A DNA stretch of 64,000 bases, from contig CAJNDT010001313.1 in NCBI GenBank assembly GCA_905221615.1, forward strand, positions 248,001-312,000, given 5' to 3'. Origin of the DNA: Symbiodinium sp. CCMP2592. Lineage: Eukaryota > Sar > Dinophyceae > Suessiales > Symbiodiniaceae. A program made the translations under genes and the position numbers. Shown piece after piece: positions 1 to 64,000 of this stretch. How positions within the stretch are numbered: the stretch's first letter is position 1; each line of letters begins with the position of its first letter. A model generated the notes under the pieces. It was given only the letters and a program-made list of their open reading frames with translations, was not told the origin of the DNA and did no database searches.

Positions 1-2
1 TA

Positions 3-260
3 CTTAGCATCAAGGGCGCTGAGAAGCGGACGAACATTGAGCTGATTGCACTTAAAGAGAGTCAGGAGCAGACCGGACTCATCATGCGATGGGTCCACTC
101 CGAGGCCCAACTTGCAAATGCTTTGACAAAGGCATCTACGTGTCGAGAGCTGGAGTTATACTACGGCATGAATCACTCGTGGAAGATCGTCGAAGACCCC
201 CAAATGCAGTCGGCCCGACGGCGAAAGGCTCAGGGCAAGGAACCTCTGTCATCTAATTAG
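3..260 (+). CDS. Ty1/copia polyprotein, C-terminal RNase H end (partial)
   Basis: An open frame runs in from the left edge and stops at a TAG at 258-260, giving about 85 residues. The stretch IMRWVHSEAQLANALTKAS is the conserved C-terminal signature of copia-type RNase H (family form roughly RWVPTxxQLADxLTK). It is preceded by an ELIALKES segment that corresponds to the helix before that motif. The basic tail (SARRRKAQGKEPL) ends the polyprotein. Everything upstream lies outside the window, so intactness cannot be judged. The ACTTT pentamer that dominates the copia pieces at the right edge does not occur here, so this is probably another copia family. No LTR could be delimited in the next 270 bases. 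Confidence 0.72.
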   Translation, partial: LSIKGAEKRTNIELIALKESQEQTGLIMRWVHSEAQLANALTKASTCRELELYYGMNHSWKIVEDPQMQSARRRKAQGKEPLSSN

Positions 261-532
261 AGTCGAATGATGATGAAATGACTGGAAATGCGACTCCGGG
301 GAAGCAGGTGGGATGCAAGTGCACAGGCCACTTGGTTCTTCCTGCTCATGTCTGGCATGCAGAACGCAGCGCAGGCACGTATCACAGCTTTTCGGATCAG
401 AATCATAGAAGGGAACAGCGGAAAATAGCGCCGTTCGACCGCGCCATTCAATCTGCCTGTAACCTGCGATTCGTTGTGTCCGCTCACTGCTTGGGAACAG
501 AAGCTACCACATCAGAGCTGCCATCACTTGCA

Positions 533-608
533 GGGTTTAGGGTTTTAGGGTTTAGGGTTGAAGGGTTTAGGGTTTTAGGGTTTAGGGTTTTAGGGTTTAG
601 GGTTTTTT
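533..608 (+). repeat. Interstitial TTTAGGG telomere-like tract
   Basis: About ten imperfect TTTAGGG / TTTTAGGG units in tandem, interrupted once by GTTGAAGGG. It lies inside the window rather than at a DNA end. The peptide frames it opens (Gly-Phe-Arg-Val repeats) are not coding evidence. Confidence 0.9.
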
Positions 609-662
609 AAGGGTTCCCATACATAGAAGGGATCCTGGAACGGTTGTTTAAGGGTTCCTAAA

Positions 663-740
663 GGGGAGTTTCCGAAAGTTAGGGGTCCTTACAGCTATTT
701 AGGGTGCTGTATAAGGGTCCCCTATTTTGTGAAAAGCCCA
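663..740. repeat. Hairpin element, family E (partial)
   Basis: GGAGTTTCCGAAAGTTAGGGGTCC at the left end pairs loosely with GGGTCCCCTATTTTG on the right. Fuller copies of this family are at 51,221-51,329 and 53,156-53,259. The right arm here is degraded. Confidence 0.5.
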
Positions 741-2696
741 TACAGACCCTTTTAATGGTTCCCTTGAAGGATCCCTTTTGTTTGCTTTAAAAGTTCGTTT
801 TTTGGGGGTTCCTTTGAGGGTGCACAGGACGTGTCTGAAGGGGTTCGTATCGAGTTCTTTAAGCGTTCCGCATGGCTTCTTTCAGGGATTCTTCTAAGGG
901 TCCCGCAGCCGCAGACCCAAGAATTAGATACTTGGTTCTTGAATAGTCGTTTCGCAAGGTGTGTTGGGCCCTTAGTGAAGGGAGAGTTTTCGGGTCGAGG
1001 GGAGCAGTCGTTGGGCCTTCGTACGCCTTGCCGCCGCATTCGAGTTTCCGCCAGAATGTCTCGCCTTCTTGCCCTCTTTACCATGTAGCGAATTTAGGGA
1101 AGGGGCAGGAGAATCCCAGGAGTATACAGTGCTTTAGGGGTTCAAGGGGTGTAGAACACATCCCAGGGCATGGGTCTCCTGTCTCCTTGCATGCTACTGT
1201 TTGTGTGGCACTCACTACACCTTGAGCTTTGAACAATGAAGTTAAAACTCGATGAAAGCACCATGGAGGAGTTTTTCGAGGCAGTCCTTGGCCATCACAG
1301 TCCCTACTGGACGGATGCCCAGCTGCATTGAGGATGTCTCGTGAACACTTGAGCCAGGCCACGACTATTAGAGCCTGGTTCGACTAAATACTTCCTCCCA
1401 AAAGCAGCATGTCATGATGTCGTGATGTCATGACATATCCACAATCCCGACTGGTGCACCAAGAACCACCCTAAGGCCGTAATGACAGACAGAAATGCAA
1501 TGTCACGGTCAACAGACCTGAGGCTCTGAGCCATTTGCGGCTTGAAGCCTGAAGTCTGAACACAGGGTCCATTGACCATGGACAGCTTGCCGAGTTTGCA
1601 GAAGGATTTGCCTGCGAGGTTCTGGGTTGTTTTACTTTGATTAATATGTACGGTTGAGAGTTGAAGGTTGGCATTTCGTATTTAGGAACGTAAGGTTAAT
1701 CATTTAGTATTTAGGAACTAGTCAGCAGAGCTGAGGCGATCTCCCGCAGCCACCTGGAAATCGCCCAAGTCGCCGACACCTTCCTCGTCCGGCCGCTTCG
1801 CTTGACATGGATGCAGAACTGCAGACCCCAAAGCTTTCAGAAGCTTTCATCGAAGCTTAGAGCCGTTGAAGGATGCGGTATTATTTTGGGACCTGAAACG
1901 GGACCTTACCTTAGAGAACCACATGTATCGAGGTTGCAGTTTCGGTTCTCAGAGCGATCCCAGGAGGGAGCCGAAGTCCCGTCCTAGCCTTGGTTTAGGG
2001 TTTAGGGCAATTGTAGTACCTCGTGTGTTTTGGTCACCTTATTCTCGCATTCTAGGAAGCCACACTTCAGGGATGGAAAGTGTGGTGGGAAGCTTTCTTA
2101 TTGTGGCCCCAGAGACTGCGCCCCGACAGTTTCTGAAGCTTGCGAGGAATCTCAGCGTCAACCACGTGATGGTTGGTGCCTGGTCACCGATTGGGTTTTT
2201 TTGAGTTTAGAGTTCCAGGGTTATAGGATTTAGGGGGCATTGAGAGGTGAATCAGCGCCACCGGCGTCACCTACTCCTCGGCATTTTTGTCCCGCAGACC
2301 CCTGTTTGATTCACTCCCAACCCGCAAGACGCTGGTGTGGTTTGTTGCAGGGAATCCCTGGTGCCGAGCTTGGGGGCCTTTGGGTTATGTTGCTTTGGTT
2401 TGCGATCGCTGGGCTTCAAATGACGGGTCGCACCGAGGCGGTAAGCAGCTGCAACGCGGGGAGCAAGGCACTCTGCAGGCACTGCCCGGCCAGATCTTGA
2501 AGGTTTTGGGTTGTGGGTTGTGGCTCCAAAACAAAGGAGGCCCATGAATCCTATGAACCATGAAAGAGAGTTGCAGTCTGCAGTTAAGTGTGTGTAACCC
2601 TCCCGGCATGCAAACCTGAAGCAACACTCCTACATCTGACAGAACCGCAGAGTTCAAGGCCTCACGGAATCCTGCGTCACCTTCTTGAAGCCTTCG
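741..2696. other. Gene-poor stretch
   Basis: I see no convincing gene. Several open frames of 60-110 codons occur on both strands, but none has a recognisable domain and they overlap one another freely. Scattered GGGTTTAGGG fragments occur near 2000 and 2215. Confidence 0.5.
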
Positions 2697-2802
2697 TAAT
2701 ATAGGGACCTAAATAATTACCAAGACTATTTTGGAGGCTCCTTCTTACAATTATAGACTAAGGCCCAAAACCCTATTCTAATTCATAAGGCCCCTACATC
2801 AA
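2697..2802. repeat. Hairpin element, family M
   Basis: AT-rich palindromic element with arms of the form TATAGGGACCTAAATAATTA and TAATTCATAAGGCCCCTAC. Relatives are at 5,229-5,333 and, less complete, near 37,160 and 44,637. There is no coding capacity, as in MITE-like elements. Confidence 0.6.
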
Positions 2803-3126
2803 CCTTCGTAAGGCCTCGTTGCTTGAAAGTCTGCTGGCTTCAACAGCATGTGTGGATCTTCGGATTTCCCGACTTCACCCTCAACCCTATCGTGACCCCG
2901 ACCACCGAGACCCTACTGCACCTACACCCTAATCTTGAAGCCTCTCTCCAGGGTTCAAGGGCACGGAAATCTAAGGATCTAAACCCAAAGCCTCTCCAAA
3001 AACACCTTGGACACCCCATAAGCCCTCCATCCCAGTCCCCTTTCTCAAGAAATATAATTCTTGACAACCCCGTCATCCACACATACACAAACACAAACGG
3101 TCAAAGATAACTGCTGGAAGCCAGGC

Positions 3127-3204
3127 CAAGGGGCAGATCGACTTCCTGGCCGTGCCTCCGGGCACGGGCGGAAAGGTGCACATAACGTCGGAGCTGCAGG
3201 GCTT
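3127..3204 (+). CDS. Possible small exon, unknown protein
   Basis: After a plausible 3' splice site (GAAGCCAG) the frame reads AKGQIDFLAVPPGTGGKVHI and continues for a few more residues. This is much more protein-like in composition than the surrounding telomere-like DNA. It ends where a TTTAGGG-like tract begins. No family is recognised and no partner exon can be assigned. Similar isolated small exons may lie at 5,582-5,653 and 9,437-9,505, as expected if a plus-strand gene with kilobase-sized introns crosses this region, but that link is inference. Confidence 0.25.
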
Positions 3205-3265
3205 AAGGGGTTTAGGCTTTAGGGGTTTTTAGGGTTTAGGTGGTTGGGGTTGGGTATCAGGGGCG

Positions 3266-3360
3266 ACCTTAACCCGGGATAACCTACCGTTTTAGGGACT
3301 TATATAAGGACAACATAATCAGGAACCCGAAAAGGGTATAGGTTATTCAGGGTTAAGGTA
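3266..3360. repeat. Hairpin element, family B
   Basis: The left arm starts ACCTTAACCCGGGATAACCT and the right arm ends GGTTATTCAGGGTTAAGGTA, forming an imperfect inverted repeat about 95 bp long. The same arms recur at 5,703-5,800 and 43,411-43,504. Confidence 0.8.
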
Positions 3361-3994
3361 TGCAGGGTGTGCTTTCAAGGGGTCTGTCATTAGTGTGTCT
3401 ATAGGGGTTGGGATTTGTTTTGCGTTTTGCCTCTGCGGTCCGGGGGCAGGGATTATTCTCTGGAGTTCCAGCGCATTGTGCTTTAGGCGTTTGGGCTTTG
3501 AGGCTTCCAGGGCGTCTACATGTAATTTTAATAGCAGAAGACTATAGCAGGCAGTTCAGAGTCTAGAGCACGGCGGCTTCCAGGGGGCATCTTGCCAGTC
3601 AGTATTCATTACGGTACTTTGTTTAAGGTTTAAAGGCTTTGGGGTTGAAGGTTTATATGGTACTTGAGAAATAGTGCACTGAACCTAACCGACACACCGG
3701 GCACCGCGAAGCGACGCAAACTCTCAAGCATCCTGCCGCCCGAGAAGTCGGGCTCTTTACAAGAAGGACCAAACACGCCTACGTCGGACCACGTTTGGGG
3801 TTGACAGTAATTGAGAAGTGCCGAAGTTGGTCTATTTGCAGCCCAGGGTCGTCAGAACAAGCTTCAGTACGAAAGAAAGCCTTTCTGATGAAGGTGCCCC
3901 AGTGCTTCTTGCGCTTGGAATTAGCCTCTTGGCTGCAATTCTCATATCTTCTCATTTTGGGGCTTCACCTGAGTTGGCTTCACCACGAAATTCC

Positions 3995-4807
3995 TTGCCC
4001 TTTTGCGCCGAACCAGAACCACAAGGTTTAGATCAACAAGCCTTATATGACAAGAACCCAAGATCTTATTTTGTTAGTGTTTGGCTTTATTTGTGTTTAA
4101 AAGTTGTTTTTGTATTCAAAAGTTTTTTGTATTTAAAAGTGTTTTCGTATTTGAAAGTTTTATATATTTATTTTTTTTGCATTTTAAAGTTTTTACAAGT
4201 CTTTTATTTTCTTTTTGGTGTAAAAAATACATTGTTGTGAATTCTAAGTTTTTGTTTGTGATTGAGTCAAACGGCTTCCTGTTGTTCTACCTGGTTTCCT
4301 GCTGCTGTATGTCTACAAATTTGTTGTTTATTCGTGTTTGAAGTTAATATTTAAGATTTCTAAATAGTTTTGGTTGTGATTGAACACAGAAGGGAGGCCG
4401 TTGTGACATGTTGACTTGCCTTGAGACCTTGCAACCTTACCCACACGGATCGACTGCCCATCTCGGTTCGTGGACACCGTTGGCCGGGTGTCAGGTGTTG
4501 TCGATGGTACCTGGACCGCCTTGGGGCCAACGTGCCAGGGCAGCGGTCTTTCAAAGTTGTTTTTTGTATCTTACAGCTTTTAAAAGTATTTAAAAGTTTT
4601 TTATTTTAAAATTTTTAGAAGTCTTTTTTTATTTTTTGTATTTTAAAGTTTTCAAAAGTTTTTATTTTCATTTTTTATTTTCAAGTTTTTACTAGTCTTT
4701 AAAAGTTTTTTGTATTCAAAAGTTTTTAAAAGTCTTTAAAAGCCAACTCTGTCGAAAAAGCCCTGTGGATCTAAACCTTGTGGTTCTGGTTCGGTAAAAA
4801 AGGGCAA
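3995..4807. mobile_element. 813-bp element with ~40-bp terminal inverted repeats
   Basis: The left terminus at 3995-4034 contains CGAACCAGAACCACAAGGTT. The right terminus at 4768-4807 contains its reverse complement, and the two arms match over about 40 bases with three or four differences. The interior is AT-rich and built of degenerate AAAAGTTTTTGTATT-type units (4090-4250 and 4550-4745). A less AT-rich block at 4380-4555 may be a later insertion. There is no transposase frame. A third copy of the terminus lies at about 8,969-9,020. Confidence 0.65.
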
Positions 4808-5228
4808 TGAGAAATCGGAGAGCAAGACATCCCCAAATGCATACCTAGACATCCCCAAACGTGTACCCAGAGTAACGGTAAATGTAGCTGGTTCTTAGGG
4901 TCATATCCCATCTGTTAAATGGTACCCCGAGGGTCATGTATTTTTTCAAAGGTACACCGGCTGCTCTCTAGGTACATGAACATTTCAACATATAAGAATA
5001 TTACTATTATTGAGGGATTGGTTATTATTATCATTTAATAAGTCCGTTAATATCTTTCTCATTGGTTAATCCATCTTTATTATTCTTTTTCAACCTCAAA
5101 GAGCCAAAAGCCCCAATTCAGAAGGCTCCGGGTTTTCAAGGTATGCGGGCCAAGTTCTCCCATGTGCAGGAAGTAGAGATGCTGTGCAGATCCATTAGGG
5201 TTTATGCACCCGGTAGGGCTTCGAGTAT

Positions 5229-5333
5229 TATAGGGGCCCAAATAAATACCAATATTTCTGGGGTTTCCTGATTATAACTACGTATAGTATAGTGGGCCTT
5301 AAAAGCTATTCTGAATATTAAGGCCCCTATAGG
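5229..5333. repeat. Hairpin element, family M
   Basis: The arms TATAGGGGCCCAAATAAAT and GAATATTAAGGCCCCTATA form an inverted repeat of about 105 bp. Same family as 2,697-2,802. Confidence 0.65.
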
Positions 5334-5581
5334 AGGTGGATTTGGAGAATCCTGAGCCCGTCACTCCATGAATTTCTAAAGATTCTAAAGTCCACTTCCC
5401 TAAGCTCCCCAGTTTGCGAAGCACAACTTGCCGGAGCCTGCGGGTTCTCCTTGTGAACAGTTGTTGTTTACATAGGGGCCTTGTAAGAGTCGGGTACGGG
5501 GTTTGGGGTATATTATGCTATACATGCAGGTAAATATATACGGACGAAGAGATACTGGCAATGTTTCTTCTGATGCTTTTC

Positions 5582-5653
5582 AGGAGACAGCTGATGCCTC
5601 TCCTTCCAAGCCCGCTCCGCGGCGGTTCTGGCTGGAGCATGCCGGCCTGGATT
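5582..5653 (+). CDS. Possible small exon, unknown protein
   Basis: A good polypyrimidine-AG acceptor (GATGCTTTTCAG) is followed by a frame that begins ETADASPSKPAPRRFWLEHA and continues GLDLSE. This is charged and Pro-rich, unlike neighbouring DNA. The frame runs into TTTAGGG-like repeat soon after, so the donor is probably near 5,653. No family is recognised. Confidence 0.3.
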
Positions 5654-5702
5654 TATCCGAGGGTCGCTTCGTACGGTTGTGCGGGTTTAGGGGTTTAGAG
5701 CT

Positions 5703-5800
5703 TACCTTAACCCTGAAGAACCTACCTTTCCGAGGACTTATATAGGGAAATCATAAAAGGGAAGGAACCCCAAAAAGGTAGGTTATTCAGGGTTAAGGTA
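5703..5800. repeat. Hairpin element, family B
   Basis: The arms TACCTTAACCCTGAAGAACC and GGTTATTCAGGGTTAAGGTA bound a 98-bp element with a short AT-rich loop. Second of three copies of this family in the window. Confidence 0.8.
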
Positions 5801-6090
5801 TGGTTTGGGTGGCTTTGCACGGCTTTGAGGGCTCTGAGGAGGGTGCGCCTTTCCATGAGCGAGTGCGCTTGGCAAAGAAAGGCAGCTGAACATGGCCGAC
5901 ATAGCCATAACATCTGCATATCCCACGCTCCAAAGAGAGAGAAACAAAAGTCTGAGTTTAGATGATTCTGGGTGTCCACAACCTTCCCCCAACATACAGA
6001 CCTACACTGCCATTTCCTTGGGGTGCCGATTACTGGTTACTTTGGTCCCGTTGGGTTGGGCTGCAGGGGCTCCTGCCTTTGTATCAGAAT

Positions 6091-6143
6091 AACCCTAAAC
6101 CCTAAACCCTAAACCCTAAAAACTAAACCCTAAACCCTAAACC
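6091..6143 (-). repeat. Interstitial CCCTAAA telomere-like tract
   Basis: Seven CCCTAAA units with one AACTAAA variant. Orientation is opposite to the tracts at 533-608 and 6,249-6,287. Confidence 0.9.
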
Positions 6144-6248
6144 GTTATCAGAAGCAGCCACTGCCGCTGTCCTGAGAGGTTGTCGGGATCTGCTGTGACG
6201 AACGCGCCCGACAGGAACGCTCTTGGGACGAGCAGTCTCTAACTCAAG

Positions 6249-6287
6249 GTTTAGGGTTTAGGGTTTAGAGTTTAGGGTTTCGGGCTT
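6249..6287 (+). repeat. Interstitial TTTAGGG tract
   Basis: About five units. It lies only 106 bases from the oppositely oriented tract at 6,091-6,143, so the two could pair. Confidence 0.85.
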
Positions 6288-6649
6288 AGGGGCTTCTGGG
6301 TGGTATTAAGGCTTGCAAGATTTCAGCGCTAGTAGATTGGGATTCCCGATGTTAGCTGGACCTACGTCGGGGCACAGAGCTAAAAGCGTGAACGATGCAA
6401 GCAATTCAAAGGGTGCTTACCGGGTGCTTTGTTATCCTCTTGCTGCAGGTGCTGTATCTACTGCAGGTTCCCCCTAAATAGTAGGATCCTTTTTTTTTAA
6501 GGACCCCCAAATAAAGTACACCCAATTTTCGGAAAATGGGCTTCAAGAGTTTGCAATACTGTTTTTTTGTTTTTTTTAGGAGGGGGGCTCCTTATTACAA
6601 TTATGAGAATATTGCCACCCCCCCCCCCCCAATATACTAAACCCCTATC

Positions 6650-7380
6650 GCCGGAGCCACTCGCTTGCCAGGCATCGGGTTTGACAGGTAGGACTGCCGG
6701 GTCTTCAGTGTCAGAAAGCAGTCTAAATATGCAAGAGGCCTGACTATGTGCACGACAAAGGTACAGGAGTGGTTTACTCCTGCAGTATGCTTCCTGTTCT
6801 TGGTAGCATTCCAGAATCAGCTTTGGAAGCAGGTGAACTCATGATGTTTCAAGATGACCCCAGTCAAAAAAACGGAGCTGAAACACGGATCCCGACCTAA
6901 ACTCGCAACCCTTAAATTTCCAGACCCCGAACTCTCTCTCTCGCATGCGGACGATCCGGCGCGAAGCGTGCAAGGCCAAAAACAGCCGAAGCTGCAGCCA
7001 ATTCAGTTAAACACAGAAAACAGCAGCGGGCACCCGGGGGGAGCACATCCAAGCAGCCGGAGCGCGAGGAGTGCAAACAGCCCCCGAAAAGGCGCCGCAG
7101 GACCAGAGCTGACAGGAGCACATCAGAAGCGCTTCATGCCTCAGGCGAGCGCAAGAGCGGGGCAACGAGTGCTACACAAGCCGGCACAAGCCAGGGACGA
7201 GGCCCAAGGACACAACCAAAAAAGGACAAAAGAGACCACGCTCGCAGAGATGGGACCCTCGCGGCAAGCGTCCTGTACACCAACACATCTCACCAGTGCC
7301 AGATGGATGGCCGAGCCGAACATCCGGCTAGTAGTGAGACAATCAGAAGAAAAGCGCGAGTACCAAACAGGTGGATAAGC
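6650..7380. other. No convincing gene; possible distal part of the minus-strand retrocopy
   Basis: A 174-codon plus-strand frame at 6,854-7,378 has no domain. On the minus strand an open frame extends out of the minisatellite to 7,141. If the DNA between the spliced-leader relict (8,457-8,478) and here is one retroposed transcript, this would be its 3' part. No poly(A)-derived tail was identified with certainty. T-rich runs lie at 6,490-6,500 and 6,560-6,580. Confidence 0.35.
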
Positions 7381-7384
7381 TGCG

Positions 7385-8200
7385 ACCAGCACCCCACACA
7401 GATGGCCAGTCCGAGACAAAAGGCCCAGTGTGGACCCACGTACGAGACGGATGGCCAGCCAGTAGGTTGACCAGCACTTTAACACCACGTAGCAGCCGGA
7501 TGGCCAGTCCGAGACAAAAGGCCGGTAGAAGGTTGACCAGCACCGTAGCAGCCGGATGGCCAGTCCGAGACAAAAGGCCGGTAAAAAGTTGACCAAAGGC
7601 CGGTAGAAGGTAGGCCAGCACCACGTAGCAGCCGGATGGCCAGTCCGAGACAAAAGGCCGGTAGAAGGTTGACCAGCACCACGTAGCAGCCGGATGGCCA
7701 GTCCGCGACAAAAGGCCGGTAGAAGGTTGACCAGCGTCCGAGACAAAAGGCCGGTAGAAGGTTGACCAGCACCACGTAGCAGCCGGATGGCCAGTCCGAG
7801 ACAAAAGGCCGGTAGAAAGTTGACCAGCACCACGTAGCAGCCGAATGGCCAGTCCGAGACAAAAGGCCGGTAGAAGGTTGACCAGCGCCACGTAGCAGCC
7901 GGATGGCCAGTCCGAGACAAAAGGCCGGTAGACGGATGGCCAGTCCGAGACAAAAGGCCGGTAGAAAGTTGACCAGCACCACGTAGCAGCCGGATGGCCA
8001 GTCCGAGACAAAAGGCTGGTAGAAGGTTGACCAGCGCCACGTAGCAGACGGATGGCCAGTGTCCGAGACAAAAGGCCGGTAGAAGGTAGGCCAGCACCAC
8101 GTAGCAGACGGATGGCCAGTCTGGGTTAAAACAGTCTGTATACTGTTGACCAGCGCAGCAAGCGGATGGCCAGTCCGAGACAAAAGGCCTGTAGTTGGTT
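7385..8200 (-). repeat. 58-bp minisatellite (about 14 units)
   Basis: Tandem units containing GGATGGCCAGTCCGAGACAA and GGCCGGTAGAAGGTTGACCA recur every 56-58 bases, with a few truncated units (for example near 7,590, 7,740 and 7,930). Because 58 is not a multiple of three and the unit has no stop in any minus-strand frame, the minus strand stays open across the array, and a 58-residue pattern recurs every three units. The array lies downstream, on the minus strand, of the full spliced-leader relict at 8,457-8,478. No CAT triplet (minus-strand ATG) occurs between about 7,325 and 8,457, so a conventional start codon is missing. Confidence 0.9.
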
Positions 8201-8456
8201 GACCTCCAAGCACCACACGGCCAAGGGGAAAGCAGTCGGCCTAGCGAAAGACAGCGACTGAGAGCGGTAGGACCACTGAGAGGGTCTGCCGAAGCAAACA
8301 CCCCGAGACCAGGCGTCGGAGCCAGGGGCTGGAGCGTGAGACCACCTGGATCACACGCGGCGCGAAATTCGAGGAATGTCGCTGGGGTCTGGTACCTAGC
8401 AGTCAGCCGGTGGAACACAATGGGACCACGAGCTGAAGCTGCCTGAACCGAGACGC

Positions 8457-8478
8457 CTTGAGCCAAAATGGCTACGGA
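8457..8478 (-). other. Dinoflagellate spliced-leader (DinoSL) relict, full length
   Basis: Read on the minus strand, these 22 bases match the whole conserved dinoflagellate spliced leader, including a T at its variable first position and the core AGCCATTTTGGCTCAAG. The leader is normally joined post-transcriptionally to mRNA 5' ends. In genomic DNA it marks a transcript that was reverse-transcribed and reinserted. The bases that follow (GCGTCTCGG on the minus strand) are not a GT donor, so this is not a spliced-leader RNA gene. Downstream on the same strand come about 250 bases of open sequence and then the 58-bp minisatellite. Confidence 0.88.
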
Positions 8479-8833
8479 GAGACCCCGAACGCCAAATCCT
8501 GAATGCAAATCCCAAACCGTAGACCCTCGTAGACCCTAAACCGGAGTTCCATTGACCACTCCCTGCCAGGAAGGTGTACCCTGGGCCTGACAACGCCATC
8601 ACCATTGGCCGAGCCTACCAGCTTGAGCTTCACCAAAAGGCCACTTGGAGGAGTTGGGATTTTTCTCAATGTCGGATCCCTTGGGGTTTGGCTTCCGGGG
8701 TGGTGGGGTAGGGGTTGAGGCTTCAGTCTATGGTTGTGGCGTTGGAGCTCTGGGTCAGGGCGTAGTTGGATGAGTGGGTGTTGACCCTAAACTCAAACAC
8801 GAGACCCTGGAGGTTGAGTGGATATCGAAAGTA

Positions 8834-8938
8834 CCTATCGTCTCCATTGTGGTTCCTTTTCTGGGTTACCTTATAGGATCCTAACTACAAAATTACATGG
8901 TCTAACCAAAAAAAGGAACTACAAGGGAGACTATAGGT
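8834..8938. repeat. Hairpin element, family G
   Basis: The arms CCTATCGTCTCCATTGTGGT and AACTACAAGGGAGACTATAGG flank a short loop. Relatives are at 18,863-18,964 and 21,612-21,686 (duplicated at 31,036-31,110). Confidence 0.7.
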
Positions 8939-8968
8939 AACCCGTGGTAGTGGACTTATATCACTGAC

Positions 8969-9130
8969 CGTTTGCACCGAACCGGAACCACAAGGTTTAG
9001 ATCCACAGGGCTTTTTCGACACAATCGACTTTTAAAAGCAAATCAAAACAAATAAAGACAAATAAAGGCGTTTAACGACAAATAAAGTAACACAAAGACA
9101 AATAAAGACGGGTTATAATACAACCCAGTT
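8969..9130. repeat. Partial copy of the 813-bp inverted-repeat element
   Basis: Contains CGAACCGGAACCACAAGGTT followed by TAGATCCACAGGGC. This matches the inner flank of the right terminus of the element at 3,995-4,807 (reverse complemented), including the TTTTTCGAC stretch. An A-rich AAATAAAGACA repeat follows. The other terminus was not found. Confidence 0.5.
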
Positions 9131-9299
9131 ATAACTACCCATGAAACTCCAAGTAGAGCTGGTTAGGGTTTGAAGTTTAGGGCTTTTCGAAAGCAGGAGC
9201 TGATAAGAACTTTCACTTTAGCTTTAGCCCTTTCTGGAATGAGTATCGCCTGAACGTGCACGGGAGACCCGGCAAACCTTGGTGCCCTGAAAGGAGCTA

Positions 9300-9395
9300 C
9301 CCAAAGGGTACTAAGTACCTATATGGTAGAATGTAGGGCTCCTATTTTAGGAATTACTACCATGATTTGGGGAAGTATCCCCTATCTAAAGCCTA
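9300..9395. repeat. Hairpin element, family C (right arm truncated)
   Basis: Begins CCAAAGGGTACTAAGTACCT and ends in GGGGAAGTATCCCC without the expected CCCTTTGGG right arm. Complete relatives are at 16,909-17,034 and 34,673-34,781. Confidence 0.6.
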
Positions 9396-9436
9396 AAACC
9401 TAAACCCTAAACCCACTGGCTCGTAGAGGAACGGCC

Positions 9437-9505
9437 AAAAATCGCTGCAGGCCTTGCCGGAGGAAGTGCAGAACTTCGTAAGCCGAGAGCACTTCCGGGT
9501 GGAGG
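9437..9505 (+). CDS. Possible small exon, unknown protein
   Basis: The frame SLQALPEEVQNFVSREHFRV is a strongly protein-like segment preceded by a possible acceptor at CGCTGCAG, and it ends before a TTTAGGG-like tract. No domain is recognised. The case rests only on composition and the splice-like edge. Confidence 0.28.
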
Positions 9506-9779
9506 CCAGGGTCTCCTAGGGTTTAGGGGCTTAGGGGTTTACGGCTTAGGGGGTTCATGACTTTGAGGGTGGCTTTCATGACGTTGAGGGTGTTGATGGC
9601 TGTTTTTGCTGAGGATTGTTGTGGGTTCTTGAGGGTTTCGGGCTTGAGTGAGCATGTTGATTCTGTGAGGGTTCCTGGCTTTTTGGGTGATTGTTGTTGT
9701 TCTCTTGACGGCTTTGATGCGTTGAGCTGTAACTGCAGTTATGACTCATACTTCTTCATATAGTAGAGAGGTTCTTAGG

Positions 9780-9860
9780 CGTTTCCGCAAATTAGGGGAA
9801 ATTCGGGTCCTACTATTTAGGGTACTATATTAGGTTCCCTCTTCTCGGAGACTCTCATAT
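9780..9860. repeat. Hairpin element, family E (degenerate)
   Basis: CGTTTCCGCAAATTAGGGG on the left and TTCTCGGAGACTCTCATATG on the right resemble decayed arms of the family at 51,221-51,329. Confidence 0.45.
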
Positions 9861-9979
9861 GGGCGTGCAGGCGATTAGAGCTTAGGAGGTCTTGGGGTGG
9901 TCTACTTAAGCTCCAGAAGATGCCCTGTCACGGTTTGGCGTGTTATTGAACCCTCCCAAAATGAAAGTTTTATCTAAGT

Positions 9980-10490
9980 GACATCACACGACACTGCATA
10001 GCATGATATCATGCCACATATCACAACATAGCAAGGCAGAATACAGCGCGACATCATCTAATATACAGTGGTATAATATAATTATGATAGATATCACAAC
10101 ATATCATATTGTTATACACTGTATTTCAACAGAACATCATACAACGTAATATAGTGTGGTATACTATAATACGATTTAAGACAGGTCTTACAATGTATTA
10201 TAGTTATAGTGTAACATAACTTGATATAACGTAAGGTAATGTCATACAATATAATGTCGCATAATGCAATGTTATATAGCATCGTGCAATATATCACAGT
10301 ATAATTCAAGATAATATACTAATATATTGTAACATATAGTTGAATACAGTGCTATATCATGTAAAGTCCAGTACTTTGATGTAGTATAATGTAATATACT
10401 GCACTAGAGCATACCATACGATGATATAGCATAGTACAATCTGTATATATATATATGCAATACAAAACATTATAATGCAATATAACATTG
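9980..10490. repeat. AT-rich low-complexity tract
   Basis: About 500 bases of degenerate ATAATGTAAT / ATATCACAACAT words with a short (AT) run near 10,445. It has stops in all frames apart from one short minus-strand frame. No gene is seen. Confidence 0.7.
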
Positions 10491-10556
10491 CAACCTAGCA
10501 AACTCAGTCGGGACCCACTGCAGGAGATGCGCGAAGAGCGGCTCAGCTGGTTCGGA

Positions 10557-10637
10557 TTAGGGTTTAGGGTTTGCGGGGTTTAGGGTTTAGGGTTTAGGGT
10601 TAAGGGTTTAGGGTTTAGGGTTTAGGGTTTTGGGGCT
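10557..10637 (+). repeat. Interstitial TTTAGGG tract
   Basis: About eleven near-perfect units, one of the most regular telomere-like arrays in the window. Confidence 0.92.
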
Positions 10638-10823
10638 TAATCCATGGGAGTTTTGAGATCCAATGCGAGTCTGCTCGACCCGTTTCGGGTTTGTGGTGTT
10701 AGACACGTTCGTAGCCTAGGGGTCAGGGTTCTGCTTTATGTGGGCTTCGCAAAGACAGTTCTGCTTCCGCAAGTTGCCGAGTGAGTCTGCGATCCAGTCT
10801 CAGGCATGGCAGGGTTTAGGGTT

Positions 10824-11045
10824 TACTTGGCGGATCATGGGACTTAGTAAGTACGGTTGCAAGTACCCTTATTCGGGGATATAAGTATAGTTAGTTACCC
10901 TAATTATAACCCTTGTTACTACGGTTGATGATATAAATCCTGCATGACCCATAATGAGGAATATACCGTAATTCCCATAGTTTGGGGTCTTTAAGGTAAT
11001 GCAGGATTTATATCATCAACCGTAAGTCCCATGACCCTTGAAGTA
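10824..11045. repeat. Family A hairpin split by a nested hairpin element
   Basis: The outer arms GGATCATGGGACTTAGTAA and TAAGTCCCATGACCC belong to family A. Between its GTTACT and AAGTCCC sequence sits a second element at 10,921-11,023. Its two 25-base ends are perfect inverted repeats (outer part ACGGTTGATGATATAAATCC). Removing it rebuilds a normal family A element like that at 18,448-18,537. This is a clear nested insertion. Confidence 0.8.
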
Positions 11046-11475
11046 GCGCTTAAGGTGCAAAGGAAAGAGGGAGGTAGAATCCCCGATGCTGGAAGATCCC
11101 ACACAAGCAATACTTTGGGGGTCTGCCTTTGTTTTGCACATGAGTGCTGTTTTATTGGTCTCCTCGGCTTTCTACGGTTCTCTTACTTTTTGCTGCTCAG
11201 GGCAGGATCGGATCTTGCCCTTCGAAGGGACACGAAACTCAGTAATTCCTTCGGATCCTGTGTTTTAGGGCGTAGGGCTTGGGGTTTATAGCATTGTACT
11301 GTTGTGGGTATAGGGTGTATACGGAAACTCTCATGTATGCTGTGGCACATCTCACAAGCCTCAGCGCCCACGAAGCTATCTCCCAGTCGCGTGACGCCGT
11401 TTCCACTCCGAGCGACGCTGAAGCTGATACAGCTGAGTCCGCAGCTGGACGGCAAAGATAAAAGAATTGCTTCAA

Positions 11476-11580
11476 TGATAGTAATGGTAATCATAGCAAT
11501 ATATAGTAAGACTAGTACATAATAGTAAATGGTAATCATAGCAATACATATTAGGATAGTAAGACTAGTATATACTAGTA
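11476..11580. repeat. Short direct repeats
   Basis: The segment AATGGTAATCATAGCAATA occurs twice, about 50 bases apart, each time followed by TAGTAAGACTAGTA. No gene is seen. Confidence 0.6.
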
Positions 11581-12002
11581 GCAATACTTCGAGTGGCTTG
11601 ACAGCAGGGTTCGTGCTCCCCAGCAGTTGCGATGTGTACGCTTGCAGAGTGCGGAGTGTTTGACCGTGGAGCCTTGAACAGTTCAAGTAGTATAACTTCG
11701 TAGGATAAAATCCGAGTGGGGGCCCAAGGACTCCAAGGACTACTAAACAATTCCTATACAATAATCTACGATGAACTAAGATATGGTACTGTATAGGAGT
11801 AAGGGTGCGAGAAGGTGATAGCTTCGGGGTACAGGGAGCCATGGGATGGAAGGGGCGTAGAGAAGCAATGAGTTTTAAGATCCGTTTTTCTGCCTTCTTT
11901 ATGACAAGACCGAAGGGTCTCGAAGCATTCCGGCCGGTCTGCGTTGCCAACTTGACCCTAAACCCTCCGCCCTCGTAACTCTGTGAACACTAACCTCTAA
12001 GC

Positions 12003-12085
12003 CTTCTTAAGCCCTAGACCCCTAGACCCTAAGCCCCCCAGGCCTTCTTAATCCTAAACCCTAAACCCCTAAACCCCTGAACCCT
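12003..12085 (-). repeat. Degenerate CCCTAAA tract
   Basis: Imperfect CCCTAAA / CCCTAGA units broken by CCCCCAGG. Confidence 0.75.
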
Positions 12086-12507
12086 TCCCTTGCAACCTAC
12101 CTGATCCGAAGGAATCCAGTGTGGGTCAGCCACGGAGGGGAGAAGAAGAAAATGGCGCAGAAGGACCGCATTTCTGCGACCTTGACAGAGTCGTTGCATG
12201 GGACCTGCTAGGAGTTTCTTGCGGCTCTTGCACATGGCTCGAAGCTTTCGAGGGTTTTGAGACTTGGGATCATTGCAGCAGGCGGCGCAAAACAGAGATA
12301 CTCCTTCAGGGTATTGGGATGCGAAAGAAAGAAAGCAGGCACGGTATCCCTGTGTCGCTAAACCCTGCAGCAGGCCTTAAATCCCTAAGCCCGAATCCCC
12401 ATTGCCCAGAGGCCTAATCCGGCTTAGCAGGAGACTGCCGAGTTGGAGCCTGGAGATCGGATATTGCTTTACACCGGGGCATCGGATGGCCTCTTGTCAT
12501 ACAACAC

Positions 12508-12618
12508 ACTTAAAGGATCATGGGACGTAGTAACTAGGGTTATAATTGGGGTAACTTTTCTTGTAACCCCAATTAAGGTACTTATAACCTTACTTGCTAA
12601 GTCCCATGATCCTCCAAG
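12508..12618. repeat. Hairpin element, family A
   Basis: The left arm is ACTTAAAGGATCATGGGAC and the right arm is AAGTCCCATGATCCTCCAAG, with an AT-rich centre. It is followed by CAG, as in the copy at 42,984-43,094 where that CAG is a splice acceptor. A protein-like segment (EPGDRILLYTGASDGL, about 12,443-12,490) lies just to the left and could be an exon. Confidence 0.82.
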
Positions 12619-12844
12619 CAGCCCTGGGCTGTTTCGTTCGGGCCTGGGTGGGTTTAGAGTTTATGTTTCCTTCGGCAAGGGTTCCTGTGAGGGTTCTATC
12701 TGGGCCAGAAGAAAACCGATCCCAAACCCTAAACGCTAAACAGGGTGATAACTTGGGGAGTTGAAAGTTCCGTCGGAGGCATGTAGGGCTCATGGGGTCC
12801 ATAGCCTACATACCGACGCCCGCATCAGCCAGAACCCCAAACAT

Positions 12845-12959
12845 TACTTAAAAAGGGTCATGGGACTTCGTAAATAGGGTTTCAATTAGGGTAACCATAC
12901 TTATAACCCTGAATAAGGCACTTATAGCCTTACTGTACTAAGTCCCATGATCCTCCGAG
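12845..12959. repeat. Hairpin element, family A
   Basis: The arms AAAGGGTCATGGGACTT and AAGTCCCATGATCCTCCGAG bound a third copy, only 227 bases after the previous one and in the same orientation. Confidence 0.8.
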
Positions 12960-13175
12960 TACCGGGCTCTTGTTGAGGACTTCAGTTCGAGCTATCGGCA
13001 GCCATGTTGTTTTACTGTAGTTCCCTGTTGTAGGAACCAAAAGCCCAATTCTTTAACACGAACCTCAAACCTTAACGGTTTAGGGTTTAGCCCTGCGCTC
13101 ATCCGAAATCCAACCTTCAGCAGCTGGAACCTACGGGGGCTTCGTAAGGTCTTATCAGAAAGCCACTGCTATACC

Positions 13176-13322
13176 CTGAACCCGAAACCGCAAGCCTTAG
13201 CCCCCAAACCTTAAGCCCTAAACCTTAATCCTTATCCCTTAAACCATAAACTAAAGTATTCTTAAAACCCTAAACCTTACAATCCTTAAACCCGAAACCC
13301 TGATCCTTAAACCATATAGCCC
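13176..13322 (-). repeat. Degenerate CCCTAAA-rich tract
   Basis: Many diverged CCCTAAACC / CCTTAAACC units, clearly older than the array at 10,557-10,637. Confidence 0.7.
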
Positions 13323-13762
13323 TAAGCCACTGCACTTAGGCACGCCAGACGGCCCAGGAAGTCGGGGAACTGTTGCCTGGATCGTGGGCAGAGATGCGTA
13401 ACAAAAAAAATGTTTGCAGCTGTAGGCGGCGTTCATTGTGCCTTCATGCGGTTGGGGGCTATACTCAATAGTTGACTAGCTACACCATTTGGGGACCCTA
13501 CCCAACTTGAAAAGGTTAACCTTTGTTGGGCTAGGCCTAGGCGTATTTGTGCGTGGAGCCCAGAGGGTTCAGGCATGGGGATTCCTTGTTTTGTTTTTTG
13601 TTTTGGACAAGTTCGGCCAGTGGCTTCCTCTCGCAAGAGTTGTGCTGAGAGTTCGCTTGCTGCCCTTCAGACAAGACCTCACCGATTGTCCAGAAAGAAA
13701 GAAAGCTTCCGCTTCTTGTGCCCTGCAGCGTGTCGTTTCCCAGTTCTTCTCGAGTTCTCGAG

Positions 13763-13779
13763 AGCCATTTTGGCTCAAG
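13763..13779 (+). other. Dinoflagellate spliced-leader relict, 3' 17 bases
   Basis: The bases AGCCATTTTGGCTCAAG equal the last 17 positions of the conserved leader. The first few leader bases are replaced by a TCTCGAG context. It lies 88 bases upstream of the ATG of an intronless 995-codon gene on the same strand, a normal 5' UTR length, so it marks the 5' end of a retroposed mRNA. A chance match of 17 specified bases in 64 kb is very unlikely. Confidence 0.85.
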
Positions 13780-13867
13780 ATCGAGCAGGTAGCGATCAGC
13801 GCAAAAGTCTTCTGGCTAGCTCCAATAGCGAGCACCAGGATGCCAGCTTCGCCGCCTTGCACGCAGC

Positions 13868-16855
13868 ATGCAAATGCGGGCGATTCTCATACTTGTCGTC
13901 GTGCTTGCCGACGTGGATGCGACATGCGAGGTTCGGGGAGTGTGCCCCACACACACCAATGAATCAGAAGATCTTGCCTTCTTGCAAACCCGGCAAGGGA
14001 AAGATGCAGCGCAGGATCTGCAGGCGACGCCAGCCGCAAAGAAAAGTTGGTGGCGGAGGCGGAGGCGACATGCACAGTACCGTCCGTACTACTACCACTA
14101 CGGCCGCTACTACAACCGCTATGGTCCCAAGACGACGACAACGACGGTCAGGACCACAACCTCCACAGCATCTGCCGCGCCCACCACTACAATGTCACCG
14201 GCGCCTACCACGACATCGCCGTCCCCTACCACGACATCGCCCGCGCCTACGACAAGTACGACATCTGAGCCCTTCAGCAGTGTCAGCGCCCTCATACTGC
14301 TGGAGGCCAGGGATGACAGCGACGTCTCTCTCATGTCCATGCAATCATCGGTGTCCAGTGGCCAGCCGGAGCCGGGTTCACCGTGGCCATGTGCAGTCAC
14401 AGAGCGTGGCAGAGAGATCGGGTCCAACGTCGGCAACCTCCCACAATGGGGAAGAACGGGGCCGATCGGTCTCGCCAAAAGCCGGAAGAATCCTGGCTGG
14501 TGGGTGCTGCCCCCCGTGGGCGCCTTTGGCAACGAGGATCTCGTTACGTTCTTCGGTTCGAGCTTGTTCCTCACATTCACAGCGGAGATACTCACTTTAC
14601 TTCCCTTAGACGAACTTTTCCTCCAGATCCCAATGCCAGAACCCATCTCCTGGTCAGACTTGGCCATCGGCCCCGGCCCGGACCCCGAAATCTCCTACCT
14701 CTTCATTCTGGACGGGGGGCCACACAGAGGGCCGGCTCAGGAGGCTCGCAGCAGCGTGGTCATCACCAGGGTGTCCGAGATCTTCGCAGACAAGAGCGAC
14801 TTCGCAAACATGACCATGGAGGTCTTCACGGTGAACTATCCCGATGGAGGCGCCTTCATATCCAATGCGATCTTCGTTGACCAGGGTTCCCCGGCAGAGG
14901 TTCTTGGTACGTCTGGGCGCGTTTACATCATCACAAGATCGGTTGAGAGAGACGGCGCCGGTGGAGGCCAGCTCTTCTTTGTGGACTTGCCCAGCGTTGT
15001 TACCCCAACGGCCATTTTGGAGTTCACAGATACCGGCGTCAACCTCGGAATCGTCGATCTAGTAGCTGCGGATATAACTTCGGACGGCAATCTTATTGGA
15101 GCACGCAGTCTTGTTTTCCGCACCTTCTTTTGGACCCGGCCTTGTGAAACGGTTGAGCAAAGCATGGCTCAACTGTCCTGCCCCGGAGACTATCTGCCAC
15201 GAAGCCGACACCCGGAAGGTTTTTTTCCATGGTTTGGCGATACCTTTGCCTTTGGCACATCCGAGTCCGAGTACGATTACTTCATGTATGGCGTTTCCTT
15301 GGAAGGAGCAAATGTAGTGCAATTTGCTACATTCTACAAGCTCCCTGCCACTCCGAGCAACCCGCATCAATCCTGTGTGCTGCCACAGACAACCCCGTCT
15401 CCAGATCCCAACGCCATCGAGATTCTGCTCAGCAACGGAAGTGGCCAGGAGCAGTTGGTGAGTTGGTACGCCAACTACGTCAGTGTGCCGGTAAGCTCGG
15501 TCACTCTTCGGAATCCACCCGGGGTTGCCTTCGACTTAAACTTATTGCAGCTGGATGCTGGAGAGGTCATCTACTACGAGGCAGAGAATCGCAATCTGAC
15601 CTGCTTCGATCCGGACTTCTTGCGGACCCTCCTGCTGAACATGCGCTTTGATGTCACACTTCCCGCGAGCGATGAGGCTCGGGTTGTCGCTGCCGTTGCC
15701 CAGCTCGTGAGCAATCCAGAGGCTTTTGTGGAGGCTTTCCTTGCGGTCCTGCCGACGTTCTTCCCAGGCATCCAACAGGAAATCTGCAACGGAACGGTCA
15801 CGTCTGTCAGTGCGGTCTTGCAGCCAACAACGACCACCACAACCACGACAACGACGGTGCCGTGGGACTTGCCGTGGGGCTCCTCGCAGCTAAGGCCGAC
15901 ACCACCCCGGCGCCTTGCCATGCTGTCCTACACGAGCTCGCCATCAGAGTTCGTCCGCTTCGGAGGCGTTCTGACAGACGAGGTCTTGCTCTACAGGCCA
16001 CGGCTCGGACCTCTAAATTGGACCGATGTCACGCCCGCGGTGTCGGGTCCAGGCCCAAGGTTTGAGGGCACCTTTGCTTATTCGCCAGATGTTGGTGGCT
16101 CCCTGGTTTTTGGAGGAAGACGCATCGTGGGGAACGCCATCTCCAACTATGCTCCGAACAATGTGTATTTGCTCACGGGTACAGGCTTGAACTACTCGTG
16201 GACAGAGGTGGCCCCAGCTGCGGCTCCGTCTGCACCCAGCCAGCGTCGCTTTCACACAGCAGTGGTAGTCCAAAAGGATGGCGCCTACATGATGCTGATC
16301 TACGGTGGAAATCGCCAAAACTCCAACTTTGGAGGTTTGTATGCATTCTTTCTCGGCAACAGCACATGGCGACAGCTCCAGCCGGACAATGTGGGGCCGC
16401 CAAACTATCCTGCGCCCCGCTGGGGGCACTCAGCCGTCCTGGTCCCTGAGAGCTACCGCATGATCGTCTTCGCAGGAAGGGTCCAAGGGGTATCCACGAA
16501 CGAGCTCTGGGCCTACGACATCGGCGACAGTTTATGGACCCAGCTGACTCCCGCAACGCAAGGAAATAATGGCTGGCCAGAAGTCCGCTACGGGCAAATC
16601 GCCGTTTGGGGAAGCCAGGGTCGGGCGATGATTGTGGCAAGTGGTCGGCGGCCTGTCGGCACATCGCCTACTACCCCGCGTTTCTGGCAGTGGTATGAGT
16701 TCCCAGATCTGAACGGGACCTGGGTTCAGTTCGAGTATCGCCCGGACCCGGACAACGAGGTCTCAGGCAGTGGGGTCTGGGACACTCAGAACCAGACGAT
16801 GTACTACGGCTTCCAGAATGGAGCCGATATCCTCTGGACGCGAGTTTTGGAGTGA
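13868..16855 (+). CDS. Secreted Thr-rich kelch/beta-propeller protein (intronless retrogene)
   Basis: A single frame of 995 codons. Residues 1-19 (MQMRAILILVVVLADVDAT) look like a signal peptide. A basic/Tyr-rich patch (SWWRRRRRHAQYRPYYYHYG) follows at about 58-80 and a Thr/Ser/Pro mucin-like linker at about 85-138. A large middle domain (about 150-650) contains propeller-like strands such as VAADITSDGNLIGARSLVFR. A second poly-Thr linker (about 652-663) leads to a C-terminal region (about 670-995) with repeated kelch-like blades: FGGVLTDEVLLYRP, LVFGGRRIVGNAIS, MLIYGGNRQNSNFGG and MIVFAGRVQGVSTNELWAYD. Several N-glycosylation sequons are present. An extracellular or cell-surface carbohydrate/protein-binding role is inferred; no enzymatic residues are claimed. 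The absence of introns plus the spliced-leader relict 88 bp upstream indicates origin by mRNA recycling. The frame is uninterrupted, so it may still be functional. A family C hairpin begins 54 bp after the stop. Confidence 0.85.
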   Translation: MQMRAILILVVVLADVDATCEVRGVCPTHTNESEDLAFLQTRQGKDAAQDLQATPAAKKSWWRRRRRHAQYRPYYYHYGRYYNRYGPKTTTTTVRTTTSTASAAPTTTMSPAPTTTSPSPTTTSPAPTTSTTSEPFSSVSALILLEARDDSDVSLMSMQSSVSSGQPEPGSPWPCAVTERGREIGSNVGNLPQWGRTGPIGLAKSRKNPGWWVLPPVGAFGNEDLVTFFGSSLFLTFTAEILTLLPLDELFLQIPMPEPISWSDLAIGPGPDPEISYLFILDGGPHRGPAQEARSSVVITRVSEIFADKSDFANMTMEVFTVNYPDGGAFISNAIFVDQGSPAEVLGTSGRVYIITRSVERDGAGGGQLFFVDLPSVVTPTAILEFTDTGVNLGIVDLVAADITSDGNLIGARSLVFRTFFWTRPCETVEQSMAQLSCPGDYLPRSRHPEGFFPWFGDTFAFGTSESEYDYFMYGVSLEGANVVQFATFYKLPATPSNPHQSCVLPQTTPSPDPNAIEILLSNGSGQEQLVSWYANYVSVPVSSVTLRNPPGVAFDLNLLQLDAGEVIYYEAENRNLTCFDPDFLRTLLLNMRFDVTLPASDEARVVAAVAQLVSNPEAFVEAFLAVLPTFFPGIQQEICNGTVTSVSAVLQPTTTTTTTTTTVPWDLPWGSSQLRPTPPRRLAMLSYTSSPSEFVRFGGVLTDEVLLYRPRLGPLNWTDVTPAVSGPGPRFEGTFAYSPDVGGSLVFGGRRIVGNAISNYAPNNVYLLTGTGLNYSWTEVAPAAAPSAPSQRRFHTAVVVQKDGAYMMLIYGGNRQNSNFGGLYAFFLGNSTWRQLQPDNVGPPNYPAPRWGHSAVLVPESYRMIVFAGRVQGVSTNELWAYDIGDSLWTQLTPATQGNNGWPEVRYGQIAVWGSQGRAMIVASGRRPVGTSPTTPRFWQWYEFPDLNGTWVQFEYRPDPDNEVSGSGVWDTQNQTMYYGFQNGADILWTRVLE

Positions 16856-16908
16856 GATACGATATGCCTTGCAAGGAACAGCGCCCGTTTTCGTCGCATG
16901 TAGACCCT

Positions 16909-17034
16909 AACCCAAAGGGTCCTGAGTCCTATGTACTGTTATGGGGAAGACTTCCCCAAATCATAATAGTACTTCTTAGTTCTTAATATAGAAACCCTGC
17001 ATTCTACTATATAGGTACTTTGGACCCTTTGGGT
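16909..17034. repeat. Hairpin element, family C
   Basis: The left arm is ACCCAAAGGGTCCTGAGTCC and the right arm is TACTTTGGACCCTTTGGGT. The centre holds TTCTACTATATAGGTAC and GGGGAAGACTTCCCC. This is a complete copy of the family seen at 9,300 and 34,673. Confidence 0.82.
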
Positions 17035-17144
17035 AAGCCATAGCCCTAGAAATATGCGACCTGGGAGGCTGTGCCGTGGTTTTACAGCTGAAAGGCGCTG
17101 TGGATTACGGCTGAAAGGCTTCACAGTCACAGGCTTACAGGGCT

Positions 17145-17222
17145 CATTCCTTATATCATATTAGGGATCCTACTATAATTTAAGGTATATTCCTTTTTTT
17201 TTGGGATATTGGAGGCTCATAG
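17145..17222. repeat. Hairpin element, family F (left arm decayed)
   Basis: Contains GGGATCCTACTATAATTTAA, AAGGTATATTCCTT and GGGATATTGGAGGCTC, matching the intact element at 52,540-52,638. Confidence 0.6.
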
Positions 17223-18298
17223 GCTTAGGGCTCATGAGGGTTGATTACCAACACGAACAATCGTTAAACAGCAGTATTCATCGTATGAACAGTGGTGTTT
17301 CTAGGTCTAGCATTAATACAGTGACAAGTAACGGCAGTCGAAAATAGTACTTCTGGCGAGAGCTCCTGATCCCTGAAGCCTGAAGCTTCAATTTGCATCC
17401 GTGTTCGGGTTCTTCCCGGGTCACGAACTCAATGCCCGACACTGCTTTGGCTCCTCGAGATTGCTACAGAGGTCGGAAGAAGTAGTCCTCGCAGTTGCCT
17501 GCACTCTTTTTTGGACGGACCTGTTTCAACCCTGAACCCTAGACCTAAAACCTTGAACCCTTAAACACTGAACCCTCTGCCCCGAAACCCTATCGAGACC
17601 CCGAATTTGTTTAGTCGCAGTAGCAAAACTTTGGGTCAAGACATTCAGAATTCAGTCAACACCTCTTGGTCAAAGCCTTTCGCACCTAAACACTGAAGGA
17701 TTTCCTATTCGTAGCGAGCAAAAGCCTAAACCTGCAAGCCCGATGAGTCCACTGTAGACGGAAGTTACGTTTTAATCTGAGGGTTTGAGGCTTGAGGGGC
17801 CTAGGCATTATAGGGTTTCGGTTACAGGGCCTGGACGCCGGCAGCTTGTGGTTTTTCGTTGAGAAGGATCGTTGAGAAGGAGGGCGGACATGTGCACAAC
17901 CCTCTTCAGAGCGACTTTGGAAACCTAAGACGGGAGGGAGAGAGTGGGGGAGCCGTCTCATCGATGATCTGGAGGTTTGGGCTTGGCAGTGCATGTTGAG
18001 TTTGGTGCACGTCTTGTCAGGTGTTTGTGCATCGTAGCGCATTTACGCCAGCTTTCGAAGTTCTTTACATGGACTGCCAGGTGCCTGTGCCGTGGCCTCT
18101 GCTGCGACGAGCTGCGGGGCTTCGGAAAAAGATCGCTTGGACTGTGATTGACACGAAACCTTGTCAAAGCATTCAGCACAGGCAACTGCAGCCCCATGCG
18201 GATGTACAGCACGTTCACCGGTACCGTGGCCCAGAGGTCCCCAACCAAAAGTCCAGTGGTTGCACTTCGAGCAGGTCCCACTTTGCGCTGTTATAAAG
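17223..18298. other. No convincing gene
   Basis: Contains a degenerate CCCTAAA tract at 17,528-17,600. Short overlapping frames on both strands (for example 17,686-18,042 minus and 18,021-18,296 plus) have no recognised domain. Confidence 0.45.
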
Positions 18299-18447
18299 TA
18301 AGGGACACCTTTAAGGCCTACATACCTACTCTATGGATGAATGGAGCCTTAGGGTCGCAAGGGTGAGGCAGCTGAGTGGGGGCCGATATAGTGTTCGGAA
18401 CATTGAGTCCACAACAAAAATCTCCCACTAGTCCCTTCTAGAAGTAT

Positions 18448-18537
18448 ACTTGGAGGATCATGGGACTTAATTGGGGTTATACGTATAGTTACCCTAGTTA
18501 TAACCCTAGTTACTATAAGTCCCATGATCCTTTAAGT
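18448..18537. repeat. Hairpin element, family A
   Basis: The arms CTTGGAGGATCATGGGACTT and AAGTCCCATGATCCTTTAAG bound 90 bases. The AAA/GGA difference between the two arms is in the opposite order from the other copies, so this one is inverted relative to 12,508-12,618. Confidence 0.82.
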
Positions 18538-18862
18538 ACTGCAATCGACCCCGGAACCCTGCACCATTATTCAGGCCCCTAGCTTCTTGGCGGGTGTCGT
18601 GTCTTCAGCCTTCAAACCCTGAGTTGCAGTGCTTGGGAGTGGTTGCTGACCCTGAGGTTCCATGTGCCTGTCTTAGGCCTCGACGGGCTTCCAATATTGG
18701 TCTAGGGGTTTGGGTTTGGAGGTACTTTACGGGCTAAGTAGATGCTATACTCCTTTTCAGGTACATACCTCAGGGTGAAGCGTTCAACAAGTCCCCACAA
18801 CCTTTAACAGCTCTTGGGAAAGACATTGGGATTCGGTCCGGTACTCCGCCCTAGAGTCTCCA

Positions 18863-18964
18863 GATGTCTCCATCGTAGTTCTCTTTTGGTTGAACCGGTT
18901 TGATTTTTGATATCCTACAAGGTACCCCCCCTTTTCAAAAAAGATGAACTACCATGGAGACTTT
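18863..18964. repeat. Hairpin element, family G
   Basis: The arms GTCTCCATCGTAGTTCTCTT and GAACTACCATGGAGAC form an imperfect inverted repeat. Same family as 8,834-8,938. Confidence 0.72.
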
Positions 18965-19183
18965 ATGCATGTGATGCAAAGTGTTGGCTTTAGGATCCAC
19001 TGTGTGGCAATCTAGCTACCCTGAAACTGTGCCCCACAAGCTCCGAAATGAACGTGATTCTCACAACCCCGCCCCCCAATGACGCAGGTCGGGATTTTCG
19101 GGATTAGTCGTCCTTTCACCATGGGGATTCCGACGGATTGCGATGCCGATGGCTCTGAGATAAAAAAACCGTCTTAGATAAAC

Positions 19184-19312
19184 CCTATACCCCTCAGCCC
19201 TAAACCCTAAAACCCTAAACCCTAAACTAAACCTTAAACCTTGAAACCCTAAACCCTAAACCCCTAAACTCTACACCCGTAAACTCTAAACCCTAAACCC
19301 TAACTTACATCG
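19184..19312 (-). repeat. CCCTAAA telomere-like tract
   Basis: Around fifteen units, several perfect, with scattered ACTAAAC and CCTTAAA variants. Confidence 0.88.
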
Positions 19313-19410
19313 TGACTTAAGCCTGAACACTTCTTTTTAACTCCCTGGCGGCACCTCCCAGAGTTCAATTAGCATGGGGTATATAGGGGTCCCTTTAAAG
19401 AGGTTACTAT

Positions 19411-19461
19411 AAGGGTTTACAGGGTTTAGGGTTTAGGGTTTAGGAAATAGGGTTTAGGGTA
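19411..19461 (+). repeat. TTTAGGG telomere-like tract
   Basis: Five to six units, opposite in strand to the array about 100 bases to the left. Confidence 0.85.
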
Positions 19462-20500
19462 CTATGATATAGGGGCCTTAACGCGAAAGATCCCAATCTT
19501 GCCAAGAACAGATGTAATCCGTAAGACCCGTTCATCGCAGGCCAAGCCCCGAAACCCGCCACATTTTTCAATAGACCCTAGATATTCAACTTTACCAAGA
19601 ACAACACAGGGGAACGATAGACCTGAAATAGTGGAGTCTAGCAGCAGAGAGTGTTTTATCAGGACCCAGTAGACAGAACCGCAACTTCAAGAACACATTC
19701 GGCGACCGGAAGCGACCTGCAAAATGGCGCGTCGAAAGCTCCGACGGGTGAGCTCCTAGCCTCTCGTGGCGAGTCTCTCAGACTGCTCGCTGTCTTAAAC
19801 GCTTCAGGGGCTCAGATGACGATGGTGATGCTGAAGGATGTTGCTTTCATTCGTGGTTGTGGTTGTGGTGGTGGTGGCAGTAGGTGGTGGGTTTTCTTCC
19901 TGTTGACGATGCCAATATCAACACTGATGCTGCTGTATCTTGTTTCCAGTAGCATAGGTCTCAAGTCCTTCTGCCCCACGCCGCAACTCCTCAATCCGGA
20001 AGCCAAAGCCTTCCCAAACAAAAACAAAAGCAACAGTTGTAGAATGGTTGGTAGTGCAGCTATCGTGGAAACAGCTGCATCGAATCCAACAGTGGCCTTT
20101 CCTATCGACTTGGCGCAAGGATCCTGCCAACCCCGCAAGTCCGAACCCCTTCCCAACTCCCTAGAAGAGCTCGATTACCGAAACTAGCAGCAGCATCCTG
20201 GCATGAAGGCTCCTAAACAAGGCAGCCCATGGTAGCCCCAAGCCTCTTACCTGCGCGTCTTCACGTTCCCCAGTCGTCTGCCCCGTCGGCAGTGATTCAG
20301 GTGCATAGTACTGAAGCGGACGACTGAGATGGACAAGGACAGCTTGTCGGAGTTCTGCACAGTACAGTAAAGCTCTGGCTCCGCTTTTTCTTGTACCCAC
20401 AGGATCAAAAGCTGATCGCATTTCTGGATTGTTTAGGCTGGCCTTGCATTTGCGTTGCGTGTGTGTGTGTGTGTGTGTGTGCTTGTTGCAATTTTGTTGC
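19462..20500. other. No confident gene; 178-codon frame at 19,651-20,187
   Basis: A plus-strand frame of 178 codons contains a Gly/Cys-rich stretch and one hydrophobic segment (about residues 80-100). It has no recognised family and could be intronic. A (TG)n run lies at 20,457-20,481. Confidence 0.3.
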
Positions 20501-20517
20501 AAAAATGTCGTTGTGGC

Positions 20518-20787
20518 AGAGGCCCAGACGCAGATGTCGATTCTGCGCAGCAGCTTCTCGAGTCTCACAGCTGGGACCTGCAGGCTCCGAGTCCTTTTTC
20601 GACATGTGAGAGCCCTCAAAAACGGGCCTTGCAGGCAGCTCTTGAGACGGTCACAGGAAGGGGGCAAACGGCCACTCGGCTTCTCCTTGATGCGTGGCAG
20701 CATCACCTCTCGCATGATCCCGCCCCCCCGCTGCTAAGGCCGTCTCTGCAGAGGTGCCATGCATCCGGCCCCGCAGTGTTACGGTAG
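20518..20787 (+). CDS. Possible exons with a UBA-like helix segment
   Basis: After a splice-like TGTGGCAG the frame reads GPDADVDSAQQLLESHSWDL. The piece A-x-x-LLESHSWDL resembles helices 2-3 of UBA-like ubiquitin-binding domains (family form roughly A-x-x-FLExxxWDLxxA). The same frame continues with helical ALQAALETVTG and LLLDAWQHHL segments to a stop at 20,785. The domain would be incomplete, so a first helix would have to lie in an upstream exon that I cannot find. It sits immediately upstream of the 1,009-bp duplicated block and may belong to the same host gene. Confidence 0.25.
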   Translation, partial: RGPDADVDSAQQLLESHSWDLQAPSPFSTCESPQKRALQAALETVTGRGQTATRLLLDAWQHHLSHDPAPPLLRPSLQRCHASGPAVLR

Positions 20788-21054
20788 AAATGTTGTAGCC
20801 TCGAAGGTGCCGCTGCAGACGGATGAGGCCAGACCGCCTATGAGAACCGGCAGCCAACTCAGAATTTTCCCCAGTGTCGTCATGATCATGTCTCCCCCTC
20901 GCAACAGCCCGAGGCTTCGTGGACAGGCTCATCCATTCTCCCGAGGAGGTTGTTGTTTGATGTCACATAGCCGTCACATCCGCATCGAGTTGGCACAGCC
21001 GTTTCATATAGTTCTCGATAGAACTGTCCATAGCAGGATGATGAGGCCATCGCG

Positions 21055-21402
21055 ATGGCCCAGTCAGCAGTAGATGCAGCTGATGAAGCTTCTGCGAGGC
21101 CTCTAGGTTCGGACGAGATCCGTTCTTTTCAGCAAGAGGCTCCTCTCGCCTCTGCAAGGCTTGAGAGGGTGCTGCTGGAGAGTCAGCAAGCCTTCGATCA
21201 GCAGGCCGAGATTCAGGCACGCGCTGGGCACCAGAAGAGCCAGTTGTTTTCGTTCTGTGATGTTGCCTGCAGGAGCAAGCCGCGCTGGCACAAGCACTTG
21301 AAGCGTCCGATGCCAGAGTCCCGAGCTGGGATTCTGCCTGCCGCTGCTGAAGCTGAACCGAGCTCAGGCCGCTGTGAGCCGTTCACAGCGAAGGATGTCT
21401 AG
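21055..21402 (+). CDS. Exon-like segment, coiled-coil rich (left copy)
   Basis: An open frame with helical, Gln/Ala/Glu-rich sequence (SFQQEAPLASARLERVLLES and QQAFDQQAEIQARAGHQ). From about 21,274 a second frame (EQAALAQALEASDARVPSWD) also looks coding, which suggests at least one splice junction near GTTGCCTGCAG. The function is not recognised. It is duplicated exactly at 30,479-30,826. Since the right copy continues into unduplicated host DNA, the left copy is probably a non-functional fragment. Confidence 0.35.
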   Translation: MAQSAVDAADEASARPLGSDEIRSFQQEAPLASARLERVLLESQQAFDQQAEIQARAGHQKSQLFSFCDVACRSKPRWHKHLKRPMPESRAGILPAAAEAEPSSGRCEPFTAKDV

Positions 21403-21611
21403 CCGGGCAGAGAATGAGGACAGGGCTTGCACGGTGACTGACATTCAACCCAAACCCCTGAACCGTAATTGGATGTGATGCTTACCAGGACTCTTCCCTG
21501 GCCTCCCGTGGGCCTGTGCAGGGTGCGGCTGGGCGGGCACTGCGCTCGGAGAAGGCTTCGCCAGAGGCATCGGAGGCCTGAGCTGAACATTGGGGTCTAC
21601 CCATAGGCTGC

Positions 21612-21686
21612 ACAGTAGTTCCTTTTTGGGTTCATAATTTAGAATCCTATAAGGTAGTCCCGAAAAGGAACTAGTATGGAGCCTCC
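21612..21686. repeat. Hairpin element, family G (left duplicate)
   Basis: GTAGTTCCTTTTTGGGTTC pairs with GAAAAGGAACTAGTATGGAG. A second copy at 31,036-31,110 results from the 1,009-bp duplication. Confidence 0.68.
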
Positions 21687-21964
21687 AGGTATTGCACAAT
21701 CAGGGTCGCAAGACAGAGCGACGCAATTTTGCATGTCAGAGTCCAGGAAGCAGGAATGCTCCTGCCCTTACATATCAAGACGACAAGCAGGACTTCGTTG
21801 TTTGCTCTCTGCCCCGAAAACATGTCAATACTGAACCTCGAAACAGCCGATACCCAAACCTGAAAGCCACGTTCGTTTCTTTGAAGACCTGCTTACAAGC
21901 TCTGCCTGGGCCTTTCTGCGTTCATGTTCGAAATCGGTCTACGGGGGCAACCACATGTGCTTCG

Positions 21965-22024
21965 TCGAATCGACGTGGATGCTGCAGCCGCTGTCTGCTC
22001 CACGTCCCCCGACGATTTTCAGCT
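21965..22024 (+). repeat. Split direct repeat A1 (element 5' end)
   Basis: A 60-base block beginning TCGAATCGACGTGGATGCTG, identical to A2 at 30,089-30,148. It marks the left end of the element, and the host sequence stops directly before it. Confidence 0.92.
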
Positions 22025-22047
22025 TTCCGGTAGACCCTCCCGCCGCC

Positions 22048-23375
22048 ATGGCTTACCAGTCCTCCGACGTGGTCTCGGCGCTGGACATGATCCGCCGTGC
22101 CGTCGCCGCCGGCGACGATCTGAGCCAGCTCTTCGCCGAGTGGAGCGGACTGGAACGGCGGGCCCTGGTGTCGGCGATCAACAGTCCCGCCGCTGCTCCA
22201 GGGCCCGTCGTGTATGGCGATTCTTTGAGGGTCACTCCGGCGAGCTCAAGTGGAGTGGCAGCAGCCACGCCGGCGCCGTCGGACGACCCGTGCCCGGAAC
22301 CCCCCGTCGACAGGCATCACGCGCCTCCTTCGGCGCACGCGGGGGTCTCCGGCGCACCGTCGTCCGCGGCCGACATGCCGGCGGCAGGAAAGCCATCGGG
22401 TGGTGGATACCCGCAGAAGCCCACCCGTCCGGCGCCGTCGGTGCCGAAAGGCAGCCCGCCGGAAGTCTGGGACCAGGTGGGGTATCTCTGTCGGACCGAC
22501 GCGGAGTTGGCATACAAGCACAACATCCCGACGGCCGACGCCTACTACCGGCGGTACCAGACGGTGCTTCCGGATCGGATCACGCCGTCGACGGTGATCC
22601 CTGGGCCGCCGCCGCCGGCTGGCCCGTCCCCGTCGGTGCCGATCGTCGACTACCAGGACCGCATCGCCGAGGAGCTCCGGCGGCAGTTCGAGGAGGAGTC
22701 GCGACACCAGCGCACCGTCGGGCCGCAGGTGAAAGCCATGCCGGCCGCTTCGGCACCGTCGCCGTCGCCGCCAGCACCGTCGGGGTCATTCCGCAGGGCA
22801 CCTACACCAACGCCGCAAGAGATGTACCCCGACGCGGATCCGATCACTGGCGCCGGCTTCCCCATCCTTCCACGGCGGCCGGGGCAGAATGCCTCCCCCG
22901 CCGAGCTCGAGCGCCACAGGCGCGAGTACCGGCGTCTGGCCACATCCGCCGGATGCTCTGCTCGCAGGAGTGGCGCGACCACGTCGAGCTGATGGGCAAG
23001 TCCGGTGTGAGGTCCGACGTGACGCTGCCGGAGACGCTCCGGCCCCTCACCGTCGCCAACCTGGAGCACTTGGAGGACATTGAGAGGGCCGCCGCCGACG
23101 GCTCCACAGCCATGGTACCGGCGGCCGCCGCAGCGGCTTACTATGTGCTGCGGGCGCTGCCGCCCGGCGTCCGGGGAGGCCGCATTCCGGAGAAGATCCC
23201 CGGCGAGATCTGGTGTGTCGGGTGGTGCGGGCACCCGTGCACCAACGGTCGCTGCCGAGGCATTCCCGGCAGATGCCTCCGTCCGGTGTTGATTCGGGCC
23301 GGCGGCACCGTCGACTTGGATCGCCACGACCACCATGAGTGCGAAGACTGCCACGAGCAGTCCCGGCACCGGTGA
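22048..23375 (+). CDS. Gag-like protein of the YR retrotransposon (frameshifted)
   Basis: The ATG at 22,048 lies in a strong context (CGCCGCCATGG), 23 bases after repeat A1. The first frame gives about 315 codons, Ala/Pro/Ser-rich with a structured segment (DQVGYLCRTDAELAYKHNIP) and a Glu/Arg-rich helix (DRIAEELRRQFEEES). Near 22,940 the likely protein moves to another frame and continues (MLCSQEWRDHVELMGKSG) to a stop at 23,373-23,375. The C-terminus is rich in Cys and His (CVGWCGHPCTNGRCRGI and HHECEDCHEQ), which suggests zinc binding as in nucleocapsid domains, though it is not a standard CCHC knuckle. The assignment as gag rests on position and this Cys/His tail. Confidence 0.6.
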
Positions 23376-23633
23376 TCCGGTCGACCGGCCCCCGTCGCTA
23401 TCTCACCGTCGCCGTCTTCTACAAGGTCGACCTCACCGACGGCCTTGTCGCTGGCGACGTGGGAATTCAAGCCTCAGGGGGTGCGTCGGTGAAGCCTTCG
23501 CGGGCCTCTCCCGACGCCTTAATTCAATTTCTTTTCTGCCCGGCGTTGTAATCGCCCAGGGCCCGACTCAGAGCCGATCAGGCGCCACCGGCGCGAGAAA
23601 GGAGGGCGGCCGTCGCAGTGCAGTTTCTCATGC

Positions 23634-25370
23634 TTGCCCGTCGTTCGTCGTGCACCTGTTTTTCTTTTACCTTTTTCTTTAGGAGGTTCGGTTGGCTCGA
23701 GGCGCCAAGGCCGGCGCACGCCTAGGCCCCTTTGGCCCCATGCGGCCCCGCCGCGGGACGGCGGACTTCGGCCGGCTGGTGGCTGGGGGCATCCGACCAC
23801 TTGCCCCGAGGGGCGACGGTCCTCAGGACCGGCCCCGTCAACTCAGATCGTGCCGGCAGGGCCCGCGATAGGGCCCTCCGCGACGGCCGTAGTACCGACC
23901 GACGGTCCAGTAGTGGTCGCGGCGACGGTTCGCGGACCAATCCCGCCCCCGGCGACGGTCTCCGACCGGCCGACGGAAAAGCGGAAGGACATTCCGCTCA
24001 GGAGGGACACCCGTCGAGCGTGCAAACGCACCGCCTTTGAAGCAGCCCTCCCGGAGAACAGGGAGGCGGCGCTGGCGGAAATCGACGAGAACATCCTCTC
24101 CGTCCAGAACTATTTCTGACGCCGCCGTGTCCTACCAGGAACAGTTTCGCGGCGAGGCCGTCGACCCCCTTCATCCGGCGGGCCATGCGCCGCTATGCCC
24201 GGGCAGTGGTCCGTGGCTTGCCCGGCTCGAAGCTGAAGGCCATCTTCGCCGTCGGCCGCCTGGTGGCCCTGGTCTCCAGGGTGGACCCGCCGGGGGCCGA
24301 CGCGTGGAGCCCGTGGGTCACGGCACACGCCGTCGACGCCCTTATCCTGGCGGTGTGGTTCATGCTCCGCGAGATCGAGTTCTCAGCGGCGCGGACGCAG
24401 GACATTGATGTCGCCGACGGCACCGTCGCCCTCCGGCTTCCCCTGCACAAGACCGAGGTCGAGCTGACCCAACGCCAGCTACGGTGCGCTTGCGGGGCAA
24501 CCGTGGCGCCGTTGTGCCCCTACCACGCGGCGCTACGCCATGTCTCCCGCATGTCTCCCGCCTTCGGCGTGCCGGACGGTGGGTGCGTGAGGCACCCCTG
24601 TTCCCCGACGCGACCGGTGACACCTGGGAGAAGTCAGAGACCGTCCTCTTCTTCCGGCGGGTCTTGATCCAGCTGACCACCACCGACCACAACGGCGCCA
24701 CCGTCCAGCTCTTCAACGGCCATTTGGCACGGGTGGCCGGCGCAGCGTGGCTGGCGTCCAAGGGCGTCAACACGCCAATCATCCAGTTGCTGGGCCGATG
24801 GTCGTCGGCCGCCGTCGAGCGGTACGTCCAGGCAGCGCCGCTGGCAGTCGCCCCGGACGTTCCCCGGCGCATATTGGCGGATGACGTCGAGATAGTCAGC
24901 GTCCGGCCGGCGTATGGCGACGCCATCTCGCAGGCCAAGGCCCCACCGGCTCTCGGCCATCAGCCGCCGCTGGCCCTGGAGGATGGAGAGCCGGCTCAGG
25001 TGGAGACGCCGCCGCACGAGGATCACTCCCCGACGGTCGCGTTCGAGCCCGGCCCCGTCAGACCTGAGACGGTGAGCAGGTCGCCGTCGCGCCGTCGGAG
25101 CACCTCATTTACAATGAGCGGCAGAAGAGGGCTCACGCCCCTGATCCGACGGAGGCCTCGTCGGACCGCTTTCTGTGGAAAGCGCGGGGTTGTTCCTGGC
25201 CATACGGCGTCCGGAGTTTTTATAGGATCACCGAGCTACCGGCGGGAGCCGCCAAGTGCCTTAGGTGCTTTCCGAAGGCCCCGTCGGCTGACGGTGTCGG
25301 GTCGCCGACGGAGGAGGCAGCCTCCCCAGTGGCATCTAGCTCAGATTCCGACGATTCTTCGTCGTCCTGA
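23634..25370 (+). CDS. Tyrosine recombinase of the retrotransposon (multiple frameshifts)
   Basis: Catalytic signatures of tyrosine recombinases are visible in order: Arg in VWFMLREIEFSAARTQDI (about 24,355-24,410), Lys in LPLHKTE (about 24,440-24,460), His-x-x-Arg in NGHLARVAGAAWLASKG (about 24,716-24,765), Trp in LGRWSS, and the nucleophilic Tyr in AVERYVQ (about 24,812-24,830). An N-terminal helical region (AALPENREAALAEIDENILS) precedes them. After the nucleophile a tail ends in an acidic Ser/Asp run (SSSDSDDSSSS) with a stop at 25,368-25,370. The frame changes near 24,119, 24,170, 24,540 and 25,060, so no uninterrupted product can be read. The enzyme would insert the circular cDNA at host sites. 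Confidence 0.8.
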
Positions 25371-25493
25371 GAAAAGGGACCGGTGCCGTGCACTTGGTGA
25401 GACCGTCGCTGCGCACAGTGCATCTTGTTTCGTGCCGCAGCCCGCCTTTGACCGCACCGCCCGTCCATCCCCGCCGGCCCCCTCGTCGTGATC

Positions 25494-26763
25494 ATGGCTA
25501 TGGGTCCGCAGCTCGTCGCCGACGTCTGACCGACTTCGACGACCTCGCCACGTCGGCGGGGGCGGGTCCGGACCTCGTCGCGTACCTGAAGGCGCGGTCT
25601 CTCAACCGCACGGCTACCCTCGCCCTCGTCGCCGACGAGTGGTCCGACGTGGACGTGAGGGTCTTCCAGCCGTTCCGCGACGGCGACGAGATCGCCGGGA
25701 CGACATACAAAGCGACGCCGGCGGAGCAGCCAGTCGTCCGGGCCATCATCCGCCACATGTGGTCGGAGGCCCGGCGGCAGTGGAACGAGTTCTCCACCCC
25801 TGCCCCGGCCCCGTCGACGGCCGCACCGCCGCCGGCCACCCTGCCGACGATGGTCGGCGAGAAGCCGCCGCGGACCTTCCCGGAGTGGACCGACCTCGTC
25901 GCCCGCTACAACGCCGTCCAGCTCGGGGGTGAGCCCCGCTCGTTCCCGGCGGAGCGCCTCGTCGGAGCAGAGGAGGTGCTCGCCAGGATCCACTGGGAGC
26001 ACACCAAGTCCAAGCTCTACACGCCGCTCGGCCTCGGCGAGATCCTGGCGGCCCGAACTTGGTCCTCCCTCGGCGTCGTCAATCCCCTCGCCGGCCGTCG
26101 CAGCACCGGCGGGGCACAGAGCATCAAGTTCGTGCCGTTCGTCCGAGAAGCATGTCAACGGCCATCCGCTGGGCGTGGGTCCTGACCGGCGTGGGGACAG
26201 AGGCCGGCGTCATTAGGTACGTCGATTGGTGGACGACCAAAGCCCGGCTTCACTCGAGCAAGCTCGAGGCCGTCGTCGCCTACTGGGACGCCACGGCGCA
26301 CCAGCTCGCCATGTCCATGCGCCTCGCCCGGACCTTCGAGGAGGTGACCTCGGCGATCATGGCGGACCAGGCGGCGTTCAATGAGGCACTCCAGTCGGCC
26401 GTCAAGCCCGGCCCGCCGAGGACCGACGGGCGGCCAACTCAGCCACCCGACGGAGGACGACCACACAGCCGACACCCCCAAGGGGAAGGGGAAGGGCCGA
26501 GGTCGGCCCCGTCGCCGCCCCGGGAAGGGAGGACGACGGCGCCAACAAGCACTAGGGTCGTGATCACTACGACGACCGGCGCCAGCCCCAGAACCGCTGG
26601 AAGCAGGCCGTCAGGACCAGTGGGACCAGGACGACCGTCGCGGTGGGAAGGACCGCCGGGACGAAGGCTGTCGGGAGGACCCCAAGCGCCGCCGCTAGGG
26701 ACAGCGCGGGGCCTCCTCGCCCGGATCGGACAACCACGGCGAGGTACCCGGCAGCCACTGTGC
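25494..26763 (+). CDS. N-terminal region of the RT-methyltransferase polyprotein (unknown domain)
   Basis: The ATG at 25,494 (TCATGG context) reads MAMGPQLVAD and is followed, after a one-frame shift near 25,532, by LTDFDDLATSAGAGPDLVAY and a globular segment with FPEWTDLVARYNAV. After another shift near 26,150 comes VIRYVDWWTTKARLHSSKLE and a helical AFNEALQ segment. A basic low-complexity linker (KGKGKGRGRPRRRPGKGGRR, about 26,480-26,545) leads to the methyltransferase. The domain is not one I can name; by position it would be the N-terminus of the pol-like protein. The basic linker suggests nucleic-acid contact. Confidence 0.55.
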
Positions 26764-27690
26764 TAGTACCGTCGTCCGACCGGCACTCAAGCGCACCCGG
26801 CGGGCGCCCAAAATCATCCTGCTCTCGTTCTTTGACGGGATCGGTGCGGCCCCGGCGCTGGTGGAAAATCTATTCGGTCAACCGACCCTGGCGCTGGCGT
26901 GGGAGATTGACGCCACTTGCCGACGGCTGGCGTCGGCGAGGCTGCCGTGGCTGGTCCACAGAGGCGACGTCACATCGGAGTCGCCCGGCTCCGTCGCGGC
27001 GGCCATCAGGAAAGCCGACCCGACTGGCGAATGTACCGTGGTTGTCACCGCCGCTCCGCCGTGCCAAGACTTTTCGCGGATCGGCCCGGCGACGGGCCAC
27101 GCGGGCGAGAGGGGGAGCCTCTTCCTCCTCACCGTCGACATGTTCAACCAGATCATCGCCGACCTCTCCAGAACGTCGTGATGGAGCCCGCCGACGCCGC
27201 CAAGATCAGCGACGCCCTCGGCGTACAGCCGGTCCTGGTCTGCGGGTCGGATTTCGGCTGGATTTCCAGGCCCCGACTATGGTGGATGTCGGCGGACCTG
27301 ACCGGCGCCCTGGTGGATCCGGCGTCCGTCGAGTCCGGCAGGTTGCGCCTCCCGTGCTCCACAACACCGGCTGAAGACGCCGGCGGGAGACAGCCTCCGA
27401 AGAGGGTTCGGCAGAAGCTTCCCGAACCGGCGAAGGCCCGCTGGGCGGCGGACGGCCGACGGTTCGCCCCTTGGCACTATGTCGAGGAGGCCATGATGCA
27501 TGACGACGCGGGCCGCCTCCACAACATCCCGGCGGGCGTCAAGGAGCGCCTTCATCACATTCCGTCGGGTTACACCCAGGCCAGCTTCGTCGACGACACC
27601 GCCCGCCACCGCGTCATCGCCAACGGATGGCACTGGGGGGTAGCCCGCCGCCTGCTGGCGATCATCGTGGCCTTCTCCGTCGCTTCCTCG
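26764..27690 (+). CDS. C5 cytosine DNA methyltransferase domain (DNMT3/Dcm-like)
   Basis: The conserved motifs appear in order: motif I LLSFFDGIGAA (about 26,818-26,850, cofactor binding); motif IV TAAPPCQDFSRIG, with the catalytic Cys codon at 27,062-27,064; motif VI LQNVVMEPADAAKI, where the usual Glu of ENV is read as Gln beside a frame change near 27,170; motif VIII region SRPRLWW; and motifs IX-X GYTQASFVDDTARHRVIANG followed by WHWGVARRLL. The spacing GDVTS ... PPCQDFS ... ENVV-like ... RxRxxW resembles DNMT3-type enzymes. C5 methyltransferases transfer a methyl group from S-adenosylmethionine to cytosine in DNA. YR elements that carry a methyltransferase usually carry an adenine-type domain after RNase H; here the domain is cytosine-type and lies before RT. 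A single frameshift inside it means this copy is probably inactive unless that is a sequence error. Confidence 0.82.
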
Positions 27691-28040
27691 TCTACGGCAG
27701 CACCGGTACCTGAGCCCCGTCGGTCAACCCTCCAGTGGGCCGCGGAACAGTTCGGCGGGGGACCGGTGCCGATGGAGCCACCGCCGCGACACCGACCGGA
27801 CATCGACCTCCCCGACGACGACCCGGACCTACATTGGCAGCTGTCGGCGTCCCTGCGGCACTGCACCTTGACCCGGCGGCCCGATCTGGAGCCGGCCTTG
27901 GAGCGGGTACTGCTCCTCTGGCGGTCGTGGCGCCACGACCTGGCGAGGATCCGGCAGGAGGTGCTACAGGACATCTCCCACCTCGTCGACGACATGGAGG
28001 ACCACATGCAGAGCTGGCTGGAGCAGCGGTCGCCGTCGGT

Positions 28041-29870
28041 CAGAGCGACATACTCGAGGACCTGACCGACGGCTTCGACATGTTGGGAGAACTCCGCCGA
28101 GGCCCGGGGTGGAGGACCAGAACCGACGAGAAGTACTCCAACCCGGCGTCGATCGAGAACTTCGCGTCGGCGAACTGGGAGTACATTAAGCGGCGGGCGT
28201 CCACAGCCACCGTCGGGGAGCACACCGACACCCTCCTCGCCGAGCTCGTGGAGGAAGTCCGTCTCGGCCGGGTGGTCGGCCCAACCCGGGCCCCCGACGG
28301 TTGGAACTTCAAGACGACGGCACTCCTTGACAGGCCGGGGGCCGACCGTCTGGTCCCGCCGCCGCCGGGCCAGGCCTTTGCCGCAGCCTCCTTCCCCGTC
28401 GTGCAAGAAGACGAACAGGGAGGAGCAAAGGTCCGTCGCGCCGAAGACTGGCGCAGGTCCGGACACAACTCCACCGTCAGGGCCCACGACGTTCCGACGC
28501 ACCATTTCGTCGACGACTTCGTGGATATGGTCCGGCGAGTGGTTGACCAGGCGGGGGGGCCGGCGACGCTGGCGAGGATATTCGGGCATGACCTCCTCAA
28601 CGCCTACCGCCAGTGGCCGGTCAAGCACCCGGCGCACTCCGGCACCTTCATCGCGAGCCCAGCCGGCGCATCCCTCTGGTTTCATATGGCGATGTGCTTC
28701 GGCGCCGCCGCGTCGGTATGGCACTTTAACCGGACAGCCGACGCCCTCCAGGCCATACAGCGGGTGCTCCTCTGGATCCTGGCCGGCCATTTCGTCGACG
28801 ATTTCAACGGCGTCGACATGCACGAGTCGGCGAACTCGGCCTTCCGGGCGATGGCCGACTTCTTCGAGCTCGTCGGGTTGCAGACGAAGCCGTCCAAGGC
28901 CCAGGCCCCGGCGACTCAACGGACAGTCCAGGGCGTCCTCGTGTCCGTCGAGACCGACGCGGTGGTCCTGCAGCCGACCGAACGACGCGTCAAGAAGGTC
29001 CTGACGACGATCGACGCCGCACTGGCCAATGACGAGCTCACGCCGGATGTGGCGAACCGTCTGGCCGGCAAGCTCAACTTCATCACCCAGTCGACCTTCG
29101 GCGCCCTGGGGAAGGCGGCCCTCCAGCCCGTCTACTCAAGGGCACACGACGCGGCGGCCACGTCGGCCACGTCGCTGTCGACGGGCCTCCGGGCAGCCCT
29201 CACGTCTCTCCGGGCCCTGCTGGCAGACATCCGGCCGAGGAGGGTACCCATCATAGACGACGGGGCCCCGGCGGCCATCATTTATGCCGACGCCTTCTAC
29301 CAGCCCGGCGAGGTGAAACACAAAGCCGGGCACATACCGGCAGAAGTCGGAGTCCGGCCGGGGACCCGAGGCCGGAACGGCTGGGGCTTCGTCGTCCGCA
29401 TCGGCGCCCTCGTCTTCTACGACTGCGGCGTGGTGCCGGCCAAGTTCCTGGACATTTTCGCCTCCCGTCGGGCTTTTATCTACGTCCTCGAGATCGTCGC
29501 CCAGGTTCTGGCGCTGGTCACTTTGTCCCGTCGGTTGCCCCAGAGGTGGCTGGCCTTCATCGACAACGTCGCCGGCCAATGGGCACTCACCAAAGGGTAC
29601 GGGAAGGACCCCGCCGTCAACGGCGTCTTGGCGGCCTTTTGGTCCACGGCGGCTCTGTCGGAATGGCTTCCCGACTTCCGTCGGGTGCCGTCCAAAGCCA
29701 ACGTCTCCGACGCAGTGTCGAGAGGAGACCTTCACACGGCGGAAAGTTCCGGCTGGGAGCGGGTTCACACACCCGTCGAGTCGATCCTCAAGGTGCTCTC
29801 CCGGGCCGCCGCCGACCTAGACTTTGCGGTGAACGACGCCGCCGACGAGCTACTGAATCTGGCGGTGTGA
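28041..29870 (+). CDS. Reverse transcriptase - RNase H of the retrotransposon
   Basis: A frame of about 610 codons open to the TGA at 29,868-29,870. It probably continues the methyltransferase frame through a frame change near 28,040. RT motif A is GHDLLNAYRQWPV (first catalytic Asp), motif B is MCFGAAASVWHFNR, and motif C is GHFVDDFNGVD (Asp-Asp pair). The thumb-like segment LANDELTPDVANRLAGKLNF follows. The RNase H-like part has acidic residues in AIIYADAFYQPG, YVLEIVAQVL, FIDNVAGQWALTKGYG and VPSKANVSDAVSRGD. The FVDD form and the RNase H layout fit DIRS/PAT/Ngaro-type enzymes. This is the best preserved part of the element. Confidence 0.88.
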   Translation, partial: QSDILEDLTDGFDMLGELRRGPGWRTRTDEKYSNPASIENFASANWEYIKRRASTATVGEHTDTLLAELVEEVRLGRVVGPTRAPDGWNFKTTALLDRPGADRLVPPPPGQAFAAASFPVVQEDEQGGAKVRRAEDWRRSGHNSTVRAHDVPTHHFVDDFVDMVRRVVDQAGGPATLARIFGHDLLNAYRQWPVKHPAHSGTFIASPAGASLWFHMAMCFGAAASVWHFNRTADALQAIQRVLLWILAGHFVDDFNGVDMHESANSAFRAMADFFELVGLQTKPSKAQAPATQRTVQGVLVSVETDAVVLQPTERRVKKVLTTIDAALANDELTPDVANRLAGKLNFITQSTFGALGKAALQPVYSRAHDAAATSATSLSTGLRAALTSLRALLADIRPRRVPIIDDGAPAAIIYADAFYQPGEVKHKAGHIPAEVGVRPGTRGRNGWGFVVRIGALVFYDCGVVPAKFLDIFASRRAFIYVLEIVAQVLALVTLSRRLPQRWLAFIDNVAGQWALTKGYGKDPAVNGVLAAFWSTAALSEWLPDFRRVPSKANVSDAVSRGDLHTAESSGWERVHTPVESILKVLSRAAADLDFAVNDAADELLNLAV

Positions 29871-29912
29871 GCGGGCTAAGCCGGCGCAGAGTGGGTGAGG
29901 GGAGCGCCGGGC

Positions 29913-30058
29913 GGCAGCTAAAAGCGTCCCCCGGCGCCGGCTTGCCTCGTACTGGCGATTGCGACGGACCCGGCGCGAATGCGCTTCAAACCATCCAAAA
30001 AGAAAGGGTTCGTCTGTCGTAGCTCTTTTGGGTACCCGTCGGGGAAAACGGTTGTCGT
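29913..30058 (+). repeat. Split direct repeat B1
   Basis: A 146-base block starting GGCAGCTAAAAGCGTCCCCC and ending GGTTGTCGT. It matches B2 (30,235-30,380) with one mismatch (CTGTCG versus CCGTCG). It begins 43 bases after the RT stop. Confidence 0.92.
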
Positions 30059-30088
30059 GTAGCACATTTATGTGCGTAGGGACAACCG

Positions 30089-30148
30089 TCGAATCGACGT
30101 GGATGCTGCAGCCGCTGTCTGCTCCACGTCCCCCGACGATTTTCAGCT
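30089..30148 (+). repeat. Split direct repeat A2
   Basis: 60 bases identical to A1. The 30 bases between B1 and A2 include GACAACCG, an inverted partner of the CGGTTGTC at the end of B1, so a small stem forms at the B1-A2 junction. Confidence 0.92.
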
Positions 30149-30234
30149 CCCACCCTCACCGCCCTTGTTGGGTGATATGCTTTTTTTTATTTGGAGACCT
30201 TCGGGTCGTCGCTCGCTGGCGGGCAGCGGGCCGG

Positions 30235-30380
30235 GGCAGCTAAAAGCGTCCCCCGGCGCCGGCTTGCCTCGTACTGGCGATTGCGACGGACCCGGCGCGA
30301 ATGCGCTTCAAACCATCCAAAAAGAAAGGGTTCGTCCGTCGTAGCTCTTTTGGGTACCCGTCGGGGAAAACGGTTGTCGT
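30235..30380 (+). repeat. Split direct repeat B2 (element 3' end)
   Basis: Second copy of B, one mismatch to B1. It ends CGGTTGTCGT directly against the right copy of the 1,009-bp host repeat, with one base shared between them. Confidence 0.92.
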
Positions 30381-31388
30381 TTGATGTCACATAGCCGTCA
30401 CATCCGCATCGAGTTGGCACAGCCGTTTCATATAGTTCTCGATAGAACTGTCCATAGCAGGATGATGAGGCCATCGCGATGGCCCAGTCAGCAGTAGATG
30501 CAGCTGATGAAGCTTCTGCGAGGCCTCTAGGTTCGGACGAGATCCGTTCTTTTCAGCAAGAGGCTCCTCTCGCCTCTGCAAGGCTTGAGAGGGTGCTGCT
30601 GGAGAGTCAGCAAGCCTTCGATCAGCAGGCCGAGATTCAGGCACGCGCTGGGCACCAGAAGAGCCAGTTGTTTTCGTTCTGTGATGTTGCCTGCAGGAGC
30701 AAGCCGCGCTGGCACAAGCACTTGAAGCGTCCGATGCCAGAGTCCCGAGCTGGGATTCTGCCTGCCGCTGCTGAAGCTGAACCGAGCTCAGGCCGCTGTG
30801 AGCCGTTCACAGCGAAGGATGTCTAGCCGGGCAGAGAATGAGGACAGGGCTTGCACGGTGACTGACATTCAACCCAAACCCCTGAACCGTAATTGGATGT
30901 GATGCTTACCAGGACTCTTCCCTGGCCTCCCGTGGGCCTGTGCAGGGTGCGGCTGGGCGGGCACTGCGCTCGGAGAAGGCTTCGCCAGAGGCATCGGAGG
31001 CCTGAGCTGAACATTGGGGTCTACCCATAGGCTGCACAGTAGTTCCTTTTTGGGTTCATAATTTAGAATCCTATAAGGTAGTCCCGAAAAGGAACTAGTA
31101 TGGAGCCTCCAGGTATTGCACAATCAGGGTCGCAAGACAGAGCGACGCAATTTTGCATGTCAGAGTCCAGGAAGCAGGAATGCTCCTGCCCTTACATATC
31201 AAGACGACAAGCAGGACTTCGTTGTTTGCTCTCTGCCCCGAAAACATGTCAATACTGAACCTCGAAACAGCCGATACCCAAACCTGAAAGCCACGTTCGT
31301 TTCTTTGAAGACCTGCTTACAAGCTCTGCCTGGGCCTTTCTGCGTTCATGTTCGAAATCGGTCTACGGGGGCAACCACATGTGCTTCG
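30380..31388 (+). repeat. 1,009-bp direct repeat, right copy
   Basis: Matches 20,956-21,964 with no difference that I could find. To its right the host sequence diverges at GCTTCG (AGATTCG here, TCGAATCG where the element starts). It includes the coiled-coil exon-like frame at 30,479-30,826 and a family G hairpin at 31,036-31,110. Confidence 0.9.
30479..30826 (+). CDS. Exon-like segment, coiled-coil rich (right copy)
   Basis: Same sequence as 21,055-21,402. This copy is contiguous with downstream exon-like sequence: an Ala-rich piece (AQHAPGPAAAPVTSASSATA, about 31,416-31,520) after the acceptor CTAATCCACAG, then EQLQQAAQELAKSFSQQDLR (about 31,650-31,710). It is therefore the copy most likely to belong to a functional host gene, possibly the first gene of the TPR array, but the join is not proven. 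Confidence 0.38.
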   Translation: MAQSAVDAADEASARPLGSDEIRSFQQEAPLASARLERVLLESQQAFDQQAEIQARAGHQKSQLFSFCDVACRSKPRWHKHLKRPMPESRAGILPAAAEAEPSSGRCEPFTAKDV

Positions 31389-31610
31389 AGATTCGAAACT
31401 GGTTCTAATCCACAGGCAGCGACGGCACAGCATGCGCCAGGGCCAGCGGCAGCCCCGGTAACTTCAGCAAGCTCCGCGACGGCTGCTTCGAAGAAGGCCA
31501 GGCACGGAATCGCAAGTGTTCGACATGTTGGTGGCATGGGCATGTGCTTCTGTAAGTACACCGTGTCCTTCCCGAGATTGAACATATTGAACCAACCCAT
31601 GCAATGCAGT

Positions 31611-31744
31611 TCTGTTTCCAGAATCGACTTCGCCGCGGGAGGTGCTGCCAGAACAGCTGCAGCAGGCGGCGCAAGAGCTGGCAAAGAGCTTCTCTCAGCA
31701 GGATCTCCGGGCAGAAAAGGACAGCGGTTTGGCTTCTTTTCATG
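31611..31744 (+). CDS. Probable exon, helical protein related to the TPR locus
   Basis: The frame reads PEQLQQAAQELAKSFSQQDL then RAEKDSGLASFHD and a stop. The segment QQDLRAEKDSG resembles EQKLRADKDGS in the exon at 32,580-32,760, so these two exons look like paralogous parts of neighbouring genes. No enzyme domain. Preceded by a possible acceptor in TTCTGTTTCCAG. Confidence 0.35.
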
Positions 31745-31870
31745 ACTGAGTCTGTGACAGTAGCAGTTGTCACCTCAACCGGCAGGATGGAAATCGAAAC
31801 CAAGCAAGAGCCAGGCTTACTGCTGCAGTCCTGGGATTCTCTGTTCCTCAAAGCCAAAACCCGAAATTAG

Positions 31871-32579
31871 AAGCCCAATAAAGCCTTTTGGAGGCGAGCC
31901 CTCTGTTTCTGCACCGTCTTAGAGACTCAGAGCTTTCTAGGAGTCTGGGCACGTCGCCACCAAAGCCACAGAGGAGGCACTTCCTTGCAATTCATGGGAT
32001 TTTGGACGGTGCCTGAATTGGGAGACTCACGATTGGTTTGCTAGGATTCTCGGATGGGGATGGTGCATGAGTTGGAAGACTCATGACTAGTTTCCTGCTG
32101 TTGATGGCGGTATCTCACCATCTTGCAAAATTTGACCGTTCCAGGACAACAACGGCGGTGTTTTCTTGTTGCACCTTGAAGCTTCATGTCCCCGAATGAG
32201 TTCTCGCAGGTATGTCGATTGTCAATCCCTGATGCCCATATATCTGCATCAGGGCCGTCATCTAGGATCGCTGAAAAGTGTCGTAAGGCTGGAGAAGCTG
32301 GCAGAATGCTGTTCTTGACATGCCTGACTTGCTCCAATTCAGGGTCTTAGCAGAATCTGCAAGCCAAGCCAGGTTTCTTTCGGCATGAGCAGCATCATGC
32401 AATTGTCGCAAGGGGCATCTGCGGTTGTTCTGGAATCGATGCTCTCAAGTTTACCAGGTCCATCCTCAGTACCATGGCTTGCTTGTAGGGCTGTCACAGG
32501 TTCCGCGCGGCGTTTGATATAGGTCAGTTTGAGAATTTTTTGACTGAGGGGTCGAGGACCCCTAGGTTTAAGCACTTAG
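31871..32579. other. No recognisable gene
   Basis: Contains a near direct repeat: GGGAGACTCACGATTGGTTT followed by TGCTAGGATTCTC, and GGAAGACTCATGACTAGTTT about 55 bases later. Short minus-strand frames at 32,041-32,337 and 32,339-32,575 have no domain. Confidence 0.4.
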
Positions 32580-32864
32580 TTGGCCAAGCATGTGGAGGCA
32601 TTGGAAGAGACGCTGCTGGAGGCGATGAAAGAGGTGGCACGCCACCCGGAGAAAGCAGAGGCACATCAGAAGCTGGCAAGAGTGGAGGAGGCCATCCGAC
32701 ACAAGACCACCAACAGCACGGACTTCCCTCGGAGCTCCTCGGAACAAAAGCTGCGGGCAGACAAGGACGGCAGTTCTCTAGGAGTGCGTGTGTTGTTGAC
32801 CGGCTTGCTGATCGTGCCTCCGCTTGCCATCGCCAGACAGAGAGTTTTGCCGGTTTCTCCATAA
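32580..32864 (+). CDS. Probable exon of a TPR-locus gene
   Basis: The first 35 residues (HVEALEETLLEAMKEVARHP then EKAEAHQKLARVEEAIR) form the amphipathic helices and P-x-x-AEAHxxL spacing of a tetratricopeptide-like repeat. The later part (SSEQKLRADKDGSS) resembles the exon at 31,611-31,744. The frame then runs into a hydrophobic stretch that may be intronic. TPR proteins are helical scaffolds that bind partner proteins; no partner is evident here. Confidence 0.4.
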   Translation: MAKHVEALEETLLEAMKEVARHPEKAEAHQKLARVEEAIRHKTTNSTDFPRSSSEQKLRADKDGSSLGVRVLLTGLLIVPPLAIARQRVLPVSP

Positions 32865-32869
32865 ACCCC

Positions 32870-34670
32870 TAAACCCTAAACAAACCCTTTTTGAATGAGC
32901 CCAAACTCTAAACCCCCAAAACCCTTTAATCTAAACGTGCCTTGCGCGAGCTTCTTGGAAATTGCGCAGAGGTTTATGGGAAAGCGCTTCTTAATCATAC
33001 ATAAGCCAAATCTTACATCGGCCATGCCGTTCCGGGTGCAGAGAAGCTTGCATACTGCAGTGCACCTGGTGCGCATTGATCGCAGCTTCGTGCACTTGCG
33101 ACTTGCGACATCTGTATTTGTAAGTTTCCTTCTGTGTGCAAACATCATGCTTCTACCGATTCATCCGTAGTTGGTGGATGAAAGAGTGATGCATGGCTTC
33201 GGTGGGTATCAGATGCCGCTCGATATTCCGACAATGGCTGAGCTCAAACAGTTGGTTCTTGTTTCTCCTTTGCGTTTGTGTTTTCTCTGGATTCTGATGT
33301 AGCCTCTGATGGATGCATTCCCAAAGAGGAAAGGAAGCCAAGTGTGTCGCCTGAGTCCACAGGAAGGTTTCCTTTACGCCACTGCGGATCGAGGAAAGAA
33401 ACCAGGATTCCCTCACGCGCATTGCTGCATCGGAACGCGTGTCTACGCTACAACGGTCTGGTTGCAGTTTTGGTCTGTGCACGTGCACCGGGCTTGTCGT
33501 GGCACCAATGTAAGATTTTGCGCTGGAAGGAATTAGAAACTTTATTCATTCCGTTTAAGAAACCCTATCTTCGATGCAAAATGTGTGCTTGGACTAAGGT
33601 CGTGCTTTGCGCACGCTTCTTGGTGAACGCGCTTCTATGCGCCAACGCGCTTCTAAAACCGACGCGGTGGTGGGACCGAAACAAATAAAAACAGAGAAAA
33701 AAAACGCGAATTGCTATTGGCGCTCGCTGCTCGGGAACGCGCTTCTTCGGGATGAGCTTCTCGGCAACGCGTTTCTTAGACCATATAACTGACACAGTAG
33801 CTCTTCGGGCTCCACTTGTTGGATCCTCAAAGTCGGCGCGCAATGAACGCTGTGTTAGATTTCACCGGCTTTTGGGACAGACTGCTTGCTACCACCGGCT
33901 GATCCTACTTCTTGTCAGTCACTCCTTGTGAGGGGCACGATTGTATGATGACAGGTGGGACGGGCACGTATCTAATTCTGATCCAACGCTGAAGCGAATA
34001 GCTTCTCAAGCTCTGGGGATTTTATCATGGCATGTTAGCAAGTGGCTCCTGGCGAGTACTCTCCATATGGCTTTCGTTGGGACAACGTGATCCTGACGGA
34101 CTACAAGCTTGATGGAAATGAAAGGAAGTGCCTGCTGTTCTTGAGGTGTGCTGTGCATTATCAAGCTTGCACGATGATATGCCAAATCCAACATCGTGTG
34201 TTACAATGTGTAGAGTCCCGGTTAGCTTTGAAACGTGTGGCGTGTCCCGTTAGATTTAAAGGAAGTAGACTTCGCTTCTTGGCTCTTGCACGACAGAACG
34301 CAATCCCACAATGCCGAAGATGGACGCCCAAGAAGAGTCCTGCTGCAGCAGCCAGGGTCTGTAGTAGGGTACTCTATGTCCCGAAGCTCCAGTTCCGAGT
34401 CGTGTACCGTGCTGGAATCCTTTATTGTTAATTGCTAGCTATATGAAATATAACTCCACCCTTCGAGGGTTCAAAGTGCCCAGAATGATCAGAACTTCGC
34501 CGAGGTAAATCCAAGACTTAAGAAACAACATGTGGAATCGAATCGTAAGGCACTGGTGTGCAGCTCGCTTCACGATCTTGTGAATTGAAGATTGAGCTAA
34601 GAGAACCCGAGAGTGCCACAAGAAGGGATTGCGAATCCTTGCAGCGAGTTCATGGCCTTGATTGGAGTGC
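32870..34670. other. No recognisable gene
   Basis: Short overlapping frames only. A repeated motif of AACGCGCTTCT / AACGCGTTTCT type occurs at 33,627-33,780 (at least five times), like a decayed minisatellite. Confidence 0.4.
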
Positions 34671-34672
34671 AG

Positions 34673-34781
34673 CCCAAAGGGTCCAAAGTACCTATATAGT
34701 AGAATGTAGGATTTCTGTATTAGGAAATACCATGATGATTTGGGAAAGTATCCTCCACATCCATACGTAACACCCTTTGGG
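34673..34781. repeat. Hairpin element, family C
   Basis: The left arm is CCCAAAGGGTCCAAAGTACC and the right arm is AACACCCTTTGGG. The inner part ATATAGTAGAATGTAGG matches the copies at 9,300 and 16,909. Confidence 0.8.
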
Positions 34782-34870
34782 CAATAAAAGTGAAGTCGTA
34801 GTCTTGTCGGATACAGGACTTGGCAGCCGCAGGCTGTTGATTTTCTTGCCTTTGGCTAGTAGGGAATGGA

Positions 34871-34967
34871 AGAATGGTAGTAATAGTAGTTATAATGGTA
34901 GTAATATGATAGAAAATATGATAGCAATATGATAGTAATATGGTAATAATATGGTAGTAGTAGTAGT
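34871..34967 (+). repeat. Degenerate ATGGTAGTA repeat
   Basis: Imperfect ATGGTAGTAATA / ATGATAGCAATA units. Non-coding. Confidence 0.75.
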
Positions 34968-35094
34968 CAGAGTTGTATCATATTCCTCCGTTCCCTACAA
35001 ACCAAAGGTAAGATTTCGGCTTATCCAGCTCAGTGGGGCAGGACAGCGGCAAAGCCGGGAGCTCGTCCGAAGCCGCGGAGAAGGCACTGCACAG

Positions 35095-35475
35095 TGTAGA
35101 TAGACTTGGAAGATAGTGTAGGAGGATAGCTAGACTTCGATTGCATGAGAGATAGGGGTGTATGTATAAATAATATGTACACACATGTGCACATAAACGT
35201 CGATACAGATGTAACTAGAGACAGAGATGTAGATTTAGATTCTAGGATGGTTGGCACACAAGTAGATCAGTGACGGTTAGTACGGTGGGTGAGGTCGGTA
35301 GAGGATAGACAAGCAGTAGGTAGGTAGACAAGTAGGTAAATAGACAGATAACAAACGGAACGATAGATAGGCACAAAGGTCGCCAGATAGGAGTTGGATA
35401 CTTAGACAGGTAGATATGTGGATAGGTCTCAGGTAATAAGACGAGAGAGGGAGATAGGATACAGATAGAGATGGA
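35095..35475. repeat. GATA/GACA-type degenerate low-complexity tract
   Basis: About 380 bases dominated by TAGATAG, TAGGTAGACA and related words. No gene seen. Confidence 0.65.
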
Positions 35476-35739
35476 CACTGCGGCTTAAGGTATTAGTGCA
35501 TTTGGTATTGTTGATGTTGTTGACATTTTTGCTGCGCATGTATTATTTCAACCGGAGAGTTCCACATCGTCAGAAGCGAAGGTTGATTGGCAGTTCTTCT
35601 GTGGTGAGCACTGGTTGTCATGTGAGACGGCTGAGTCAGTTTGCAACATGGGTAGCAACAAAGTGCTGGAAAATCATGACAGATGCAGTGAAACGCAGTC
35701 TTTGCTGAGACGCCCCCGAAATTGGCCCGGAAGCCCCAG

Positions 35740-36129
35740 GTTTCTCGACAGACCTCGCTCAGCTAGCCCTCAAACCAGAGAGCGACCGAACCGCTTTGGC
35801 AGGTGCCAGATGCAAAGCAACAAGCAGAGCTGCACCATGCCTTGGAAAAGGTGGTCTCTAACCCCGACAACTCGCTTGCCCAGCTTCAACTTGGTGCCGC
35901 ATTCATCCGAGTGCAGGATTTCGAAGGTGCCGCGGAGGCCTTTGAAAGAGCCTCCTTGTTGGAGCCCAACGACCCGACCGCCCACTACGCGCTGGGACAG
36001 ACGAAGCACAAGCTTGGGAAACTCCGAGAGGCGGAGGCCTCCCTGGAAAAAGCCATCAGCTTGAAAGCCGACGAAGGCTGCAAGGCTGCTCTTGCAGCAG
36101 TGCGCAAGGAGAGCCGGATAAATGTCTAA
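35740..36129 (+). CDS. TPR protein, 3' end of gene 1
   Basis: Two to three tetratricopeptide repeats end at the TAA at 36,127-36,129. Core sequences are AELHHALEKVVSNPDNSLAQ, LQLGAAFIRVQDFEGAAEAF, ERASLLEPNDPTAHYALGQT and LREAEASLEKAISLK, with a C-terminal AALAAVRKESR. A preceding in-phase TPR half (DLAQLALKPESDRTALA, 35,740-35,802) follows an acceptor at AAGCCCCAG. It joins the rest only if seven bases at 35,803-35,809 are skipped (see findings). The same C-terminal pattern (L-A-x-L-R-x-E-x-R before the stop) ends the two other TPR genes at 41,063 and 43,386, so these are tandem paralogues. Role: protein-protein scaffold, partner unknown. Confidence 0.65.
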
Positions 36130-37150
36130 GAGAGGATTTCGGAAGGGTCCTTGAAGGAGGCAGGTGGGAGCCAACATTTCTGGACCCTCCAGCTGTTTAG
36201 TATGAGATCCGAATTGGGTCCTTGTCTGCACATCCAGAATCAGCGGCCTTCCACAGGTAATGCAATGACCGAAACTATACCATGCAGACGAAACAGGTTC
36301 ATTCCATTTGCAGCGCCGTGTATGCAGGTGCACATATAGTTACGAGCGTGATCATGTACGCTGACGAGAAAGCGTCGTGGTTATGAGCAGGTATGGCCAC
36401 CAGGTGCACCCCCAGCAACAGCCACATAGCTATTGGATCATGTGTATATTCACGGCTTCCCGATTCTGAAATGCGACGGCCATACATAAAGAGGCATGAA
36501 GCGTGTTGTCATGACTTCCCCAGTATAGTACGGATACTGGCATCACAGGGACCATTTATGTTGAAAACGTGCCGGTGCGTGTGCCGCTGCAACCGAACCT
36601 TGTACTGAAATGCGTGCCCGGTAAGTTGTTCAAGCCGACGTGTACTGTTTGTATGTTTGTGTCAGCTTGAAGTCAGTCTGAAGCACCTTTCGATTTACAA
36701 CAGATCTCTCGGTGTGCTCGATCCGCACTCGAACGCACGCTGGTCGATTTCGGGTACTGCTGCAGCAGAGAGCGTTGTTTCCGTGTGCGGCAAAAATTCG
36801 GCCTTGTCACGCGGAGAGTTCTTCGTTCGAGTCGGGTTGTGGACAGTTCCCGAAGGGGGCAGGTGTAAGCTTATCCACAGTCGGTGCGTGCCAGCGCAAA
36901 ACATTGGCATGTTTGTCTTGGCTTGGGGCCTTCTGCATCAAATTTTTGTTTTTGTTATGTCTAGCCGCCTGCCTGCCAGATTCATTCTATCGCTACCCAC
37001 GAATCGAACAGCATGTCGTCGGCACCGGACATCGAGAGTGCCATGACAGAAGGGCAGGACATGAGTGATGCAAAAGCTGCGGAGGTCGGGCCGGTTTGTT
37101 GAAAACAGTGGGGAAGCGCAAAAAAGCTATGAGGGTTGCAGGTGATCCCA
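36130..37150. other. No recognisable gene
   Basis: Intergenic or intronic sequence between TPR genes. Short frames only. Confidence 0.4.
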
Positions 37151-37375
37151 AAACCTATTTAATACAGGGCCAAAGCAATTCCCTATACTATTGTGGGGTT
37201 CCTTATTGTACTTATAGCTTAGTCTGATATTCGCTAAAACTTACTCTAATTATTAAGGCCCTCATATTAAACCCTATAAACCCTAAACCGGGGAGGGCTG
37301 TTGGGGTTGAGGATCGTGGAATATTCTTGTGCTCGAGGGGTTCTTTGCCAGAGTGAAGCGCCGAGGCTTTGGTAA

Positions 37376-37480
37376 GAATAGGGTTTAGGGTTTGGGGTTT
37401 AGGGTTTCTGGTAAGTAATAGGATTCAGGGTAATATAGTTTGGGGTTTAGGGTTTCGGGTATATGGTTTGGGGTTTGGGG
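37376..37480 (+). repeat. Degenerate TTTAGGG tract
   Basis: TTTAGGG, TTTGGGG and TTTCGGG-like units, partly decayed. Confidence 0.75.
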
Positions 37481-37612
37481 TTTTAAGTATATAGCCAGGA
37501 ATTCGCCAGAAAGGTCAGACGCCTATAAGAACGCGAACGCATCCGCCGGCAACAGTCCGCTCTCCTTCTGCGTTTCGGCATGCGTGAAGTTGGAACAAGC
37601 CTCTACAGGTGT

Positions 37613-37724
37613 CCCTAAGGCTCTATGTACCCATATAGTAGGTACTTATAGGCCTTAAAGGGGTCCCCTATATGGCTAATTTAAGGCTTAAGTACCTACT
37701 ATATGGGTACATGGAGCCTTTGGG
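37613..37724. repeat. Hairpin element, family D
   Basis: The left arm is GGCTCTATGTACCCATATAG and the right arm is CTATATGGGTACATGGAGCC, with a GTAGGTACTT / AAGTACCTAC inner pair. A partial relative is near 18,299-18,360, and another is at 55,433-55,513. Confidence 0.85.
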
Positions 37725-37729
37725 TGTAT

Positions 37730-39200
37730 GGTCCTTGAGTCGGGTGGTGCAGGCTGCTGTTGAAGGTTGGTAGGCTCCCGTGCCACAGAACTCACAGAGC
37801 CACAATTTGGCTGATCATCCGGAACTGCTGATTTCGAAGAGGTGACGTCATGATCTCGCCAGCATGGGCGGCCGTGTGTGTCTGCCTAACATCAGGTAGC
37901 TTTACCTGAGTCGCAACATCACAGTTGAAGGGGCTTTAGTTGATGAGAAATTCGGAAGGTTCGCGCACCGAAGAAATATATTGGTATTGGTGCTAAACCC
38001 GAAACATCCCTGAGACCCGAAACCTTAAACTGAAGTTCGATTTTTGGAAGGATCCGCGTCCTGAGCCAGCCCTGTCGCCGGAGCAGGAGAAGCTGCAAGG
38101 GAGTCCTTTCGGTGGCCGTGGTCACCGGTCTGAGTGCGTACAAGATCCCGATGGTTCCTCAATCTCACTGCCTATCAGTCCCGCCTAGTCCTCGTCGCCA
38201 CCATCACATCCAGTTTGTGTTGTTGGTCTTGTGGTTGGCATTCGTTTTCCTGTTGTTCTTCATTTCTCATTGTTGTGTTTGTAAATGTGTTGGAAATCGT
38301 TGTTGTTGGTGTTGTTGGTGGTGGTGTTGTTGCACGTGCTTCTGCCGCCGCGAGGGGTGATGCGATTTCTTTGCTGGCATGTGCTGAAACTCGAGTTTTG
38401 GCACTTTGCTCGCCCGAAATTGAACTTGCATTTTGTTTTCGCACCGTTTTTTTTGCTGTGTTATCTAGCACAAAATGCAACAACCGGTGGGCTGCACTGT
38501 GCAAACACATGCTCAGCTCTTCATTTTGCAGCGTTTTCTCCGGTGTTTTCGTGTGTGGGTCGCATTACGCATTGTTTTTTGACAGTGTTTTTGCTGACTG
38601 TCGACTTTCTGCACATGCCGGCTTCGACTTGCACGTGTCTTTCAGCTCTGTGCGGGGGTGGGGGGAAATGATGACGCGTGCGAATGTGGCTTGTGTCTTC
38701 TGTTTCTTTCGTTGCCTTACTTCTCAAACGCTGCCGGTTGCTCTGTGAAGCCCTTGTTGCCGCTTCTTGTTGCTTCACTTTTGAAACGTCAACCATGCAA
38801 AAACCTCTAGATTTTGATGCTTTCCCGACAAAAACTTCGCAACTGACCTTAAAATTAAAAAACAAAGACGAAAAACATGGTATTTGCGACACTTTCGCAA
38901 GAGCGTTACCAAAACACAAGAACAAAAACAATGTAACACGAAAACACCGAAACGGACGAGTACCACGAACAACACAGGGTTTTCAAGCTTTCGACCAACA
39001 AAACCTCCCAAAAATAGACGACTCACCCCGCGCGGCGGCAGACGCACGTGCTACCTTGTTGTTGTTGTTGTTGCTGTTGCCGTTGGATTTGTCTTGACAG
39101 TCGTTTGGTTGCTGTTGCTGTCGTTGCCGTTACCGTTGCTGTGGCTGTTGCTGCTGTTGTTGTTCTTGCCGTGTTTCTTGTTAGTCTGTTGGTCCTATAT
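37730..39200. other. No confident gene; GT-rich region
   Basis: The plus strand is T/G-rich at 38,200-38,700, so long frames of Val/Cys/Phe-rich peptide are open by composition. A GTT/GCT triplet tract lies at 39,055-39,170. Confidence 0.4.
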
Positions 39201-39314
39201 TAGGTACGGCCCCCCACTGAGTAATAGTTGAATAATATTCATAATATAGGTCGACATATTAGGACCTTAATAGTAGCCCTATTATAGACTCTTACTGTAT
39301 GGGGGCCGTACCCA
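39201..39314. repeat. Hairpin element, family H
   Basis: The arms GGTACGGCCCCCCACTGAGT and ACTGTATGGGGGCCGTACC bound 114 bases. An inverted copy lies at 40,289-40,396. Confidence 0.85.
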
Positions 39315-39379
39315 AGTCCTATAGTACCTGACCATATCGGATTCAATAATGTTCGTCGGCCTGCCTTGGAACCCGGTGT

Positions 39380-39482
39380 ATGGTGTCCTTTCGCGACCTG
39401 TCATTTCTCGAAGAGGACCCGTACGATGATGATGACCCTGAAGACGAAGACTATGCGGATGACTTCGAGGAGCACACTAGAG
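39380..39482 (+). CDS. Possible first exon of TPR gene 2 (acidic)
   Basis: The ATG at 39,380 opens MVSFRDLSFLEEDPYDDDDP and a further acidic stretch, then meets a GT donor (AGAG|GTTGTT). Further acidic exon-like pieces follow at about 39,781-39,831 (YEDFQDSDEEESVAG) and 39,946-39,990 (GENEDEGLSQESAG), both bounded by CAG|G-like acceptors or donors. Linking them to the TPR exons downstream is inference from strand, order and spacing. Confidence 0.4.
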
Positions 39483-40288
39483 GTTGTTCCACAAAGCTGT
39501 CGTCTGTTATAGTAGTTGGATATTCGAATATTCAGCTTTTCAGGATGTGTTTATACAGTAGCGGTCCCTGTCATTCTTCTTACGAGCTGAGGTATCTTGG
39601 TGAGTACTCCCAGTGCCAGCTGCGCTTCACTGCATGACCCATCTTTTGCGCTACTTCCTGCGATCACGTCCTGCAGCTCCCCTGCCCAACTTGCCTCTAC
39701 AACCATCACCACTCCGATGCACAACAGCCTCTGCACTGTCACGAATCAGTTCGGCTGCATGTGGACTTATAGCAGCTGTGCATCAGTCTATGAGGATTTT
39801 CAAGACTCGGATGAGGAGGAGTCGGTTGCAGGTCCACCGGGGGGGGGATGGGAGGGTTCGGGCGTTGCCCTGCAGCCTGTCATGCCTTGAACCCCAAAAA
39901 CCCCAAGCTGAAACCTGCAGATCCTCTTTAGCCAGAAGCTTCGCAAGGCGAGAACGAAGACGAAGGCCTGTCCCAGGAATCAGCAGGTGAAGCCAAGGCC
40001 AAGAAGGCCGAATATGCAGTTTCTATAAATTCCTATCGATGCTTCATAAGTTTGCTGTGTCACACGCGCACACACTGACACGCGCACACACACAAAGCAA
40101 GCATTGTTGCAGTGACTGCTGAGGTAAACGATGGGAGTTTGAGAAGGTTTTTGGGGGTGCAAGGGGAGAAAACTAGTTACGATGTTTGTGGATCTAAGCA
40201 CTCTCTAACAGGGGACAGATCATGGACGGCATTTGTCCAAGAAGTCTTTCTCCATTATCATATTCCTCCTGGGAAGCACTGTATACCT

Positions 40289-40396
40289 TGGGTGCGGCAC
40301 AAATACAGTAAGAGTCTATAATAGGGCTACTATTAAGGTCCTAATATATCTATATCATGAATACTCTTCAACTGTTACTGAGTGGGGGCCGTACCT
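40289..40396. repeat. Hairpin element, family H (inverted copy)
   Basis: Carries AGAGTCTATAATAGGGCTAC and ACTGAGTGGGGGCCGTACC, the reverse complement of the element at 39,201-39,314. It ends 30 bases before the splice acceptor of the next exon. Confidence 0.82.
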
Positions 40397-40425
40397 AATG
40401 TATACCTTATCCGTTTTTGGTGCAG

Positions 40426-40530
40426 GAAAAGGCCCTGGAGGAGGCCCTGCAAGCGGTGAAAGCCGCGACGACGGAGCTGAAAGAAGTCGAGAGAGCGGCA
40501 TTGCATCGGAAGCTGGGGAAGGCCAGGAGA
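40426..40530 (+). CDS. TPR gene 2, internal exon
   Basis: A textbook acceptor (CGTTTTTGGTGCAG) precedes a helical frame EKALEEALQAVKAATTELKE then VERAALHRKLGKARR. If the exon ends at 40,530, the codons join in phase with the exon at 40,734 to give KARR-DLKDWAGAQEAF, a well-formed TPR. The intron would then begin GATCCT and end CCCAG, a GA-AG intron of the kind reported in dinoflagellates. It contains a family N hairpin and an (AT)n run. Confidence 0.55.
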
Positions 40531-40561
40531 GATCCTGGGCTCTTGTCAAGGATTCTCATTT

Positions 40562-40680
40562 AAGTTAAGTTGCCATAATAGGGATCTGTAAGGCTTCCGT
40601 TAAGGGATCTATAGTTTGGGTTTAGGGGTTCAGGTTTAAGTTACCACGATAGGGAGCTATAGTAAATAATATATGGTTTC
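40562..40680. repeat. Hairpin element, family N, inside an intron
   Basis: GTTGCCATAATAGGGATC and AGTTACCACGATAGGGAGC arms with a telomere-like centre. Related to 60,601-60,664. It is followed by (AT)11 at about 40,689-40,711. Confidence 0.55.
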
Positions 40681-40733
40681 CTGATGGCATTATATATATA
40701 TATATATATATAAACCCCTAAACAAGAACCCAG

Positions 40734-41063
40734 GATCTCAAGGACTGGGCCGGTGCCCAGGAAGCCTTCCTGGGGGCCGTGCGCTTGGATCCGGGCGACG
40801 CGGACCTCTTCAAACTTCTGGGGCAAACGCAGCGCGAGCTCGGCAAAGGCGACGAGGCCGAGGCGTCTCTTTGCGAGGCTCGCCGCTTGCAGCCGAAGAA
40901 TTCCAGGCGCCATGCCGACTTGGGCGATTTTTACCGAGACTACAAGAAGAGTTTGGAGGCTGCAGAGAAATGCTTCGAGGAGGCTTTCCGATTGAAGTCT
41001 TCGAATGTGGAGTACCGGGCAAAGCTGGCGAAACTGCGCCAGGAGCATCGGCAAAGGTGCTGA
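40734..41063 (+). CDS. TPR protein, 3' exon of gene 2
   Basis: 110 codons ending TGA at 41,061-41,063. Three tetratricopeptide repeats are visible: AGAQEAFLGAVRLDPGDADL, then LLGQTQRELGKGDEAEASLC with LQPKNSRRHADLGDFYRDYK, then AAEKCFEEAFRLKSSNVEYR. The product ends with LAKLRQEHRQRC. The spacing of Gly, Ala and Pro at canonical TPR positions (for example LDPGD) is clear. Acceptor: GAACCCAG|GATCTC. Likely a cytosolic scaffold; partners unknown. Confidence 0.68.
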   Translation, partial: DLKDWAGAQEAFLGAVRLDPGDADLFKLLGQTQRELGKGDEAEASLCEARRLQPKNSRRHADLGDFYRDYKKSLEAAEKCFEEAFRLKSSNVEYRAKLAKLRQEHRQRC

Positions 41064-42031
41064 ATAATGAACCTTGCATGTCTATTGCTGCTGCTTTCAT
41101 CTGCAAGGACCTTGGGAAGCGAGGAGACTTGCCACGGGAAGCCCAGGAGAAGGCGGAAAGCTACGCAGAGCCACAGCCGATCCCCGAATCCCTGCAGTCA
41201 TACGGACTCCACTTGCGGCGGGATCCTGATTCTTGTGGGTGCCTTCCTTGCCTCATCGCCAATGTACAAGTCACTCTTTCCGTAGGGAACATGAATCTAC
41301 GAGGCAGCATGCCGACCTCCACATGCCATTGCAACATGATTTGTGGTCGGTACACTTCGTCCTTGCTCGATGCAGCCCAGTTGCTGTGACCATGAGGGTC
41401 TGGGCTACTTCGTTGCTGTGATATTCCAGTGCTGTAAACCTTGTAGCCCTGCAATCACCTACCTCCGACATATCATGTAGCTAATGTATGAGCTTGAACT
41501 TGAACACTTACTTAGGAATACAATTCCTGATAGGCCTCCTTATTGTACGTTTAGGAGTTTAGGACAATATAACCCACAACCCTATATTCTAATGATGAAG
41601 ACCTCTGTATTTGGACTGAGACCTGAGACCCAACCTCCTTCCCAGAGACTCCATTTTGCCGCATGCTACACATGTTATGAAACAGGACAAGCACCCGGAT
41701 GATTTACTGTGCTTATCGCAGTTTTGGTAGACATACATGAGGACAGAGACAGAGACAGACAGACTGACGGACGGAAACCGTTTCTGTTCCCCTGGCAGAG
41801 TGCTCGCTCGTGTGACGTCGAACTGTTGGCTCTATGGTTCTACACATACATACTCGATGTTACAACCGCAGGACACAGGCATGTGCAGTTTCACGTCAGA
41901 ACATGCAACAGGAAGGGTTCGAGTTTCACTTGAAGACAAGACTGACCCGGCAACACTAAACTGACTGGGTTCTGGATATCTTGGTTTCCTTATGTGGCAA
42001 CTTATAATCAGTTATAAAGGTTCTTCAACAG
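41064..42031. other. Intergenic/intronic, no recognisable gene
   Basis: A family M-like hairpin remnant lies near 41,511-41,600. A (GACA)n-like run lies at 41,741-41,775. Confidence 0.4.
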
Positions 42032-42168
42032 GAATCCAGCTCAACGCACAGGCGAGCCCTGCGAAGACGGGCAAGGAAGCCGGGGCGACAGAGGTCGACT
42101 CATCGGCCAAGGAGGCAGATTCAGATGCCAAGGCTGCCAAGCAGGCCGCGAAGGCCCACACGAAGTAG
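42032..42168 (+). CDS. TPR gene 3, Ala/Lys-rich exon
   Basis: After the acceptor TTCTTCAACAG the frame reads GIQLNAQASPAKTGKEAGAT and then a charged Ala-rich run ending AAKQAAKAHTK. It either stops at the TAG at 42,166-42,168 or leaves at the donor AA|GTAGGT two codons earlier. Composition suggests a disordered linker. Confidence 0.42.
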
Positions 42169-42597
42169 GTATACGTAGTAGATGTTTTCCTTTTGGAAGT
42201 CTCTGTCTGCTATTCTTTTTCCATTCAGCATGTACCTCGGATGTGTCATTCCTCGCGAAAGCGACGTGACTAAACATTAACTTGGTCGGTAAGATAGGGT
42301 TCAACTGTGAAGAGTTTGAGTCGAGGACATGGTTGGTCAAAACCATCTTCGCATGGGAGTCCTGAAGTTTTGGAACAAGGGGCCCGAGCTCTACGTTTCT
42401 ACAATGTAGGGCTTGTAGATGTGGTGCTGGGTCGCTCTTGCGCTTGAGTGAGGTCCTTCAGACAGGTACCTTGTCTCAAAGCACGATGGATGTAGTCAAA
42501 TCTTTGGCCATGCATCCGTTGAATGCTTCACCAAAAACCCTGAACCACCGCTGCATGTAGAACGATGTCCCCACGAAACCCTCTTCTTACCTGAACT

Positions 42598-42715
42598 CCG
42601 CCCTGGCAAGGCATTCCATGTGGGCCAGAACCACAAGAAGAACGAAAGGCATCGAAAGGCAGAGCACTGGTTCAGTGAGGCAGTGCGCCTGCAGCCGACG
42701 AGCGCTAAATACCAG
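42598..42715 (+). CDS. TPR gene 3, internal exon
   Basis: The frame GKAFHVGQNHKKNERHRKAE then HWFSEAVRLQPTSAKYQ ends exactly at a GT donor (CCAG|GTGGGC). It forms the first half of a TPR whose second half is the next exon. The 5' edge is uncertain. Confidence 0.58.
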
Positions 42716-42983
42716 GTGGGCCTGCACGGTTGAGCTGTAGGGTTTCGGATGTGCGGAGTTGAGGTTGCCGGTGCACTCAAGAGCAATTCAGCACCCTGAC
42801 GGCTTCGGTTGACACTGCCCGTGGCAGCCCCGTCAAATGCGCAGCACATATAGAGTATCGAGGAGCAGATTGTGCTGAATCTCACACAGTGTTGTTTAGA
42901 TATGCGGCTGACAGCACACCGGCACCAGATCATTTGACAAAGACAGCTGTGCTGTAAGGCGTCTTAGGTTCTCGCCAAAAGCC

Positions 42984-43094
42984 ACTTAAAGGATCATGGG
43001 ACTTAGTAACTAGGGTTATAATTAGGGTAACTATACTTATAACCCCAATTAAGGTACTTATAACCTTACTTACTAAGTCCCATGATCCTCCAAG
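42984..43094. repeat. Hairpin element, family A, at the 3' end of an intron
   Basis: The left arm is ACTTAAAGGATCATGGGACT and the right arm is AAGTCCCATGATCCTCCAAG. The next three bases, CAG, are the splice acceptor of the intron 42,716-43,097. The element thus supplies the whole 3' end of the intron. Confidence 0.88.
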
Positions 43095-43097
43095 CAG

Positions 43098-43166
43098 GTC
43101 GCCTTAGGAGCCCTCTACCGCGACAAGCTGAAAAGCCTCGCGGCCGCGGAGATTTGCTTCAGTGAG
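43098..43166 (+). CDS. TPR gene 3, internal exon (69 bases)
   Basis: VALGALYRDKLKSLAAAEIC plus FSE, 23 codons in phase with both neighbours. The following intron starts GCAAGC and ends GACGAG (GC-AG, 130 bases), with the AG|G...AG|G context typical of dinoflagellate introns. Confidence 0.72.
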
Positions 43167-43296
43167 GCAAGCTTCATCTGCGAATAACCTGCAAACCCTG
43201 CAGACTCCTGAGGCTCTTCCGTAGTTGAAGGACAGCTGCAGGCTGTAAGCCCGAAGCACTCAAAAGCGAACGAACCGGCCGTGCGAAATCGACGAG

Positions 43297-43386
43297 GCCT
43301 TCAAATTGGAGCCAACGAATGCAAGCTACAGAAGGCAGCTGGCGGCACTGCGAGAGGAGAGCCGCAGTTCACAGTTGACTCCCTGA
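43297..43386 (+). CDS. TPR gene 3, last exon
   Basis: AFKLEPTNASYRRQLAALRE then ESRSSQLTP and a TGA at 43,384-43,386. Joined to the previous exons it gives a continuous pair of TPRs (SEAVRLQPTSAKYQ-VALGALY ... CFSE-AFKLEPTNASYR). A family B hairpin begins 25 bases after the stop. Confidence 0.72.
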   Translation, partial: AFKLEPTNASYRRQLAALREESRSSQLTP

Positions 43387-43410
43387 GCTTTGGGTTTAGG
43401 TTTTAGGGTG

Positions 43411-43504
43411 TACCTTAACCCGGAATAACCTACTTTTTTAGGGTTCCTTATTCTGATTTCCTTATATAAGTCCTTAAAAAGGTAGGTTATTCCGGGTTAA
43501 GGTA
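43411..43504. repeat. Hairpin element, family B
   Basis: The arms TACCTTAACCCGGAATAACC and GGTTATTCCGGGTTAAGGTA are nearly perfect inverted repeats. This is the best preserved copy of the family. Confidence 0.9.
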
Positions 43505-43790
43505 GGGTTGGGCATTGCAGGGGGGTCTGAATTGAATATCGGTGCTTCAGCTTCATCACTGATATCGGGAACAGGGTCACTTGTTTCTGAAGGGCACATG
43601 TGTTTCGAGGCCGCGATTTCGGAGGTTTCTGGTGGCCACTGCTCGATTCCGAGAGTCGTCGCAATTTCAGTACTCGATTCCGAGAGTCGTCGCAGGAGCT
43701 GTCGGCCGGCAAAGACTCATCCGGACAAGCTGCTAAGCAGGCAGGATGCCGTTTACATACGAGGTTTTGAAAGACTCGGGGGCAGATTGC

Positions 43791-43865
43791 CTGGACCCCA
43801 ACAAATAGGTAGAATAATAGCCTTATATGGGTATATTGGGCCATGATTTGGCCTACTTTGGGTGG
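43791..43865. repeat. Hairpin element, family J
   Basis: ACCCCAACAAATAGGTAGAA pairs with GCCTACTTTGGGTGGT. The inner AATAGCCTTATATGGG is shared with copies at 45,330-45,404 and 48,807-48,881. Confidence 0.7.
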
Positions 43866-43966
43866 TTTAGGTCATCCTTCTTCTGACTGCGTGAATCTGG
43901 AGTCTAGACCGAAACCTCAGCTTCAGGAGAGATGGTTTTCTGCCCAGATGCCGAAGCTTGAGGGGT

Positions 43967-44032
43967 GTTTAGGGTTTAGGGTTTAAGGGTTTAAGTGTTT
44001 AGGGTTTAGGGTTTAAGGGTTTAGGGTTTAGG
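43967..44032 (+). repeat. TTTAGGG telomere-like tract
   Basis: About eight units with TTTAAGGG variants. Confidence 0.9.
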
Positions 44033-44103
44033 ATATCCGTGATGAGGTCGGGGAACACTGCTAATGAGCCGAAATTAAGCATAGATAAATTCAACTAAAA
44101 ACT

Positions 44104-44325
44104 TTAATCCGAATCAGTCGCTCCGGGTTCGTGCGAGTTAGAGGCGTCAGGAAAGCCAGAGAAGATGCGACCCTCGTCGAGCTCGGCTGCCAGGCCTGCA
44201 AAAGAGGCCAGTGGAGCTTGAGAAGCTAGATTCGGAGGGCTTGGGGACGAAATGTATGCCAACAACTGAAGATTGTCCGCTTTCAAACTGGACAGACTGG
44301 GCTTCCCCCCCCCTCCCCCCGCCAT
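44104..44325 (-). CDS. Possible C-terminal exon, unknown protein
   Basis: The minus-strand frame contains DNLQLLAYISSPSPPNLASQ then FAGLAAELDEGRIFSGF and ends PGATDSD before a stop. The composition (acidic, no repeats) is protein-like. Its upstream half is repeated at 47,692-47,802 because the 3,477-bp duplication begins inside it (44,215), so only the left copy keeps the C-terminus. No family recognised. Confidence 0.3.
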   Translation of the reverse strand: MAGGGGGKPSLSSLKADNLQLLAYISSPSPPNLASQAPLASFAGLAAELDEGRIFSGFPDASNSHEPGATDSD

Positions 44326-45162
44326 CTGAATTAAGCTTCAACGACTCCTGAGCCTCCCCCAGTCAGGACTCTGCGGATGCTGCCGGGCTTTCTGCGAGCC
44401 AGCGCTCACCCCAGCAAAGAGATCAGCTTTTCGGGATGGGTCCTTCGGTGCTGGGTGCTACCTCAAACCCCCGGAACCGTAAGCCTTTAAACGCCTGAAC
44501 CCCGAAACTCTACCCCAAAGCTTAGTTAGATATGATCTTCGGGCTTGGAGCTTGTTTTCAAAGCGTAGAGGAAGATAGTGGGTATACTTAGAAGACTGCA
44601 CAAGTACCAAAATGATCCTCCGATTTCCTATATATTAATACAGGGATGATAGGTCTCAAAAACCCTGCTCCAATTATTACGGCCCTATACTAGAGGTCCC
44701 TGTATACACTTGAAGATCAAAAGCTCTCAATGTGACTCACATGCAGAGGCCCTGCAAAAACAAACGCTAAGCCTTTCTCCAGTAGATCCTTACACCTGTG
44801 TCTTTTTTGAAAAGCTGGGACTTTCAGACAACAGGAGGCCTTTAATTTAAACTTAAGCCCTAAATCCAGGATCCTGAGTTGTAATCAAAAGGTATACCCT
44901 TGATATTCTGAACCTTCAGATCTACATATGGATGGCTGAGTATTCAATCCTTACTTCCGTTTTTTGGATTCCCTATACTAACTTAGCCAATTGCAGAACT
45001 TTAAACTTCTTGGCTGTACCTATTTGGCCTATCCTAAAAAGTTTGAACTGTTTTTGGGCCTGGTTATTGGAGGAGAGAGTATAATTACACCAGACTATAT
45101 CCCAACAAGCTGCTCTGATTGTTAACATTAACGGGCTCCTCCATACCCCGTCCTTAAAAGGA

Positions 45163-45255
45163 ACTCCAGAAAGTTGAAATATGGATTAATGGTAGGATCC
45201 CCTGTAATTTACATTAAAGGGGTTACGACAACGATATTCCAACTTTCTGGGTTTT
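45163..45255. repeat. Hairpin element, family K
   Basis: CCAGAAAGTTGAAATAT and ATATTCCAACTTTCTGG flank a centre containing GGATCCCCTGTAATTTAC. Duplicate at 48,640-48,732. Confidence 0.78.
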
Positions 45256-45329
45256 ACCTTAACCCTTGAAGAGTCAAGGTCTGAGGCGGTCCTGCCAGCG
45301 CCTCGAATCCTTGGGCAGAGCGAATACCT

Positions 45330-45404
45330 GGACCCCAAAAGTAGATAGAATAATAGCCTTATATGGGTATTGGGCCATTATTTTGCCTACTTTGGGTGGT
45401 TTAG
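45330..45404. repeat. Hairpin element, family J
   Basis: ACCCCAAAAGTAGATAGAAT pairs with TTTTGCCTACTTTGGGT. Duplicate at 48,807-48,881. Confidence 0.75.
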
Positions 45405-45604
45405 GTACTACAAAGAATCCCAAAATCCAGTTCTAATCATTCAGGCCCAGATAGTAGGTAGTATGGTATGGTTTGGGCCTTGTCGGGCTCAGGGTTTAGA
45501 GGGTTGGGGTTTGGGGTTTGGATGTTGCAGGTTGCAGGGTTGAGGAATTGCGGGTGTTCGGGTATCGGGTTTTCAGGTTGTTATGTGAGTGGTTGTTAAA
45601 ATTG

Positions 45605-45676
45605 CGGTCCCTTTCTGGGTCCCTAATACACTACGGCTTCTAATGACCTAATATTTACGGTGTCCCAAAAAGGGAC
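45605..45676. repeat. Hairpin element, family L
   Basis: GGTCCCTTTCTGGGTCCC pairs with GTGTCCCAAAAAGGGACG. Duplicate at 49,082-49,153. Confidence 0.65.
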
Positions 45677-46328
45677 GTCTATTTTGAAAACTACCCATGT
45701 AGTTAAGCTTTCGCTGTGTTTGTTGTCTGTCTTCACGTGTGCAATACTGCAATATATTTCAGGCATGTTATACAACCGTGTTGAGCCAGCGACCTTGGCA
45801 AACAGGATTTCAGCATCTACGAGACAATGCGGAGCAGGATTTCGGACTTGGTTGACTGCAATGCGCAGAGGGTCGGGAGAGCATTCACAGTCCTGCGTCA
45901 TGTTCCAGTCCAACGCCTACGGAGCCACCAAGACCCCTCACTCGAGATTTCATGGTCCAGGCCCAGCAAGTCGCGCCCAGCAGAGACAACGAGCCTCAAA
46001 CAGGACGCTGGCCGTGTTTTGCTCCGCATGCAGGATTTTGAAAGCCCTGGAGCTGGCATTGGGGATGGCTCTGGACTTGGGGGATTGGAAGAGAGCTAAT
46101 GGATGGAGAACGCTTGTTATCTCGCGGGGTTTGACTTTGGTTTGGAATGTTCCGAATCTTGGAGGTCAAGCGTTCAAGAGATGTCTTGGTGGATCGGTTC
46201 TGCGCTCGGAGCCAAAAATGCCCGACTACAACGGTACTGCGTTTTTTGTTGAAAAATGGAGATCCTTCGTGTTGTTGACTCCAGCTTCGGCTTTCGGAGT
46301 AGTTGAAGCCTGGCGTCCCAAACCCTAA
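45660..46328 (+). CDS. 222-codon open frame, unknown; possible degenerate TPR remnant
   Basis: A long frame without a recognised domain in its own register. An overlapping frame (45,827-46,099) contains TSLKQDAGRVLLRMQDFESP, which resembles the helix LQLGAAFIRVQDFEGAAEAF of TPR gene 1. The unit may therefore carry a decayed TPR exon. The duplicate at 49,137-49,805 differs by one base. Real coding status is doubtful. Confidence 0.22.
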   Translation: MSQKGTSILKTTHVVKLSLCLLSVFTCAILQYISGMLYNRVEPATLANRISASTRQCGAGFRTWLTAMRRGSGEHSQSCVMFQSNAYGATKTPHSRFHGPGPASRAQQRQRASNRTLAVFCSACRILKALELALGMALDLGDWKRANGWRTLVISRGLTLVWNVPNLGGQAFKRCLGGSVLRSEPKMPDYNGTAFFVEKWRSFVLLTPASAFGVVEAWRPKP

Positions 46329-46386
46329 ACCCTAATCCCGAAAGTCTAAACCCCTAAACGCCAAAACCCTAAACCCTGAACCCCAA
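46317..46386 (-). repeat. CCCTAAA telomere-like tract
   Basis: About eight partly decayed units; duplicated at 49,794-49,863. Confidence 0.82.
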
Positions 46387-46429
46387 AGCAAGCCCCAACA
46401 GTCAGCCTTGAAGCTCACGAGCCCTATCT

Positions 46430-46684
46430 ATGTCGCCATACCTGAAGGATGCGGCCGAAAGCCCTACCAACGCTGCCTCTGAGAAGACAGCAGAGGCTCC
46501 GACGGGGGACCCAGGGGCTGCTGTGCAGTGCCGTTTACACAAAGACTGCTTCGAGAGTACTGAAGGTCTCGGGTCATGTCCTGTAGGAGCCATGACGGAG
46601 GGCTTGAATTTCAGCATGTTTTGGTTTTGGAGCTGTAGGGTTTCAAGGGAATCAGCTCGTCGTGCTGGACATGTTTGGCTGTAG
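46430..46684 (+). CDS. Possible exon, Ala/Glu/Thr-rich
   Basis: The frame begins MSPYLKDAAESPTNAASEKT and continues AEAPTGDPGAA. The composition is that of a disordered linker like the other exons of the TPR region. It probably leaves the frame near 46,530. Duplicate at 49,907-50,161. Confidence 0.27.
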   Translation: MSPYLKDAAESPTNAASEKTAEAPTGDPGAAVQCRLHKDCFESTEGLGSCPVGAMTEGLNFSMFWFWSCRVSRESARRAGHVWL

Positions 46685-47016
46685 GCGGAGCCTTGAATTT
46701 CAATGAGGGGTACATGGCAAACGTGCAGTTCTTTGTTCCCGTTCGACGGAAGAAAGCATGGCAGACTTGATGAAACAGCTTCTGGTCATGCTTGAACTAC
46801 AACGATGCAATGCTGTGGTCCGAGATATTTGCTGAAGTCACCGTAAACCAGCGCACACACACACACAGAGCCTGCACACCTCTAAAGCACAGGCACAGGT
46901 TTGCCGTCAGCATCCCCCTTCCGAAATAACTGAAGGTTGTGAGGGACGTAGGTCAGATTCTGCGCTTTTCTGCCTTCACTTTGGATCTGTAGGCGCCTCG
47001 TGCTCTTCTTCTCGTT

Positions 47017-47196
47017 GGAGCTGGCGCTGACGGCCTCGACTTGCCGAGCGGCACAGCTGTGCGCCGGCTGGAGACCGCTAGCGATGGCCTGGTGAAAGTG
47101 GAACTGCCCAGCGGCGACCACGCATGGGTGAGCTCTGACCACCTCCAGCTGGAGGACGGGGGGGGGGACGTCTTTAAGCGCAGCTTTCACTTTTGA
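47017..47196 (+). CDS. Exon with an SH3-like fold segment (copy 1)
   Basis: GAGADGLDLPSGTAVRRLET followed by ASDGLVKVELPSGDHAWVSS and DHLQLEDG has the strand spacing of small SH3-like barrels (G-T-x-V-R ... G-x-V-K-V ... G-x-x-x-W-V ... L). The frame passes a run of ten G and stops at 47,194-47,196. The real 3' edge may be earlier, before the G run. The function is not recognised. Duplicate at 50,494-50,673, including the ten-G run. Confidence 0.42.
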   Translation, partial: GAGADGLDLPSGTAVRRLETASDGLVKVELPSGDHAWVSSDHLQLEDGGGDVFKRSFHF

Positions 47197-47691
47197 ACCC
47201 CCCCTCCCCTTTAAGCAGGGGTGATCCGTCAGCGCACACACGGAAGCATTCAGCACTCTACTCTTAATCCACCATACGAACATAGGCCCTGTCAATCCTC
47301 GAAGCTGGAAGCGAAGTTCACGCAGAATCTTGAAAGCCCCCAACTCAAATAATTCTTGACACACAATAAAGCCAGATGCACTCCAAAAGTCCTAGCCACT
47401 GTGGTCGAAGCGCCTGCAGCCAGGCATTTCCGGATGGTACCCGCTCCCGGCTGGGGATGTTCTCTGCAAGGTTTGATGGTAAGGAGGCGGCTAGGTCGCA
47501 AGTCTCGGCTGGGTTTTGGGCTTTCGGTTTTTGGGATGGCAGGACCGACATTCATCTGGCTCTTAGTAGCTGAGTGGATGCACTTTACACTTTTTGGGAT
47601 AATACTAGCCACTATAAATCTGAAAGTGAACACTTTTTGGGAGGCTTATGAATTCAGCAACTAAGGGCTTCTTTCTGAACGGAACCCTATA

Positions 47692-50600
47692 AGCTTGAGA
47701 AGCTAGATTCGGAGGGCTTGGGGACGAAATGTATGCCAACAACTGAAGATTGTCCGCTTTCAAACTGGACAGACTGGGCTTCCCCCCCCCTCCCCCCGCC
47801 ATCTGAATTAAGCTTCAACGACTCCTGAGCCTCCCCCAGTCAGGACTCTGCGGATGCTGCCGGGCTTTCTGCGAGCCAGCGCTCACCCCAGCAAAGAGAT
47901 CAGCTTTTCGGGATGGGTCCTTCGGTGCTGGGTGCTACCTCAAACCCCCGGAACCGTAAGCCTTTAAACGCCTGAACCCCGAAACTCTACCCCAAAGCTT
48001 AGTTAGATATGATCTTCGGGCTTGGAGCTTGTTTTCAAAGCGTAGAGGAAGATAGTGGGTATACTTAGAAGACTGCACAAGTACCAAAATGATCCTCCGA
48101 TTTCCTATATATTAATACAGGGATGATAGGTCTCAAAAACCCTGCTCCAATTATTACGGCCCTATACTAGAGGTCCCTGTATACACTTGAAGATCAAAAG
48201 CTCTCAATGTGACTCACATGCAGAGGCCCTGCAAAAACAAACGCTAAGCCTTTCTCCAGTAGATCCTTACACCTGTGTCTTTTTTGAAAAGCTGGGACTT
48301 TCAGACAACAGGAGGCCTTTAATTTAAACTTAAGCCCTAAATCCAGGATCCTGAGTTGTAATCAAAAGGTATACCCTTGATATTCTGAACCTTCAGATCT
48401 ACATATGGATGGCTGAGTATTCAATCCTTACTTCCGTTTTTTGGATTCCCTATACTAACTTAGCCAATTGCAGAACTTTAAACTTCTTGGCTGTACCTAT
48501 TTGGCCTATCCTAAAAAGTTTGAACTGTTTTTGGGCCTGGTTATTGGAGGAGAGAGTATAATTACACCAGACTATATCCCAACAAGCTGCTCTGATTGTT
48601 AACATTAACGGGCTCCTCCATACCCCGTCCTTAAAAGGAACTCCAGAAAGTTGAAATATGGATTAATGGTAGGATCCCCTGTAATTTACATTAAAGGGGT
48701 TACGACAACGATATTCCAACTTTCTGGGTTTTACCTTAACCCTTGAAGAGTCAAGGTCTGAGGCGGTCCTGCCAGCGCCTCGAATCCTTGGGCAGAGCGA
48801 ATACCTGGACCCCAAAAGTAGATAGAATAATAGCCTTATATGGGTATTGGGCCATTATTTTGCCTACTTTGGGTGGTTTAGGTACTACAAAGAATCCCAA
48901 AATCCAGTTCTAATCATTCAGGCCCAGATAGTAGGTAGTATGGTATGGTTTGGGCCTTGTCGGGCTCAGGGTTTAGAGGGTTGGGGTTTGGGGTTTGGAT
49001 GTTGCAGGTTGCAGGGTTGAGGAATTGCGGGTGTTCGGGTATCGGGTTTTCAGGTTGTTATGTGAGTGGTTGTTAAAATTGCGGTCCCTTTCTGGGTCCC
49101 TAATACACTACGGCTTCTAATGACCTAATATTTACGGTGTCCCAAAAAGGGACGTCTATTTTGAAAACTACCCATGTAGTTAAGCTTTCGCTGTGTTTGT
49201 TGTCTGTCTTCACGTGTGCAATACTGCAATATATTTCAGGCATGTTATACAACCGTGTTGAGCCAGCGACCTTGGCAAACAGGATTTCAGCATCTACGAG
49301 ACAATGCGGAGCAGGATTTCGGACTTGGTTGACTGCAATGCGCAGAGGGTCGGGAGAGCATTCACAGTCCTGCGGCATGTTCCAGTCCAACGCCTACGGA
49401 GCCACCAAGACCCCTCACTCGAGATTTCATGGTCCAGGCCCAGCAAGTCGCGCCCAGCAGAGACAACGAGCCTCAAACAGGACGCTGGCCGTGTTTTGCT
49501 CCGCATGCAGGATTTTGAAAGCCCTGGAGCTGGCATTGGGGATGGCTCTGGACTTGGGGGATTGGAAGAGAGCTAATGGATGGAGAACGCTTGTTATCTC
49601 GCGGGGTTTGACTTTGGTTTGGAATGTTCCGAATCTTGGAGGTCAAGCGTTCAAGAGATGTCTTGGTGGATCGGTTCTGCGCTCGGAGCCAAAAATGCCC
49701 GACTACAACGGTACTGCGTTTTTTGTTGAAAAATGGAGATCCTTCGTGTTGTTGACTCCAGCTTCGGCTTTCGGAGTAGTTGAAGCCTGGCGTCCCAAAC
49801 CCTAAACCCTAATCCCGAAAGTCTAAACCCCTAAACGCCAAAACCCTAAACCCTGAACCCCAAAGCAAGCCCCAACAGTCAGCCTTGAAGCTCACGAGCC
49901 CTATCTATGTCGCCATACCTGAAGGATGCGGCCGAAAGCCCTACCAACGCTGCCTCTGAGAAGACAGCAGAGGCTCCGACGGGGGACCCAGGGGCTGCTG
50001 TGCAGTGCCGTTTACACAAAGACTGCTTCGAGAGTACTGAAGGTCTCGGGTCATGTCCTGTAGGAGCCATGACGGAGGGCTTGAATTTCAGCATGTTTTG
50101 GTTTTGGAGCTGTAGGGTTTCAAGGGAATCAGCTCGTCGTGCTGGACATGTTTGGCTGTAGGCGGAGCCTTGAATTTCAATGAGGGGTACATGGCAAACG
50201 TGCAGTTCTTTGTTCCCGTTCGACGGAAGAAAGCATGGCAGACTTGATGAAACAGCTTCTGGTCATGCTTGAACTACAACGATGCAATGCTGTGGTCCGA
50301 GATATTTGCTGAAGTCACCGTAAACCAGCGCACACACACACACAGAGCCTGCACACCTCTAAAGCACAGGCACAGGTTTGCCGTCAGCATCCCCCTTCCG
50401 AAATAACTGAAGGTTGTGAGGGACGTAGGTCAGATTCTGCGCTTTTCTGCCTTCACTTTGGATCTGTAGGCGCCTCGTGCTCTTCTTCTCGTTGGAGCTG
50501 GCGCTGACGGCCTCGACTTGCCGAGCGGCACAGCTGTGCGCCGGCTGGAGACCGCTAGCGATGGCCTGGTGAAAGTGGAACTGCCCAGCGGCGACCACGC

Positions 50601-51170
50601 ATGGGTGAGCTCTGACCACCTCCAGCTGGAGGACGGGGGGGGGGACGTCTTTAAGCGCAGCTTTCACTTTTGAACCCCCCCTCCCCTTTAAGCAGGGGTG
50701 ATCCGTCAGCGCACACACGGAAGCATTCAGCACTCTACTCTTAATCCACCATACGAACATAGGCCCTGTCAATCCTCGAAGCTGGAAGCGAAGTTCACGC
50801 AGAATCTTGAAAGCCCCCAACTCAAATAATTCTTGACACACAATAAAGCCAGATGCACTCCAAAAGTCCTAGCCACTGTGGTCGAAGCGCCTGCAGCCAG
50901 GCATTTCCGGATGGTACCCGCTCCCGGCTGGGGATGTTCTCTGCAAGGTTTGATGGTAAGGAGGCGGCTAGGTCGCAAGTCTCGGCTGGGTTTTGGGCTT
51001 TCGGTTTTTGGGATGGCAGGACCGACATTCATCTGGCTCTTAGTAGCTGAGTGGATGCACTTTACACTTTTTGGGATAATACTAGCCACTATAAATCTGA
51101 AAGTGAACACTTTTGGGAGGCTTATGAATTCAGCAACTAAGGGCTTCTTTCTGAACGGAACCCTATAAGC
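47692..51170. repeat. 3,477-bp tandem duplication, copy 2
   Basis: Second copy of 44,215-47,691. After its final CCCTATAAGC the sequence goes to CCTAAACC instead of TTGAGAAG. Confidence 0.93.
50494..50673 (+). CDS. Exon with an SH3-like fold segment (copy 2)
   Basis: Same sequence as 47,017-47,196. With both copies in frame, a tandem-duplicated exon is possible if the host gene runs through both units on the plus strand. Confidence 0.4.
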   Translation, partial: GAGADGLDLPSGTAVRRLETASDGLVKVELPSGDHAWVSSDHLQLEDGGGDVFKRSFHF

Positions 51171-51220
51171 CCTAAACCTAAGACCCCGTTAGTCGGAGTA
51201 CTGTCTAAGATGCCGGTGTT

Positions 51221-51329
51221 CATGTGGGAGTTTCCGAAAATAGGGGTACCTTAATTTGGGGTCCTTATAATAAGGATCCTCTTATATAGGTTACTATATT
51301 TGGGTCTCCTATTTTCGGAAACTCCCATG
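51221..51329. repeat. Hairpin element, family E
   Basis: GGGAGTTTCCGAAAATAGGG and CCTATTTTCGGAAACTCCC are near-perfect arms. The inner part has GGGTCCTTATAATAAGGATCC. Confidence 0.92.
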
Positions 51330-51504
51330 TTGGCTCAGGTGGAAGTCAAGATCCGACGGGTGTACAAGATCTTGAAGGCACGAGCTTATGATAATGCTGA
51401 CAGCCGTTGGCTTTTTGAAGTAGTTTCTATTGAATTCAAACTTAGCTGTGTCAACCTAAACCTTAAACCTTGTGATGTGAGGCTATGCGGACCAGGGTTT
51501 GTGT

Positions 51505-51509
51505 GTACG

Positions 51510-51543
<34 letters not shown>

Positions 51544-51562
51544 GTCTGGCTGTGTGTGTGTG

Positions 51563-51631
<69 letters not shown>

Positions 51632-51682
51632 GAGTGAGTGAGTGAGTGAGTGAGTGAGTGACTGTGTGTGTGTGTGTGTCTC
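51505..51682 (+). repeat. Compound microsatellite (TG)n-(TGTC)n-(TGAG)n-(TG)n
   Basis: (TG) runs at 51,515-51,560, about 17 TGTC units to 51,632, about 7 TGAG units to 51,660, then (TG) again. Long Val/Cys or Thr/His frames here are artefacts. Confidence 0.95.
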
Positions 51683-51837
51683 GCGGTCTTTTTCTCGGCT
51701 GGCAGCGTGTTTCCATTCATAGTATGTTGATGACTGAGAGGTTAGTTAGAGGCTGAAAAATGCCAGCCGTCAATACAGCAGCATAGAAGTTGATTCATTG
51801 AGTTCGGCCAACCAAGGACCACAACTTCAATGTACTC

Positions 51838-52284
51838 ATGGTGGAAGCCGTGGGCGGCGATGATTTTGGGACGAAGACAATGAAATTCTTGAACCAGACG
51901 CGCATGAAGCGTGGGGTCGTAATCTCTGTTTGTACTTGGCACTATGGCGAGAAGACGAGCTCCACCTTCAGTTCTTACCACGAGCTACGATATGCCCAGG
52001 ACTACGGACTGGATCTGCTGCCATTAAGGATGGAAGAAGTCTACCCACCAAAGCCACCCTGCGGAACAGAGCACGAGTTCGACAAGGACGGCGATGCTTT
52101 GGATTTGATTCAAATGGCGATGCGCCCTGCCATTGCATACATCGACGCCTGGATGTTCGGGAGATACTCTTTCTCACTCTTCTTAATCGACTTCACACCC
52201 ATAGATGTATATAAAGCTTTTATCCGGCACAAAATCCAACCTCGAAAGCGGTTGCCGGTCACGAGTTTACAAGCTTTTACATGA
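51838..52284 (+). CDS. TIR-like domain exon (tentative)
   Basis: A protein-like frame, open upstream of the ATG (RPTKDHNFNVLMVEA). Core: MKRGVVISVCTWHYGEKTSS, then YHELRYAQDYGLDLLPLRME and DALDLIQMAMRPAIAYIDA. The order of a hydrophobic strand with Ser/Cys, a Tyr-x-x-x-Glu-Leu helix and an I/L-LPL strand resembles the middle of TIR domains (the 'S-x-x-Y ... E-L ... I-P-I' pattern). The TIR call is inference, and the catalytic Glu of NADase TIRs cannot be assigned with certainty. The last 40 codons look intronic. A signalling or NAD-cleaving role cannot be claimed from this alone. Confidence 0.38.
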   Translation: MVEAVGGDDFGTKTMKFLNQTRMKRGVVISVCTWHYGEKTSSTFSSYHELRYAQDYGLDLLPLRMEEVYPPKPPCGTEHEFDKDGDALDLIQMAMRPAIAYIDAWMFGRYSFSLFLIDFTPIDVYKAFIRHKIQPRKRLPVTSLQAFT

Positions 52285-52539
52285 TAACTAAGTGTATCTT
52301 AAAGAGGACCCTAGCTTAGAGAACTGCCCATGTGGTATACTAAGGGGTCTCTCCTGGTCCCTCCGAACTCCAGGCACCCTGCAAGTGCACCGAGACGTGT
52401 ACTTGTAGGTCTGGCCCCGTAATAACACCAACTTAAATCCCTAAAGCTTCAGCCCTAAACATTAAACCCCTAAGCCCCTGAACCTTCAACCCTCAACATT
52501 ACACCCCTGAGCCCGACAACTCCCAACATCCCCACCCAC
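52285..52539. other. No gene seen; degenerate CCCTAAA words
   Basis: Contains a few CCCTAAAC / CCCCTGAG units at 52,440-52,510. Confidence 0.4.
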
Positions 52540-52638
52540 AGACTCCAATATCCCTTAATTAAGGAATATACCTTCAACTATAGTAGGATCCCTAGTATGA
52601 TTTAAGGTATATTCCTTAATTAAGGGATATTGGAGTCT
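52540..52638. repeat. Hairpin element, family F
   Basis: AGACTCCAATATCCCTTAAT and ATTAAGGGATATTGGAGTCT are perfect arms, and the inner parts AAGGAATATACCTT / AAGGTATATTCCTT extend the pairing. This is the most regular palindrome in the window. Confidence 0.95.
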
Positions 52639-53155
52639 CTGGGCACGAACTCAAGGACTGCCGCGAGCTCAGTGCCATGGAGATTGCCCGCGCGATCGCG
52701 GGGAGCCTGCTGGGCGGACGGAAGCTTTGAGCCAGGATACAGAGGGGAAGCTGGAAATTCACGGAGGTTGGGGCATAGTACTGTATATTTCCGTCATGGA
52801 GTTTGGTTGAGGCCTAAAGTTGCTGTATATGGCTTGTATGTCAGTATGCTTTTATAGGTTCTTGTTGTGTTCAGACGTGGTTGGGGTCTAAACAAAGCTT
52901 CACGGTTTAGTGATGCGCTTGTTCGAAATCCCTGGTCTCATGGGTGCCAAAGCTGGAAGTCTAAGGCTGAGGGTTTGGGATTTTGGGCTGACATTTAGGG
53001 CTTAGTTTTTTTTGGTTTAGGGGTGGTAATGTTTTTTATGGGAGTTATAGGGTTTCGGTTTTAGGGCTTTTTGTTCCAAGGCTTGCAGTTTTCCCAATCT
53101 GAAAGCCTATAATGAATGTCAGATCGGAGCTCCAACCACTCCTATAGTACAGTAT

Positions 53156-53259
53156 CTGGGAGTTTCCGAGAATTAGGGGTACTGTACCTTATTAAATTTA
53201 GGGTCCTTATAATGAGGATCCTACTATATTAGGATCCCCTATTTTCCGAAACTCCCATA
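53156..53259. repeat. Hairpin element, family E
   Basis: GGGAGTTTCCGAGAATTAGG and CCTATTTTCCGAAACTCCC arms, with inner GGGTCCTTATAATGAGGATCC. Close relative of 51,221-51,329. Confidence 0.9.
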
Positions 53260-53375
53260 TCCCCAAAGCCGACGCAATCTATGAAGGCCTCTAGTCCCCA
53301 TACCCAGCTACTCTACTTTTTACGGCCCCGGTGAGTGGTTTCCGCTTTGTAAGCAAAGAGCCTACCCGAAATCCT

Positions 53376-53470
53376 AAAACCTTTTAAATCCTAAACCCTT
53401 AACCTTAGATCCTGAAACCTTAAACCCTAAACCCTAAAGCCTTAAATCCTGAACCCCGAACCCCGAACCT
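53376..53470 (-). repeat. Degenerate CCCTAAA tract
   Basis: CCTTAAACC, CCCTAAACC and CCCGAACC units. Confidence 0.75.
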
Positions 53471-53535
53471 TAGCCGTGCTCTGCAGGGTGGAAAAAGGAG
53501 CTCGAAAAATCTTAGCCCTATAGACCCTATAAGCC

Positions 53536-53712
53536 CAAAATATGAACCCTAAACCCAAAACCCTATAAGCCCTAAAACCTATAAACCCGACACTCTGTAA
53601 ACCTTAGTTGTGCATTGCCAAAACCCAAAACCCTAAACCCTAAGCCCTAAACCCTAAGCCCAAAAACCCTAAACCCAAAAACCCTAAACCCTAAACCTAA
53701 AGCCCTAAATTG
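53536..53712 (-). repeat. CCCTAAA telomere-like tract
   Basis: About 177 bases of CCCTAAA, CCCTATAA and CCCAAAA units, the longest such tract here. Confidence 0.85.
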
Positions 53713-53799
53713 CCAAGGAAGATGTCCGGGCACGGGCACATCGATGTCAACGGGCCAGGTCCGGCTTCCACCGGCTGATTTTTTTACTGGGCTTTTCTT

Positions 53800-53852
53800 C
53801 GGGTTTAGGGTTTAGGGGTGTAGGGTTTAGGGTTTAGGGTTAGCACGTTCAG
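53800..53852 (+). repeat. TTTAGGG telomere-like tract
   Basis: About seven units. Strand switch relative to the tract ending at 53,712. Confidence 0.88.
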
Positions 53853-54757
53853 TGTGAGAGGTTTTAAGGTTTAGTGTGTCTGTCGTGCTTACGTGAATAT
53901 ACCCCCCTTGCGCTGATGAACAAGGCCCCAGGTGGCTATGGAGTCACGGTAGATGCCAGCAGGATCTAATCGATCCTTGTTCTTCCATCTTTCAATTCTC
54001 TGGGGTTCTTTGTTTATGAGATCAGAGTTTAAACTTTCAGGGTTATTTCGGGGGTTTAGGGTCTTGGGGTTTGCGGCCTTACGGCCTAGTATATACATTT
54101 CATAAATCGTTTCAGGTTTAGGGGGATGCCTTGTGGCGACGGTGGGGACTCAACAAAGACGGTGACGGTTTCACCTCGTCGAATCTAGTTTGAAGTATTT
54201 AGAAGTGTGTGCTCCTCCGTTTCACTCCCCTTGCGTTTGCATGGGCGGCTCAAGATTGTCGGGATCCACCGAGAATGACCACCCTCCTCTAACCTGGAAG
54301 TACGCTGGCAAAAGGTAGCAGGCCAGGCGCCCTCAATCCGTAATTTTTGGTATCAGTTGTTTAAGGCACAGTGTGGCATTCTTATTATTGTTCTCTGCAG
54401 GGAAGGTGGGCTGCTTGACAGAGCTCGTAAGCTTGCACCCGAACTAACCTCAACCCGCTTTCCATAAGTCCTGCGCATGTGCTAGAAGGCCTTTGATCCT
54501 GTTCGGGCAAATACGCAACCCATGTAGGGTTAGAGTTTCTCGACTGAGGGTTTAGCAGCCTCAGATCACATGCCCGCACCTAGACCCCCTAAGGTGCGCT
54601 TCACCTGCAAGCAAGCATTCATGGTTATGAGGGTGGACGAGATAGAGATGTCGTATGCATTCCGAAGTTGCACCCTGATGCCTAGACTGAATGGCCCAAG
54701 ACCCCTCCTGCCTTGGTGCACCCAACATCCCAAACCCTTGCACACCTTGCTCCGAAG

Positions 54758-54758
<1 letters not shown>
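53853..54758. other. No recognisable gene
   Basis: Short frames only, both strands. Confidence 0.4.
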
Positions 54759-54805
<47 letters not shown>

Positions 54806-54837
54806 TCCCAATGTATATATATATATATATATGTATG
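54759..54837 (+). repeat. (CT)n-(AT)n microsatellite
   Basis: About 20 CT units, then CTTCCTCCCAATG, then (AT)9. Leu/Ser and Glu/Arg frames here are artefacts. Confidence 0.95.
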
Positions 54838-55207
54838 TATAGAGCTTACATGGACTGCGCCAAGTGTCGACACACCAAGCACGCACTGTAAGCTGAAATC
54901 AATGAAATGCCACCCAAACCCCGAAACGCCTGCAGCGCAGAAGATGTCCTGACAAACTGGAGCCAAGCTTAGCACTAGAAAGGGTTACCATGCCCTTACC
55001 TAGACTCTGGCATCGAATCACTGCAGAACCGACTTGAAGAGTCATGGGTTAGCAGCCAGTACGGCAAAATTCGCGCAGGAATAGCAGTAGACTTGAAGCG
55101 TCGTGGGTTGGCAGTCTGAAGGCAAGGCAACCAAAACATACCGACCTCACTTTTGGATTTAAGTAGACACTGTGGGAGCTAGTCTTTCAAGTGGTGGTTT
55201 CTCTTAA

Positions 55208-55407
55208 TGTAGGAACCTGATTAGAAACCTTGGGAATTTATTAGGATTCCTTATATGAATCCTACTATTTTAGGGTTATAGACCCCGGGTTTCTCAATCA
55301 GGTTCCTACACTATTATAGTAGCCTTACTATGGATCCCTTGATAGATCCCTTCAAAAGGAACCCTAAAACAGAGGCATTGGGATTTTTTAATCAGGTTCC
55401 TACATTA
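55208..55407. repeat. Composite hairpin element, family I
   Basis: GTAGGAACCTGATTAGAAACC (55,209) pairs with TTCTCAATCAGGTTCCTAC (ends 55,310) and again with TTTAATCAGGTTCCTAC (ends 55,404). Three related ends suggest a tandem or rearranged element. Confidence 0.75.
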
Positions 55408-55432
55408 GAGTGAAGCGCCTAGCCCAAAGGCT

Positions 55433-55513
55433 CCATGTACCCTTATAGTAGATACTTAGGCCTTAAAGTACCTACATAGGGACCACTTTAAGGCCTAACT
55501 ACCCACTATATGG
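55433..55513. repeat. Hairpin element, family D
   Basis: GGCTCCATGTACCCTTATAG and a GGCCTTAAAG / CTTTAAGGCC inner pair. The right arm is weak. It is flanked by GAGTGAAGCGCCTAG on the left and GGAGTGAAGCACTAGGCGC on the right (55,606), which suggests insertion into or duplication of a host segment. Confidence 0.6.
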
Positions 55514-55737
55514 TTCCTACATTATTATAGTACCCTTATATAGATCCCTTATAGTACCCTTATTATAGATCCCTTATAGTAACCCTTATAGACCCCTTTA
55601 AAGGAGTGAAGCACTAGGCGCTCTGAGGCTCCTTCTGGGCGGAGTCCTCCCCCCCAGCAAACTCCGGCTATACGGATTTACATGTATCTGTATCTGTTTG
55701 TGTACATCTTACATATGTATATACGACATTGTATAAT

Positions 55738-55860
55738 ATAAAGAGAGAGATATATATATATATATATATATAGATACATATATATATATATATATATATA
55801 TATGTGTATATACATATATATAGATCGATAGTTATATAGATAGGTAGATAGATAGATTCA
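55738..55860. repeat. (AT)n / (TAGA)n microsatellite
   Basis: Two (AT) runs separated by AGATACAT, then TAGATAGGTAGATAG. Confidence 0.93.
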
Positions 55861-58613
55861 TTTACTTAGTTGTTTGTTTTGTATGTGTTTGTTTATTCGT
55901 TTGTCGAGACCGGGTCCGTATCTAGGATTCTAGGATGTGCTGCTTCAAGGTTCGAGGCGCAGGACTTAACCGGCCAAGCCGTCCGATGCGGGGTTCTGGC
56001 TAGGCGGCTAGACACCCTACGGACCCCTACGGTAAATTCTATTATCAATCCGAAGGCCCTAAAACCGCACAAAGACAAACTCATAACTTTAGAGGATATT
56101 GAGCCCCAAGGGCCCAGGAATGCCAGAAGTCGGCAAATGTGATTCTGCAACTCCCGCTTGAAGCGGTGCTGCGAGGGGAAAAGAGCTGATGCCAAGACCC
56201 TTGCACGCCTCGCCCTGAATCTTCGTAATTCCGACGACTGAACCCTGAATCCGAAGCCCCAGTTCCGGACGTATAGGGTTTGGGGTATGATCTTGAACCG
56301 GAAGCGACTCTATACCATAATGCCATAATGCATAGATCTGGAGGCACCATAATCACTCAACAACGCCATAAACCCTTCAGGATATATGTTTGTCTAACTC
56401 CCGGATCCACGTAATTACTGTAGAACCGTACAGGATTCCAGGTAAGGGACAACGCTCTGTACAGCTCTAGAACTTGAGATGGGTGTGTAGAGCTTTATAA
56501 TAGATGTTTGGGGCGTGGCTTTCAGATGACTGGGCCCATTCATTTTGATGGCTCTTAACATATTTGGGGTCTTGGAGCTGCAGGCACTTGGGCATACAGT
56601 GCGCAGCGTCAAATTTCCAGCTCAAGAGCAAGTAGCTTCGTAAGAACTCGGAATATGCCCCAATGCAACATGCTTGTTCTGAAACGCTTGTGTACAAGAC
56701 AAAAAGCAAAGGGCGCCCCCTGCCCCCGAACGTGCCCCATCGACCTACTATCACTTACTGTACAGTTCGAGACAGTCAATTCATAAATCTCTGTCGGCTG
56801 CCGAATCTGATCGACATGGCTCGGCCAAGCTTGATGTAGGCCTTTGTCGCGATGCCATCCCCACCCACCCTGCTCTGGCACCCCTTAATGGCGAGGCGAG
56901 AAGGCAACAGTGTTTCGTAGCATAAGGGAAGCTAACAACAAATCTAGCAGCTCTTCTTCGTTGTTGTTGTGATTTCTGCAGGTTCCCCACCGCTGCCCTG
57001 CTAAGTGGAGCATGCTGCGCATCGGAGCCATGAAGCGTCACACTTCCCACAAGACCCCACGGCAACCGTAGCCATCTCGTGCCTGCTTGTTCGCAGGCTT
57101 GGAGCTTTGATGTAACTTGGATTGCTCTTCTCGAACACACATGGGCTTGCTGCATCCCGTCGACGGCTAGAGAAGCCAGCAAAATTCAGCTTCACCCGGA
57201 AGCCCTCGCTAGACCATGGGGGCGGCAGCGCTTGACGGTTTTAGTTTGGTGGCGAGTCCGCTTTTGTGAGGGGTCCAGGCTTTTCGGCGTTGCTCAATCA
57301 ACGTTGGGCAATAGAGGATGCCATCAAATTCATGCCAAGCCAAAGCGCTCAATCCAAATGGTATACATATAGCCGTCCAAGCGTCTTTCTTCTTGAGGGA
57401 GAAGCTGCTTTTGCCCGGTTGGCTGTGTCATTCCTGAGCGGCGAACCTGAAGGAAGCAAAAAAATGTCCGAAGTGATCGAAGTTTGGGGGTTTTGGGTGT
57501 GGGTTTCGTGGGGCAGGCAACACCATGCATCATCGACGTCACCCCTCCCCCTGAAATGAACTGATCTCTCAACCCTCAAGCATGCTACCTCAGAGCCCCC
57601 CACACCGGCTAAGTCAGCCTTAGTACAGCTCCTATGCTCCTGAACAGTGGATTTTCAGAGTAGAATGGATGCTAGTTTAGGAGTCTATGTATACTTGTCG
57701 TGTTCTGTGGTTACTCATGATGCTTAGAAGCTTTCGGCAGGATGTGATTTTATTCTATGCCCCTCATAGTTCCCAAATGCAAGCGCAACAGAAGCAGGAC
57801 AAGCGCGGACCAGCTCTATCTAGTACACAGATACACCCGCACGCACACATATTGCATCTGTCTCTCTGCTCAGCAATGTACGGACGGGTGGGTAACATGT
57901 CCATGCCATATATCCGGCTTGGCACTTGGTCTGCATCGCCCTCCATCTTGCAAGCTCCATGTACCTTCGCATGGGAATGTGCAGTTGCGCCAGGACTGCA
58001 TTATTATGCAGGACGACCCTGGAAGCTCTCCAGTCGGTTGTTCCATTCTCATGCCTTGCAAACTTCGGTCTTGCCGTTGCTACTTCATCAGTGTTAAGAT
58101 GTTTAGATGCCACAATATGCCATGTTTTGAATCACTCACCAGTTGACAGTACTCTTTGGTAGGTTCTCCTGCCCATGCTCTTGTTCCCTAGGTCCTTGTT
58201 CCATGTCTTTCCCTTCGTTGACACTGATGGGCCACATATGCCGAGTATGTAGAAGTGAAACAGCTCGTATATGTAGGAATAATCTACTTGGTACCCTTAC
58301 AGTAAAGGCTATTATCCAACAACAGCTTATCTTGGTTCCAGCCTAGTTATGGTCATGACATCTGCTTGTGCTGTCACGCATCGAACACCTTGCGAGGTTG
58401 CTTGAAGGTTGTAGTTCTGCAGGGCATACAGCGTTGTTTGCAGATCTCGCCACCAGTAAAGTTTCAATACTTACCGTAGCAGCGGTTTCCTAAACCCTAA
58501 ACTCCTAAACCCAAACCCCTGACTAGGGTTCAACATTGAAACTTTACGCAAGAGATCGCGGCCCTCACGGATGCTTATTAAACCTGGAGTTCGGAAGCCA
58601 CATAGCATTGGGG
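55861..58613. other. No recognisable gene in 2.7 kb
   Basis: Many frames of 60-136 codons overlap on both strands with no recognised domain. The composition is neutral. A short CCCTAAAC cluster lies at 58,490-58,520, between two related segments (GTTTCAATACTTACC and CATTGAAACTTTACG). Confidence 0.4.
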
Positions 58614-58782
58614 CTAAGGGCGTAGGTATCTGAGTGAGACTGGTTCCAGTAGCTCAATCGAGTTGCAGAAATATCTCGCAACTTGATCAACTGCATGACT
58701 TTCCGGGCACTCGCCGCTGCCGAAGCAGTGCCGCTCAAACAGCTGCTTGTACCGCTTCTGCTTTTCAGCCTTAGCCAGACTG
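58614..58782 (-). CDS. C-terminal exon, unknown protein
   Basis: A minus-strand frame after a good acceptor (GGGCATTGCAG) reads SLAKAEKQKRYKQLFERHCF, GSGECPESHAVDQVARYFCN and SIELLEPVSLRYLRP, then TAG. The helical Lys/Glu-rich start and the absence of low complexity make it one of the more convincing unassigned exons in the window. No family recognised and no upstream exon found. Confidence 0.42.
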
Positions 58783-60600
58783 CTGCAATGCCCTGCAGCC
58801 CCCACCCCCACTCCAACTGCTGAGATACCAACACCCTAAAGCCCAACAGCTATACTCTGGACTCCAACATTCGCATAATTTTAGGAGTCTCATCAGCTGT
58901 CGCCGATTGTCATGCCGCCGAAGCAGGCGTCTGGTAGGCCAAGGGGGCCGGCACACCTTGGAATGAATGGTTTAGGCTTGAAGGTTAAAGTTATAGGTAA
59001 TGTATTTAGGGTTTCGTGATAGAGGAACTTAGGGTTTGGGTCATAAGTATTCAGGGTTTAGTCAGGTATTTTGCGGTTGGAGTTCAAGGTATTCAAGGCG
59101 AGCAATTGTGGAGTGTCTGGAATGGCCCTTTCGGGTTTTCAGTTGCGGGTGTAGGGTCCACAGCTCTAGGGAGTAGCAAGTACGGCATCGAAGTTTCAGT
59201 GTGGAGCAAGTTCTAGTGCAGTTCAAAATCAAGCGAACTGCGGTTCCTGTCAATTTTGAAACGAGTTCACGACGCGTCCGGTCCGTTTTTATGCTTTCGG
59301 TGTTGGATGCTGGATGCGTAGTGAACTCCCCAAAGCCAAACAACAGCTTCGCCTTTTCCCTTCCAGTACATCGCACCTTCCGCAGATGGGGTTCTTGCGG
59401 GTCTCGGGACAACTCCACAACTGCAGATGTGGTTGTACATTTGAGCTGGACCTTGTGGGACAGAAATTGCCAAGCAGGAAGTGTCGTTCGTGTTGTCATG
59501 GTTGTTGCTGCTGCGTTGATTGCTTCCTGTTATTACTTGAACTTCCACAGGTCCGCATATCATACCTCGTATTGTCACACTTGCAGTTGCCATCCTTGTT
59601 CACATGTTCACGGCAGTTCCGAGCTGGCTTCAAGCAAGCAGGCCCTGCGAAGCCTGCAATGGCAGCGGAACCTCCGTGTCGAACTCAGACTGGCATGGAG
59701 TCAAAAAAGAGGTTTGTAGGATATGAGATTTTAGAAATAGAACCTTAGTAATAATGATAATAGTAACAGTAATAACAATAGTAACCTAAGGTTCAAAATA
59801 CACTTCGCATTTGCAAGGTTGTGAGTCCGGGTTACGGGGTCTAGAGTTTGTTTACGTATCGCGTTGCCACTAGGTCCGATGTCCGCTGCAGATGCTGAAG
59901 TCCAAAATATTTCGCGCCGTGGAGTGTAGCCTCAAGATCTGCTGAAGCTAAAAACCCCAAGGCGATTTAATATGAAATCTCGCAGTGTCGTCCATATCCT
60001 GCAGGATCTTTGCTTTCCACCGATACAGTGTGAGATCCAACAGTGTAGTTGGTGTTTAGAGCTTGGCAGGTGAAGACACGGCGTGTGGATTGCAAGAACT
60101 GCGATGGAGCCGGCTATTGCACTGCAGGAAGGGGCAATAAGGCCCGGAGGGCGTCAAGCTTTGCTTCCAGCTTCTCTTTAAGAGGGATATTGCACACATC
60201 AGCTGCTGGTGGTGATGCTGCTGCTGCTGATGTCGCCTTCATTTCCGGTCGACAGGTTGTCTGGGGTCCTAAATTCGAAACCATCGTTACCGGAGTTCTC
60301 GGGAGATTCGAGCTTTTCAAACGAGCTTCAAACTCTGGGCTACACCAGGCCATAACTAAGTCAGGATCAGCCGACTTCGGATGTAAGACTCATGTGAACT
60401 GTACACTAGTCATGCAGACCCTGCATGATGGCCTTCCTTCAAGGGGACCGTGTGCGGTTCAAGGAATGAGGCGTGACAGGCTCTTAGCTCCCGAAAGCCG
60501 GCATCGTTGATGAAGTTGAAAAACCCGCGGCAATTGAAGCCCATACCACGAGCTGACATGGAGTGCGTCAGGGGGTTGACTGGGTTCCTGTTAAGCATCT
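58783..60600. other. No confident gene; two protein-like fragments
   Basis: On the plus strand, NCRCGCTFELDLVGQKLPSR (about 59,410-59,480) is Cys-rich and could be an exon. On the minus strand, NIPLKEKLEAKLDALRALLP (about 60,125-60,195) is a helical C-terminus ending at 60,114. Neither is recognised. A (TAA/TAG)n-like tract lies at 59,745-59,790. Confidence 0.3.
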
Positions 60601-60664
60601 TAAGTTACCAGAATAGGGATCAAACGTCAGTATTATCATGGGTTTCTTTATTATGGTAACTTAA
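60601..60664. repeat. Hairpin element, family N
   Basis: TAAGTTACCAGAATAGGGAT pairs with TTTATTATGGTAACTTA. Short and well preserved. Confidence 0.75.
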
Positions 60665-60779
60665 ATTCAGTTCCTTCACAAGATTCCAGTTGAACATATT
60701 TGGGAAATCGAACTTGTGGATTCCTGTGTCGGGCTGCAAGTTGTAGGGTCCTTCTTTCGGCAAGTTGCAACAGGAGTAG

Positions 60780-60995
60780 TTGCGCCAGTGGCAGCAGCAC
60801 AACCACCAGCAGCAGTGCAGCAGCAGCAGTAACACAGCAGCGGCAGCTGCAGGAGCAGCAGCCGTAGCAGTCGGCAGCAGGAGGAGTAGTAGTGCTATTA
60901 GTAGCAGTACTAGTCGTAGTCGTACTCCAAGTGGTAGTGGCAGTGGTAGTCGTAGTGGAATGGTAATGGTAGTGGTAATGGTAGTGGTATGGGGG
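60780..60995 (+). repeat. Interrupted CAG / GTAGTG triplet tract
   Basis: CAGCAGCAG-type triplets grade into AGTAGTAGTGG and TGGTAGTGG units. The resulting Ser/Gly or Gln-rich frames are not evidence of a gene. Confidence 0.8.
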
Positions 60996-61710
60996 AGGGG
61001 AAGGGGCAGGGGTCGAAGTCTAGGTCGGGGTGGTGGTTAGCGGTAGGCGAGGGGACCGTTGGGGACATAGGGTAAATGTCAATCAGAGATTCAGAGATGG
61101 CTACACTGATTCTCTGAGGGCCTGCTTCTATCCCGAAGCCTTTACCGTACCGAATTTCTCAGGGTTTCTAGCAGCCACCCGAAGGTCATGCATTGAGAAT
61201 AGCCCCATTCGGCTGTTTCGGTTGCAAATCTGAGGTTGGCTTGGAGAGGGTGTGAACGTTTGAGTCCTGTTGGAGGACCCAGGCGCATTCCATACCTCGC
61301 TGTGGAAGTTTAAAGGTCGGCCTCTAAACCTCGGGGCCTCAACACCCTAGATTTAGACATCTATCTGTATCCCTTCTCCAGCTCTGTGCTACTGCAAAGG
61401 CCACAGTATACACCCTGCTACTAAAGCCTCGCCCACTGTTCGATGAGCTTGACGGAACCTGGCTAAAAACGTGCTTGGTAGATCCCCTCTAAGCCGCCTT
61501 GATGTGCGCAGTTCGTGTGTCCCGCCTGCAGCGGCGAAGGCAAAGAGGCCGTGGCTGCCAAACTTCGTGTCAGCACGTATGACTGGCGCGTGTTTATGTA
61601 TGCATGTATGCATGCATGAACGACCATAAATGAATGAATGCACATACGCGCAAATGAACGTATGTTTGCATGGATGGATGGATGTGAAAATAAGACGTCC
61701 CCCTTTCTGA
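60996..61710. other. No recognisable gene
   Basis: Contains a GCAT/GGAT-rich stretch at 61,595-61,685. GTGAAAATAAGACGTCCC at 61,685 resembles GTGAAAATAACACGTCCC at 63,059 and may mark a shared LTR or leader segment of the copia pieces. Confidence 0.4.
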
Positions 61711-62763
61711 TGCTTAAGACTTTACTTCGGACGATTTTTCCTTCAAAGGCCGCTCCTTCGGCGAAGGCCGAAACTTTGGCGAAGCCTAAGGAAGAGGCTT
61801 CTTCGTCAAGCTGCGCGGCAACTTTGCCCGTGCTAGCCGTGACTTTGCAAGGACCACCAGGACTTTCAGCCACCAAAGACAAACCGAAAGTTAAGGCAAG
61901 CATCAGCCCGAGCGCTGCTCATGTCGGCTGTTGTTCTCGGCAACTCTGGTTTGGGGAACACTTTCAGAGTTGATGGGATGACGAATGGAGTTGTAGACTT
62001 CAGCTTTGGTGGTTTCGGTGAGTGTGAGAACTTTGAGCCTACGGCCTGCATGGCCCCTCTTGAGACTTTCTCCTTGAATGGTCGCACGGATGAGAACCAA
62101 CGACTTTTCAGTGTTGGTGAGCTTGGTCTTAAGAATTTGGATACGACATTCAAGGATGTTGCTTTGGAGGAGCATTTGATTGCTTCTACTTTAAGGAGGA
62201 CACTGAGCCTTGGATCCTCTTTGACTCGGGTGCTGCGACCCACTGCTGTCCGAAGGACTTTGCTTCTGAGTGACCACTTTTGCCACTCACTGGGAAGGCC
62301 CCACCTTTGAGGAGCATTTCGGGTCAGCCTTTGACGGTCTTTGGACGCAGACTTGTGAAGGTTGACTTTGAGGGCCAGCCCTGCTTGCTGCACTTTTACG
62401 TTTGCAGCGTTCCCTACTGTGTGGTTTCAGTCGGCAGACTTTTGAGGTCAAGATTTTCGATATCTTAACTTTTTCCTGGCGATTCCTTCGACTGGGACTG
62501 GGAAGGATTCCTTGGGATTTGATTCCCAAGAGGGCAGGTGCATGCTGCAAAGTGGAGTTCTACTTTTTCACCCACAAAATGATGATGGTTACTTTCTGTG
62601 TGAGAATCTGGACACACTTTTCGACGATCGGACTCGCCATGGTGGAGACTTTTCCACTTGCCAGGCAACAAGCGACTTTGGGATGCCAGCACGAAGTCTC
62701 AGACTTGGGACTTTGTCCCTCGTGCGCTTTGGCAGGCCATGGCAAGGACACGGCTATGAGCCT
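61711..62763 (+). pseudogene. Ty1/copia fragment: late gag to aspartic protease, disabled
   Basis: The first frame (APSAKAETLAKPKEEASSSS) matches what the right-hand copia piece begins at 63,930-64,000, so this is the next portion of the same family. About 62,210-62,460 encodes the retroviral-type aspartic protease: WILFDSGAATHCCPKDFASE with the catalytic Asp-Ser-Gly, then PLTGKAPPLRSISGQPLTVF and YVCSVPYCVVSVGRLL. A TGA at 62,270 sits just after ASE, and several frame changes occur (near 61,970 and 62,210), so it is not functional. The tail to about 62,760 keeps PQNDDGYFL-like sequence. ACTTT pentamers are dense throughout. Confidence 0.72.
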
Positions 62764-62929
62764 ACATGGTTGGTCAGTTTGATTCCTTGGTTGCTGTACT
62801 TTGGTACCAACCTACGTACTTTTCTGGTCACTACGAAGCCACTTTGTCGCTGCACTTCAATGGGCCGACTTCGCTTTACTTTTCTCCCTACGTGCAAGTT
62901 GTGATGCTGTAGATATGAGGCATTGTTGC

Positions 62930-63279
62930 GACTTTTGGTGTGAATGCAAAACCGCCAAACTTTTCTTCTTTCTCTTATGCCATAAACACGCTTTGTACGT
63001 GGTGCGTGTTATGTGCTGTACGAGAATAAAGTACTTTACTTTAGTCTCGAGGAGGCGTGTGAAAATAACACGTCCCTTTTTCCCCAGACTTTGCCACAAT
63101 GTGGCTCAAGACCACTTTGCCCTCTGCGAAAGGCGCTTCCGAACTTCAGGGCTACTTTGGTCTCAGTCGTGTGAGCTTGTGCAAAGAATTACTTTAGGGT
63201 AGTTTGGTGCGCATTCTGGACAAGTGTAATTTCGCATGGTAGCGGAGCTGAAAGCTCCAAGGATCTTTGGTAGAAGAAC
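62930..63279 (+). other. Putative LTR/leader region of the right-hand copia element
   Basis: Lies between the disabled fragment and the gag start. It contains a possible polyadenylation-like AATAAA (63,025) and the GTGAAAATAACACGTCCC segment shared with 61,685. It is rich in ACTTT although non-coding. No second LTR is available for comparison, so the boundaries are guesses. Confidence 0.3.
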
Positions 63280-63666
63280 ATGGCACTAGAAACTTTCTCC
63301 GGGAACCCAGCAGACTGGGAAGAATGGTCATGGAACTTCAAGGCGTGCATTTCGATGTTCGAGGTAGGTGCTGTGACTTTGATGGATAACGCCGAAATGC
63401 GTACGGCCGCACAAGGTGACTTTACGGATGCGGATCTAACAGTCACTTTGGACACCGGTGATGTAGATCCTGAACAGACCGCCAACCGAGTACTTTTCTC
63501 CCGAAAGCTACATTACTTGATTTCGCAACTTGTGAAAGATTCGGCGAAACTTGTCGTGAGGCAGAACGAAGATTCGAACGGTTTCGAGATCATCCGGAAA
63601 AGGAAATCAGCATTGGAACTTTATGAAAGGAAAGAGGAAAGGAAAAGGAGGAAAGCCAACTTCTAG
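63280..63666 (+). CDS. Ty1/copia Gag, N-terminal part
   Basis: The ATG at 63,280 reads MALETFSGNPADWEEWSWNF and continues with a Trp-rich, acidic-helical segment typical of copia Gag N-termini (F-x-G-x-x-x-x-W-x-x-W). The frame stops at 63,664. The protein very probably continues through a frame change near 63,625 into the zinc-knuckle frame. The C-terminal KRKSALELYERKEERKRRK run is basic. Confidence 0.72.
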   Translation: MALETFSGNPADWEEWSWNFKACISMFEVGAVTLMDNAEMRTAAQGDFTDADLTVTLDTGDVDPEQTANRVLFSRKLHYLISQLVKDSAKLVVRQNEDSNGFEIIRKRKSALELYERKEERKRRKANF

Positions 63667-63787
63667 CTCTACTTCGGTCTGCTGGTCGTGTGGTAAGACA
63701 GGTCACTTTTCGAACAACTGCCCGAACTGCCGTGTTTCAGCTGTTGAAGGTGAAGAACGTTACCCGTCGGACGACACAGGAGATTGA
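63623..63787 (+). CDS. Copia Gag zinc knuckle and downstream acidic segment (frameshifted)
   Basis: In a different frame from the Gag start, CWSCGKTGHFSNNCPNC is a classical CX2CX4HX4C zinc knuckle (nucleocapsid, RNA binding), preceded by a basic Gly/Lys run. The frame stops at 63,785-63,787. A third frame then carries an acidic Trp-rich segment (EDDWSDWTDWAINAVNELYN, about 63,798-63,925) and ends in TAA. The three parts together resemble one Gag-Pol N-terminus disrupted by frame changes. The window ends in the linker that corresponds to 61,711-61,790. Confidence 0.7.
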   Translation: MKGKRKGKGGKPTSSSTSVCWSCGKTGHFSNNCPNCRVSAVEGEERYPSDDTGD

Positions 63788-64000
63788 AATCACTTTGGTG
63801 AGGACGATTGGTCGGATTGGACCGACTGGGCGATCAACGCGGTAAATGAACTTTACAACGATGACAGTTGGGATCACACTTGGGATGACCAACTTTGGTC
63901 TTGGGATACTTGGTCCTGGAATGCTTAACTAAGACTTTACTTCGGACGCTTGGCCTTCAGAGGCCGCTCCTTCGGCGAAGGCCGAAACTTTGGCGAAGCC

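Follow-up and report, generated by a model that had tools for sequence, protein, structure and literature searches.

Does this locus carry a distinct lineage of tyrosine recombinase (YR) retrotransposons with a host-type cytosine methyltransferase (MTase), or a degenerate copy of an element that is already known? In the 64,000-nucleotide stretch analyzed here (the window), positions 21963-30378 on the + strand hold a YR retrotransposon with ORF1, a YR, and a C5 MTase upstream of the reverse transcriptase (RT) and RNase H. The first-pass annotation suggested a distinct lineage, but elements of this kind are already in print as SymbioDIRS-Dnmt3 (de Mendoza et al., 2018; PMC5890265), and the locus represents no new lineage. 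The same paper settles that the class reported from Symbiodinium is a split-repeat YR element, of which the annotation had been unsure. Our assignment was made by comparison with published descriptions of these elements. It is very probable that the window element is a degenerate SymbioDIRS-Dnmt3 member with the anatomy, the TTGT insertion and the proposed YR and MTase mechanism described below, all taken together.

Anatomy of the element

The element follows the tyrosine recombinase layout A1-coding-B1-A2-B2, and its coding part is ordered ORF1, YR and Pol, the latter consisting of an N-terminal domain, a Dnmt3-type MTase, RT and RNase H. All of these features lie on the + strand, in agreement with the earlier claim that they share one strand. 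The split direct repeats called by the first-pass annotation were borne out, although the full-length A repeat is 92 bp long and the right end lies at 30378, not 30380. This full-length repeat is A2 (30057-30148). B1 (29906-30056) ends in GGTTGTC and directly precedes A2, and the junction between them (38 bp at 30050) contains the inverted repeats GGTTGTC/GACAACC. B2 (30230-30378) forms the right end of the element, where TTGTC meets the flank, and differs from B1 by one mismatch and one 2-base gap. Since the left ends of other copies start at GTGTAGCACATTYATGTGCGTAGGGACAACCGTCG directly after the flank, with few variants, A1 of the window copy (21963-22024, identical to 30087-30148) has lost its first 30 bases. 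The right end of other copies reads AACGGTTGTC, followed by flank.

The window copy is degenerate, as MTase motif VI is lost and ORF1, the catalytic half of the YR and the N-terminal Pol domain are each split between frames; RT/RNase H is open. ORF1 (22048-23375) occupies two frames and has a C-terminus that appears Cys/His-rich by eye, while the copy C1055 (L080) encodes it in a single 443-aa frame. In the YR region (23523-25491), the expected signatures R, K, HxxR, W and Y are all present, though R and K lie in frame 24041-24664 and HxxR, W and Y in frame 24409-25491. These residues are nearly invariant among 32 aligned relatives. The catalytic half is one 483-aa frame in C1055, with the N-terminal part in an overlapping frame.

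The N-terminal Pol domain (25340-26766), delimited by comparison with the related protein P0001 and putatively Gag-like, is divided between frames 25340-26185 and 25933-26766. The MTase is divided between two frames as well, with motifs I and IV in the N-terminal part (26699-27181) and motifs VIII and X in the C-terminal part (27182 to approximately 27700), which belongs to frame 26911-28065. The four motifs previously listed are thus in place. Motif VI (ENV) is lost, because about 25 and about 109 bases found in other copies are missing from the window copy, and the frame reads QNV. A linker, the RT (FVDD) and the RNase H follow in an open 718-aa frame (27714-29870) that is 98% identical to the C1055 copy. 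The RT and RNase H motifs noted before are present in this frame, the RNase H being assigned by position and by eye.

A Pfam search of the window detected the MTase (PF00145, E=6.6e-6) but neither YR nor RT at the thresholds used. For the RT piece of C1055, the Pfam domain RVT_1 reached E=0.3 only, and phmmer gave 0 matches to PDB sequences at E<=1. As Pfam and phmmer were weak for YR and RT, the folds of relatives were compared instead. The structure model of the YR relative P0051 is closest to Cre (best E 6.4e-7), but the model is weak (mean pLDDT 62.8) and TM-scores to the Cre matches are low, 0.3-0.5. The model of the Pol relative P0005 contains DNMT3 and RT folds (mean pLDDT 82.9).

The methyltransferase as part of the family

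All 24 PDB sequence matches of the C1055 MTase at E<=0.1 are DNMT3A/B/C (best 9.5e-6). Relatives support the position proposed for a host-type MTase, with an N-terminal domain on one side and RT on the other: P0005 (1,078 aa) carries MTase and then RT within a single protein, and in P0001 (1,499 aa) the N-terminal domain precedes these two. Likewise, MTase and RT share one open Pol frame in C5002 (1130 aa), C4889 (1112 aa) and C257 (1119 aa); this frame is broken in the window copy. MTase precedes RT wherever both match among the 53 relatives found with RT, and the gene model P0138, named 'Skav', which we take to mean S. kawagutii, has the order YR, MTase, RT.

The genome searched comprises 1.098 Gb in 5,383 contigs. 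DNA searches gave at least 52 match rows for the MTase, at least 42 for the B1-A2-B2 block and at least 41 for the 5' end, with several rows per copy. Because the genome holds tens of copies, a split-repeat element with an MTase is no chance pattern. The first-pass annotation had listed copies without an MTase between YR and RT as evidence that would refute it; instead, an MTase match lies on the same strand at most 3 kb upstream for 67 of the 88 RT match rows. No such match was found close upstream of the other 21, with 105 of 573 MTase candidates scored. This pairing used all 88 RT rows and 88 of 111 MTase rows, and the 23 omitted rows are on contigs where RT has no match, at a distance of 25 kb (C1006), or next to counted matches (C1313, C5313).

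The MTase of this family is under purifying selection: 10 copies gave 45 pairs, and in the 31 with more than 10% synonymous differences dN/dS is 0.06-0.21. In a survey of 21 copies, motifs I, IV, VI, VIII and X fall within one open stretch in C1055, C3334 and C1277; 12 of the other copies were covered only in part. C1055 is not intact either, since the N-terminal part of its YR lies in another frame than the catalytic half, and its MTase and RT fall in differing frames as well. Some copies that keep both ends (C4101, C28, C189, C3090 and C5344) are internally deleted.

Of the 31 relatives in which 500 or more residues precede RT, 25 have an MTase match and one more has a fragment. An MTase-free sister family was looked for in this RT search among the remaining five, but four of them (P0127, P0128, P0148 and P0152) resemble fused gene models, as they contain Pfam domains unrelated to the element. 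The fifth, P0122, is a single gene model with ORF1, YR and RT and no MTase match, and is a possible exception to the presence of the MTase. P0122 and the broken MTase of the window copy are what could be expected if a host gene had been inserted by chance into one copy, but the matches upstream of most RT rows, the domain in most related proteins and the purifying selection make this extremely improbable.

These properties can be compared with published systems. The window family shares with SymbioDIRS-Dnmt3 the A-coding-B-A-B repeats, a Dnmt3-type MTase in one Pol ORF with RT, a separate YR frame (split in the window copy), many copies, and an MTase reported to be under purifying selection (PMC5890265). 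It differs in that the window species, a likely coral-symbiont alga, is probably outside the four analyzed there, and the window copy is broken. Two domain orders have been published for SymbioDIRS-Dnmt3, and isolated MTase domains from two distantly related copies methylate CG de novo in yeast (PMC5890265). The same source gives Dam-like adenine enzymes as the methyltransferases known from the DIRS class, and it also describes KnitGypsy-Dnmt3, a similar case of a captured Dnmt3 in a retrotransposon Pol, but with a Gypsy-type Pol, in another host and by independent capture. The family also resembles PAT/Ngaro-type elements, with YR and split direct repeats arranged A1-[ORFs]-B1A2B2, the YR replacing a DDE integrase (PMC3266345, PMC8547959). 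Unlike these, it has a cytosine MTase upstream of RT and a TTGT insertion core; Ngaro elements are reported to have no MT domain (PMC3266345, PMC8547959). DIRS1-like elements differ from the window family in having inverted terminal repeats (PMC3266345).

Insertion at a TTGT core

Directly before 20 of 25 left ends (that of C5169 counted among the 25) stands TTGT followed by a single base, compared with a background of 0.005 for TTGT in the flanks (p ~5e-42). Over all 25, the base after the TTGT position is G in 13, T in 9, C in 2 and A in 1. Two of the five left ends without exact TTGT have a common flank (C262). On the right side, TTGTC is found at 24 of 25 ends, with C28 as the exception, a count favored by the search pattern, in which TTGTC was included and as many as 3 substitutions were tolerated. 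Two flanks are shared among these right ends, one by C1277 and C239 and another by C262 and C4949.

The window contains both states of its own target. An empty target core, TTGTT, lies at 20950-20954 (+) in the context GGTTGTT|GTTTGATG (20954/20955) and matches the TTGT plus one base seen at left ends, while the filled right junction reads GGTTGTC|GTTTGATG (30378/30379). The window copy was inserted at GGTTGTT|GTTTGATG. PAT/Ngaro elements are not known to make a target-site duplication, and none was made here, as the right flank adjoins TTGTC and runs on as in the empty target.

Most of the B1-A2 blocks listed contain the junction GGTTGTC|GTGTAGC, which is the sequence expected of a circle junction, with base variants in C28, C3746, C5162, C5344 and C59. 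The canonical ends fit a reciprocal crossover immediately behind TTGT and one further base, since the left base varies like the target and the right base is the element's C. We therefore propose the following route. The element transcript would be copied by RT/RNase H, and the B1-A2 block, with its joined right and left ends, would allow both termini to be rebuilt. A circle with a TTGTC-GTGTAGC junction could form via this block, and the YR would recombine the junction with a genomic TTGT and its following base, so that the left end would retain the base of the target and the right end the C of the element. The proposed route resembles the integration model for DIRS1-like elements, in which a 3 bp junction recombines with an identical target and no target-site duplication arises (PMC3266345).

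The RT-fused MTase may in turn methylate CpGs of the new cDNA, which would then resemble the CG-methylated host genome. CpG depletion was looked for in the window element and none was found: its CpG observed/expected ratio is 1.13 vs 0.71-0.72 in the window flanks, and there is therefore no mutational trace of self-methylation. For CG, no significant difference was reported between SymbioDIRS-Dnmt elements and DIRS elements without a DNMT (PMC5890265).

Compared with the literature found, the TTGT insertion core and the duplication around the window copy are new details. The main text of PMC5890265 was found to give no insertion core for SymbioDIRS, and no title on a SymbioDIRS insertion site was found in a literature search that had subscription papers and supplements outside its scope.

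Duplicated host DNA around the window copy

The element is flanked by two copies of host DNA, called X here, of 1,010 bp each (20955-21964 and 30379-31388), which are identical. The last two bases of the left X (CG) are common to A1. The simplest reading of the left side is that an uninserted locus was joined, after X, to its inserted counterpart, 30 bases into A1, at this CG. Of 2598 candidates in a genome search for X, the 40 scored include these two full copies, a partial one (94%) on C161, and many matches to a short dispersed repeat, about 100 bp long, within X. No flank repeat was seen in 18 of 19 other end pairs, and the nineteenth (C296) lies in satellite DNA. In this test, some 1,500 bases of right flank were compared with 250 bases of left flank for 14 pairs and with 1,500 for 5 pairs, a span that could miss longer flank duplications. 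In five of the pairs (C239, C694, C3334, C3746 and C4977) the ends are separated by over 15 kb and may belong to different copies; the remaining 14 comprise 13 without a flank repeat and C296. The 1,010-bp duplication is an aberrant event or an assembly error and not a target-site duplication.

There is close to an even chance that the assembly is wrong, with an empty and a filled locus chained together so that the left X and the truncated A1 are not in one molecule. This would account for a duplication that is perfect over 1,010 bp with a join of only a 2-base match, and for its absence from the other end pairs. The source assembly is likely a hybrid of short and long reads (PMC8045281), and a second near-perfect tandem duplication, of 3.48 kb, occurs in the same window. 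However, the long reads that formed part of this likely source (PMC8045281) count against a false join, and a 2-base match is a poor chaining point for an assembler.

The other way in which the join may have arisen is tentative and rather unlikely: YR integration at TTGT could misfire in vivo, with one end recombined and the other repaired onto the uninserted sister copy. If true, the element would create direct duplications of host DNA at the kilobase scale together with truncated A1 ends.

True LTRs, which the first-pass annotation had weighed against its own reading, or a target-site duplication of great length, produced by this family, would agree with repeats that flank the element exactly at its right side, but such an origin is extremely improbable and has three results against it: no third full X among the scored matches, a shared TTGTC as the last bases of 24 of 25 right ends although the flanks beyond are mostly unrelated, and 18 of 19 end pairs without flank repeats. 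The 1-kb repeats are thus not common to the copies as LTRs would be.

Retrotransposons with a host-type cytosine MTase bear on the co-evolution of elements and genome-wide methylation, a discovery that was already published. What the present locus and its relatives provide are exact ends, a TTGT core and the predicted sequence of a circle junction; together these offer substrates for testing how YR retrotransposons integrate.

Other repeats and frames in the window

Positions 7401-8204 are a minisatellite array. Its repeat unit is about 58 bases long, compound periods lie at about 91, 150 and 209, and on its minus strand a reading frame is open for up to 464 residues. Further along, positions 13829-16855 hold an open frame of 1,008 amino acids, with matches to families of Kelch repeats (PF24681 at E=2.1e-23) in its C-terminal part. 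Positions 44215-51170 consist of two tandem units of 3.48 kb each (44215-47694 and 47692-51170) with 99.94% identity, which represent either a recent duplication or an assembly artefact.

Element copies on other contigs of the source genome

On contig C4876 (locus L058), the parts of the B1-A2 junction of the split-repeat element appear to lie at 48651 and 58703, with about 10 kb of other sequence between them. The apparent break falls exactly at TTGT, the insertion core of the element, and the B1-A2-B2 query is matched as 1-166 and 165-489. The arrangement looks like that expected if another element had inserted at the core of the junction.

One copy on contig C296 (L074, L028) is surrounded by a tandem satellite, and its two flanks therefore match each other many times. 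A copy on contig C262 (L032, L035) has a right end of the form B-A-B-A-B, i.e., with one extra A-B unit, which may be a record of recombination between the repeats.
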